In this document: piece after piece, positions 1 to 64,000 of the stretch | Position numbering within the stretch: position 1 is the stretch's first letter | How the letters are laid out: each line of letters opens with the position of its first letter | Source: Argopecten irradians | Taxonomy: Eukaryota > Mollusca > Bivalvia > Pectinida > Pectinidae | NCBI RefSeq assembly: GCF_041381155.1 | Contig: NC_091135.1 | Coordinates: forward strand, 3,117,620-3,181,619 | DNA: 64,000 bases | Direction of reading: 5' to 3' | Program-made: the position numbers and the translations under genes | Notes under the pieces: model-generated | The model's database searches: none | Seen by the model: only the letters and a program-made list of their open reading frames with translations | What the model was told of the DNA's origin: nothing

Positions 1-2844
1 AAGTAGATGTTTATAAAACAGTAAGAACAATATCAATATGGTAGATTCATTTAAAATTCCATAGTTCAAAATGATTTATAATATATAAATAATGAGAATC
101 CATTGATAGTATTTATATATAGTGTCTACATTAAAGATACAGATATTTTATTTGTCATAACCTCAATTTAATATTCATGATTGGCTTCTAATATACATGA
201 GTGGACTGACCAAAGGAGAACAAGCTATTATAGAGATTCCAGGTATGTATGCTTTGATGATTTGGAATATAACTAGATTAGTAATGCGGTGTGTATATGT
301 CTCCGTCATACTAGCGAGCGATTCGGAAGTGACACTTCTGTCCATAAGACAGTCTTCGTACATTTGTATATTATGTACGTATATCGAGTAGGTATGGGAA
401 GTCGTGTAATTATGATTTATAGAGATAAGGTGCCAGTTATAACCGTACTCCTGACCCCAGATCACAGCCAGGTCACGTAATATATATACAGCTACTTCGT
501 CAGCGTACGGCGTTTATTTCTTATTTATTGTAGTAGGCACCGATGTGCATCTATGCCGAACGTGCATAGATATAGCCCATTACACCTACACCAGATATAT
601 TCATTAATGAATAAAAAAGCTGTAAACAAAATCCCGTGTGTTACCTTTATTTTGATTGGTTTGAAGTGTGTAATTGGTATATTTTGATTGGTTATATGAG
701 TAACATCGTGTTAGATGTTCGACTCCACCTTAGGAACCAATTACAGAAATATGTCTAGTGTTTACACCTGACAATACGTGCGCTAGTTTTTTGTTCCGGC
801 CGATCGTCGTCACAGCCAACCTGTCCACTTACGGTCAAGCTGGTCATCCATCAAACATCGTGACCGCGGAAAAAGGGTCTTTCGCCATCACCTATAGTTA
901 GTCAAGAATCATGACTCGTTTTTCACTCTGATATATGGACTAGGGATTTCCTTTCTGGTAAGTTTAAACATTTTCACTCTAGGGCCTATTTAATTAGACA
1001 CGTGTTTCTAACACGTTCAGTTCTCGGAACCTAAATAATGAGAGTGTAAAAGGTGGGTAAAAAGTGTTACTAATCCCGTGCGCCCCAAGCGATGTTAATT
1101 ATTTATTAACACTATCTCCATGTATGTTATAAGTAACGCCAAATTCATGGAAGAAAATCACTTATTTGTATTTTTAGAGATCCTTGTTTGTTCACCATTC
1201 TCATTAAAATCATATATTTAAAGTTTCTGTTGGCCTCATTGGATACAGACACTCAACTATCCTTTTCATAATAAAATAAGGAAAACAGCAACCATTATTT
1301 AAAACTTATATGAATCATGATTTCAAAATATTCATATCTTAATATTGTTTGGAATTTTAAAAAACAAAAACAAACAAAAAACCTATAGAATGATTTCATT
1401 TTCGATCATCAAGACATAAATATCATATATCTTTTGGACACATATGTTTTAAGCATGACAGTTTTGTCTAAAGTAGCAATTTACTAGTGGTATATCATAT
1501 TATAATGATCATGTCTTTATCACTATAGTTACCGAGGCAAAAGCCGGTTATGACAATGTGAGCTATATATGTATTGCATCCTCTAAAACATCCGACAGAC
1601 AGTTTGTTTTACAGAGTAAATTACGTTCTTACATATAAGTATCGTCAAATCAGTGCGGATAAAATAACACAATGCATATCGCCAAAATGTTTTCAGTAGC
1701 AAGGATATCTGACTATCACTTCAGTTTTGCCATGGGTTCAGGGATGGATATAACGACAGTGTTAGTAACCAATAGATTATAAAGGATGTCGCTATCCCTA
1801 CTGCCGATAACGCTTGTAGTGAGGAGTGTTGCTATTTATCAAAAACTCAATGTACATCCGTCTGTTGTCTCCTTGGACAGATGGTCAAATCGTTGACTGC
1901 TATTTATAAATGAACCGCGCGTATTACATTGTAGAACGCTTCACATAAGAGAACCACTTCGATAGAGAACAGTATGATAATAGCTGTGATAATGTATTGA
2001 AGTACAGTTTTATCCACTCGATATCGTATCAAGGAATATTTGATTATTATATATCGACATTGCTGATATGGTGAATATCATTGACTTTAATACCATGTTT
2101 CAGGATACATATATATATATATGTATGTATTGTGGAATCACTTTTAGATCTATTTATAACCCAAATGCTATTTTGTGGTCAAACCATTTTGTATAATTTA
2201 TAAAACTGCTTTAATGTTAGGATATCGCAGAACAACTTTGACCCCAATTGGTACTATTTTGTGATAAAATATTGTTGAACTAATTTTTGTTTGTGATACA
2301 GATCAATGTCATGCTGTGGGATAGTAGGCTATATATTTATTGCATTGATGAAGCACTATATATATGACCCAAATTGATTCGGTAAATCCATTTTAATGAT
2401 GACCTTGCCCTTGTAAACTTACATCATCGCCGATCCCGATGTCTTTATTTATGATACCCAGCCACAGGTCCTTTTATATTAGATAAGGCGTTTGTTAAAT
2501 CATGCTCATAGCACAAAATGAACAATGCGACATCAAAACTCTTAATCATCGCTGTTATACATTCTCTTATTTTTCGATAATTTTCATCGGATTATACATT
2601 GTTATAGGAGGTCGATGTTTAGTATTTATGTTTGATAAAGAAACGAGGAAATTTACTCTGATTAAAACATATCAAATCTATGGTGGTTACTTCATATAAT
2701 AAACTACACATACGAAACTACACATATGTCATAGGGACATTATAATGTATACGTGTCTTTTGCATTATTATATTTCTTTGTCTATTTTTAACAGCGATAT
2801 TTGCTCGAAACAGTATCTTTTCACACTTGTGCCACGTTGATGCC
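1..2844. other. No supported gene upstream of the chitin-binding gene
   Basis: AT-rich sequence with short AT microsatellites (near 2110-2130). At about 735-900 a GC-richer stretch stays open for some 55 codons (containing TANLSTYGQAGHPSN) after an acceptor-like ATTACAG, but I recognise no family. The promoter of the 2845 gene must lie here; no TATA box is clear. Confidence 0.4.
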
Positions 2845-2972
2845 ATGACGTTGTCTCTTGAACTCTACGTACTGCTTTGGCTGTCTGTGGCGAGTCTGAC
2901 AGCAGGACTAGAACAGGCCCAGGCCAGATGGCCGTTTAACAAGATGGAAGGACAAGAGGGTACACAGTGTAG
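2845..2972 (+). CDS. Exon 1 (signal peptide) of secreted chitin-binding protein, partial gene
   Basis: Translation from the ATG at 2845 gives a typical secretory leader (MTLSLELYVLLWLSVASLTAG, residues 1-21), then a short segment ending ...WPFNKMEGQEGTQC. An ATG 5 bases earlier (2840) meets a stop after one codon, so 2845 is chosen. Two donors are possible: AG|GTATTA (exon end 2972, phase 2) and AGT|GTAGGT (exon end 2968, phase 1). Only the second joins the exon at 20102 in an open frame. The first is closer to consensus at the exon side, so an unseen intermediate exon is also possible. Reading past the donor gives a stop within the first repeat unit. The last 35 or so bases of this exon are the first copy of the 61-bp minisatellite that fills the following intron. 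The link to the 20102 and 26086 exons rests on strand, phase and secretory logic only. Confidence 0.6.
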
Positions 2973-5900
2973 GTATTACGGTACTATTGTATTGTTATAA
3001 CAAGATGGAGGGACAAGAGGGTACACAGTGTAGGTATTACGGTACTATTGTATTGTTATAACAAGATGGAAGGACAAGAGGGTACACAGTGTAGGTATTA
3101 CGGTACTATTGTATTGTTATAACAAGATGGAAGGACAAGAGGGTACACAGTGTAGGTATTACGGTACTATTGTATTGTTATAACAAGATGGAGGGACAAG
3201 AGGGTACACAGTGTAGGTATTACGGTACTATTGTATTGTTATACAAGATGGAAGGACAAGAGGGTACACAGTGTAGGTATTTACGGTACTATTGTATGTA
3301 TTGTTATAACAAGATGGAAGGACAAGAGGGTACACAGTGTAGGTATTACGGTACTATTGTATTGTTATAACAAGATGGAAGGACAAGAGGGTACACAGTG
3401 TAGGTATTACGGTACTATTGTATTGTTATAACAAGATGGAAGGACAAGAGGGTACACAGTGTAGGTATTACGGTACTATTGTATTGTTATAACAAGATGG
3501 AAGGACAAGAGGGTACACAGTGTAGGTATTACGGTACTATTGTATTGTTATAACAAGATGGAAGGACAAGAGGGTACACAGTGTAGGTATTACGGTACTA
3601 TTGTATTGTTATAACAAGATGGAAGGACAAGAGGGTACACAGTGTAGGTATTACGGTACTATTGTATTGTTATAACAAGATGGAAGGACAAGAGGGTACA
3701 CAGTGTAGGTATTACGGTACTATTGTATTGTTATAGGATGGAAGGACAAGAGGGTACACAGTGTAGGTATTACGGTACTATTGTATTGTTATAGGATGGA
3801 AGGACAAGAGGGTACACAGTGTAGGTATTACGGTACTATTGTATTGTTATAACAAGATGGAAGGACAAGAGGGTACACAGTGTAGGTATTACGGTACTAT
3901 TGTATTGTTATAGGATGGAAGGACAAGAGGGTACACAGTGTAGGTATTACGGTACTATTGTATTGTTATAACAAGATGGAAGGACAAGAGGGTACACAGT
4001 GTAGGTATTACGGTACTATTGTATTGTTATAACAAGATGGAAGGACAAGAGGGTACACAGTGTAGGTATTACGGTACTATTGTATTGTTATAACAAGATG
4101 GAAGGACAAGAGGGTACACAGTGTAGGTATTACGGTACTATTGTATTGTTATAACAAGATGGAAGGACAAGAGGGTACACAGTGTAGGTATTACGGTACT
4201 ATTGTATTGTTATAACAAGATGGAAGGACAAGAGGGTACACAGTGTAGGTATTACGGTACTATTGTATTGTTATAACAAAATGGAAGGACAAGAGGGTAC
4301 ACAGTGTAGGTATTACGGTACTATTGTATTGTTATAACAAGATGGAAGGACAAGAGGGTACACAGTGTAGGTATTACGGTACTATTGTATTGTTATAACA
4401 AGATGGAAGGACAAGAGGGTACACAGTGTAGGTATTACGGTACTATTGTATTGTTATAACAAGATGGAAGGACAAGAGGGTACACAGTGTAGGTATTACG
4501 GTACTATTGTATTGTTATAGGATGGAAGGACAAGAGGGTACACAGTGTAGGTATTACGGTACTATTGTATTGTTATAACAAGATGGAAGGACAAGAGGGT
4601 ACACAGTGTAGGTATTACGGTACTATTGTATTGTTATAACAAGATGGAAGGACAAGAGGGTACACAGTGTAGGTATTACGGTACTATTGTATTGTTATAA
4701 CAAGATGGAAGGACAAGAGGGTACACAGTGTAGGTATTACGGTACTATTGTATTGTTATATAACAGGATGGAAGGACAAGAGGGTACACAGTGTAGGTAT
4801 TACGGTACTATTGTATTGTTATAACAAGATGGAAGGACATGTGGTGACAAGAGGGTACACAGTGTAGGTATTACGGTACTATTGTATTGTTATAACAAGA
4901 TGGAAGGACAAGAGGGTACACAGTGTAGGTATTACGGTACTATTGTATTGTTATAACAAGATGGAAGGACAAGAGGGTACACAGTGTAGGTATTACGGTA
5001 CTATTGTATTGTTATAACAAGATGGAAGGACAAGAGGGTACACAGTGTAGGTATTACGGTACTATTGTATTGTTATAACAAGATGGAAGGACAAGAGGGT
5101 ACACAGTGTAGGTATTACGGTACTATTGTATTGTTATAACAAGATGGAAGGACAAGAGGGTACACAGTGTAGGTATTACGGTACTATTGTATTGTTATAA
5201 CAAGATGGAAGGACAAGAGGGTACACAGTGTAGGTATTACGGTACTATTGTATTGTTATAACAAGATGGAAGGACAAGAGGGTACACAGTGTAGGTATTA
5301 CGGTACTATTGTATTGTTATAACAAGATGGAAGGACAAGAGGGTACACAGTGTAGGTATTACGGTACTATTGTATTGTTATAACAAGATGGAAGGACAAG
5401 AGGGTACACAGTGTAGGTATTACGGTACTATTGTATTGTTATAACAAGATGGAAGGACAAGAGGGTACACAGTGTAGGTATTACGGTACTATTGTATTGT
5501 TATAACAAGATGGAAGGACAAGAGGGTACACAGTGTAGGTATTACGGTACTATTGTATTGTTATAACAAGATGGAAGGACAAGAGGGTACACAGTGTAGG
5601 TATTACGGTACTATTGTATTGTTATAAGGATGGAAGGACAAGAGGGTACACAGTGTAGGTATTACGGTACTATTGTATTGTTATAACAAGATGGAAGGAC
5701 AAGAGGGTACACAGTGTAGGTATTACGGTACTATTGTATTGTTATAACAAGATGGAAGGACAAGAGGGTACACAGTGTAGGTATTACGGTACTATTGTAT
5801 TGTTATAACAAGATGGAAGGACAAGAGGGTACACAGTGTAGGTATTACGGTACTATTGTATTGTTATAACAAGATGGAAGGACAAGAGGGTACACAGTGT

Positions 5901-8900
5901 AGGTATTACGGTACTATTGTATTGTTAAAGGGACAAGGTAGTTACGGTACTATTGTAGTTAAAGATGGAGACAAGAGGGTACACAGTGTAGGTATTACGG
6001 TACTATTGTATTGTTATAACAAGATGGAAGGACAAGAGGGTACACAGTGTAGGTATTACGGTACTATTGTATTGTTATAACAAGATGGAAGGACAAGAGG
6101 GTACACAGTGTAGGTATTACGGTACTATTGTATTGTTATAACAAGATGGAAGGACAAGAGGGTACACAGTGTAGGTATTACGGTACTATTGTATTGTTAT
6201 AACAAGATGGAAGGACAAGAGGGTACACAGTGTAGGTATTACGGTACTATTGTATTGTTATAACAAGATGGAAGGACAAGAGGGTACACAGTGTAGGTAT
6301 TACGGTACTATTGTATTGTAAGATAGGGTACACATTATTACGGTACTATTGTATTGTTATAACAAGATGGAAGGACAAGAGGGTACACAGTGTAGGTATT
6401 ACGGTACTATTGTATTGTTATAACAAGATGGAAGGACAAGAGGGTACACAGTGTAGGTATTACGGTACTATTGTATTGTTATAACAAGATGGAAGGACAA
6501 GAGGGTACACAGTGTAGGTATTACGGTACTATTGTATTGTTATAACAAGATGGAAGGACAAGAGGGTACACAGTGTAGGTATTACGGTACTATTGTATTG
6601 TTATAACAAGATGGAAGGACAAGAGGGTACACAGTGTAGGTATTACGGTACTATTGTATTGTTATAACAAGATGGAAGGACAAGAGGGTACACAGTGTAG
6701 GTATTACGGTACTATTGTATTGTTATAACAAGATGGAAGGACAAGAGGGTACACAGTGTAGGTATTACGGTACTATTGTATTGTTATAACAAGATGGAAG
6801 GACAAGAGGGTACACAGTGTAGGTATTACGGTACTATTGTATTGTTATAACAAGATGGAAGGACAAGAGGGTACACAGTGTAGGTATTACGGTACTATTG
6901 TATTGTTATAACAAGATGGAAGGACAAGAGGGTACACAGTGTAGGTATTACGGTACTATTGTATTGTTATAACAAGATGGAAGGACAAGAGGGTACACAG
7001 TGTAGGTATTACGGTACTATTGTATTGTTATAACAAGATGGAAGGACAAGAGGGTACACAGTGTAGGTATTACGGTACTATTGTATTGTTATAACAAGAT
7101 GGAAGGACAAGAGGGTACACAGTGTAGGTATTACGGTACTATTGTATTGTTATAGGATGGAAGGACAAGAGGGTACACAGTGTAGGTATTACGGTACTAT
7201 TGTATTGTTATAACAAGATGGAAGGACAAGAGGGTACACAGTGTAGGTATTACGGTACTATTGTATTGTTATAACAAGATGGAGGGACAAGAGGGTACAC
7301 AGTGTAGGTATTACGGTACTATTGTATTGTTATAACAAGATGGAGGGACAAGAGGGTACACAGTGTAGGTATTACGGTACTATTGTATTGTTATAACAAG
7401 ATGGAAGGACAAGAGGGTACACAGTGTAGGTATTACGGTACTATTGTATTGTTATAACAAGATGGAAGGACAAGAGGGTACACAGTGTAGGTATTACGGT
7501 ACTATTGTATTGTTATAACAAGATGGAAGGACAAGAGGGTACACAGTGTAGGTATTACGGTACTATTGTATTGTTATAACAAGATGGAAGGACAAGAGGG
7601 TACACAGTGTAGGTATTACGGTACTATTGTATTGTTATAACAAGATGGAAGGACAAGAGGGTACACAGTGTAGGTATTACGGTACTATTGTATTGTTATA
7701 ACAAGATGGAAGGACATGTGGTGTACAAGAGGGTACACAGTGTAGGTATTACGGTACTATTGTATTGTTATAACAAGATGGAAGGACAAGAGGGTACACA
7801 GTGTAGGTATTACGGTACTATTGTATTGTTATAACAAGATGGAAGGACAAGAGGGTACACAGTGTAGGTATTACGGTACTATTGTATTGTTATAACAAGA
7901 TGGAAGGACAAGAGGGTACACAGTGTAGGTATTACGGTACTATTGTATTGTTATAACAAGATGGAAGGACAAGAGGGTACACAGTGTAGGTATTACGGTA
8001 CTATTGTATTGTTATAACAAGATGGAAGGACAAGAGGGTACACAGTGTAGGTATTACGGTACTATTGTATTGTTATAACAAGATGGAAGGACAAGAGGGT
8101 ACACAGTGTAGGTATTACGGTACTATTGTATTGTTATAACAAGATGGAAGGACAAGAGGGTACACAGTGTAGGTATTACGGTACTATTGTATTGTTATAA
8201 CAAGATGGAAGGACAAGAGGGTACACAGTGTAGGTATTACGGTACTATTGTATTGTTATAACAAGATGGAAGGACAAGAGGGTACACAGTGTAGGTATTA
8301 CGGTACTATTGTATTGTTATAACAAGATGGAAGGACAAGAGGGTACACAGTGTAGGTATTACGGTACTATTGTATTGTTAATAGGAGATGGAAGGACAAG
8401 AGGGTACACAGTGTAGGTATTACGGTACTATTGTATTGTTATAACAAGATGGAAGGACAAGAGGGACAAGAGGGTACACAGTGTAGGTATTACGGTACTA
8501 TTGTATTGTTATAACAAGATGGAAGGACAAGAGGGTACACAGTGTAGGTATTACGGTACTATTGTATTGTTATAACAAGATGGAAGGACAAGAGGGTACA
8601 CAGTGTAGGTATTACGGTACTATTGTATTGTTATAACAAGATGGAAGGACAAGAGGGTACACAGTGTAGGTATTACGGTACTATTGTATTGTTATAACAA
8701 GATGGAAGGACAAGAGGGTACACAGTGTAGGTATTACGGTACTATTGTATTGTTATAACAAGATGGAAGGACAAGAGGGTACACAGTGTAGGTATTACGG
8801 TACTATTGTATTGTTATAACAAGATGGAAGGACAAGAGGGTACACAGTGTAGGTATTAGGTACTATTGTATTGTTATAACAAGATGGAAGGACAAGAGGG

Positions 8901-11900
8901 TACACAGTGTAGGTATTACGGTACTATTGTATTGTTATAACAAGATGGAAGGACAAGAGGGTACACAGTGTAGGTATTACGGTACTATTGTATTGTTATA
9001 ACAAGATGGAAGGACAAGAGGGTACACAGTGTAGGTATTACGGTACTATTGTATTGTTATAACAAGATGGAAGGACAAGAGGGTACACAGTGTAGGTATT
9101 ACGGTACTATTGTATTGTTATAACAAGATGGAAGGACAAGAGGGTACACAGTGTAGGTATTACGGTACTATTGTATTGTTAACAAGGATGGAAGGACAAG
9201 AGGGTACACAGTGTAGGTATTACGGTACTATTGTATTGTTATAACAAGATGGAAGGACAAGAGGGTACACAGTGTAGGTATTACGGTACTATTGTATTGT
9301 TATAACAAGATGGAAGGACAAGAGGGTACACAGTGTAGGTATTACGGTACTATTGTATTGTTATAACAAGATGGAAGGACAAGAGGGTACACAGTGTAGG
9401 TATTACGGTACTATTGTATTGTTATAACAAGATGGAAGGACAAGAGGGTACACAGTGTAGGTATTACGGTACTATTGTATTGTTATAACAAGATGGAAGG
9501 ACAAGAGGGTACACAGTGTAGGTATTACGGTACTATTGTATTGTTATAACAAGATGGAAGGACAAGAGGGTACACAGTGTAGGTATTACGGTACTATTGT
9601 ATTGTTATAACAAGATGGAAGGACAAGAGGGTACACAGTGTAGGTATTACGGTACTATTGTATTGTTATAACAAGATGGAAGGACAAGAGGGTACACAGT
9701 GTAGGTATTACGGTACTATTGTATTGTTATAACAAGATGGAAGGACAAGAGGGTACACAGTGTAGGTATTACGGTACTATTGTATTGTTATAACAAGATG
9801 GAAGGACAAGAGGGTACACAGTGTAGGTATTACGGTACTATTGTATTGTTATAACAAGATGGAAGGACAAGAGGGTACACAGTGTAGGTATTACGGTACT
9901 ATTGTATTGTTATAGGATGGAAGGACAAGAGGGTACACAGTGTAGGTATTACGGTACTATTGTATTGTTATAACAGAAGATGGAACGAGGGACAAGTTAG
10001 GTACACAGTGTAGGTATTACGGTACTATTGTATTGTACTATTGTATGTTAAGGACAAGAGGGTACACAGTGTAGTGTAGGTATTACGGTACTATTGTATT
10101 GTTATAACAAGATGGAGGGACAAGAGGGTACACAGTGTAGGTATTACGGTACTATTGTATTGTTATAACAAGATGGAAGGACAAGAGGGTACACAGTGTA
10201 GGTATTACGGTACTATTGTATTGTTATAACAAGATGGAAGGACAAGAGGGTACACAGTGTAGGTATTACGGTACTATTGTATTGTTATAACAAGATGGAG
10301 GACAAGAGGGTACACAGTGTAGGTATTACGGTACTATTGTATTGTTATAACAAGATGGAAGGACAAGAGGGTACACAGTGTAGGTATTACGGTACTATTG
10401 TATTGTTATAACAAGATGGAAGGACAAGAGGGTACACAGTGTAGGTATTACGGTACTATTGTATTGTTTTAACAAGATGGAAGGACAAGAGGGAGTGTAG
10501 GAACGGTACTAATTGTTATAACAAGATGGAGGACAAGAGGGTACACAGTGTAGGTATTACGGTACTATTGTATTGTTATAACAGAGGATGGAAGGACAAG
10601 AGGGTACACAGTGTAGGTATTACGGTACTATTGTATTGTTATAACAAGATGGAAGGACAAGAGGGTACACAGTGTAGGTATTACGGTACTATTGTATTGT
10701 TATAACAAGATGGAAGGACAAGAGGGTACACAGTGTAGGTATTACGGTACTATTGTATTGTTATAACAAGATGGAAGGACAAGAGGGTACACAGTGTAGG
10801 TATTACGGTACTATTGTATTGTTATAACAAGATGGAAGGACAAGAGGGTACACAGTGTAGGTATTACGGTACTATTGTATTGTTATAACAAGATGGAAGG
10901 ACAAGAGGGTACACAGTGTAGGTATTACGGTACTATTGTATTGTTATAACAAGATGAAGGACAAGAGGGTACACAGTGTAGGTATTACGGTACTATTGTA
11001 TTGTTATAACAAGATGGAAGGACAAGAGGGTACACAGTGTAGGTATTACGGTACTATTGTATTGTTATAACAAGATGGAAGGACAAGAGGGTACACAGTG
11101 TAGGTATTACGGTACTATTGTATTGTTATAACAAGATGGAAGGACAAGAGGGTACACAGTGTAGGTATTACGGTACTATTGTATTGTTATAACAAGATGG
11201 AGGACAGAGGGTACACAGTGTAGGTATTACGGTACTATTGTATTGTTATAACAAGATGGAAGGACAAGAGGGTACACAGTGTAGGTATTACGGTACTATT
11301 GTATTGTTATAACAAGATGGAAGGACAAGAGGGTACACAGTGTAGGTATTACGGTACACAAGATGGAAGGACAAGAGGGTACACAGTGTAGGTATTAACG
11401 GTACTATTGTATTGTTATAACAAGATGGAAGGACAAGAGGGTACACAGTGTAGGTATTACGGTACTATTGTATTGTTATAACAAGATGGAAGGACAAGAG
11501 GGTACACAGTGTAGGTATTACGGTACTATTGTATTGTTATAACAAGATGGAAGGACAAGAGGGTACACAGTGTAGTATTACGGTACTATTGTATTGTTAT
11601 ACAAGATGGAGGACAAGAGGGTACACAGTGTAGGTATTACGGTACTATTGTATTGTTATAACAAGATGGAAGGACAAGAGGGTACACAGTGTAGGTATTA
11701 CGGTACTATTGTATTGTTATAACAAGATGGAAGGACAGAGGGTACACAGTGTAGGTATTACGGTACTATTGTATTGTTATAACAAGATGGAAGGACAAGA
11801 GGGTACACAGTGTAGGTATTACGGTACTATTGTATTGTTATAACAAGATGGAAGGACAAGAGGGTACACAGTGTAGGTATTACGGTACTATTGTATTGTT

Positions 11901-14900
11901 ATAACAAGATGGAAGGACAAGAGGGTACACAGTGTAGGTATTACGGTACTATTGTATTGTTATAACAAGATGGAAGGACAAGAGGGTACACAGTGTAGGT
12001 ATTACGGTACTATTGTATTGTTATAACAAGATGGAAGGACAAGAGGGTACACAGTGTAGGTATTACGGTACTATTGTATTGTTATAACAAGATGGAAGGA
12101 CAAGAGGGTACACAGTGTAGGTATTACGGTACTATTGTATTGTTATAACAAGATGGAAGGACAAGAGGGTACACAGTGTAGGTATTACGGTACTATTGTA
12201 TTGTTATAACAAGATGGAAGGACAAGAGGGTACACAGTGTAGGTATTACGGTACTATTGTATTGTTATAACAAGATGGAAGGACAAGAGGGTACACAGTG
12301 TAGGTATTACGGTACTATTGTATTGTTATAACAAGATGGAAGGACAAGAGGGTACACAGTGTAGGTATTACGGTACTATTGTATTGTTATAACAAGATGG
12401 AAGGACAAGAGGGTACACAGTGTAGGTATTACGGTACTATTGTATTGTTATAACAAGATGGAAGGACAAGAGGGTACACAGTGTAGGTATTACGGTACTA
12501 TTGTATTGTTATAACAAGATGGAAGGACAAGAGGGTACACAGTGTAGGTATTACGGTACTATTGTATTGTTATAACAAGATGGAAGGACAAGAGGGTACA
12601 CAGTGTAGGTATTACGGTACTATTGTATTGTTATAACAAGATGGAAGGACAAGAGGGTACACAGTGTAGGTATTACGGTACTATTGTATTGTTATAACAA
12701 GATGGAGGGACAAGAGGGTACACAGTGTAGGTATTACGGTACTATTGTATTGTTATAACAAGATGGAAGGACAAGAGGGTACACAGTGTAGGTATTACGG
12801 TACTATTGTATTGTTATAACAAGATGGAAGGACAAGAGGGTACACAGTGTAGGTATTACGGTACTATTGTATTGTTATAACAAGATGGAAGGACAAGAGG
12901 GTACACAGTGTAGGTATTACGGTACTATTGTATTGTTATAACAAGATGGAAGGACAAGAGGGTACACAGTGTAGGTATTACGGTACTATTGTATTGTTAT
13001 AGGATGGAAGGACAAGAGGGTACACAGTGTAGGTATTACGGTACTATTGTATTGTTATAACAAGATGGAGGGACAAGAGGGTACACAGTGTAGGTATTAC
13101 GGTACTATTGTATTGTTATAACAAGATGGAAGGACAAGAGGGTACACAGTGTAGGTATTACGGTACTATTGTATTGTTATAGGATGGAAGGACAAGAGGG
13201 TACACAGTGTAGGTATTACGGTACTATTGTATTGTTATAACAAGATGGAAGGACAAGAGGGTACACAGTGTAGGTATTACGGTACTATTGTATTGTTATA
13301 ACAAGATGGAAGGACAAGAGGGTACACAGTGTAGGTATTACGGTACTATTGTATTGTTTATAACAAGATGGAAGGACAAGAGGGTACACAGTGTAGGTAT
13401 TACGGTACTATTGTATTGTTATAACAAGATGGAATGTGGGACAAGAGGGTACACAGTGTAGGTATTACGGTACTATTGTATTGTTATAACAAGATGGAAG
13501 GACAAGAGGGTACACAGTGTAGGTATTACGGTACTATTGTATTGTTATAACAAGATGGAGGGACAAGAGGGTACACAGTGTAGGTATTACGGTACTATTG
13601 TATTGTTATAACAAGATGGAAGGACAAGAGGGTACACAGTGTAGGTATTACGGTACTATTGTATTGTTATAACAAGATGGAAGGACAAGAGGGTACACAG
13701 TGTAGGTATTACGGTACTATTGTATTGTTATAACAAGATGGAAGGACAAGAGGGTACACAGTGTAGGTATTACGGTACTATTGTATTGTTATAACAAGAT
13801 GGAGGGACAAGAGGGTACACAGTGTAGGTATTACGGTACTATTGTATTGTTATAACAAAATGGAAGGACAAGAGGGTACACAGTGTAGGTATTACGGTAC
13901 TATTGTATTGTTATAACAAAATGGAAGGACAAGAGGGTACACAGTGTAGGTATTACGGTACTATTGTATTGTTATAACAAGATGGAAGGACAAGAGGGTA
14001 CACAGTGTAGGTATTACGGTACTATTGTATTGTTATTACAAGATGGAAGGACAAGAGGGTACACAGTGTAGGTATTACGGTACTATTGTATTGTTATAAC
14101 AAGATGGAAGGGACAAGAGGGTACACAGTGTAGGTATTACGGTACTATTGTATTGTTATAACAAGATGGAAGGACAAGAGGGTACACAGTGTAGGTATTA
14201 CGGTACTATTGTATTGTTATAACAAGATGGAAGGACAAGAGGGTACACAGTGTAGGTATTACGGTACTATTGTATTGTTATAACAAGATGGAAGGACAAG
14301 AGGGTACACAGTGTAGGTATTACGGTACTATTGTATTGTTATAGGATGGAAGGACAAGAGGGTACACAGTGTAGGTATTACGGTACTATTGTATTGTTAT
14401 AACAAGATGGAAGGACAAGAGGGTACACAGTGTAGGTATTACGGTACTATTGTATTGTTATAACAAGATGGAAGGACAAGAGGGTACACAGTGTAGGTAT
14501 TACGGTACTATTGTATTGTTATAACAAGATGGAAGGACAAGAGGGTACACAGTGTAGGTATTACGGTACTATTGTATTGTTATAACAAGATGGAAGGACA
14601 AGAGGGTACACAGTGTAGGTATTACGGTACTATTGTATTGTTATAACAAGATGGAAGGGACAAGAGGGTACACAGTGTAGGTATTACGGTACTATTGTAT
14701 TGTTATAACAAGATGGAAGGACAAGAGGGTACACAGTGTAGGTATTACGGTACTATTGTATTGTTAGGTACACAGTGTAGGATGGAAGGACAGAAGAGGG
14801 TACACAGTGTAGGTATTACGGTACTATTGTATTGTTATAACAAGATGGAAGGACAAGAGGGTACACAGTGTAGGTATTACGGTACTATTGTATTGTTATA

Positions 14901-17900
14901 ACAAGATGGAAGGACAAGAGGGTACACAGTGTAGGTATTACGGTACTATTGTATTGTTATAACAAGATGGAAGGACAAGAGGGTACACAGTGTAGGTATT
15001 ACGGTACTATTGTATTGTTATAACAAGATGGAAGGACAAGAGGGTACACAGTGTAGGTATTACGGTACTATTGTATTGTTATAAGATGGAAGGACAAGAG
15101 GGTACACAGTGTAGGTATTACGGTACTATTGTATTGTTATAACAAGATGGAAGGACAAGAGGGTACACAGTGTAGGTATTACGGTACTATTGTATTGTTA
15201 TAACAAGATGGAAGGACAAGAGGGTACACAGTGTAGGTATTACGGTACTATTGTATTGTTATAACAAGATGGAAGGACAAGAGGGTACACAGTGTAGGTA
15301 TTACGGTACTATTGTATTGTTATAACAAGATGGAAGGACAAGAGGGTACACAGTGTAGGTATTACGGTACTATTGTATTGTTATAACAAGATGGAAGGAC
15401 AAGAGGGTACACAGTGTAGGTATTACGGTACTATTGTATTGTTATAACAAGATGGAAGGACAAGAGGGTACACAGTGTAGGTATTACGGTACTATTGTAT
15501 TGTTATAACAAGATGGAAGGACAAGAGGGTACACAGTGTAGGTATTACGGTACTATTGTATTGTTATAACAAGATGGAAGGACAAGAGGGTACACAGTGT
15601 AGGTATTACGGTACTATTGTATTGTTATAGGATGGAAGGACAAGAGGGTACACAGTGTAGGTATTACGGTACTATTGTATTGTTATAACAAGATGGAAGG
15701 ACAAGAGGGTACACAGTGTAGGTATTACGGTACTATTGTATTGTTATAGGATGGAAGGACAAGAGGGTACACAGTGTAGGTATTACGGTACTATTGTATT
15801 GTTATAACAAGATGGAAGGACAAGAGGGTACACAGTGTAGGTATTACGGTACTATTGTATTGTTATAACAAGATGGAAGGACAAGAGGGTACACAGTGTA
15901 GGTATTACGGTACTATTGTATTGTTATAACAAGATGGAAGGACAAGAGGGTACACAGTGTAGGTATTACGGTACTATTGTATTGTTATAACAAGATGGAG
16001 GGACAAGAGGGTACACAGTGTAGGTATTACGGTACTATTGTATTGTTATAGGATGGAAGGACAAGATGGAAGGACAAGAGGGTACACAGTGTAGGTATTA
16101 CGGTACTATTGTATTGTTATAACAAGATGGAAGGACAAGAGGGTACACAGTGTAGGTATTACGGTACTATTGTATTGTTATAACAAGATGGAAGGACAAG
16201 AGGGTACACAGTGTAGGTATTACGGTACTATTGTATTGTTATAACAAGATGGAAGGACAAGAGGGTACACAGTGTAGGTATTACGGTACTATTGTATTGT
16301 TATAACAAGATGGAGGACAAGAGGGTACACAGTGTAGGTATTACGGTACTATTGTATTGTTATAACAAAGATGGAAGGACAAGAGGGTACACAGTGTAGG
16401 TATTACGGTACTATTGTATTGTTATAACAAAGATGGAAGGACAAGAGGGTACACAGTGTAGGTATTACGGTACTATTGTATTGTTATAACATGGATGGAA
16501 GGACAAGAGGGTACACAGTGTAGGTATTACGGTACTATTGTATTGTTATAGGATGGAAGGACAAGAGGGTACACAGTGTAGGTATTACGGTACTATTGTA
16601 TTGTTATAACAAGATGGAAGGACAAGAGGGTACACAGTGTAGGTATTACGGTACTATTGTATTGTTATAACAAGATGGAAGGACAAGAGGGTACACAGTG
16701 TAGGTATTACGGTACTATTGTATTGTTATAACAAGATGGAAGGACAAGAGGGTACACAGTGTAGGTATTACGGTACTATTGTATTGTTATAACAAGATGG
16801 AAGGACAAGAGGGTACACAGTGTAGGTATTACGGTACTATTGTATTGTTATAACAAGATGGAAGGACAAGAGGGTACACAGTGTAGGTATTACGGTACTA
16901 TTGTATTGTTATAACAAGATGGAAGGACAAGAGGGTACACAGTGTAGGTATTACGGTACTATTGTATTGTTATAACAAGATGGAAGGACAAGAGGGTACA
17001 CAGTGTAGGTATTACGGTACTATTGTATTGTTATAGGATGGAAGGACAAGAGGGTACACAGTGTAGGTATTACGGTACTATTGTATTGTTATAACAAAAT
17101 GGAAGGACAAGAGGGTACACAGTGTAGGTATTACGGTACTATTGTATTGTTATAACAAGATGGAAGGACAAGAGGGTACACAGTGTAGGTATTACGGTAC
17201 TATTGTATTGTTATAACAAGATGGAAGGACAAGAGGGTACACAGTGTAGGTATTACGGTACTATTGTATTGTTATAACAAGATGGAGGACAAGAGGGTAC
17301 ACAGTGTAGGTATTACGGTACTATTGTATTGTTATAACAAGATGGAAGGACAAGAGGGTACACAGTGTAGGTATTACGGTACTATTGTATTGTTATAAAC
17401 AAGATGGAAGGACAAGAGGGTACACAGTGTAGGTATTACGGTACTATTGTATTGTTATAACAAAATGGAATGGTAGGACAAGAGGGTACACAGTGTAGGT
17501 ATTACGGTACTATTGTATTGTTATAACAAGATGGAAGGACAAGAGGGTACACAGTGTAGGTATTACGGTACTATTGTATTGTTATAACAAGATGGAAGGA
17601 CAAGAGGGTACACAGTGTAGGTATTACGGTACTATTGTATTGTTATAACAAGATGGAAGGACAAGAGGGTACACAGTGTAGGTATTACGGTACTATTGTA
17701 TTGTTATAACAAGATGGAAGGACAAGAGGGTACACAGTGTAGGTATTACGGTACTATTGTATTGTTATAACAAAGGATGGAAGGACAAGAGGGTACACAG
17801 TGTAGGTATTACGGTACTATTGTATTGTTATAACAAGATGGAAGGACAAGAGGGTACACAGTGTAGGTATTACGGTACTATTGTATTGTTATAACAAGAT

Positions 17901-19417
17901 GGAAGGACAAGATTACACAGTGTAGGTATTACGGTACTATTGTATTGTTATAACATGATGGAAGGACAAGAGGGTACACAGTGTAGGTATTACGGTACTA
18001 TTGTATTGTTATAACAAATGATGGAAGGACAAGAGGGTACACAGTGTAGGTATTACGGTACTATTGTATTGTTATAACAAGATGGAAGGACAAGAGGGTA
18101 CACAGTGTAGGTATTACGGTACTATTGTATTGTTATAACAAGATGGAAGGACAAGAGGGTACACAGTGTAGGTATTACGGTACTATTGTATTGTTATAAC
18201 AAGATGGAAGGGACAAGAGGGTACACAGTGTAGGTATTACGGTACTATTGTATTGTTATAACAAGATGGAAGGACAAGAGGGTACACAGTGTAGGTATTA
18301 CGGTACTATTGTTATTGTTATAACAAGATGGAAGGGACAAGAGGGTACACAGTGTAGGTATTACGGTACTATTGTATTGTTATAACAAGATGGAAGGACA
18401 AGAGGGTACACAGTGTAGGTATTACGGTACTATTGTATTGTTATAACAAGATGGAAGGACAAGAGGGTACACAGTGTAGGTATTACGGTACTATTGTATT
18501 GTTATAACAAGATGGAAGGACAAGAGGGTACACAGTGTAGGTATTACGGTACTATTGTATTGTTATAACAAGATGGAAGGACAAGAGGGTACACAGTGTA
18601 GGTATTACGGTACTATTGTATTGTTATAACAAGATGGAAGGACAAGAGGGTACACAGTGTAGGTATTACGGTACTATTGTATTGTTATAACAGGGATGGA
18701 AGGACAAGAGGGTACACAGTGTAGGTATTACGGTACTATTGTATTGTTATAACAAGATGGAAGGACAAGAGGGTACACAGTGTAGGTATTACGGTACTAT
18801 TGTATTGTTATAACAAGATGGAAGGGACAAGAGGGTACACAGTGTAGGTATTACGGTACTATTGTATTGTTTATAACAAGATGGAAGGACAAGAGGGTAC
18901 ACAGTGTAGGTATTACGGTACTATTGTATTGTTATAACAAGATGGAAGGACAAGAGGGTACACAGTGTAGGTATTACGGTACTATTGTATTGTTATACAA
19001 GATGGAAGGACAAGAGGGTACACAGTGTAGGTATTACGGTACTATTGTATTGTTATAAGGATGGAAGGACAAGAGGGTACACAGTGTAGGTATTACGGTA
19101 CTATTGTATTGTTATAGATGGAAGTACAAGAGGGTACACAGTGTAGGTATTACGGTACTATTGTATTGTTATAGGATGGAAGAACAAGAGGGTACACAGC
19201 GTAGGTATTACGGTACTATTGTATTGTTATAGGATGGAAGGACAAGAGGGTACACAGTGTAGGTATTACGGTACTATTGTATTGTTATAACAAGATGGAA
19301 GGACAAGAGGGTACACAGTGTAGGTATTACGGTACTATTGTATTGTTATAACAAGATGGAAGGACAAGAGGGTACACAGTGTAGGTATTACGGTACTATT
19401 GTATTGTTATAGGATGG
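2935..19417 (+). repeat. 61-bp minisatellite, ~270 copies, in intron 1
   Basis: A tandem array of about 16.5 kb. The unit is 61 bp, with key pieces AACAAGATGGAAGGACAAGA, GGGTACACAGTGTAGGTATT and ACGGTACTATTGTATTGTTA; a recurrent 58-bp variant has TTATAGGATGG in place of TTATAACAAGATGG. Most copies are identical. Scrambled or partial units occur near 4840, 5930, 6320, 7715, 9975-10070, 10480-10510, 11350, 14765 and 16060. The first copy overlaps the end of exon 1, including its codons and both candidate donors. Because 61 is not a multiple of 3 and each unit ends with TTATAA, reading frames through it close quickly, so the array is not protein-coding. Confidence 0.97.
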
Positions 19418-20101
19418 GGTCAAAGGTATCACAATTTAAACTTGGCCTGGCTACGTGAAATTGTATTATCTTTATAATTAGTTACAACATATTCACTCAA
19501 TATAAACATACCGAACGACGATGATGGTATGGGGTCTATTGGCTTTTCGAGAGCGATTTCTGAAATAGAAAGGGCAAAATTTAAGCCGGACTGAAATTAG
19601 TCGGTGACTAGTTATCAAATTTGGTGGAACATTCAGCAATAGAGATTCATATGCGCGAAATCGTATCTGTTTACAGCATTTTCTCCATTTTACATCTCTA
19701 CTGTAGAAATTAAGGTATAAAGCTGCAAAAACAACTTCCTTATGTGGCCATAGAAATGTCAGTTGTCAAAGTTTACATGCAAAGACTGCAACAATGATTT
19801 ACTTACCAAACTTATACAGGCTTCTTGTATGGTTTTCGAATCTCCGTTTTAAAATAGATGGGAAAAGTGTGATAAGACCGTTGATATGTTAAAGTTGTCG
19901 ATCAGATAGAAAATGCGTCCAGGCATCTGGACCCACCCTTTGATATTTCAGAAGTCTCCATTCCACTATATGTTCTGTTAATATTTAATGAAGACAAATG
20001 CTAATGTCGATGATGACTTCGTTATACTTCGTTGTTTTGTTTCCTTCTATTGTATTGGTATAGTCATATATTAACTAAAACTCTCCTTGTTCTCAATCCA
20101 G
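19418..20101. other. Intron 1 remainder, no recognised feature
   Basis: Unique AT-rich sequence between the 61-bp array and exon 2. I see no coding exon, RNA gene or repeat, apart from the pyrimidine tract and acceptor of exon 2 at its end. Confidence 0.5.
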
Positions 20102-20350
20102 TTATCAACGCTCCTCTTCTCACAAACATCGACAATAGCAACAATATCTTTGACACAAATACCATCGATACAATGGACAACATCAATAACATCAACAACA
20201 TCGGGAACTATGGAAACTGTCCCCTGGAGCGACACGAGAGTCCCAACATGTACTACCACAGGGAATCATTTGGGAAACGATTTGAACGAAAATGCCCTGA
20301 CAGATTGATTTTCAGTGAAGTTGACTGCGCATGCGCCTTCCCTCCTGACG
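20102..20350 (+). CDS. Exon 2: Asn-rich linker plus chitin-binding (peritrophin-A/CBM14-type) domain
   Basis: The exon follows a pyrimidine-rich acceptor (ctccttgttctcaatccag) and ends at GACG|GTTAGT in phase 1. It encodes an Asn/Ile/Thr/Asp-rich stretch of about 35 residues, then a cysteine domain: C-P-L-E-R-H..., FGKRFERKCPDRLIF, CAC, FPPD. Spacing is C-x24-C-x10-C-x-C. The FGKxF...CPxxLIFS...CxCxFPP pattern is the one I associate with chitin-binding type-2 domains of molluscan shell-matrix and cuticle-like proteins. Phase 1 joins exactly to the 26086 exon, giving PPD-E-C. The protein is probably extracellular and chitin-binding; the specific role (shell, periostracum, mucus) cannot be told from sequence. 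Open frame upstream of 20102 is probably intronic. Confidence 0.75.
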
Positions 20351-20701
20351 GTTAGTCTTCCACAGAGTATATTTATCATTAATTCCTCATTAGTTCTACA
20401 TCATTGAAAGTCACAATAACTAATTGTATCGTGAGGAGATTTTGTCAATGTTGAAAATAAGATTAAACAAAAAAGACATACAAAAGCTAAACAAGCAACA
20501 TTCCACTTTGATTGTATGTTATACGAAATCCAACTAAGAATACCTTTCCTGCAGAATTATTGAAATTGTTCCTCCTCTAGTTTTTTAACCAATGTTTGAA
20601 ATACCCACATTTTCTACAAGGACCACACCTCAATTCGATATTTGAGAGTGCTTAGACGAATTGTTTTCTTGTGGAGATTCTGCATCATAACCCTCGTTAA
20701 C

Positions 20702-23700
20702 TAGCGTGTCTTCCTACAGTATACAGGTCTTGATGTGTCCCCATACCACGTTAACTAGTTTGTCTTGCTGCAGTACACAGGTCTTGATGTGTCTCCATAC
20801 CCCGTTCACTAGTTTGTCTTGCTGCAGTACACAGGTCTTGATGTGTCTCCATACCACGTTAACTAGTTTGTCTTGCTGCAGTACACAGGTCTTGATGTGT
20901 CTCCATACCACGTTAACTAGTTTGTCTTGCTGCAGTACACAGGTCTTGATTGTCTCCATTGTACACCATCTCCATACCACGTTAATTAGTTTGTCTTGCT
21001 GTAGTACACAGGTCTTGATGTGTCTCCATACCACGTTAATAGTTTGTCTTGCTGCAGTACACAGGTCTTGACGTCTCCAATACCACGTTAACTAGTTTGT
21101 CTTGCTGCAGTACACAGGTCTTGATGTGTGTCTCCATACCACGTTAACTAGTTTGTCTTGCTGCAGTACACAGGTCTTGATGTGTCTCCATACCACGTTA
21201 ACTAGTTTGTCTTGCTGTAGTACACAGGTCTTGATGTGTCTCCATACCACGTTAACTAGTTTTGTCTTGCTGCAGTACACAGGTCTTGATGTGTCTCCAT
21301 ACCACGTTAACTAGTTTGTCTTGCTGCAGTACACAGGTCTTGATGTGTCTCCATACCACGTTAACTAGTTTGTCTTGCTGCAGTACACAGGTCTTGATGT
21401 GTCTCCATACCACGTTAACTAGTTTGTCTTGCTGCAGTACACAGGTCTTGATGTGTCTCCATACCACGTTAACTAGTTTGTCTTGCTGCAGTACACAGGT
21501 CTTGATGTGTCTCCATACCACGTTAACTAGTTTGTCTTGCTGCAGTACACAGGTCTTGATGTGTCTCCATACCACGTTAACTAGTTTGTCTTGCTGCAGT
21601 ACACAGGTCTTGATGTGTCTCCATACCACGTTACTAGTTTGTCTTGCTGCAGTACACAGGTCTTGATGTGTCTCCATACCTCGTTAACTAGTTTGTCTTG
21701 CTGCAGTACACAGGTCTTGATGTGTCTCCATAACACGTTATTTACTTTGTCTTGCTGCAGTACACAGGTCTTGATGTGTCTCCATACCACGTTAACTAGT
21801 TTGTCTTGCTGCAGTACACAGGTCTTGATGTGTCTCCATACCACGTTAACTAGTTTGTCTTGCTGCAGTACACAGGTCTTGATGTGTCTCCATACCACGT
21901 TAACTAGTTTGTCTTGCTGCAGTACACAGGTCTTGATGTGTCTCCATACCACGTTAACTAGTTTGTCTTGCTGCAGTACACAGGTCTTGATGTGTCTCCA
22001 TACCACGTTAACTAGTTTGTCTTGCTGCAGTACACAGGTCTTGATGTGTGTCTCCATACCACGTTAACTAGTTTGTCTTGCTGCAGTACACAGGTCTTGA
22101 TGTGTCTCCATACCACGTTAACTAGTTTGTCTTGCTGCAGTACACAGGTCTTGATGTGTCTCCATACCACGTTAACTAGTTTGTCTTGCTGCAGTACACA
22201 GGTCTTGATGTGTCTCCATACCACGTTTAACTAGTTTGTCTTGCTGCAGTACACAGGTCTTGATGTGTCTCCATACCACGTTAACTAGTTTGTCTTGCTG
22301 CAGTACACAGGTCTTGATGTGTCTCCATACCACGTTAACTAGTTTGTCTTGCTGCAGTACACAGGTCTTGATGTGTGTCTCCATACCACGTTAACTAGTT
22401 TGTCTTGCTGCAGTACACAGGTCTTGATGTGTCTCCATACCACGTTAACTAGTTTGTCTTGCTGCAGTACACAGGTCTTGATGTGTCTCCATACCACGTT
22501 AACTAGTTTGTCTTGCTGCAGTACACAGGTCTTGATGTGTGTCTCCATACCACGTTAACTAGTTTGTCTTGCTGCAGTACACAGGTCTTGATGTGTCTCC
22601 ATACCACGTTAACTAGTTTGTCTTGCTGCAGTACACAGGTCTTGATGTGTCTCCATACCACGTTAACTAGTTTGTCTTGCTGCAGTACACAGGTCTTGAT
22701 GTGTGTCTCCATACCACGTTAACTAGTTTGTCTTGCTGCAGTACACAGGTCTTGATGTGTCTCCATACCACGTTAACTAGTTTGTCTTGCTGCAGTACAC
22801 AGGTCTTGATGTGTCTCCATACCACGTTAACTAGTTTGTCTTGCTGCAGTACACAGGTCTTGATGTGTCTCCATACCACGTTAACTAGTTTGTCTTGCTG
22901 CAGTACACAGGTCTTGATGTGTCTCCATACCACGTTAACTAGTTTGTCTTGCTGCAGTACACAGGTCTTGATGTGTCTCCATACCACGTTAACTAGTTTG
23001 TCTTGCTGCAGTACACAGGTCTTGATGTGTCTCCATACCACGTTAACTAGTTTGTCTTGCTGCAGTACACAGGTCTTGATGTGTCTCCATACCACGTTAA
23101 CTAGTTTGTCTTGCTACAGTACACAGGTCTTGATGTGTCTCCATACCACGTTAACTATTTGTCTTGCTGCAGTATACACAGGTCTTGATGTGTCTCCATA
23201 ACACGTTATTTACTTTGTCTTGCTGCAATACACAGGTCTTGATGTGTCTCCATACCTCGTTAACTAGTTTGTCTTGCTGCAGTACACAGGTCTTGATGTG
23301 TCTCCATACCACGTTAACTAGTTTGTCTTGCTGCAGTACACAGGTCTTGATGTGTGTCTCCATACCACGTTATTTACTTTGTCTTGCTACAGTACACAGG
23401 TCTTGATGTGTGTCTCCATACCACGTTAACTAGTTTGTCTTGCTGCAGTACACAGGTCTTGATGTGTCTCCATACCACGTTAACTAGTTTGTCTTGCTGC
23501 AGTACACAGGTCTTGATGTGTGTCTCCATACCACGTTAACTAGTTTGTCTTGCTGCAGTACACAGGTCTTGATGTGTCTCCATACCACGTTAACTAGTTT
23601 GTCTTGCTGCAGTACACAGGTCTTGATGTGTGTCCCCATACCACGTTAACTAGTTTGTCTTGCTGCAGTACACAGGTCTTGATGTGTGTCTCCATACCAC

Positions 23701-25098
23701 GTTAACTAGTTTGTCTTGCTGTAGTACACAGGTCTTGATGTGTGTCTCCATACCACGTTAACTAGTTTGTCTTGCTGCAGTACACAGGTCTTGATGTGTC
23801 TCCATACCACGTTAACTAGTTTGTCTTGCTGCAGTACACAGGTCTTGATGTGTCTCCATACCACGTTAACTAGTTTGTCTTGCTGCAGTACACAGGTCTT
23901 GATGTGTTTCTCCATACCACGTTAACTAGTTTGTCTTGCTGCAGTACACAGGTCTTGATGTGTCTCCATACCACGTTAACTAGTTTGTCTTGCTGCAGTA
24001 CACAGGTCTTGATGTGTCTCCATACCACGTTAACTAGTTTGTCTTGCTGCAGTACACAGGTCTTGATGTGTTTCCCCATACCACGTTAACTAGTTTGTCT
24101 TGCTGCAGTACACAGGTCTTGATGTGTGTCTCCATACCACGTTAACTAGTTTGTCTTGCTGCAGTACACAGGTCTTGATGTGTCTCCATACCACGTTAAC
24201 TAGTTTGTCTTGCTGCAGTACACAGGTCTTGATGTGTCTCCATACCACGTTAACTAGTTTGTCTTGCTGCAGTACACAGGTCTTGATGTGTCTCCATACC
24301 ACGTTAACTAGTTTGTCTTGCTGTAGTACACAGGTCTTGATGTGTCTCCATACCACGTTAACTAGTTTGTCTTGCTGCAGTACACAGGTCTTGATGTGTG
24401 TCTCCATCCCACGTTATCTAGTTTGTCTTGCTGCAGTACACAGGTCTTGATGTGTGTCTCCATACCTCGTTAACTAGTTTGTCTTGCTGCAGTACACAGG
24501 TCTTGATGTGTCTCCATACCCACGTTATCTAGTTTGTCTTGCTGCAGTACACAGGTCTTGATGTGTCTCCATACCACGTTAACTAGTTTGTCTTGCTGTA
24601 GTACACAGGTCTTGATGTGTTTCTCCATACCACGTTAACTAGTTTGTCTTGCTGTAGTACACAGGTCTTGATGTGTCTCCATACCACGTTAACTAGTTTG
24701 TTTGTCTGTCCCATACACGTTAACTAGTTTGTCTTGCTGCAGTACACAGGTCTTGATGTGTGTCTCCATACCACGTTATTTACTTTGTCTTGCTGCAGTA
24801 CACAGGTCTTGATGTGTGTCTCCATACCACGTTAACTAGTTTGTCTTGCTGCAGTACACAGGTCTTGATGTGTCTCCATACCACGTTAACTAGTTTGTCT
24901 TGCTGCAGTACACAGGTCTTGATGTGTGTCTCCATACCTCGTTAACTAGTTTGTCTTGCTGCAGTACACAGGTCTTGATGTGTCTCCATACCACGTTAAC
25001 TAGTTTGTCTTGATGTGTCTCCATACCTCGTTAACTAGTTTGTCTTGCTGCAGTACACATATCTTCATATGTGTCTCCATACTTCGTTAACTAGTTTG
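20702..25098 (+). repeat. 54-bp minisatellite, ~81 copies, in intron 2
   Basis: The unit is 54 bp, with key pieces CTAGTTTGTCTTGCTGCAGT, ACACAGGTCTTGATGTGTCT and CCATACCACGTTAA. Variants of 56 bp carry a doubled GT (GATGTGTGTCTCC). Other variants read CCATAACACGTTATTTACTT (near 21725 and 23205) or CATACCTCGTTAAC. The 56-bp variant recurs with a 164-bp spacing at 22375, 22539 and 22703 (54+54+56), which is a trimeric higher-order repeat; 22047 to 22375 is twice that distance. Both strands give long ORFs only because 54 is divisible by 3; these are not genes. The unit contains a PstI-type CTGCAG and a palindromic GTTAAC. Confidence 0.97.
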
Positions 25099-26085
25099 AC
25101 TTCTAGGTTTTGTTATCACTTTAAACGTTTCCGTGCCTCGTTACTAGTCGGCGTAGTTGAAGTCCTCTAATATAGAGGAGATAAATCTCACGACAGAAAT
25201 CAGTCGAGTATAACATGATTTGGGTAATAGCAAGGTTCAAGAAAGATAACTGTGAGATAAATTTGTGTCCAGATGTAGCTCTCTTGGAAACAAGCCTTTC
25301 ATTAACATGATTAGCACGGAATAAGTTTGTTCCTAATAATATATATACAAATGATGCATGTTGTTATATCTAATACACATGTGATTGTTTACTAAATTGC
25401 ATATGTACAGAGGTCTGTGCCACATAGAGAAATTGAAGACTTTGTATTCACGACCAAGTATGTCGTAATATTGTGTAAAGTTATATGTACCATACATAAC
25501 TAGGCGAACATTTTAATATAATCTCATCAGTACATAAAACTACAAAAGATTAGGGTTCTAAAAAGTTATAAAAAATGGACAGAAAATATATATGATGTCT
25601 TACAAACATTAGTTACAGTGCAGAATTTATACATTGTAAATTTTCTTGTTTTTATGCCTAAATAAAATTAAGATATACATGAAAAAGTAACTTTGCAAAT
25701 ACTTCTAGCACTACACTGCAGAAAAGAAAATGTGTTCATGGTCTGACCGTATGGTATCATTTCACTACGCTGTAGATGTAGATATGGTGATTTTGGCAGT
25801 ACTGAACAATATCATTTTGAGATATTATTTGTTCGTGTAAATGTAAAACCTGTGCATTGTAAGGATTATAAATATCAACATGTTGACTGTGGTAAATCAT
25901 ATATAAAAAGACCGGATTGGTCAGTACGACAAGTATGGCACATATAACTTTATAGGACTGTGCAATGTAATGTTTGTCAATTTTGAAAAAAAGGCTAACT
26001 ATTATATTATAATAAATCGAATAAAATATCTTTATACATATAGACATAGATAATCCATAAGAGTTAATACATTGTTTGTCACCAG
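25099..26085. other. Intron 2 remainder, no recognised feature
   Basis: AT-rich unique sequence between the 54-bp array and exon 3. The minus-strand open frame at 25757-26047 has low-complexity composition and no recognisable domain. Confidence 0.5.
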
Positions 26086-26232
26086 AATGTACTGGAATGA
26101 AGACATCCCCCGACGGCCCAAGATATTACCAGCAGTACGCGGTCGGACGCTGGGTGACGATGAAGTGCGCCCCTGGGACGGTCTACAATAAGGCGTCGTG
26201 TCGCTGTGACATCCATAGCGAGTTTGGCCAAA
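26086..26232 (+). CDS. Exon 3: second chitin-binding domain
   Basis: Acceptor gtttgtcaccag|AATGTACTGG and donor CCAAA|GTAAGC bound a 147-nt exon, phase 1 in and phase 1 out. It encodes ECTGMKTSPDGPRYYQQYAV followed by GRWVTMKCAPGTVYNKASCR, then CDIHSEFGQ. The cysteine plan C-x25-C-x9-C-x-C repeats that of the previous exon, so the protein has two tandem CBM14-like domains. In molluscan proteins of this type a further C-terminal region (often LamG-like) usually follows. I could not find convincing later exons: one phase-compatible candidate at 28253 meets a stop before its donor. The gene is therefore 3'-incomplete in this annotation. A 43-bp minisatellite starts about 30 bases into the next intron. 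Confidence 0.75.
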
Positions 26233-26261
26233 GTAAGCGTACCTGGGTGGATGGTAAGATC

Positions 26262-26722
26262 TCAGTTCTATCTCCGACCAATAGCGTCCATATTATATCC
26301 CTGTATGTTTCTCTCTCCGGCCAATAGCGTCCGTAATATATCCCTGTAAGTTTCTAACTCCGACCAATAGCGTCCGTAATATATCCCTGTATGTTTCTCT
26401 CTCATGCCAATAGCGTCCGTAATATATCCCTGTTAGTTTCAATCTCCGGCTAATAGCGTCCGTAATATATCCCTGTATGTTTCTATCTCCGGCCAATAGC
26501 GTTCGTAATATATCCCTGTATGTTTCTATCTCCGGCCAATAGCGTCCGTAATATATCCCTGTAAGTTTCTATCTCCGGCCTATAGTGTCCGTAATATATC
26601 CCTGTAAGTTTCTATCTCCGGCCAATAGTTTCCGTAACATATCCCTGTAAGTTTCTATCTCCGGCCAATAGCGTTCGTAATATATCCCTGTAAGTTTCTA
26701 TCTCCGGCCAATAGTTTCCGTT
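26262..26722 (+). repeat. 43-bp minisatellite, ~10 copies, in intron 3
   Basis: The unit is 43 bp, with key pieces ATCTCCGGCCAATAGCGTCC and GTAATATATCCCTGTAAGTT. It is degenerate, with TATG/TAAG, GCGTCC/GTTTCC/GCGTTC and GGCC/GACC variants. It begins about 30 bases after the donor of exon 3. Several copies contain GTAAGT, a perfect core 5' splice-site hexamer on the gene's sense strand. Confidence 0.93.
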
Positions 26723-29199
26723 TCCCGTTATTGTCCCTTCCATAAGTCTATTAACGACCAAACCTCTTAGTAGTCATATAACCATGCATACTCTTATTGT
26801 TATTATATTGCCAGCATTTTACAGCGAATCTTTTATACTGTTACAATGTGTTAACATAAAAAAAAAACTTTGTTAAAATGACATTGAGTTTTCTTAAACC
26901 TCACTATTATATCACATTTTCGCGGGTTACATCTTATTATAAAATTGTCAATCGCCACTTTAAACTTTTGTTAATGTGACCATTTGTCAACAAGACATTT
27001 GTTACTATTTATTTCTCATTAGAATCTCGTTATAATGTTCACGTGTCTACTCCTCCATAGCTACTATTGATCAGGTATAACTCTAGTTATGTTTAAACTG
27101 TGATGTATTCAAATAATCATTTTCAATAGTACATAATATGTTACTGTTATTTGTCTTTTAGAACTCCTGTTTAGCTACCACTACTTACCGTTAAAGCTTT
27201 ATATCAGCATATGTTCTGTACTATTCTTATTTAAAACCAAGAACACTTATATAATATTGAAGTATTCAGTTTTTAAGGTAAAAATATATATGTGTTACAC
27301 CCTAGTGTAAATAAATAACACTTTTAATATTTTTACTCAATATTGACCAATCAGATTATATCATTTAACGTTCTGACGGGAAAGCATTTGTTTTGAAAAA
27401 AACAAACAAAACAGAATCTCGTGAGGTGTAAAACTACATGTATGATATACCAAAGCTTCCAGCCCAGAAACGAGGAATATTATCTATTTATTTTAGTAAC
27501 ACTTGTTTACTTATATGTGTTTCTTTTTCAGGATCAATTTTTAATTTGCAGTCCTAGTGTTGTGTACTCATTGACGTATTATTATAACGAGAAAATAACA
27601 GCGGTAAGAGAGAGCCTGGAATACGTGTCTATTCAGGATGGCTACCATATCGCACTGTGTAAAAATCTACCATATACCCATTGGTGTTCATGTTTATTAA
27701 ACCATTAACTCAATATCTAGTTCTGTTTTGTTATAAATATTATGTCCCTCACTCAGACCATCTAATCAGTCCGTTTCACCAGCCTACTAGATATGACTTG
27801 TCTACGTCTTTCTTTAACTATGCACGAGGTATATCCAAGGAAAGGAACCAAAGTTGTTGGCTCTATGGCTATGGTGGTATATCACTACTAATGATCTCTC
27901 TAAAACTACAACGATAAGTCGACATCTTATTTTTCATGAAACATCAACCTACGTATTCAAATAAGTCTACATGTGATCAGGCAAAATATTTATTTCGGCA
28001 AAAATGAAAAGTTTCTAGAGATATGCCTCCATAAATATCAAACACAGAGACAGCTAATTGTTAAAATGAAAATGAAATAGTCAACAGAAAAAAGCATCGA
28101 ATAAAACTGAGAGCTATTGCATGGTGTAATATACGATACAAAGTACACCAATAAAAACACACACATATTGGAATTATGGTTCATGCTTAAAAAGATAATG
28201 TATTGTCGATAGAGAAATTGATCATGTCTTTAGCCGATCAAACATCACTGCAGACATGAATATACCCAACTCTGCGTACAAAAACTGGGAACGCGATCTT
28301 CAGATTTCATTCGCCCGAATCCAAGAGCACGGACCCCGGAATAGAATATGCGAGCGTTGAATTCGCAGGTCAGTCTTCGGAAAAAGCTCCGTCGACGGCA
28401 GATTGCGTACATGTTTCGGCGAAAGATACGGTCACATGTCTCCCTTGGATCGGGTCTCCGATGGCGTGGATGGTTGCCCTGGAACGAAATACTTTTTGCA
28501 TGTAGAACTTTATATGTACATGTTTTTTTAATGTTATGTTTAGCGTCTAAACATGCTATAAAATTATGTTATTTTTCATTCCTTTTTTCTTAAACATAAA
28601 GTGGTCAGTTTGTCAGATATAGAATATGCTAGCATTATGGGGCGAAACGAGAAGAGAGCATTATGTGCCTAACAAAGGGCTATATAGTATATAACTCTTA
28701 CTCAATCTCCTCACTGTGTCAATGATAAATAAATAAATATCAAGAAAAAACCTAATTCTCCAAGCCATTTGTGTGTCTCTTCTTTTGATAAAATTTGTAC
28801 TTTAATCAATCTCCAAACAAATGTTGGTGTTATACGTTGACAGATAGAATGATAATGACAATAATAATAACACCTGCAGTCGTTTTCCCTTCCCTAGTAG
28901 GATTCAGTAGGTCAGTAAAAAGAAAACTGACAAAAACACATGCTTTTTTCACAGTGATTTTTCATGATATATGTAAATTAAATTTCTCGGGTATATAAGG
29001 AATGAAAACATAACAAGATATTTCTAGAAAATTCTAAAACAAGCATATATATTGACATAAATCGTCCCTAAGACTTGTGCGTGAACGCCAACAAAAGTGT
29101 GTACACAATCATAGTTTTAGTTTCCAAACTTATTTAAAAAGAAATATAACAGATGTTCTATGTTTTTTGTCCTTAATTCATTGAAACTATTGGTTACTA
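26723..29199. other. No supported gene; one GC-richer candidate segment
   Basis: Mostly AT-rich unique sequence. Two acceptor/donor-bounded segments lie here: 27543-27606 (TTTCTTTTTCAG...GCG|GTAAGAG) and 28253-28369 (CACTGCAG...GCAG|GTCAGT). Neither gives an open frame in phase with exon 3 through to its donor. The segment 28240-28500 is visibly CpG-rich compared with its surroundings and stays open for about 90 codons on the minus strand, but I recognise no family in it. Confidence 0.4.
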
Positions 29200-29361
29200 T
29201 ATAGGGATCGGATTTCGTTTTTATGTTAACCATGCTTGTATGGAGCAATTCCTCTAAGAATATATTCTATGGGGCGCGTTAGCGCCCCATATTGAATATA
29301 TTCTTAGAGGAATTGCTCCATACAAGCATGGTTAACATAAAAACGAAATCCAATCCCTATA
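29200..29361. mobile_element. 162-bp near-perfect palindrome (MITE-like)
   Basis: Two arms of about 80 bp are nearly perfect reverse complements. Outer ends read TATAGGGATCGGATTTCG and CGAAATCCAATCCCTATA; the centre is GGGGCGC-GTTA-GCGCCCC. The right arm has two extra bases next to AAGAATATATTC. There is no coding capacity. A clear target-site duplication is not visible because the flanks are AT-rich. The element class is inferred from structure only. Confidence 0.8.
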
Positions 29362-30033
29362 TTTACACTCACACGATTTTTTATTTATATTTTATGCAAT
29401 AAAATCGTCATTTGAAAGTGACGTAATTATTCAATAAAAGTCGGTCAAAAGTGGGAGGAGCTTACTCAATTGAACAGCGAATGATGACGCTGCACGTAAG
29501 GTAGAATTATTCATCCGCGACGACAAAAAAAAGTTCAATATTTTAGTGTAAAATAAACATGACAAACAAAGTAAATTTCAGAGATAATTTTATTTAATCA
29601 GATCAGAACTTTAAGTAGGTATTAAATTTTGCAAAAAGTTCATATATAGCGTAATAACATAAAGTATTTGTTCTCGGCCACATGTGTGAACTCGGTGACC
29701 GTTATTGTGCAGCGAGGCGAGGCTGACGCACGCTTACATAGTGGAGTTTTCCGAAGTTGTCAAAACACCAGTGTTCAAGTAGCTAAATTTGTTTGAGATT
29801 GTCGTCTGACTTGACGATATTACATCCTTCTGAGCCATGTGATTATATAATCTACGCTTATATCCATCGCCATCTAGGCTATAGATGGAACAACTTCACT
29901 TGTGTTCGATGGATACAATGTATTTGTGGTGACGCGTAACTGTCAACACGTGGATTACTAGCGGTGCATGTTTTATAATACACATGATTAAATTCTCAAA
30001 GAACAAAGACAAGAGGATATGTTTATAACTGAC
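29362..30033. other. No recognised feature
   Basis: AT-rich sequence with a short hairpin near 29375-29410 (ACGATTTTTT...AAAATCGT). No coding exon recognised. Confidence 0.4.
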
Positions 30034-30070
30034 CTCTATCAGAAGGTCTCACGCCCGTCCACCCAAAAGA
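30034..30070 (-). CDS. Tentative small second exon of the phospholipase A2-like gene
   Basis: A 37-nt minus-strand segment between acceptor gatcgAG|TCTTTT and donor AGAG|GTCAGT. It is phase-compatible with the exon at 30680-30844 and would add SFGWTGVRPSDR. Family members I recall often have an FGW-type motif shortly after the catalytic CCxxHDxCYxC region, which is why it is listed. It is very short and could be chance. Confidence 0.2.
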
Positions 30071-30679
30071 CTCGATCGTATGACGAACACAGACACAGAG
30101 GTAATGTTTACATTTGACACCCATCATTTTTAACAAAAATGAAAGCACGTCGCCCCGGTCGGGATATTTTTCCGTTTCTTTATACAATTGTTAATTTAAA
30201 AATTGTTTGAATCATATATAAATATAAAACATGTATTTATTGTTTACATTTTTCCAAAATTCTATGAAAAACAACAATATACACGTAATGTTGCATCAAA
30301 ATGTAAACAAAGCCATGTGTTTGTTTAAAAAAGTAGTCCTTTTACGTTGCATAGAACATTTTCTTACGCAAGTTCAAAGTTCAATGTTACCATGCAGTTA
30401 TGGTAAACAAAATCGGCTAGTATTAGCGTATAGTGACCAAGCATAGCAAGTGTAAATATACATGTGTGTGTTACATTGCTCATTGGACATAAACTCGACA
30501 CATGATAGTTACGTAACTTTTCCAACGGAGTCCTCTAGTTCCTGCTTCACAGTTCAATTTCTCGCGAAATCGCGAGTAGAAACGATAGTATCGTGAAAAT
30601 TAGACCCTATTTATATAACTACTGCGGGTTTGGGCATACCACCGTCCAACATATGAAGAACATGCATATATATACATAC

Positions 30680-30844
30680 ACATTTGTAGCAGATATCGTG
30701 ACGTCTACAGGCCGGAAGGAAGGAATTTCTAAACGGGATATCGAGATTCAGCGGGATAGTGCAGCCATTGTTGAAGGGATTATTATCACAAGTGTAGGTC
30801 TGGCTGGAGACGGCGACGACAAGCACACTTGCCAGTACCACCAG
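30680..30844 (-). CDS. Conodipine-like secreted phospholipase A2, exon with catalytic His-Asp
   Basis: The minus-strand exon is bounded by acceptor tttcttAG|CTGGTG and donor AAATGT|GTATGT, 165 nt, phase 0 at both ends. It encodes the end of a hydrophobic leader (LVVLASVLVVAVSSQ), then TYTCDNNPFNNGCTIPLNLD, IPFRNSFLPACRRHDICYKC. The C-x-x-H-D-x-C-Y-x-C block is the PLA2 catalytic helix (His-Asp plus flanking disulfide cysteines). 'GC(T/S)(I/V)P...PF...F.P.C..HDxCYxC' is the arrangement of the conodipine-like family of molluscs. The codon before the exon is TAG, so the initiator ATG must lie in an upstream exon (higher coordinates), which I could not fix. Downstream exons are also missing apart from the tentative one at 30034. 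It may be a partial gene or fragment. Secreted lipolytic activity is inferred from family only. Confidence 0.65.
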
Positions 30845-32063
30845 CTAAGAAACAAGATAAGATATAGAATAAAGGTGGTTCGGTGTTAATTGAAAGCTTC
30901 GGAATGAATATATGTAGCCACACATTCTACACATGTAAACATAATACATACATATTTATGATTATATACGGCAGAAATATATCATAACAATGTAACTAGG
31001 TCTTGACTTCAGGTTGTTTTTTTTTGTTTTTTTTGTGTCTTTTACTCAATACAGATTACGTGTCACAACTTTCCTTTGACACACAGATTTAGTCCATAAT
31101 TCATCAATATGATTACATATCTAAGGGTGATAACTCAAAGTTTAGTATCATACAGACATATCACAAAACATATAATTGTACTCGAAATATATCTGGTTTG
31201 AAATTATTGAATTCCGTAGCATTAACAATAATGTAGACGTTTTGTTGATCATCTTGGAATCAGAGGATACAAACGTTGTGAATATGTAATGAGTGTGGTA
31301 TGTGATAAGACAGCTTCAGTCATAGCTTCAGAAAATATAAAAAGGTGAATTATCGGTCACTTATAAATCAAAGGCTGCATTAACTAAACAGTGATTTACA
31401 AAATTTGTGCTTTCTGTGAAATAATGGTAAAATGGGTCCAATTTACCCAAAATACGATATACACAACAAAGGTTGAAAGTGTGTCTGCATATGAAACTTG
31501 AGAAGTTTTATTGTGTTCTAACGGGTCAAGTAATATTAACCCTTAACGTTTTTGTTGATTATGTGATAAGGTGTCAATTTAGTTAAACAAAACACGACTT
31601 TCTAATTCGCTTGGCTCGTTAGAATAATCAGAAAAAAAATCGAACTCTTTGGCTGTAATAAAAAGGATTTGAATTCCATGATAATTATTAGATTTGTCTT
31701 AACTTTTAAACTTTGCATTTTAATTATAAATCTTACTTTTTAGTAATTTAATCACCGATGTGTAAATAGACTTTAAACTTTGCATTTTAATTATAAATCT
31801 TACTTTTTAGTAATTTAATCACCGATGTGTATATAGAATGCGCATCATTTGTATGGCGAAATTCAATTTCTCACTTCTTTTATATATCAGAATCAAAAGT
31901 AAGAAAACATCCTTTGAATTACATGCATTAAAATAAAAAACATCGTGTAAATAGGTAAATCAATGTCTACTTACCCCTATTGTAGCCATAGTTCAATCAC
32001 TGTTCAATCTGTCTTTAACAGACCCATGTACTCCACCATCACCGTATACTTTAGTCCTGTTAC
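30845..32063. other. Intergenic, with one tandem duplication
   Basis: No coding exon recognised. A 67-bp direct duplication lies at about 31705-31840: ACTTTGCATTTTAATTATAA through ATCACCGATGTGTA is repeated once with a 67-bp offset and one difference near its end. The 5' exon of the phospholipase-like gene should lie in this stretch or beyond. Confidence 0.5.
31705..31840 (+). repeat. 67-bp tandem duplication (2 copies)
   Basis: CTTTGCATTTTAATTATAAA begins at 31711 and again at 31778. The copies are almost identical through CACCGATGTGTA(A/T)ATAGA, indicating a recent duplication. Confidence 0.9.
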
Positions 32064-33178
32064 TACGATGGCCCATATCAGCCGACATGGCAACTGCTTT
32101 ACTAAACTGTAGTTGTACACACATTTGTGGTGATTGTCATGGCAACTGCTTTAGTAAAAAGCACTTGCCAACGAGTTTTGTCATTTTACTCGTTTGGCAA
32201 CTGCTTTACTAGAGTAACTGTTTTGTCATCCTTACGCGTGGCCCATATCAGCCGTATTGGCGAGTGTCTGGCTTTTGAGACAATTAACATTCCACGCCGA
32301 TATCAAGCCGAGTTTGATGCCGTACAGGTGTGCTGATTAAATGACGTTTGAAACCAAAACGATACTTTACGACACAAGACAAAGGCGATTAAAGTTATAT
32401 TCAAATAACATAGCCATAGATGGTAAAAAGTTATTGTACGGTAATTAACGGTAAACTAATTTTGAGAGCCGGATGGGGAGAGGTTACAGCCCTAGGATAG
32501 GGACAATTAAATAATAGCTAGATTATCTCTCCTTCGTTTGAAACTTAATCAGACATGTATATTTAGTAGAGACCAAAAAAACGAGCCAAATTTCAGTGAT
32601 TTTTTCCCAATATACTAGGGACTGGTTGCCAGTCTAGGAGGGAAGCTAATTTAATGCAGGCATTCAACTCACCTAAATCTCTCATTATATGCCCCTACCT
32701 AGGGAAAACCCAAATTTTTACATAATACCTAATATTATTAAAGATGAATAAACATGAGTATGGTTTTTTTATAATATATTGAGTTACTTCACTGAAAGCC
32801 TATTTTCATTCAAACGTCAACATTAGCCACAGATTGCGTTACCTACCAATGATTCTACCAAGAAAAGTGTCGTAAAATATCGTTTTGGTTTCAAAGGTCA
32901 TTTAATCAGTACACGTGTACAGCGTCAAACTCGGTTAGATATCGGCGTGGAATGTTAATTGTCTCAAAAGCCAGACACTCGCCAATACGGCTGATATGGG
33001 CCACGCGTAAGGATGACAAAACAGTTACTCTAGTAAAGCAGTTGCCAAACGAGTAAAATGACAAAACTCGTTGGCAAGTGCTTTTTACTAAAGCAGTTGC
33101 CATGACAATCACCACAAATGTGTGTACAACTACAGTTTAGTAAAACAGTTGCCATGTCGGCTGATATGGGCCATCGTA
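32064..33178. mobile_element. 1.1-kb foldback element with 312-bp inverted arms
   Basis: Arms 32064-32375 and 32867-33178 are reverse complements of equal length, with only scattered differences. Outer ends read TACGATGGCCC / GGGCCATCGTA and inner ends CGACAC / GTGTCG. The 491-bp centre is AT-rich and non-coding. Each arm contains degenerate internal repeats of GGCAACTGCTTTA(C/G)TA. A 69-codon open frame appears mirrored in both arms, which reflects the duplication and is not evidence of a gene. If the terminal TA is a target duplication the element would fit Tc1/mariner-type MITEs. A GTTAC also occurs just outside both ends (32058 and 33181), so the duplication is ambiguous. Confidence 0.85.
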
Positions 33179-36100
33179 TGTTACTCCTAACTGTAGATTT
33201 TTTCTTTGTATGTGAACGTTTGAGCTCTAAGGTCAAGAGTGTACTTCCTTAATGACCCGTGTCCTTGTTTACACGCTGCACGTGACGTCCTTCGATACTA
33301 TTTATATTACACCAATTTATCCCCATGCTGATAATCTATAAAAAAATGGGAACAAGTGTGCAGATATGTCTGGTATGCGGTAAATATAGTGTGCGACAAT
33401 GAACTTTAATTATTAAAGGTCAGAAGATATAATATTCCTTCTGAACAAACAAATAATTTAATTTACTTATTAATCAAATTCTAATCTCATTAATCAAACG
33501 GATTCGAACTTGAGCACAGAAGGTGGAGGGCTGGTGGTAATATGTCGAGACATTTTAACAATTCAGCAACCGCAGCCCTCCGTTAACGTAAAAAATGTAG
33601 TTAGAAATTACTTCTCTGTTTCAAATGAGAGGGTCTTTTTGTTATTAAGTTTTGAGTAACATTTTTGAGTTTCGAATGGCAAAGTATGTGTTCATCATTT
33701 TAATCCGATGTTCACGTTATTTTTAATAAATGTTGTTGTTACATAGTCTATTATATTAAACATAATAAAATAATGCCATATTCTTACTCTATCTTATGTG
33801 GATATGAAAGATAGTGATATTCTACCCGATTTTTTAAAAATAAAACCCGAGGCTTGCCGATGGTTTTACAGCATTTTGTGATCTCGTTATACTTCGACGT
33901 TTTATTGTAATTTTATCTCTATGATATTACGCCATTTTCAAATGAATTCGAAAAAAATGCATGTCATTTCTCCATGAATGATAATTACGTGATATTTTTA
34001 TAGGCAAATCCCGTTGTTTACATCTCTTAAAGTAAAATGTTTAAATAGAGATAATCGTAATTTTGTTAACGCTGTAACGTCAGGCGACGTGAGTGTATTG
34101 ACCGACAGCCAGTTTACACCTATTGGTACGAAAGAAATTGTAATCAGACGACGTTTGAACTTAACAAACTGCCAATCACTGCGTGAGCAAAATTCTCAAT
34201 CTTTATTGGGTTATTTTAAGGCTATATACCGGGAGAGTTACTTACATTAACTATTACGAAATAGATTTTTATTCAATCATATTTCGCTTCAAAGCGCTGG
34301 TTACTTTGTCAATGGGATTTGTTTATCATTTTCAGTGCAGTATACTAAAAATATCAAGTATTTTATTCCATAGCAAATTTTGCATTACAATTAAATCATT
34401 GCGACTCATTAGATTATTAAAAGCAAGTGTTCTGGCACCTATGACGTCACATTTTGTCTATATTGAGGGAGTAAATGGTATCACGATAGCCTAGAACAAT
34501 GTGTTAGACTCCATGAAAATAATAATAAGTAAATTATCATATATCAACAAAATATAAGTGTAACTTTAAACTCGTTAACGTGAACTAGAAACTTTTACAA
34601 CTCAAAAATGTTGACTCGAAACCCGAAAAAGTTTACTGGAAACTCGAAAATATTGACTCTTAAATCGAGCCTCGACATAAAAAAATTCCTTGTTTCAGCT
34701 GTACTATCCACCAGGAAAACGATTATGTGAAAGTTTATATTCGTGTGGTGTACATTTAAAATGACACAGAAAAGCTTTTACATTAGATTTTGTAGTTACC
34801 ACACAAACGAAGAAATACATTCTAAAGTTACTTCACAAACGTATTAGGATATTATGATTTTTATATGTCTAAATAATCAATTTATCTTAACCAATGACTT
34901 ATAAGTCTCACTTATGAATCCCTGACAATAAAATAAATATGATATTCAACGGGAAACAAAACGAAGATCGCCTCTTACTTCTCTGTCTATATTTATAATG
35001 CATGGCATTTAGTTATAATGACAGTTGCCAGGTTAAATTACTAAATATGAATCTCTTTTGTTTCTAATACTTTAAGTATTATGTGTATTTTATGACAAAA
35101 CGGCGTGTCATACACTGACGTAACTGTACATATGCAGGGTGTATAGTCATGTGGAGAAGATGTAAGAAGCATATACATATATATGTTGTCTCCCTTTACG
35201 TTCTACCTCTACTTGGCCATACCAGGTTGTTCTTGGTTCGAATCGGATCATTTAAAGACACACTACGTTTCTAAAAAATATATATATATAAAAATAACAA
35301 GAAATTTTATGTTTATTGCCGTAAATGACTTGTCCCTGTGTAATCTACTTCAACGACCCGCGTTATGAAATTTAACATTCAATTTATTCTTATTGAACAT
35401 TCCATAAGGCGATGATTATAGCGTAGTATTAATGTTAAACAAATAACTTTTGCGACTCTCCAAAATGATCAATCCCAATTTACTTTCGAACTTGGAATTT
35501 CAAAAGCCTTTAAAAGGACAAAATCCAATCGAGAATGTTGAAACATAGCTGCAATATTGTAGCTCAAAAGACTTCTAGACATGACTAGCAAATTATCAAA
35601 TAGCCTAGAGCGCAGACCAATCAGATTGATGGGTATCAATTTATAGATCGGGAATAATTGCTTACAAATTGATAGATCACGAATTGCATATAAACCATAA
35701 GTCATATATCAGAACGTATTTTGTTTCATCAAAGAATAAAAACATATAAGCATTGATAATTTCATCGGGATATGACAAAAACATGATTGCTTTTGTAAAA
35801 CTTTTCTGAGAATCGCTATACGTGGATTACACAATTTGCATAGAAAAAACCCTTATGAAATTTAAAAGTAGTGATATCATGATCAATGCTTTAATGAAAT
35901 AGACAACACCGAAAACGACAAAAAGAATATATTTGAAATGAGAGAATGTTTGAAGGCTAGTATGAACTAGTAGGTGAAAATAGGTATGATGTAATTATTT
36001 GTAGAACTGCTTTAAAACAGAACTCGAAAGAGTGATGATGGTCGCTTGTATTTCACCAGCGCTGTTAGGTCAGTTGAGGATATCACCCGTTTTTGTAGGT

Positions 36101-38985
36101 GGTCTCAAAAATTATTTTTCAGTTCTGTTGTCCGTGGTTACTATGTTTTTTACAGGTTGGTGAGTTAATTGTTGTTCAGAAAAGTGAATTAAGTCATACA
36201 TTATTGACCCACAATGTAATAATAATCGTTATTGTCATAGGCTTTGTAAATCTAGCTCGCTTTGTTCATAAAACAACAGTCAGGGAAAGAGTGTAATTAT
36301 CTTCTCTTCTTACCAAATGAATAGATGGTTTTGTTTGTTATCAGTTTGGCACAAGTCATGGATTACCATATGTTTGATATATCAGCTATTGGATTGAAAT
36401 AGATTTATATGCACTCTATGGAGTTAGGTGATCTGTTTCTCTATCGCCTATGGCAAGGTTTGAAAACATTTTTAACTAGAACAGAAAATATATTTTTCCT
36501 TCTTTTGTTGAATTGGTGTTGGTTTGGTGGCTTGAGGTCAGGAAAATTATTTTTTTTTAATATTTTGTTACTAATATATTTGTTATTTTGTTTTGACTTT
36601 ACTGCACTTGATTTGTACTTTAAGGAGGAGGAGTTGCCTGGTTAATTATTTGTAGTCACCCTTATTCACCCAAAGTTTGGTTGAGTTGATGTCGTTTTTT
36701 ATGTAATTGACGTAACATTTTTTGAATTTGTTTTGTTACGCTTCTAGTAGAGCAATTGGCTCATCTTGACATCTGTCCTTCCTTAAAGTATTTTTTTCAC
36801 TTATTTGTATTTTTATTTTACCATTTTTAATGCTAGTTTGGATATTACTTTGCCTCGGTAGCGAAAATATCTTCAATTTGGGCATTTTACTTGAAATTGT
36901 CCTGGATGCAAAATATTTCTGTTTTCGTTCACAACATTACATGTAATTGGTATGGTACATTTGTGTTTTACCAATTAAAATACCAATTTGGACATGGCTT
37001 TAGTTTGACATTACACTTAATTTGTGAGAAATTTGTGCATTTGAAGGGGAATTGGCCTGACTGCAAAGCATTTCCGTTGGCGGTGACAACATTCAATGTT
37101 GTCATTTGGCGGTGTTTCACTCAGCAGCAACATAAAATACTGGTAAAGGTCATGTAATTTTAATTGTATAAAGCAAATTTTATTTTTTTGAATTTACTGA
37201 TCCCAGTATCTATTCCTATATTTACTGTTTATTAAATTCCATGTTGAAGCCCTGACCAACTTCTGCCATTCATATTACATTACATAATATTGATAGATTA
37301 GGTAACATTAAGTATCAAGTCTCAGTGCATTTAGGCGTAAAAGATTTTTTTTGGAGACACTGTTTTGCAATGTAAGATGTTCGTGTTGAATTTTGTGTTT
37401 GTCTTCTATTTAAAGATGAGAAGCGAGTTACTTCCCCTGGCCCGCAGTCTACAGCTGTCCAGTGTGGATGGATTTCATTCCTTCTTAGCGTAGATAAATT
37501 ACAGAAATTCACTTTCAATTTTATTCCTTTAGTTTTGCCGAAAACCAACACTCTTCTCAATCGCTTTTTGTTTTAGTGTTTGATTTCTGCAATCCGTTTT
37601 TAATTTTGTACTTTCATTTCCCTGTTTCCCGAAAACTTCTTCGTCATGGCTTCTTCAAGTTTGCCTTGATGTTGAAATTTCAAGAGGGGCATTAATCAAG
37701 TTTTGACCAATTTCAGTAAAGTGACATTCCGAAATGTTTACTATGGCATTAGCGGCGAAGTTTATTTAGCTGTTGCCGTTTGGCGTCGGATCAACAGGAA
37801 ATGCTGATATAGATGATTGTAGATTTAATTTTTAGTTTAAATTTTTGAGTTGTCATATCTCTCTTTAACACTAGAGTGAGATGTCATGGTTACCGTAAAT
37901 CGAGGAAGATGTCACCGTACCCAAACGTCTGTTATGTCCTTTAAGACTCGAAGGAGTTGTCATGGTAACCAAATACATGTATCTGGATTTTTTTTATGTT
38001 TTTATGGTAAGCAACTATAAATACATTAAATCCATATTTTAGACGAAACAATGAATATATCTATTAAAAAGGATAATAACATTGAAGCGACAATACAAAT
38101 CAAAACATTCCAGCAATTTAATAAAGTTTTATTTCATGCAACTATTTGAATACATTGATAATGATAGTTTACAACAACACACCACATTCCGCTTTCAACT
38201 TTCGAATTTATATAAGAATATTATTTATGTTACCTGCTTATTTTGCTATTATTTTGCATCGATATTATGTTCTATTATGTAAAAAGCGATGTAGGCTTAT
38301 ATATATATATATATATTGTATGTGTACTTGTTTTGCGGTATTCTAAATTTACCGCCTGTCACTGTCACGTCACTTCGCTAAATTAAATGACAAAAACAAC
38401 AAAATCTTAATGCTTGGCATAAATATTCGCATATTTCCAATTGTATCAATAATATTTTATTTCTGTTTAAACATAATATGTACAGTTATAAGGTTTTCTA
38501 ATCAAGCAAGTGATATACAACTGGACCAGAACGAGCGGCAATTGGTCAATCTATAATTGAGAACCTGTAAATGACGAATACTTCTTATACCTCCTATTTC
38601 TTCCAATTTGCCAACGTTTTTCAACACACCATACTAATCCACAAATCTACATTTACACACGCATGTTTAAGACTCAAAAAGCTGATAAAGGAAAATATAA
38701 TAAATTCAATACACTGCTAAATAAATATCTTTTTTCGACCACAATTAAGATAAATCAAGCACATATTATTCATCAAAAATTGTCTGTTGCACTTTCACTC
38801 CCGATTGCAAAATCAAAACGAAAAATAAAGAAATAAACTATTATTGAAATATGAAATATCATTTTATTACGTTATCTAATATAATTCCAAGATAACTCTA
38901 AAAGATTATACCATATGTACATTAAATAAATGAACTTCTAATAACTAGATCACGATATTTAGAATCGATATATATAATCACCTTA
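33179..38985. other. No supported gene or element
   Basis: AT-rich, with only short open frames of low-complexity composition. Near 34570-34670 a degenerate AACTCGAAA..GTTGACTCG motif repeats a few times. Between 36860 and 37110 two stretches share a diverged pattern (TGCAAA.(A/G)CATTTC.GTT...ACAACATT), perhaps decayed repeats. I could not assign anything further. Confidence 0.4.
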
Positions 38986-41205
38986 CCGATACTTATTATC
39001 ACCTCATCGACACTTATTATCACCACTGTCACTTTTTATCACCACCGATACTTATTTTCACCATCGATACTTATTTTCACCACCGATACTTTTTATCACC
39101 ACCGATACTTATTATCACCACCGATACTTATTTTCACCATCGATACTTGTTATCACCATCGATACTTATTTTCACCACCGATACTTTTTATCACCACCGA
39201 TACTTATTGTCACCACCGATACCTATTGTCACCATCGATACTTATTGTCACAATCGATACTTGTTATCAACACCTTTACTTATTATCACCACCGATACTT
39301 ATTATCACCTTACCGACATTTATTGTCACATCATCGATACTTATCATCACCATCGGTACTTAATAGCATCACCGATACCTATTGTAACCTAACCGATACT
39401 TATTATCGCCACCGATACTTATTATCACCTTACCGACATTTATTGTCACATCATCGATACTTATCATCACCATCGGTACTTATCATCATCATCGGTACTT
39501 AATAGCATCACCGATACCTATTGCAACCTAACCGATACTTATTAGTACCAACGATACTTATTATCGCCACCGATACTTATTATCACCGATACTTATTATC
39601 ACCGATACTTATTATCACCGATACTTATAATCATCATCGATACTTAAATTCACCTCACCGATACTTATTAGCACCATAGATACTTAATATAACCTTACTG
39701 ATACTTTTTATCACTGACGATACTTAATAGCACCACCAATACTTATTATAACCTTACCGATCCTTTTTTCACCATCGATACTTTTCATCACAACCGATAC
39801 TTATAATCACCATCGATACTTATTGTCACCTCATCGATACTTATCACCTTACCGGTACTTGTTATCACCACCGATACTTAATATCACCATCGATACTTAT
39901 TATCACCTTACCGACATTGATTGTCACATCATCGATACTTATCATCACCATCGGTACTTAATAGCATCACCGATACCTATTGTAACCTAACCGATACTTA
40001 TCACAACCGATACTTATTATCGCCACCGATACTTATTATCGCCACCGATACTTATTAAGTTATTGTCACCACCGATACTTATTATCGCCACCGATACTTA
40101 TTAAGTTATTGTCACCACCGATACTTATTATCGCCACCGATACTTATTAAGTTATTGTCACCACCGATACTTATTAAGTTATTGTCACCACCGATACTTA
40201 TTATCGCCACCGATACTTATTAAGTTATTGTCACCACCGATACTTATTAAGTTATTGTCACCACCGATACTTATTATCGCCACCGATACTTATTAAGTTA
40301 TTGTCACCACCGATACTTATTAAGTTATTGTCACCACCGATACTTATTATCGCCACCGATACTTATTAAGTTATTGTCACCACCGATACTTATTATCGCC
40401 ACCGATACTTATTAATTTATTATCGCCAACGATACTTATTATCGCCACCGATACTTATTAATTATTATCGCCAACGATACTTATTATCGCCACCGATACT
40501 TATTAAGTTATTTCGCCAACGATACTTATTATCGCCACCGATACTTATTAAGTTATTGTCACCACCGATACTTATTAAGTTATTGTCACCACCGATACTT
40601 ATTAAGTTATTGTCACCACCGATACTTATTAAGTTATTGTCACCACCGATACTTATTAAGTTATTGTCACCACCGATACTTATTATCGCCACCGATACTT
40701 ATTAAGTTATTGTCACCACCGATACTTATTGTCACCACCGATACTTATTATCCACGCTTTAGTCACCACGATACTTATTAAGTTATTGTCACCACCGATA
40801 CTTATTAAGTTATGTCACCACGATACTTATTAAGTTATTGTCACCACCGATACTTATTAAGTTTATTGTCATGTCACCACCGATACTTATTAAGTTATTG
40901 TCACCACCGATACTTATTAAGTTATTGTCACCACCGATACTTATTAACCGTTATTGTCACCACCGATACTTATTAAGTTATTGTCACCACCGATACTTAT
41001 TAAGTTATTGTCACCACCGATACTTATTAAGTTATTGTCACCACCGATACTTATTAAGTTATTGTCACCACCGATACTTACATGTATTGTCACCATCGAT
41101 ACTTATTAAGTTATTGTCACCACCGATACTCACTATCACCTTACCGATCCTTATAATCACCAACGATACCTATCATCTTTTCGATACTTATTATCACTTT
41201 ATCGT
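38986..41205 (+). repeat. 19-bp / 27-bp CCGATACTTATT minisatellite
   Basis: A 2.2-kb array built on ACCGATACTTATTATCACC (19 bp). It is degenerate in the left half (38.99-40.0 kb). From about 40.0 kb the dominant unit becomes 27 bp, ACCGATACTT-ATTAAGTTAT-TGTCACC, much more homogeneous, mixed with 18-19-bp units carrying TCGCC. The 27-bp unit is frame-preserving, hence spurious ORFs with 9-residue periods on both strands. The array lies just beyond the 3' end of the GPCR gene. Confidence 0.95.
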
Positions 41206-41359
41206 GGTTGACAGTACACAGCACGATAAATATGTTTACATCATTTTAACCATATAAAAGGTTGAAACAATCCATCGTGAAATTTTATTTGGTCTTTATA
41301 TTAGTTAAAAATTGGAATTATAAACATGCAAATTGTGGGAAACTCAAATTAGATTTAAA

Positions 41360-41571
41360 TTAACAACTTTCAACTCGCTGGAAACCTGTTTTAGCATTCA
41401 CGATGGTAAGTAACAATAAAAAGTCATGGACATTACTTTCATATCGTTTGTAATGATATAATATTCTAAACAGCTTGAGATCCATATTTTGTACCTTTTC
41501 CGGTAATTGATGTCTCCATAGCGACCGTCTCCCTTTGACGTCTCTGATGCCTCGTGGACGATTGCGACAAT
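41360..41571 (-). CDS. Candidate GPCR exon E: alternative cytoplasmic tail
   Basis: Acceptor taataacAG|ATTGTCGC is in phase with the internal donor of exon D and opens 69 codons (DCRNRPRGIRDVKGRRSLWR, ...) ending at TAA 41362-41360. The basic, hydrophilic start suits a GPCR tail. An AATAAA signal on the minus strand lies at 41289-41284, about 70 bases beyond this stop, whereas the exon D stop has none nearby. I therefore slightly favour the version with exon E. Confidence 0.5.
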
Positions 41572-44500
41572 CTGTTATTATACTGTTGATAAAAAACACA
41601 TAAATAGTGTTTATTCTAATTTGGAATAAAGAAACATGTTTCATACGTTAAATAAAATCGACGATTAGCCGTTTACCCACCCTTCTCTTCTTCCATATTG
41701 CTGTAGCTGTGTAAAGGAATGGGTTGACCGAGGAATTGATGGGCAGCACAAACACTATCACCCAGGCATAAGCCAAGTCCGATATCTTCATTCCAAGTTT
41801 GGCCATTACTCCTAGAACACCAACAATGATATCTAGATTATTTCACAGGTGACCTTCACGTTATGTACATCCAGCATTGGACAAATGATATATAACAACC
41901 ACTCTTCTACAAATAAGTGTACGAAAGAATTCTGATTCATGCGGAAGATTGAACTTGGGTGATAAATTTTCTATCATTAAACGTTGTCAAGAAACAAGGC
42001 ACCTCTGTATTATAAGTTTTAGTTTGCTTACTGGTTCTGGTGTTTTAGTGGGATCACATTGAACGCACGAGTGTCTCTTCATTTTTTTGGGGTGGGGGAG
42101 GGGAATTTATCTTTTGGGTTTTTTCTTTTTACTTTTTTTTTTCTTTTGGAGAAGTTTACTTTGGAGATGGAGATGTGTGAGCAGTGTGTACGCGTGCGTG
42201 GATATGTATTTTTAGGGGCCGCGGTGGCCGACTGGTTAAGATGTCCCGACATATTACCACAAGCCCTCCATCTCTCGGTCGCGGGTTCGAATCCCATATA
42301 GGGCAGTTGCCAGGTACTGACTGCTGGTCGGTGGTTTTTTCTCCGGGTTTTTCATGACTGGCAAATCATTAAATGACCCTGGTTGTTAATAGGACGTTAA
42401 ATTAATAATAGACAGGTACGTTTTGGGGGGTTTCTAATTTATTTGTTTTTGTTTTATTATATAATAAATTTATAAATGTTTTCTTTGTTTTAAAGCTGGT
42501 GAAATTTAAGTTTTTGCCAAATCAATACATATAGAATATCCAATACTTGGTTGACAGTAAACGATAATCGAGACAGAAATAAGACCATACATCGAGTTTA
42601 AAGAAGACTACATAAAGAGATATATACGGATAATTCATCTAAATTATAATGAAAAGTGATCAAGAAAACAAAAATAAGAAATAAAAATTATTTAATAAAA
42701 AGTTATATAAATTTTCAACATTTTCCTCTTTACATTTAACATATTAGTACACTTACCCATAACACCCACCGGGAACCAGCAGCAGAAATCCGTAGCAACG
42801 ACGAGGAACAGGGTTTTGGCCACAGTTTTTTCTCTTTGTAATTTTATTGAAGTTGCGATTCCCTTTGTTTTCCTTTTGATGGTGCACAAAATTAACACTT
42901 GACCAATAGCTATAACGCTAAATATGAAACTATTCAAATAGACGAATACTGCAAAGGAGTATTCGGCTCCGTCCTGCTCCTCACCTAGAAGAGGCAAGGC
43001 GAGACACACTCCAGCTTGTGAATAATATTCACCTTTGAAATAAGACTGAAAGGACGAAACCGGAACGATAGCAAGGGTGATAGAAACTATCCAACAAAGG
43101 CATGAGACGCCTACCGCCTGGGTCCAGGAGATCCGCCAGCGGGCCAGGTGTGACAGCGGTAATACTATGACCAGAAGTCTGTCCAGTGTGACCAGAAGTA
43201 TCAGAAATGTGGACATCTCACTGGATATAAAGGAAAGAATTCCTGCCACCGTACAGTAGACACTGTTGCGCCACTCTTGGTCGTTCCAAGCGTATTCGCC
43301 GCTGTAGTAGACATCCGCTATCCCGATGATTGCTAGATATATCCCCATCAGGAAATCAGATACGGCAAGATTCATCACAAAGATGGCATACGTGTTCTTT
43401 ATGTTTTCTTTATCGAACAGAAACCTGTAAACAAGTACGGCCACGTTCCCTGTCAAAGCAGTTATACCAATAACCCAAAGGAACACCCGAAGTACGCCCG
43501 TGCTAATCAAGTCAGTGCAAGAAGAAATGGCATCACTTCTAGCTATATCACATCCGCCCCCAAGGCAATCGGAATCATTATCCTTTATTTCTAAACACTT
43601 TTCTTCAGTAACAGATTTTGGTTTATTGCAGCATATAAATGGTATATATGTGAGCAAATATCTTAAATGGTCTAATCCTTCAAAAATATGTTGGGTGATG
43701 TCCAGTTTATTGCCCATTATATTTAAAAGATACAAATGGCTTACATGTTTAAAGGTGCCGTCCTGAAATCGCCTAATGTGGTTGCGTGAAATGTCTAACA
43801 GTTTAGTGCTATTAGGTAACCTAGGGAGATCCTTGATTTCGTTACTATTCAATCGTAGGTAAACACGACTAGTTATTCCCTGAAATGTAGAGTCGGTCAA
43901 ACGGTTCAACTTATTGTAGGACAAATCTAACAAGGTCAGAGCAGGCATATTGCTAAACACTAGGCCAGGAAGATATTCTAAGGCGTTATGGTTGAGATCC
44001 AGATATCTAAGTGCAAACAATTCTCCAAATGCATTTTCATGTAGAGTCTCGATTCGATTCTTATCCAGTTTCAAAACAATGAGTCTTTCCAATCCGTCGA
44101 AAATACCTTTAGAAAGTTCACTTATTGCATTTTTTGACATGTCAAGCAGAACAAGACTTTTCAATCCTTGAAATGTTAAGTCGCTTATCTTTGAAATTCT
44201 GTTACCCTCGAGATGAATCATAGCCAGACCCGGCAATTTTCTAAACACAAATGGCGAGAGACTCTCAATCGTATTGAAAGACAAAGACAAATTAAAAAGA
44301 TGCGAAAGGTTTTTAAACAGTCCTCCGGGAATAACAGAAATTTGATTGTTTCCCAGCGAAATGTATGATAGCTTATACAATCGATATAAGGCACGATCAG
44401 AGATATACTTGAGCTCGTTGCGCGATAGATCAAGAATAGATAGATTATCTAGTCCCGTGAACGTCCAACTGCTGATCAGCGTAATTTTATTTCCTTGTAG

Positions 44501-47500
44501 AAATAGGTACTTTAGAGCGGTCAGAGTTTTAAAGACATATCTTGGTATAGACGACAATCTGTTGTCAGCCATATCGAGTTTAGAGAGTTCATGTAGATCT
44601 TTGAACACATGTCTATGCAAGCTGGATATATTGTTCCTATTTAAATATAATTCTTTGAGTTTGAAACGACTTGCGAAGCTTGAATTAGATAGACTGCCGA
44701 TTGCATTTCCGGATAGGTCAACTTTTGCTAGTTCTTCCAACCCAAAGAAAGTGGCCTGTGTTATAACTGTTAGGCGGTTATTAGCCAGGTGTAATTTTTC
44801 TATATAGAAAAGGTCATAGAAGACATAGTCAGGCAAAGTGTTTAGTGCATTATTGGACAAATCGAGTGTTGTTATATAATATAAGTTCAAAAATGTGTTT
44901 GGATTGAGTTCAGATATTTCATTATCGTTTAGACGAAGATCCCAGAGGTTGGGAAGCGGGTGAAAAATATTTTCAGGTAGAGAGACTAATACGTTATGCG
45001 ACAAATCCAGAAACTGAAGATCTGGTACTTTTGAGAAAGTATTATTTGCCAGATGGGAGATCTTGTTATGGGAAAGATCCAGTGACATAAGAACAGACGT
45101 ACGATTAAATGCTTCTTCTGGGATTACCGTTATTTTGTTGTGAGAAAGATTTAAGATACGTAATATTGTGTTTTTATGAAATAAATGCCCTGATATCTGT
45201 TCTAATCTGTTGAATGACAGATTAAGAGTTTCCAACGAAAACAGTTCATGAAATAGGTAACCCGACAGGGAGGACAATTTGTTTTTGGACATGTCCAAAA
45301 ACGACAGGCGATTTAGCCCCTTCAATAGATTGCGGTACGCAACTGAGACATCCGTCAGGATGAGATACCGAATGGATGACCTTTTCAGAAAGTCAGGAAA
45401 TCGAGAACCATTTCCACTGAGCCTAACTGGCAAATCAATGAGCGAAAAATCATAAGAATAATGGTGCATATTCACTGTTACTCCAATACACATGCACAGA
45501 GGGGGGCAAGGTATATCCGGGTCTGTGTTTCTATTACAAACATTTGGCAAGGGTTTTCTGTAATAATTGTCAGATACACAGTGCTGCAGTTCAACACAAC
45601 TGTCCATGTCTGAAAAAAAATCAAAATATGTAAAACAGCAGTATACACGAAACCATACATTACATGTGAAAAGCCTTAACAAAAACAATAGTTCTTTTTA
45701 CTTCGCTCATATGTTATAGGTCAACAATAGTTCTTTTCACTCATATGTTGTAGTTGAAAAAACCCTATAAAAATTGGTCTGTTCACACATATGTTGTAGG
45801 TGAAAAGCCCTAAAAAACAATAGGTCTTTTCACTCATATCATGTAGGTGAAAAGCCCTACAATAGCAATAGGTCTTCCCATTCGTACGTTGTAGGTGAAA
45901 GCCCTTATTATTTGCTGTATAATGCGCTGACTACGCCACATCAAGACCTCTTGCTCGCGCAAATCACCGCAAAAACGAGGAGGAATACAATGGCAAAGAT
46001 GTTTTTCTATTAGAAGCTGAAAACGAGGGTTGCTAAATTGATATATTTGAAATTCCAAGTTCTTATTGTGATCGGATAAATAAGTGCTGGAAAAGTCCAT
46101 AGTACAGGGATAGGCATGATAACCCAGGTGATGGAAATAATAATGTTTTATCTATGTTATGAACTGTTTATGAAGTGATCATATATGCATTATCATTAAC
46201 TACCCTGTATATCTGGAAAGACTGCTTATCAGAATTACTCGATTGAGATTCAGTGCTCTCTGTAAAGTATACATATATAGTTTTGTTTCATAATAACATA
46301 CTTACAACACAAATTTCCATTCTCAGGACAACGAATGTCACATCCATAACTGAGATACTGACAAACTTCAGATACAGAACATGTGAACTCCAATTCGGTA
46401 TTGGTCAATCCTAGAAATGATAAAACTTTGTAAAGATACCACACCGCTGACAAATGGTATTTTCTCTCTATCAAAAGCATGAGGAGACGAACTACTGCTT
46501 GCGCATGCACCATAAGAAAAATAAATTATTTTGTGTTTGTTTTTGCGTTCTTATCATCCTTATCATTCCTTTTAAAGCTAACCCCTGTGCTTGGACTGAG
46601 GTGACCAAGATTACATTTACGGTCTCGGAATAGCAGTTGTTTTTTTATGCTGTACACATGTTACTTACGTATGGTCATGCAAAACTAACAGTCGAAAACA
46701 CATACATTGTATATCTAGATCTGATACCCGATGAAAAGTTACGTAATATTTCACCACGACCGAGTGCATCGTGAATAAAGATAGGCCTAGGACGTCTCCT
46801 TTCAGGCATCTTATGGAATTTACAGTGTATTATTAGTCTAGTTAAAAATAATACAAGGTTTGTTTTAGTACGAGACCTAGGAAAGGCGAGACGACGAGTT
46901 GCTTTCCGTGTCCAGCACCAAAATAAAACTTGTATTGTAAGATACTAACCATATCTGCTATCTATCCTTCAATGATTTCCTTACATTATACAAGTAGATT
47001 ACATTCACTACGAGAGCAGGTTGCCGCCTATTTACATAATTTCTCTCGGAGCGAGACGCTTCTTTGATGACATTGAAAAGTTTCATTCATTAAATTAAAC
47101 CGAATGAGAGTGTAGGCCTTTTTACTACCGTGGGAAATATAAAAGCGCCTTCACAAACAGTTCTATTCATTATCTACAGTGTGCCATAGCACTGACGCAA
47201 TATAGAAATACTAAAAAAACAATGATTACCCATCTAAGATTAACTTTACAATACAAGCCATGAGCTAAGAAAAAGTCGACACCGCCATACGAGGGTTTCG
47301 GTATCGTAAAAATAATGTCATTCCGATGAATGTGACGTCATTGCTTAATGCCACTTTGAATCAAAATAAAGAGATCAAACATTTATTTACTGACATCGAA
47401 ACATTTTTTTCCATCGCAACTGTTACAGAAAATTCTAATTATCTGGTACTATGCCCAACCAATATCAATATTAGTACCGAAAATGCATTGTTTATTGATG

Positions 47501-49747
47501 TTGGTACGTTTCTTTTGTTGAGTTTAAATTCGCAAAGCCGAAGGGCGTCAGATCGCTTGTTTTCAACCGGATTAAACACCGTAGTAATAAAAATCTTTCA
47601 AGCCTGGCAACAATGAATATTTGCATCTGGGGACATAGGGACACTACAAGTTGATTTTCTCCCAGAGTAAATCAGTCCCAATATATTGTTTTTGCTGGAA
47701 CACTAAAATACAGAACAGTTTGAATTATGAAGATACCTTGGAAAGTATTTTTAATTATTATAATAATATATCATGAAAATGCCATTATTTCTTATTTATT
47801 TTTCAATAATTTAATTTCATATGTTACACTCATTGCTATAATTAAGATCTTTCAGGTAATTTTTTCCATAGACCGAAAGAACTGTGCGTCAATTATCATG
47901 ATAATATAATGATAATGATCATATTTACACAACGGTTTCGCTGGGAATTTTATAAGCGGCACAGTCATTGGCCAAACTGAATTCTTTTATCTGCGCCACA
48001 AATTAATATTTTTATTGTAAAAGTAAGTAAACTCACGGAAATGTATGCCTTATTAGTACCTGAGTGAGTCAGACAAAAAACAAACGGACGGAAATTCTTT
48101 CTTATAGACGCTTCGCGTAATGCCTACCGTTTGTGTCTATGACTTCATAACCCCAAAAAATATTGAGAATAATGCTTAATTTAAATTTTAAGCATTGGTT
48201 ATCATATTTTTACATGCATTGGTTTGAAAGATTCATTAACCTGAATTAGAGTGAATCTTGAACTTTTTTGCCCTTTTGAACTCTGATTGTGGTATTAGTA
48301 CGTCAGAGCCTAACTGCCAATGTAAATACTGGAAAAGTATCATACATTGGGCTTAGTAGCAACATATTGAAACTCAACAGCGGCAATGCAAATATTTTAG
48401 ATAATATACACAACACAACATGTACAGATCACAGATACATGAGAGACAAATACAAAGATGCTATATTTGAAGAGCTATTTTAGATTACATATAACATAAC
48501 ATTATACATACATAATGTGACCACTCACATAGAGATTTCTTTAGAATTTTATATATTTATATTAATATATTTTTGTGTTTATATATTTTTCCGTGACTGT
48601 TCTCGTTCATACTTTGTCGGCGGTGATTCATCTTAAATAGTTAATATCATATAAAAAACAAATCCAAAGAATATCTGGTGTTTATATGGTAATGAGGTCA
48701 TCAAATTATTAATATATTATCTTATCATGAGTTTATCGTGCAAATAAAGTAAACTGCAAATTAACTGACGTACCGCCAATGTTTCAAACTTTTTTTATCT
48801 CTATTCATTAAAATGTTCAATTTCAAACATAGAGAAAATTCTTGATACAATTAGTATGATAGCTGTGTATCATTGCAGAAGTATGTGCAATGATAACCAC
48901 CCGAAATAAGCATAGATTAAGCCAATATGCAACATTTGTTTTTGCTTTTGCATCTATAAATCATAGAACGTACCTTTGAAGTAACTTTATATTTCTCCTG
49001 AAAATACATCGTACTACCAACATATTCAGACAGATTTAATATGTGATATATACAAACCATTATTCATGCACATTTAAAGTGTAATCTATATAAACATTGT
49101 ACAATGTACTTAGACAAAAATAGTCGCATCTTACCATGTGGGCACATAGAACGCACCGTGGGATCAGGACTCATTTCTCGCAAAATTGGTGATGAATCTG
49201 TCTTTTCCGTGGAAGGATGAGACCAGTAAGTTGGAATGCCAGTTGTTTTTTCCGTGGAAGTATAATTCCAGTTATAAGTTGTCATTCTCCTCATGTTCCG
49301 AAACACGCTTGTCCTCTCTGCTGATATGGTCGTTCCGACCTGCCATGAAGTTGTAACCTCCGTTTCTATAAACGCCAGGCCTCCATTTTCTGCGTTGTTT
49401 TCTATCCTATTCCTTTTAAGGTGTGTTATTTCCGACTCATTTTCTGTTTGTTGAAGAGATGGTTTTCTGTCCTGTAATATTGTATTGGTGCTGTCCGAGC
49501 GATTGTTGATTTCCAGAGAGGATTGAACTTTATTTGTCATTTCCTCTCGTTCCTCGTTTTCGGTATCACTTTGTTCAGTTTTTTGCTGTTTGTTAGAATC
49601 TCCTACTTTAGTGCCATATAGGTTTGAGTGATTTTGGAATGTATATCCAATTTCCATTTCGACTTCTTTTTCATTTGCAAACACATGCGGATGGAATTGA
49701 ATAAAAAATACAATGTACAGAATATACAAATAAAGGATTTTCAACAT
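41360..49747 (-). CDS. LRR-containing GPCR (GRL101 / relaxin-receptor-like, type C LGR), spliced gene
   Basis: The minus-strand gene has exons A 49747-49135, B 46410-46306, C 45609-42757, D 41811 to 41648 (stop) or to 41677, and optional E 41571-41360. Every junction is GT-AG and every phase agrees (phase 1 throughout). The product has a signal peptide, a Ser/Thr/Glu-rich glycosylatable stalk, a Cys-rich segment, 23 leucine-rich repeats, a Cys-rich hinge and seven helices. It lacks a DRY motif: TM3 is followed by LDRLLVIVLPLSHLAR. TM6 carries ATDFCCWFPVGVMG, characteristic of type C LGRs such as snail GRL101 and the RXFP relaxin receptors. TM7 reads LPINSSVNPFLYT, an NPxxY-like motif. I see no LDL-receptor class A module, which GRL101 and RXFP1/2 normally carry at the N-terminus. 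It is probably a cell-surface receptor for a peptide or glycoprotein ligand; the ligand is unknown. Confidence 0.88.
41648..41811 (-). CDS. GPCR exon D: TM7 and proximal tail
   Basis: Acceptor gtgttctAG|GAGTAATGG joins exon C in phase, giving FPVGVMG-VMAKLGM. It encodes TM7 (SDLAYAWVIVFVLPINSSVN, PFLYT) and a basic ATAIWKKRRV. Two endings are possible. The exon may read on to RLIVDFI and stop at 41648. Alternatively it may splice at GTG G|GTAAAC (exon end 41677) into exon E. Confidence 0.85.
42215..42413 (+). mobile_element. tRNA-derived SINE
   Basis: The 5' part is tRNA-like: GGGGCCGCGGTGGCCGACTG with A-box GTGGCCGACTGGTTA and B-box GGGTTCGAATCCC (about 42283-42295). It continues into GTTGCCAGGTACTGACTGCT, GGTCGGTGG, a TTTTTTCTCCGGG core, and ends ACCCTGGTTGTTAATAGGAC then GTTAAATTAATAATA. 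This core and tail match SINEs I remember from bivalve genomes. It lies in the GPCR intron between exons C and D, antisense to the gene. It is not a functional tRNA: there is no cognate 3' acceptor stem. Confidence 0.88.
42757..45609 (-). CDS. GPCR exon C: 23 LRRs, hinge and TM1-TM6
   Basis: The true exon starts at the acceptor ttttttttcAG|ACATGGAC (45609); the open frame continues upstream to 45688 but that part is intronic. It encodes a cysteine-rich LRR N-cap (CPPLCMC), then 23 repeats of the LxxLxLSxNxI type (first LSFLDMSKNKL, last LYLLNIMGNKL). A hinge follows with CC, C, C, C and C residues before TM1 (GVLRVFLWVIGITALTGNVA). TM2 has NLAVSDFLMGIY. The TM3 cysteine (NSVYCTV) and the ECL2 cysteine (AGVCLALP) can form the usual disulfide. 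The exon ends in TM6 at VMG|GT. A single large exon encoding all LRRs suggests a retro-copied or intron-poor ancestor, since vertebrate LGR genes usually split LRRs one per exon. Confidence 0.93.
45666..45910 (+). repeat. Degenerate ~57-bp tandem repeat, ~4 copies
   Basis: The motif TTCACTCATATGTTGTAGGT followed by GAAAAGCCCTA and AACAATAGGTCTT recurs about four times with substitutions and indels. It lies immediately upstream (transcriptionally) of GPCR exon C, within the B-C intron. Confidence 0.85.
46306..46410 (-). CDS. GPCR exon B: short Cys-rich segment
   Basis: Acceptor catttctAG|GATTGACC and donor TGTGTT|GTAAGT bound a 105-nt exon. It encodes GLTNTELEFTCSVSEVC, QYLSYGCDIRCPENGNLC. 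Five cysteines in about 30 residues suggest a small disulfide domain. The spacing does not match a complete LDL-receptor class A repeat, because the acidic SDE calcium motif is absent. Phase 1 on both sides joins A to C. Confidence 0.65.
46411..49134. other. GPCR intron A-B, no recognised feature
   Basis: AT-rich intron sequence. The plus-strand open frame at 47326-47616 has no recognisable domain and no flanking splice or promoter support. Confidence 0.45.
49135..49747 (-). CDS. GPCR exon A: signal peptide and mucin-like N-terminus
   Basis: The ATG at 49747 starts a 204-codon exon ending CCACATG|GTAAGATG in phase 1. Residues 1-24 (MLKILYLYILYIVFFIQFHP...FA) form a signal peptide. The remainder is hydrophilic, rich in Glu, Asn, Ser and Thr, with several N-x-S/T sites (NHS, NNRS, NES, NYTS) and a repeated TEKT(T/D) motif, then SMCPHG. 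It looks like an extended glycosylated stalk rather than a folded domain. Linkage to exon B is by phase (CAT G|GA) and by the shared cysteine-rich character across the junction. Confidence 0.7.
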
Positions 49748-50868
49748 GTCGATGGCCTGTAAGCCAGGAACAACTTATTTATCAGTTTAGATAATTGAAA
49801 TATTGTTATTCTTTTCGCGAATGAACTAGTTTGCGTCTACAAAAGTACCGTTATAGGGTTTAGTAGAAAAATGTTTAAGCCTTTATACGTCATTGCAACA
49901 ATGAAAAATAGGGAACAGTGCAAAATAATTTCATGACTGATGCGGATTTTTATATATGGTCATAACTGTCCGTTCTGTAACAGTTATTCCCATTGGTCTA
50001 TCTATCGTTAAACGAGTGTTGTTGCGCAAAACATCAGTAACGATATACTGTACATTACATCTACTTAAAACAAGCTCCTACTTGATACCTTATCTAGCTA
50101 TTGATATAAAATACAAGTTACCGAATTGATACACTTGAAGTCAGCAATGACTTCTGTGACTCTGTGACGTAGTTGATTGAAAGCTTACACGCCCAGTGAT
50201 GGTCAGGAACCTAATAGCAAATGCCATGAATAACACATTGTTCATAGTTACATTATAAACTATATGCCGCATTATATTAACGTGTTACATGTTAATGCTT
50301 ATTAAAGAGGATTTTTTCAACAAACGAATTATTAGTTGTATATTGTGGTTCATTTTGACAATAACGTATCACCATAATTAATATTTTATCTTAAGGATGT
50401 TCTGCTCTGAGAAGTGAAAAAAATTCTTGTAATAAACTTTTTTTCATATAGAGTTTTGGACATAGGAGTTCATACCATAAAAGAAAAGAAAAAATATATG
50501 TCTGTGCTCGTTTTTGAGCTATTGTCACTCAAAGATATCTAGTCGACAAAATATTGGAATTTATGCGAATTTTGCCGTTTTGACCATGTACACAAGAGAT
50601 TAAAGCCACATTTTCCTGATTAGGTCTTTGATATGTATGGATATTTGTAGAATTTACTTTCCAGTGGTCTTCTTTAACAAATATACCAGTTCTGGTTAAT
50701 AAGACTCATATTTTTTTCTCAGAATTACAACATATGCTACCCCTAACCCTTAATTTTGAACTACAAAATGCACCATTTTCAGCATTTTTTTGCCAAATTT
50801 AGCCCTTTATAGGAATGGTTCTGGTATTAAAGTTTTGTTAATATTTTGCAAATCAATAGGAAAAGAGT
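49748..50868. other. Upstream of GPCR gene, no recognised feature
   Basis: Presumed promoter region of the minus-strand GPCR gene on the left, then AT-rich sequence up to the MULE insertion. The sequence abutting the insertion at 50869 resumes at 57009 after it. No TATA box or other element could be assigned with confidence. Confidence 0.35.
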
Positions 50869-50880
50869 TGTTCTTTCTAA

Positions 50881-50985
50881 GAATCTAGGTTAAAACGGCC
50901 CTAGTGCAATAACGGCCCTAGTAAAAACGGCCCTAGCGTCAGAACGGCCCTAGTTAAAACGGCCCTAGTTTTAAATAGCCATAGT
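50881..50985 (+). repeat. MULE left terminal inverted repeat with five sub-repeats
   Basis: ACGGCCCTAG occurs five times at roughly 15-17-bp spacing, joined by TTAAA-, TGCAATA-, TAAAA-, CGTCAGA- and TTAAA-type spacers. The same spacers appear in inverted order in the right end, so the whole tract is one inverted repeat. Confidence 0.9.
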
Positions 50986-51411
50986 AATAAAATACTTTTA
51001 AAGACATATGTATTTAATATGTTGTCCATTTAGAGTTCTAATTGAAGTTTATTTAAAGGATAAATCGAAAAAAAGATAATTTGTTGAAATTGATAAGCCA
51101 ATGTATATATATAAGATAATGATTACATTTATATAGTATTATGCATAAATATATACAAGTTGATTATTATACTTATATCAAGTGTATTAATGGGAAAAGA
51201 TATTTAAATTTTATTAAACTTTGTACATGTTGTGAAGATTAATGTACATAATATATATATATATATTTATTACCGTTTTCACATAATTTTAATGTTATCG
51301 TTGTGAAACGATTGATTTCATTATGTTGAAATGTATAGATACGACATAGATACGGATAAGTAATTAAGATTTATTTTCATAATAAATACTTTATATGAGG
51401 GTGTCTGCCAA

Positions 51412-51491
51412 CAATGTAACCGTTAGCTTGTTGGCTAATTGGTTACATTGCTGCCCAGCTCTTGCCACGTGGAGGCCCCCTCTACAAGAGC
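51412..51491. other. Two adjacent hairpins in MULE 3' region
   Basis: Stem 1 pairs CAATGTAACC (51412-51421) with GGTTACATTG (51441-51450). Stem 2 pairs GCTCTTG (51458-51464) with CAAGAGC (51485-51491). The loop of stem 1 plus its 3' arm reads TTGGCTAATTGGTTA, resembling a pol III A-box, but no B-box is seen. The pair lies between the transposase stop (51658) and the left end, and is GC-richer than its surroundings. Function unknown. Confidence 0.55.
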
Positions 51492-51657
51492 CACGCGATT
51501 TTTTTCCTAACAATTAATAAATTTCACAGAGTCCAGTAAGTCAAATTAATAATGTACGTTCTAAAGGAAGGATGATATTCAGCATGGTATACAGATGTCT
51601 ATATATAGTCTAAAAGATGTGAGGGAGTTTCAGGGAGTTGTGCATATCTATCACAGT

Positions 51658-54600
51658 CTACTCCAGGACCACAGGACGAGGGGCGTAGACATCTCCTATC
51701 TTCTTGAGGAACTGGGACGTGGTCAACTCATCGTGGTCGTACTGGTCCCACATGGTGTGTACGCGACCCTGGATGCGTCGGAAGGCGACTCTCTGATGAC
51801 GTTGAAGCGCATTCTCTGACACCAAACGCTGTTGGATGGTCACCAGTGTAGCCTCCTTCAGCAGCAGCGGAACCAGCATGTAGAAGGGGAGGTTGGCGCG
51901 TCCAGCTTTGCCGTTCAAGCGATGATGCCAGCCTGAAAAAACCCCATTAAATTAGATTAGACATAGACACAATATTTCTTATTGTCAATATATATATGTA
52001 TATATAAGTAAAAAAGAACCATGTCCATGTGATGGTTTCAATATACATAAAAAGAAAACACAACTATAAAACAGTTTTTTCCTCCCTAGCGCTTTATGAC
52101 CAATTATTCCTATTTTATTATGAATTACTACTTCTCTTTCTTTATATATATATTTGATTAATTTGAAATACCGGGGTATTTAATTTGACTAAAATAGCAC
52201 ATCTTTATATCATACATACCTTCTACATCATTGTTGGTTCGCACCGGCTGCCGATAGACGCACCAGTTCGTCGGCGACCAGACGCGGCTCCGGATCCACT
52301 GGCTGTCGATATAGCTAACCAAGTCCCTCAGTTCCGGAGTGTTGGCCCTGGCTGATAAGTTCCGGAAGGCTGGCTCTATCTGGGCAGACGGAAGAAAGGG
52401 CAAAGCTAACAACTGTTTCACGAACTGGTGAACTCCTGCGAATATAAATAAAAGAATATAATATAAGAAGAAGCAAGTATAATTATCGGAATTTTTAACT
52501 TGAAATAGTCAAATAAAATATCATTTCTTTTATGAAACATTATAGTGATCGAATGCTGTTTTTTTTTGTTATAGTTTTTTTTTACTTATGAAATATGCTT
52601 GATTTTTTTGTTTATTTTACCTTGTCTTCGGTCGTACGTCGGCCTCAATCCCAAGTTGGCAACCTTCCTGAGAACGGCCTGTGCCCAATGGAAGGAGCAG
52701 CCCTTCAGCTCTGTATCCGGAAACACGGCGCGAATGGCTGTCCAACAGGCTGTAAAGATAACATATATAATATGAAAATAACGTAATAAGTTACATAGAA
52801 CTCTCTCCCCGTCCATAAGTATATTAATATATTTAAATGTTGTTCCTTATAATATGTACAAAATCCCATTCTACATTAAAGTTACAGCAATGTTTGAATA
52901 AATGAACAAGTTTTTATTTTGTTGTTAACAACTTACCCGACTCAAAGTCCATAACAAAACCCTGAACTGCGGGCTGACCACCAAGACACTCCTTCAGCTT
53001 CTGGAACACCTACAAATGAAAAGATTTGTACATTACATTACAGGTATATTAACGTTTAAGTATTACTTTTCAATTAAATTTATTTTATAGTTAAAATAGA
53101 TAGTTAAAATCAAATACCGTAGTACACTTATATTACCACTTCAACATTTGATAAAAGGAAAATGTCTCTATTATTTACTTACAGCTTCATAATCAGCGGT
53201 CCTACGGCTAGACATCAGTATGAAGGCCAGTGGTACCTGCTTGCAGGACTCTCCCTTCTGAAGGAATGCATGGACCGAGTACAGCTGCTTGAATGGATCT
53301 TTCCGGACCTAATAAAAAATGGATCACATCATCATTTTCATCTGATAATTAAATATCATATCATTATTAATGTTCATGTATAAACAAACACTATCAATTA
53401 CCGCAAGTATGCTTAGTAAACATATTTTTGATAGAGATATTTTGAACGACTTTTTTCTGGAATGAATAATATTATCACACTAGTCAGCAGAAGTTGACCT
53501 ACCTTGAATGTACCGTCCAGATACCATCGTCGAGCTTGGCGAAGAAGATCGAGTTGCTGAGCAGTGGCGAAGAGGATATGGCGCTGATTATCAACCCAGA
53601 CGTCACCAATGACGAAGGCTGGGCAGTTGAGGAAGGCGTGGTCGATCTGTAATAAAAAAAAAACTAGTTTATAAAAGACATTGTCAATTAAAAAATTAAC
53701 CCGCTGTTTTAAGAGCATATTCATATTCAACATAATTTCTTTGTTACTATTTATGATAAAGCAGAAAAAAAATATTCCTTTAACATTTTGTATACTTACA
53801 TCAAAATCCAGATCTTTAGGGTCTTGTGGTCGCAAGTTCTGGCGAAGTCTGTTTGCGGCCCGGGCAAGGTAGTCGAGTTTGGGGAGGTTGAAGTCCCGGT
53901 CATCTAGATGTTCTGTCATCACGGCCTCTGCTATGCTCCCGGCGGAACGATGAATATGAGCCAAGGCTGAGTCCTTCACCTGTACAATGATAAAAGAAAT
54001 GAATGAATATACCTTAGAATGAGAATATTATAAGACATAGATGTATTTGTTAATAATTTGTAATAAATATATCAATATGCATATATGTATCATGTATTAT
54101 TAAACATAAGATATATACCGTAAAAATACAGATAAGATGATAGTTATATACATATTATGCACATTTACATACCTCAGTAGCGATCCGAACCCTCTTCATG
54201 GCAAGGTTGTCTGGCGCGTGAACGTGATCACAGGATCCCTGGACGAAGGTGTCTCCTCTCTGCAAAACGGTTGCCTTGCACCAGACGCTCTTGTTCCTAA
54301 CGCTGCATCTCCATGTAGTTGTCCTGCTGCTGGCACACTATAAATGATAAAATGTAATATATATATATATATATATATATCAAAATACAATTTGTGTTTT
54401 ATTATATAAAAAAAAAATAAACATCAAATTGCATGTACATAAATATATATGAGTCTATATCTATATTTATACCTTGACAGTGTAGGAGAAGCCGTCGGTA
54501 CAAACAAGCTTACGACGACGCTTGTTGGTCCCGGTCTCTACTATCTCATATCGGACGGGCTGGTCCTCCAGGATAGTATCTGATGGCAAGACGTCGTCGA

Positions 54601-56282
54601 GAGATCTGCAAAAATACAAATAAATAAACTAAATTAATTAAAAAATTCAATTTAAGCAAAATTTGAATACATTCATTAATTTCATAATATCCTACATTGT
54701 GCATGTTTTTATTTTGACGTATGATTATTATTGGTATTTTTGTTTTTTTGATAATATATACTTAAGAAATTGTACATATTATCAAAATAATTATTTACCT
54801 CTCTATGATTGGCGGATCATCCTGTGGTCGGTCGCTGAGGTTGAATGTACCATCTAGCGTTGTGGGTTCATTGATGTCGAATGATGCATTCAATCTGTAA
54901 CATAAAAAAAACTTGCATTATATCACATGCTCTAAATACAATTGACATATTTCATATTTTCGGCTTTTCTCAACAGTTTGAATCTAATAGTACAAGTATC
55001 TAATAACTGACAAGTTTCTTTTTCATATATGCATGCGCTTATAATATAATAACTGCATTTGTGAACTTACTCGACTGAGTCCTCATCACCGACGGCAGGG
55101 GTCTGTGGTCGACGCTCGGGAGATGTGGCATCGTCCTCATCACCGACGGCGGCTGCAGGGGTCTGTGGTCGACGCTGGGGAGATGTGGCATCGTCCTCAT
55201 CACCGACGGCGGCTGCAGGGGTCTGTGGTCGACGCTGGGGAGATGTGGCATCGTCCTCATCACCGACGACGGCGGCAGGGGTCTGTGGTCGACGCTCGGG
55301 AGACGGTAAGACAAATGTATCGGAACGTCGAACCGGAGAAACACCAAAGCTGCGACGAATGTAGTATCTATAAAATTGCATAAAAGCACATGACCGAATT
55401 CTTTTTTTACCTCATCCACGCGCACGTCATCGTCAAGGAAACTGTACAACACAGGCGGGTCATCTCTGGGTTCGGCAACTGGAGAAGGATGCCGATTGGA
55501 AAGTTCCAACACAGGCGGCTAGAATACAAAATATATCAATTAGAATATTATAATTATTATATAACATCATGGTTTATTTAGCTATATACTCGCCGTTAAG
55601 TAATTTAAAAGATATTTAAAAACTTGTGATTTTGAATTTTATACACCAAATTATATATGTAATATAATGTACACTATTATAAACATTTCATTCAATATTT
55701 ACCTCTTCCGTCGTATCCAATTCACTAGTGTGATGAGGGATACTACAGTCTCTGCAAAACCATGCAATCAGACCGTCCTCTCCCCGCATGGTAGCACGGT
55801 ATAACTCAAGTGATATACCTATAATATAATTAATGACGATGAAAATACATGAAAGAATGGAAATTAATAAAAATAGGTTATATCGCGCCGTGAAATGTTT
55901 GATGGGTCTCAATTCAAACCTGTTAAATGCATATAATGGCTCTTATATAATTAACGACAGCGAAAATATCGTTACCGCGAAAACATGCACTGTTACAGTA
56001 ATCGACAAATAAAATAGTATATAATTATGATAATATGATTTAAAATACACACAACCAAATTATAATGATACTGTACATACCAATACAAATTTGGATTTAA
56101 TTATTAAAGTCGGGACATATTATCTGAATAGCCTTGTATATTTTTAAAATTTTAATAAATTGGAACTTACCAGTGTCACACAATCTATGTTGCCATCTAT
56201 CACAACCATCGCACTGCAGCGCATGCTGTTGTGGTCGGACAGCTTGAGCACAACTCAAACATCGCGTGAATGCTGGCCTCAT
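51658..56282 (-). CDS. PHD finger / FLYWCH / MULE transposase, 14 exons
   Basis: Minus-strand exons: 56282-56171, 55818-55703, 55518-55411, 55367-55071, 54894-54799, 54605-54473, 54337-54173, 53979-53800, 53646-53503, 53308-53183, 53009-52937, 52749-52621, 52435-52220, 51932-51658. All introns are GT-AG and all phases agree except exon 3 to exon 4, which is off by one base; product about 720 residues. Residues about 8-65 form a C4HC3 PHD-like finger ([22 protein letters not shown]). About 130-210 is a linker with 20-residue repeats ([20 protein letters not shown]). About 262-330 is a FLYWCH finger ([24 protein letters not shown]). The MULE core has catalytic D near 446 (WYLDGTFK), D near 513 (VMDFESG), the C-x2-H signature (KGCSFHWAQ) and E near 630 (NNDVEGWHHRLN). 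It would act on the element's own ends in the nucleus. All catalytic residues are present. Confidence 0.85.
55082..55290 (-). repeat. 60-bp in-frame coding repeat in transposase linker
   Basis: About three and a half copies with an exact 60-bp period within exon 4 of the transposase. They encode [20 protein letters not shown] units. The other two frames are also open across the repeat, which explains overlapping spurious ORFs. The encoded Pro/Ala/Asp/Glu-rich sequence is probably a flexible acidic linker. Confidence 0.9.
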
Positions 56283-56929
56283 GTCGAATTATGTATGAAA
56301 TCGGTAAATCCAAGGAATCAACGAGAGTACTTTACTACACAACAGTTGTATAATAAAAGGGAATATTTTTTTACTGTATGCCTATTTTGTGTCGACTTCT
56401 GACCAATAAGCGAAAGTGTTGGTATAAGAGAGTCACTCAAAATTTAAGGTAATTATGATCGCCCAATCAAAGTAATTAAGCTGTACAATCAAATTCATTA
56501 GGATAATCATTAATAAAAACAAGCCCGCCGTAGTTAGCGCATGTTGTGTTAGAGAAGACAAACAAAATAAGTTCAAAATTATATCATTTTATTTATTTTA
56601 CTTATTTTTGCAAAATCACATACATATAGCATATTTGGAATCTATATTTCTATAATTTACATCTAAGTTTTTGTATTAAATGTTAACTAGTAAAACATAA
56701 ATACAACATTGATAATTACTTTTTATTTCCTTATGGTATAGGTCCATAGTTAGTAATTGTTATATATTTACTTTCATGTCATAGATATATCTCGCATCGC
56801 ATCAATCCTCAGATAAAAATAATACACAAACAACATATATTTTTTAATAAATCTTTTATTAAAACACTAAATAAAAAAAAACTCAATACTAAATAACTTT
56901 TATTACATCACTGTCTATATCACTATATA

Positions 56930-57003
56930 ATAGTAGGGCCGTTTTTACTAGGGCCGTTTTAACTAGGGCCGTTCTGACGGTAGGGCCGTTTTGACCGTAT
57001 TCC
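56930..57003 (-). repeat. MULE right terminal inverted repeat with four sub-repeats
   Basis: Four CTAGGGCCGT-type motifs (two with TAGGGCCGT) in the orientation opposite to the left end. The spacer CTGACGG here corresponds to CGTCAGA on the left. It is one sub-repeat shorter than the left end. Confidence 0.9.
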
Positions 57004-57020
57004 AAAAATGTTCTTTCTAA

Positions 57021-59912
57021 ATCAGGCAAGAAAATGGGGGTCCGTGTCCTAACATTTTTGCCCCATTTGAATATTTGTGATTTTTCAATATTTCAGAATA
57101 AAAAAGAAAAGTGTTCAAATAACCATTAAATGTAAAAATAAAGTGACAAACGTAAATAATTTCATTTATTAATTCTCAATATTTTAATAACCACGAACCT
57201 AGTAAAGATTTACAGCAAAAATTAGCTCGATGCAGCTAAAATTGCCGGCGCAGTGATGATTTAAGTAAATCCCAGATAACATGCCAATATTGGCCCGATG
57301 TTGGGTAACGGTCGTACGGTCGGGTGACAGCTGGCAGTCGATGTACTATCAATGGCCCAATGCTGGCCCAATGAAGTACGACCAACGGTTGGGATGATAA
57401 AGTTGGCCCATTATTGGTCCGATGTTGTACGCCCAATGGTTGGCCTGCTTACATTGGTAAAATGTTGGCCCATTATTGGCAAATTGGCCGATTCCCAATA
57501 CAGTTTCATTAGGCCAATGCGACGTGTGACAGAAAAAAAACTTTCAATAAAATAATGAAACAATGTTATGTACTACACACAGTTACCAGAATTTCTCTAA
57601 TGACCGTGAGTTGATTTAAATGGTTTGTACCGTAAATAATGTAAATGAAAAAAAAAACACTTTTTTTCTTTATTTCCTAGGCCTAATTTATTTTTTGTCT
57701 GTGTGTATCTGCGAGATTCATTGCTTGAATTAAAATTTTTGCATATTTGACTCGGTCTTCTGGTCATATTTATACCATTACGTGTACAAGGATTTACAAG
57801 TAAGTCTAATTTCCGCTGGCGGGCACTATCAATGATCCACATCTGCTATGAGTCACGTGACTATTCCCGCCAAGACCATCCCCATCTATTTGTATCTGGA
57901 CCACACTCTATAGCTAGTTGACCAGGAGCTGACCAGCACACATGAATTCATTTTGAGTTTTGCTGACATATAGGAAGAATTACTTCAAGACCACATCAAA
58001 ATTGTAAGTAGAGTTACTTTTGTTATAATATACTAGTTAATGATCAATAATAATGATATTATATCTGTTTTAACGTTGTGGCGATGTACAGATTGTTTGG
58101 TGTATGTTTATAGTTCCATTTCCATGTTCAAACTAAAGCTAAACCTTTGCCAATTTATCAGTATTATTACACATGCCAAAAACATATTTCACAAAATTTG
58201 TGATCAGGTTGAAAGTGGTACATGTAGATGTAGATAATTAACATGTTATGAAACATGTGCATAATGTACATGCAACAACGAAATATATTATTTTTGAAAG
58301 GCTGGGAACGTCCTACTTAAAAATTCGGGTGGTTAACAATTAAGCTGATTAGGTAGTGGGCGGAAAGTATACTTAAAGTGCATAGTGACCAGCCTCTGCT
58401 GCTGCATGTAAACATTACCACATGTGTCTAAATCACATGGTCAGTGTACGCATACACTGTAGATGGCGGAGAAAAGTTTAAGTTGAATAACATCCACAGA
58501 CATAATAATATTATTTCATAAGTATAAGTTATTTGTCTGATATGATATAGAGTTTGAAAGTTCTAATAAAGAAGTACATTTTGCATTGTTGCTATAATCA
58601 GGCTGTTTACGATCAAGCCTAAATAAGCAACTTAACAAGTGAAGAGTTATATAATTATATACCAATTTTTGAATACATAATCCAACTGAAATGGTTGTGA
58701 TGATATAGAATAGATCACACTCCCTTCACAACATTCCCTCTGTAAATACAACGGATATATGGCACAACCAGTCTGTAACAATTTATGGTATTGTGGAACA
58801 TGAAGGTTGATAGGATGGACGAAAAAAATTAGAATTCCGTAAATGGAATAAAAAAAAACCAGTTATCTGAAGGGGATGCTGGGATTTGATTAAGATAACA
58901 ATGTACACATAATACAGACAACATTTGTGTTAAACATTTATATCACATGTCTTCCCTGTGACCATGTAATTGTACACTTATATATGTAATTTTATACATA
59001 GAACAAACGATGTTCATGTATAGAGTTCAGAAATGACTTGTTGCTCACGGGAGAAATTAAACAACCCTTGGCTTAGTTTATAACACTATTTAGGTAAGAG
59101 AATACAGGTACTAAAGAACAGAACCCGAGGCCCAATAAAATAAAAGATTATACCAATGACATGTTTTCAAACTGTAGACACAATCGAACATTCCAAATAT
59201 TTGGAGAAACCCCCTCAAAACACTGCCTTTATCTGTCAGAAATGTTTTTTTTTTTTTTTTTGTTTTGCTTGAAATCAATTTGTAGGCAAACCAATTAGTA
59301 AATATTCTTAATAATGGGTATAAAATAAAGAATGAAGCCTATTACACTAGCATTAATTGCAAATATGTTCAAAAGATGTCCCTTGCCACACATCCAGATT
59401 ATTGTTAGAAACCAGCATTAAGGCCCTTTATGCCTTTTGAAAAAAGCACGAGAGATACCTAGACCTTTAATATTACTTCAATAACAGCGACGGATACCAA
59501 AAACGTTCAGGATACAGAGGCTGTTGGAGAGTAAGTACATGTAAGTTAGTGTTATTTGTCATAATACTGGAGAGAACCTCTCCGTATCTGAATACATAGA
59601 TGTCGGTAAACTTGTAAGAATTTGAACAGAAAGATGATTTCTTACCTTTCCTGCTACGTTTGTAATCAAAATGTGGTCTCTCAATGGAATGACCACTTTG
59701 TCAAATCACCACTACGAAGACTACATGATTTGTGTCGGTGATTCACTGGCATCAGGGACTGAAAACATCTGGATTTTTGTTGTATTTATGTATTGGATAC
59801 TGTCAACAAGAGAGAAATATCTGTGATTTTTGTGATAAGCAGCTATGATAACATAATGGAACCCAACAAACAAAAAATAATAACATTATGAGTTAATCGA
59901 CGTTTCCTTCTT
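57021..59912. other. No supported gene; degenerate GGCCCAAT repeats at 57280-57520
   Basis: 57280-57520 has several diverged copies of TTGGCCCATTATTGG with a spacing near 61 bp (57402 and 57463) and inverted forms (CCAATGCTGGCCCAAT). The rest is AT-rich. Two exon-like segments with good donors occur on the plus strand: a stretch ending AAAATT|GTAAGTAG (58003) and a small one ending GGAGA|GTAAGTAC (59530). Neither shows recognisable coding content. Confidence 0.4.
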
Positions 59913-61898
59913 AAAGCTGACAATGCAAGTTAAAAAGTTTTAAATTGAGATTAAAAAAAATAAGTAACTTGTATTTCAAGAATCGTTTATGAAACAACCC
60001 CCATTCGAGGTCAGCCATTTTTATTTTTCGCTCTGTGTGTATCCGGTGCTCTCACCGACCCCTACAATGTATATAAAGCGCGTGAATCGACACGCGTGCA
60101 CTCAGTCTATACACGTACATACACACCTGGCAGTTGTCCAGTGTGTATCACCTACCATTACGTAAACAAAACACTTACCTATACAGGTATATGGGGCTTG
60201 TTTGGCAACAAAATACATCACAACCTCTAAGCTCTCATTTACATGTTTGTCAAAATAAAATTTCAACACCAATGAATAGAAATCCAAATGATTAACCGTC
60301 CACATATCTCCATGTATATTATCGTAACCACAGGGACGTGGCACGAAATTTTTTAACCAATAGTATACATATATATATTATAGTATCAAGGGTATGAACT
60401 CGGCGGTCGAGAAAAACGGACCTATTTTTTTAAAACCGTGATTATTTTAATAAATGGGTTCTATACAACATTGACGGATATCTTACCTTAAAGAGAAATA
60501 ATTTATCTTTCCATTGAGTGCTTGATGAACAAAATTGGCCAAGTATTGACGAAGTTATGGCTTGATGAATCGGGAAATTTACGAAAAATATGCTAGGTAG
60601 ACATTTCCCTGTCCGGTCGAAATGTCGTCTCGGCTCTAATGGGTACCTCATAAACCAAGCCAAAATCACAAAATCTACGCTTGTGGTGGTAAACAGTACC
60701 CATAACTGTGTTCATCCACAATCTCCTTTGGAGGTGTCATGACCCTTACTTTGTAGAAACTCCATTTAAACATCGTGTAGCTCACTTACTTCAACTGTCA
60801 CCGCCATGTCCGTTTTTCTCTCGGAACGCTTCTCGAGTTTACCGACAAGCACAACATAACATAATTTGCATAATGTAGTCACGATATGTAAAGTCGAGAA
60901 GCGTTCCGAAAGAAAAATGAACATGGCGGTGACGGTTAAAGTAAGTGAGCTATACGATGTTTAAATGGAGTTTCTACAAAGTACGGGTCATGACACCTCC
61001 AGAGGAGATTGTGGATGAACACAGTTATGGGTACTGTTTACCACCACAAGCGTAGATTTTGTGATTTTGGCTTGGTTTTTGATGTGCCCATTAGAGCCGA
61101 GACGACATTTCGACCGGACAGGGAAATGTCTACCTAGCATATTTTTCGTATATTTCCCGATTCATCAAGCCATAACTTCGTCAATACTTGGCCAATTTTA
61201 TTCACCAAGCAATCAATGGAAAGATAAATTATTTCTCTTTAAGGTAAGATATCCGTCAATGTTGTATAGAAACCATTTATTAAAATAATCACGGTTTTAA
61301 AAAAATAGGTCCGTTTTTCTCGACCGCCGAGTTCATACCCTTGATACTATAATATATATATGTATACTATTGGTTAAAAATTTTCGTGCCACGTCCCTGT
61401 GATCGTAACCGATGTACTCGACTGGCCATGTGCACGTGACTACTTGTCCCGAACAAGCGACAACTACTGTACCAATGACACACACGTGTCGATGTACGTG
61501 TAAAACCTAGTGCATATTGAAGTGTTTCATTAGCTCGTTTTGGATATTATTTGGGATTTAGCTGACAACACATTCATGTATTATTTCAATGAAACCTTGT
61601 CAGGTGAGTGCAGTGTTTATTTTCAGTTTGACATTGTTATTTGAAATATCGGGGCATGTCTATACGAGACAAGTTATGCTTGAAATGACGCACGTGTGTC
61701 TAGTTCCGTGCTTTATATAGGGGGTTGGCCAGTGAAGGTAACTAAACAGAGCAAAAATAAAAATGGCTGCCACTTCCTTGGATACGACACTGCCTTAACT
61801 GGGGAATGTCTCAGAAACAATTTTCCAAAAAAAAAAAAAAAATCATTATTTTTTTTTAAATTTCGAATGCATGCTTTTTAACTTGCATTGTCAGCTTT
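59913..61898. repeat. Outer, diverged inverted repeat
   Basis: Homologous blocks in inverted order: AAAGCTGACAATGCAAGTTA (59913) and its complement ending 61898; CAGCCATTTTTATTTTT (60012) and its complement (61753-61769); TATATAAAGCGCG (60070) and CTATATAAAGCACG read on the minus strand from 61720; and CACTTACCT (about 60170) against CACTCACCT. Between the blocks the similarity is loose, so this is an older duplication than the inner element it encloses. Both arms carry a TATATAAAGC box pointing inward and a splice-donor-like sequence pointing outward (AGGTAAGTG, AGGTGAGTG). Confidence 0.7.
60329..61401. mobile_element. 1,073-bp palindromic DNA element with 8-bp target duplication
   Basis: Arms 60329-60841 and 60889-61401 (513 bp each) are reverse complements, with a few percent differences and a 47-bp loop. 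The termini are CACAGGGACGTGGCACG / CGTGCCACGTCCCTGTG. A perfect direct repeat ATCGTAAC flanks it at 60321-60328 and 61402-61409. An 8-bp duplication with ends of this kind suggests a non-autonomous hAT- or P-like element. A 75-codon open frame is mirrored in both arms (about 8 residue differences), with no recognised domain. It is inserted in the spacer of an older inverted repeat. Confidence 0.9.
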
Positions 61899-62066
61899 GA
61901 GTTACACACAGCGATGAGGGATTTCGTACATATTTGTAATTTCCGCATTGAAACTCTATTTTAAACAATGTTGACACTGAAGATGGAACAGCAAGAACAA
62001 CATGGTCAGAGCTAACTAATATATCTGTAATTGTAATTTACAGGTTTATAGTAGGGCCTAATACAG

Positions 62067-62315
62067 TATAAACACCTAAAGATACTCCACCGCCGACACA
62101 GCATAAATGATATTCATCATTTGAACAATAACTGGTGTGCAATCGTGTATAAACACCTAAAGATACTCCACCGCCGACAGAGCATAAATGATATTCATCA
62201 TTTGAACAATAACTGGTGTGTAATCGTGTATAAACACCTAAAGATACTCCACCGCCGACAGAGCATAAATCATATTCATCATTTGAACAATAATTGGTGT
62301 GTAATCGTGTATAAA
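62067..62315 (+). repeat. 81-bp tandem repeat, 3 copies, interrupted by LTR element
   Basis: TATAAACACCTAAAGATACT, CCACCGCCGACA and TTCATCATTTGAACAATAA recur at 62067, 62148 and 62229 with an 81-bp period. The third copy ends at GTGTATAAA, where the next copy would continue with CACC. Instead TGTGGAAG begins the LTR. 81 is divisible by 3, so an open frame runs through but shows no domain. Confidence 0.92.
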
Positions 62316-62903
62316 TGTGGAAGTTGTGAGATCGTAGACCCGGCCGTGGCGGTGCGAGAGTGCAGTGTTCATTATTGTTGTATATATCTTTGACAGCTAC
62401 CGGAAGGAGTGTTACTTCTATTTGTGTTCTACTTTCACTTTTAATCTGTTATCTCTCTTCTCATTGGCTACTTTCTGTTCTCTATTCTCATTGGTCTTTT
62501 CCGGTATATATTCCGACTTTCCGTTTCTCTCGAGTAGTCTGGACAAAGCTCCGAGAGCTGGTCAGACTCTCTTTCTCTCTGTCTGTCTATTTCCTGACTT
62601 GTCCGCACGTGAGGTGGGTGTGTTGTCCCTCTGTTCTATTCGTAATATGTGTCCGTGTGTGTGTGTAATCTCTATACACAGGCTAAGCCCATGGCTGACC
62701 TGGCAGGTGTGAACGTTACGTTATGTACTGTATGTCCTTCCGGTAGCCTCTATGTCTAGGGATTTCTGTCTCGGGAATTATATTGTGGTTTATATATGTT
62801 AATAAAATATTCGTTAAATGTTTCACTGTGTTGTTCCTCTCTATCACTACGGAACCCCAAACAGAATCGGGGTTTGAACATACATAGGCGCAGTCCTATT
62901 ACA
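62316..62903 (+). promoter_or_regulatory. 5' LTR (588 bp) with TATA and polyadenylation signals
   Basis: Begins TGTGG and ends TTACA, giving the usual TG...CA ends. A TATATA box lies at 62505-62510, downstream of two ATTGG (inverted CCAAT) motifs at about 62463 and 62489. AATAAA lies at 62801-62806, followed by a T/G-rich stretch. Pyrimidine-rich sequence lies between. These mark U3, R and U5 in order. Open frames within it are not genes. Confidence 0.8.
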
Positions 62904-62906
62904 AAA

Positions 62907-62924
62907 TGGTGCCGTGATACGAGT
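62907..62924 (+). other. Retrotransposon primer-binding site
   Basis: TGGTGCCGTGATACGAG starts three bases after the LTR end. It begins with TGG, the complement of a tRNA 3' CCA, as expected. The priming tRNA was not identified. Confidence 0.7.
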
Positions 62925-63057
62925 TTGGGTAATCCGTGTTGATAGCTTTATGTTTTGTGTATAATTTGTTTATGTATTGTGTTCGTTTATAGCTGTGTTG
63001 TCACTTGGGTCTGTTTCCTGCCTATCTTGACACTTATAGTGTTGCTGTATAACCAAT

Positions 63058-64000
63058 ATGGCTGATAATCGCCCACAGTTGGGGGAGGGAGCTTACGGTA
63101 GTGGAGCTATACCTAAAACGTACCATGTACACCCTGTTAATAACTCTATGCAACATGAAGGGGAAATAGAGCATAATACACGTAGTGAAGATGTCAGAAT
63201 GCCTCTACTTAATGGTATAGTTCGTGGTAGACATTTACTTAGTAATGCGTCGGGAGTTATGTCTCTGCCAGTAGGTACAGGTGGTGTAGGTCAAAGGTCA
63301 ACTGAGGCCCCGACACGGCACATTGACACTAACGTAAACAATGACCACGTGTTTGGGTCCCCATTTAATAAACCCTCCAGTAAGGTGTCATTTCAAGCGG
63401 ATTTAAAGCAGCCAGTACATAGTACCCCTATTTCAAATGTGAATTATTATGGGAGTGATAATTTTGGTCACCTAGACATGTCACCTGAACAAAATTTGGG
63501 TTATAGGCCTAGTGTTGTACCCCACTCACCAACTCTATCATTATCTGTTAGTACTACTGGATTTACACCTCTTTACTCAAATACCAAGGGAGTTTTGAAC
63601 ACTATTACTAGTACAATTCCTACATTTTCCTCAGGGTTAGGGAATATGAATGGTCATAATTCAGGGGTAGTCCCTCCATCTAGTGCTACTATCTCAGTTA
63701 AGCGAAAGGAGAAAGATCCTCAAACTTATGATGGTACGACCAATTTTCAAGACTTTTTAATACACTTTGAACAGATTTCAAATTGGAATGGGTGGACGGA
63801 TTTAGAAAAGGCCCAACAAATCACAATGTGTCTAAGGGGAGCAGCCCAACGGGTTTTGTCTGAGATAAGGCCTTCAGAAATGTTCAGTTTTGACAAAGTA
63901 AAGGTAGTGTTAACCAACAGATTTGATCCTCCTGGTAGAGAGGCTGCATACAAATCAGAATTTAGGAGTAGGCACAGAAAAGATGGTGAGAGTTTGGTAG
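63058..64000 (+). CDS. gag: Retrotransposon Gag polyprotein, N-terminal part
   Basis: The ATG at 63058 (context AACCAATATGG) starts an open frame of at least 314 codons to the window end. The first 200 residues are a Ser/Asn/Gly/Pro-rich low-complexity region. From about residue 215 it has the retrotransposon-gag capsid-type domain: KRKEKDPQTYDGTTNFQDFL, a conserved WxxxEKAQQITMCLRGAAQR segment and a TNRFDPPG motif. No zinc knuckle is reached. It should form the particle that packages the element's RNA. No stop or frameshift is seen, which is consistent with a young copy. Confidence 0.85.
   Translation, partial: MADNRPQLGEGAYGSGAIPKTYHVHPVNNSMQHEGEIEHNTRSEDVRMPLLNGIVRGRHLLSNASGVMSLPVGTGGVGQRSTEAPTRHIDTNVNNDHVFGSPFNKPSSKVSFQADLKQPVHSTPISNVNYYGSDNFGHLDMSPEQNLGYRPSVVPHSPTLSLSVSTTGFTPLYSNTKGVLNTITSTIPTFSSGLGNMNGHNSGVVPPSSATISVKRKEKDPQTYDGTTNFQDFLIHFEQISNWNGWTDLEKAQQITMCLRGAAQRVLSEIRPSEMFSFDKVKVVLTNRFDPPGREAAYKSEFRSRHRKDGESLV

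Follow-up and report, generated by a model that had tools for sequence, protein, structure and literature searches.

A scallop minisatellite of about 271 copies that begins at the predicted splice junction of a signal-peptide exon

A human minisatellite with multiple donor sites, in the gene IFI6, was reportedly described by Turri in 1995; its unit and copy number are much smaller than those of the scallop array considered below. In IFI6 (6-16, G1P3), splicing is said to use donors in two downstream repeat units, with three mRNA species as the outcome (PMC4526556). Internal tandem repeats at the exon–intron boundaries of human segmental duplications can create alternative introns (PMC2812944). 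The closest described structures are the mirages of amphioxus, which are tandem repeats lying across the 5′ or the 3′ exon–intron boundary of genes such as Adh3, the globins BflGb6 and BflGb9, TnC and PGBD5 (PMC3087553, PMC3902484). Mirage units measure 10–160 bp, many carry AG/GT signals, and the units of a cluster undergo concerted evolution; regular splicing is reported together with length instability, and BflGb6 haplotypes have 6 and 3 copies (PMC3087553, PMC3902484).

The locus described here is in the scallop Argopecten irradians (NCBI RefSeq assembly GCF_041381155.1), in a window of 64,000 nucleotides (contig NC_091135.1, positions 3,117,620 to 3,181,619, forward strand) whose own numbering is used below. 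As in the mirages described, its repeat unit spans an exon–intron boundary, the copy at one end is the (predicted) authentic boundary, and the copies carry splice signals, here the donor string CAGTGTAGGTA. The mirages come from lancelets and have few copies where these are stated, whereas the scallop array has ~271 over 16.5 kb; and splicing and instability are reported for the lancelet genes, whereas the scallop array is known from the DNA of one assembly. Like IFI6, the scallop gene has a minisatellite at an exon that supplies several donors, although in IFI6 use of downstream donors is described and in the scallop the donors are candidates predicted from sequence. The human segmental duplications share the boundary-crossing repeats, but are recent paralogs with RNA support, whereas the scallop case is one of DNA. 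The mirage reports are framed for cephalochordates and the present host is a mollusc, which marks a limit of past sampling and not of mechanism. A myosin exon of the genome (L126) agrees with a scallop host: over 53 aligned residues it differs from the scallop PDB chains 2os8, 1dfk, 1dfl, 1b7t and 1kk7 at one place, the first residue, situated ahead of the exon's acceptor, and it matches the squid chain 3i5f less well; COX1 was sought and not found. By analogy of architecture, we assign the scallop array to the described class of mirages, with the phylum and the unusual size being new. Titles and opening abstracts in the literature searched, most subscription journals lying outside its reach, pointed to no report of such a structure in a mollusc.

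The array, its border and the exon in which it begins are as follows.

2934..19411, + strand: 61-bp minisatellite, ~271 copies, 265 intact donor strings (TRF, wrap-around alignment, exact-core genome count).
2845..2968, + strand: predicted signal-peptide exon, coding part; array copy 1 takes in its last 35 bp (open frame, codon score, hydrophobic core, phase 1 with exon 2).
19413..19417, + strand: GATGG at the right border, counterpart of the left-border GATGG at 2943–2947; candidate microhomology of the first duplication.

The array is head-to-tail. TRF placed it at 2937–19411 (period 61, 270 copies), and wrap-around alignment at 2934–19411 on the forward strand, with 271.1 copies over ~16.5 kb that differ from the consensus by 55 substitutions, 100 inserted and 159 deleted bases. 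Of 272 parsed segments, both end pieces counted, 188 were identical to the consensus. An earlier note on this DNA had described a ~270-fold array at 2935–19417; the array is real, and ends at 19411, the further coordinate including the bordering GATGG. CAGTGTAGGTA was intact 265 times inside it and occurred nowhere else on the plus strand of the window, so that nearly all later copies do carry a donor, as had been claimed.

Judged by its exact core, the array is confined to this one locus. A 30-bp core of the unit occurred 260 times forward and never in reverse in the 846-Mb assembly, with all 260 copies in the window. Genome searches with the sequence upstream of the array (2500–2933) and downstream of it (19412–20360) returned self-matches only. 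Since neither the exact core nor either flank has other matches in the genome, the array was most likely built from local sequence. Bivalve mobile elements can have tandem cores, which lends something to the idea that a dispersed satellite or a mobile element with a Helitron-type tandem core was inserted at the junction; given that no other genomic site holds the exact core, and that both flanks match themselves alone, this origin is hardly credible.

Unit-level variants are present within the array of this one assembly. There are 31 distinct small-change alleles, and in 19 of them every change falls within one set of 16 columns out of the 61 (binomial p 4e-5, taking the alleles as independent). 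These 16 columns are the meeting place of the right border of one unit with the left border of the next. Two kinds of joint occur between units, 220 of TTATAACAAGATGG and 17 of TTATAGGATGG, with the second kind having 58-bp units and including the right border itself. Joints with 58-bp units are the remnant to be expected if a duplication took place between the two border copies of GATGG, and the two joint types fit a border microhomology. We propose that a 58–61 bp segment that crosses from the signal-peptide exon into intron 1 was tandemly duplicated in a gene for a secreted chitin-binding (CBM_14) protein, this first duplication probably being aided by short direct repeats such as the GATGG at both borders. 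The array would then have grown within the intron to ~271 copies by unequal exchange or slippage, with the first copy remaining the real exon end and the remaining copies being intronic. That the repeat was seeded on the end of this exon agrees with the earlier note: copy 1 consists of the last 35 bp of 2845–2968 together with the start of the intron. Over 2939–2998 the exon copy does not depart from the array consensus, and hence shows no sign of separate selection.

What supports the predicted exon, and which donor would it use? The sites and remaining gene features that bear on these questions are listed here.

2793..2794 (AG), + strand: strong candidate acceptor ahead of the signal-peptide ATG, third among 2038 AGs.
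2969..2974, + strand: favoured authentic 5′ splice site AGT/GTAGGT, predicted (score 4.36, phase match with exon 2).
2998..3000, + strand: in-frame TAA that would be met with any later donor (ORF 2746–3000).
20102..20350, + strand: predicted exon 2, holding the first CBM_14-like module (acceptor 15th of 2038, donor 75th of 2425, Pfam).
20695..25102, + strand: array in intron 2, 54-bp unit (TRF).
26086..26232, + strand: predicted exon 3 (or to 26253), with the second CBM_14-like module (frame, donor scores, Pfam).
26266..26721, + strand: 43-bp array, 10.6 copies, beginning 12 bp past the donor at 26254 (TRF).

The ORF that contains the ATG at 2845 spans 2746–3000, and reads MTLSLELYVLLWLSVASLTAGLEQAQARWPFNKMEGQEGTQ from this ATG to 2968. 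We ranked it among the ATGs of both strands that have at least 30 open codons and lie outside the four large arrays (n = 321, itself included). Two ATGs reached its codon score and hydrophobicity jointly, one being ATG 2845 itself and the other an internal ATG of a GPCR ORF. Taken singly, its codon score was reached by 7 of the 321 and its hydrophobicity by 41. The codon score is a weak witness for the exon, as the stretch scored 0.330 in its own frame and not far below this in the other two (0.246 and 0.206). The acceptor at 2793–2794 was ranked among the 2038 AGs outside the two largest arrays; here, as for donors, the splice matrices were of human type rather than trained on this genome. 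Its strength suggests an exon at 2795–2968 with a 5′ UTR exon further upstream, in which case the in-frame part 2795–2845, which scores as non-coding (−0.178), would be 5′ UTR. The "exon 1" of the earlier note is therefore upheld as a predicted exon, but another exon may precede it in the transcript.

The rest of the gene is recognizable from its exons 2 and 3. Fused with exon 1, they matched Pfam CBM_14 with 29.1 bits (cut-off 22.1), while the two modules singly scored 15.8 and 20.8 bits, under the cut-off. The exon 2/exon 3 junction is in phase 1 (frame count by hand). A Pfam scan of ten ORFs elsewhere in the window gave no match near the cut-off. We also looked among paralogs for a single-copy ancestor of the gene, and none of the 14 matches, three of which are the gene itself, was close; the nearest was 40% identical and covers little beyond exon 3.

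These data also bear on whether the exon model is wrong. In that case the ORF at 2845 would have arisen by chance or would end elsewhere, and the array would be a commonplace minisatellite of intergenic or intronic DNA. Exon 1 is predicted from sequence alone, its frames are poorly separated by codon score, three phase-1 donors per unit weaken the phase match described below, and the non-coding score of 2795–2845 could be taken the same way, though it is what a 5′ UTR should give. Against this stand the joint score of ATG 2845, the strong acceptor just 5′ of it, and the fact that a CBM_14 protein made from exons 2 and 3 should need a signal exon. By eye, none better was found in 19412–20101, where the frame of the ATG at 20010 stops at 20061, 38 bp ahead of the exon 2 acceptor. 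We judge an erroneous exon model to be distinctly improbable, and the signal-peptide exon to be a supported prediction.

The phase of the predicted exons separates the two donors that had been offered for this junction. Exon 1 ends at 2959, 2968 or 2980 are in phase 1 and the end at 2972 is in phase 2; on these predicted frames AGT/GTAGGT, which gives the end at 2968, fits exon 2, and AG/GTATTA, which gives 2972, is rejected. The favoured donor is of middling strength, as 208 of the 2425 GTs outside arrays scored at least as high, compared to ranks of 75 for the donor of exon 2 and 60 or 32 for that of exon 3. Its strength is no surprise in itself, since a random 61-mer of non-repeat window DNA equals it 25.6% of the time. 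The TAA at 2998–3000 lies ahead of donor 2, so that any later donor would carry an in-frame stop into the mRNA and truncate the protein, in line with the earlier note. Splicing is most likely at the first donor, because this would define an exon of 174 nt that follows a strong acceptor, and with later donors the exon would grow ever longer and contain the stop; and if splicing takes place there, the array would be largely neutral.

The same donors could instead form a regulatory array, in which U1 snRNP binds many copies, later donors yield a truncated, decay-prone transcript, and array length tunes output. The 265 intact donor strings, the TAA ahead of donor 2 and the middling authentic donor are what such an array would call for, and a minisatellite in a worm shows enrichment close to multiple alternative splicing. 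The downstream donors said to be used in IFI6 (PMC4526556) and the boundary repeats that alter splicing in human paralogs (PMC2812944) also speak for it and, with the middling donor, count against tolerance through use of the first donor. On the other side, an equal donor is found in a quarter of random 61-bp segments, as noted above, and the amphioxus cases are reported with normal splicing (PMC3087553, PMC3902484). Conservation of the donor within the array is not special either. We ranked splice-site columns by substitutions and deletions, asking about selection on the site within arrays, and the donor columns of the main array came 26th of 61 windows, least variable first, though their substitution rate alone was low (0.0004 vs 0.0039). 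The corresponding ranks were 9 of 38 in a dipeptidase array described below, 4 of 87 and 23 of 60 in the L063 and L052 arrays of SLC6 genes, and 20 of 43 in the 43-bp array, which contains TGTAAGT five times and TGTATGT four times. Predicted accessibility of the array donors was ordinary: on folding 2795–8000, the median unpaired probability for 81 of the 82 copies was 0.018, the 55th percentile of positions in the folded stretch. The remaining copy, copy 1, had 0.027, a difference that is not notable, and for this stretch we rejected the idea that RNA structure hides the later donors. Overall, a regulatory role is unlikely.

A second, independent array of the same architecture lies 15–17 kb upstream of the window start, ending 15 kb from it. 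It is part of a membrane dipeptidase gene, two exons of which, when joined, score 74 bits against Pfam Peptidase_M19. The exon end GADYDGVPS, with its donor GTAAGT, heads a 38-bp array of ~58 copies (locus L027, 2194–4406). In two of three other loci with dipeptidase paralogs (L033 and L041), this exon end occurs with a donor in single copy, at an array-free junction (L033 has other repeats near by), and the third, L036, has no match to the exon-end motif. The first dipeptidase copy differs from its array consensus at 6 of 38 places, which indicates that exon copy and array evolve apart; the main array shows no such difference.

Is the splice junction a favoured seed for minisatellites in this genome? 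We sampled 114 loci of this genome, each centred on an exon, by searching with the CBM_14 gene's protein and four Pfam families. The sample's 60 short stretches were chosen with their sequence still unseen, in part for their rank and in part for a short open frame; four of the 60 span two listed exons, and for these the outer edges alone were used. TRF (period at least 15, at least 2.8 copies, score at least 90) found 37 arrays in the 114 loci, of which 8 overlap an exon match edge, or 7 without L112, which was dropped as its HMM match ran beyond the exon; L055 was left out as a contig edge, and neighbouring loci share some arrays. After reading the protein context, the straddling cases were the donors L042, L088, L094 and L079 and the acceptors L052, L063 and L131. 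L079 was called by eye, as its TRF array starts 64 bp past the match. Three of the donors (L088, L094, L079) and two of the acceptors (L063, L052) belong to SLC6 genes, and the acceptor L131 to a myosin gene. L069, a paralog of L063, has an acceptor array from TRF alone, and the two count as one event. Junction arrays thus recur among these predicted exons of the scallop genome, and the CBM_14 case is not unique.

The overlap of 8 of 37 TRF arrays with exon match edges hints that junctions are preferred seeds, for instance via transcription-linked breaks. So does a count by hand of array edges, 7 in ~17 kb just inside exons vs 22 in ~132 kb of intron 75–1300 bp away, in loci with 1.5-kb flanks. 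A probe test free of TRF thresholds did not confirm this. A 20-base probe over each splice junction was searched for recurrence within 280 bp of its own intron, with at most 4 mismatches. L055, L112, L033, L036, L054 and L057 were excluded; in the remaining 109 loci, 71 donor and 77 acceptor edges passed the site score and 70 edges were uncounted. The 0.3-kb flanks shortened some search stretches, and for L042 a GT ~9 bp past the true donor was used. Echoes were found for 5 of 71 donors and 9 of 77 acceptors (together 14/148), compared to 0.06 and 0.03 expected from probes in other loci, and to 1/71 and 5/77 for exon-interior probes. Deep-intron probes from 54 sample loci, those sharing a locus not being independent, gave 64, 89 and 111 echoes of 864 at three distances (7.4, 10.3 and 12.8%). 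Results were similar with 2 mismatches (junctions 9/148, deep intron 6.7–10.3%) and with 3 (13/148, 6.8–11.8%), and a stricter version gave 4/44 donors and 7/75 acceptors, with 0/44 and 2/75 for exon controls. The junction therefore looks neither preferred nor avoided as a seed. An echo rate close to that of ordinary intron counts against a preferred seed, which we regard as quite improbable, and also against strong selection on the copies.

The earlier note held that the array must be a hazard or a regulator unless the first donor is strongly preferred. A special role of this kind does not follow, as there are several such arrays in the genome and splice junctions echo about as often as ordinary intron, which fits tolerance. 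The best-supported mechanism would be neutral expansion with splicing at the first copy. From the predicted exons we infer a transcribed gene, and consider the full sequence of local junction duplication, neutral expansion and first-donor splicing to be probable. A bolder version is that the genome is strewn with junction duplications (2 to ~271 copies, about one in ten sampled junctions) of which the CBM_14 donor array is the extreme, its length setting the share of truncated transcript by competition for U1 and so acting as a heritable, fast-mutating dial on output; this we offer as a highly doubtful speculation.

On the textbook view of splicing, a gene with hundreds of identical 5′ splice sites behind one exon should suffer harm. 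The scallop gene looks intact with its hundreds of predicted donors, and arrays of lesser size occur in dipeptidase, SLC6 and myosin genes. The near-equal echo rates of junctions and deep intron suggest that extra copies beside a splice site come at low cost. Should splicing keep faithfully to the first site, the arrays would be natural experiments on how the spliceosome chooses among many equal sites. Junction arrays may also supply material from which new introns arise by tandem duplication, a route proposed for the amphioxus globin genes (PMC3087553).

At L027, a locus in the same genome, the first copy of a further tandem array is the end of a dipeptidase exon.

L027:2194-4406 (G000 C2), lying 15-17 kb before the window begins: 38-bp array, about 58 copies

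GTAAGT occurs 57 times in the examined stretch of this locus, and the dipeptidase junction is single-copy in two of three paralogs. An exon start or end also forms the first copy of intronic arrays in SLC6 genes (donors at L088, L094 and L079; acceptors at L052 and at the paralogs L063 and L069, which count as one event) and in a myosin gene (acceptor at L131). The L063 unit is 87 bp, a length divisible by three, and reads open across the translated stretch.

Arrays of other units also lie within the window.

20695-25102: 54-bp array within intron 2 of the predicted CBM_14 gene
26266-26721: 43-bp array, beginning 12 bp past the exon 3 donor at 26254
38985-41154: long array that mixes short units around ACCGATACTTATTATC

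The 43-bp array carries TGTAAGT five times and TGTATGT four times. The intron 2 array contains the acceptor-like TCTTGCTGCAG; TCTTGCTGCAGTACACAG, noted for the same array, has 67 exact occurrences in the window.

Inverted repeats and other open frames were also recorded.

29199-29362: foldback whose two arms, 80 nt each and 94% complementary, are separated by 4 nt
32064-33178: long inverted repeat, 312-nt arms, 97% complementary, 491 nt between
60329-61401: long inverted repeat, 514-nt arms, 96% complementary, 45 nt between
42692-45697, minus strand: 1001-codon open frame
51658-54027, minus strand: broken open frames

The 1001-codon frame encodes a 7TM domain of the rhodopsin type, matched by Pfam 7tm_1 at 82.7 bits, along with numerous leucine-rich repeats. 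The broken frames gave an impression of transposase, for which a Pfam scan of two of them returned no support.

Shorter echoes of a splice junction lie in its own intron at seven loci (L126, L077, L102, L106, L113, L118 and L127), with one or two additional copies each. These are possibly array precursors or decayed alternative exons.
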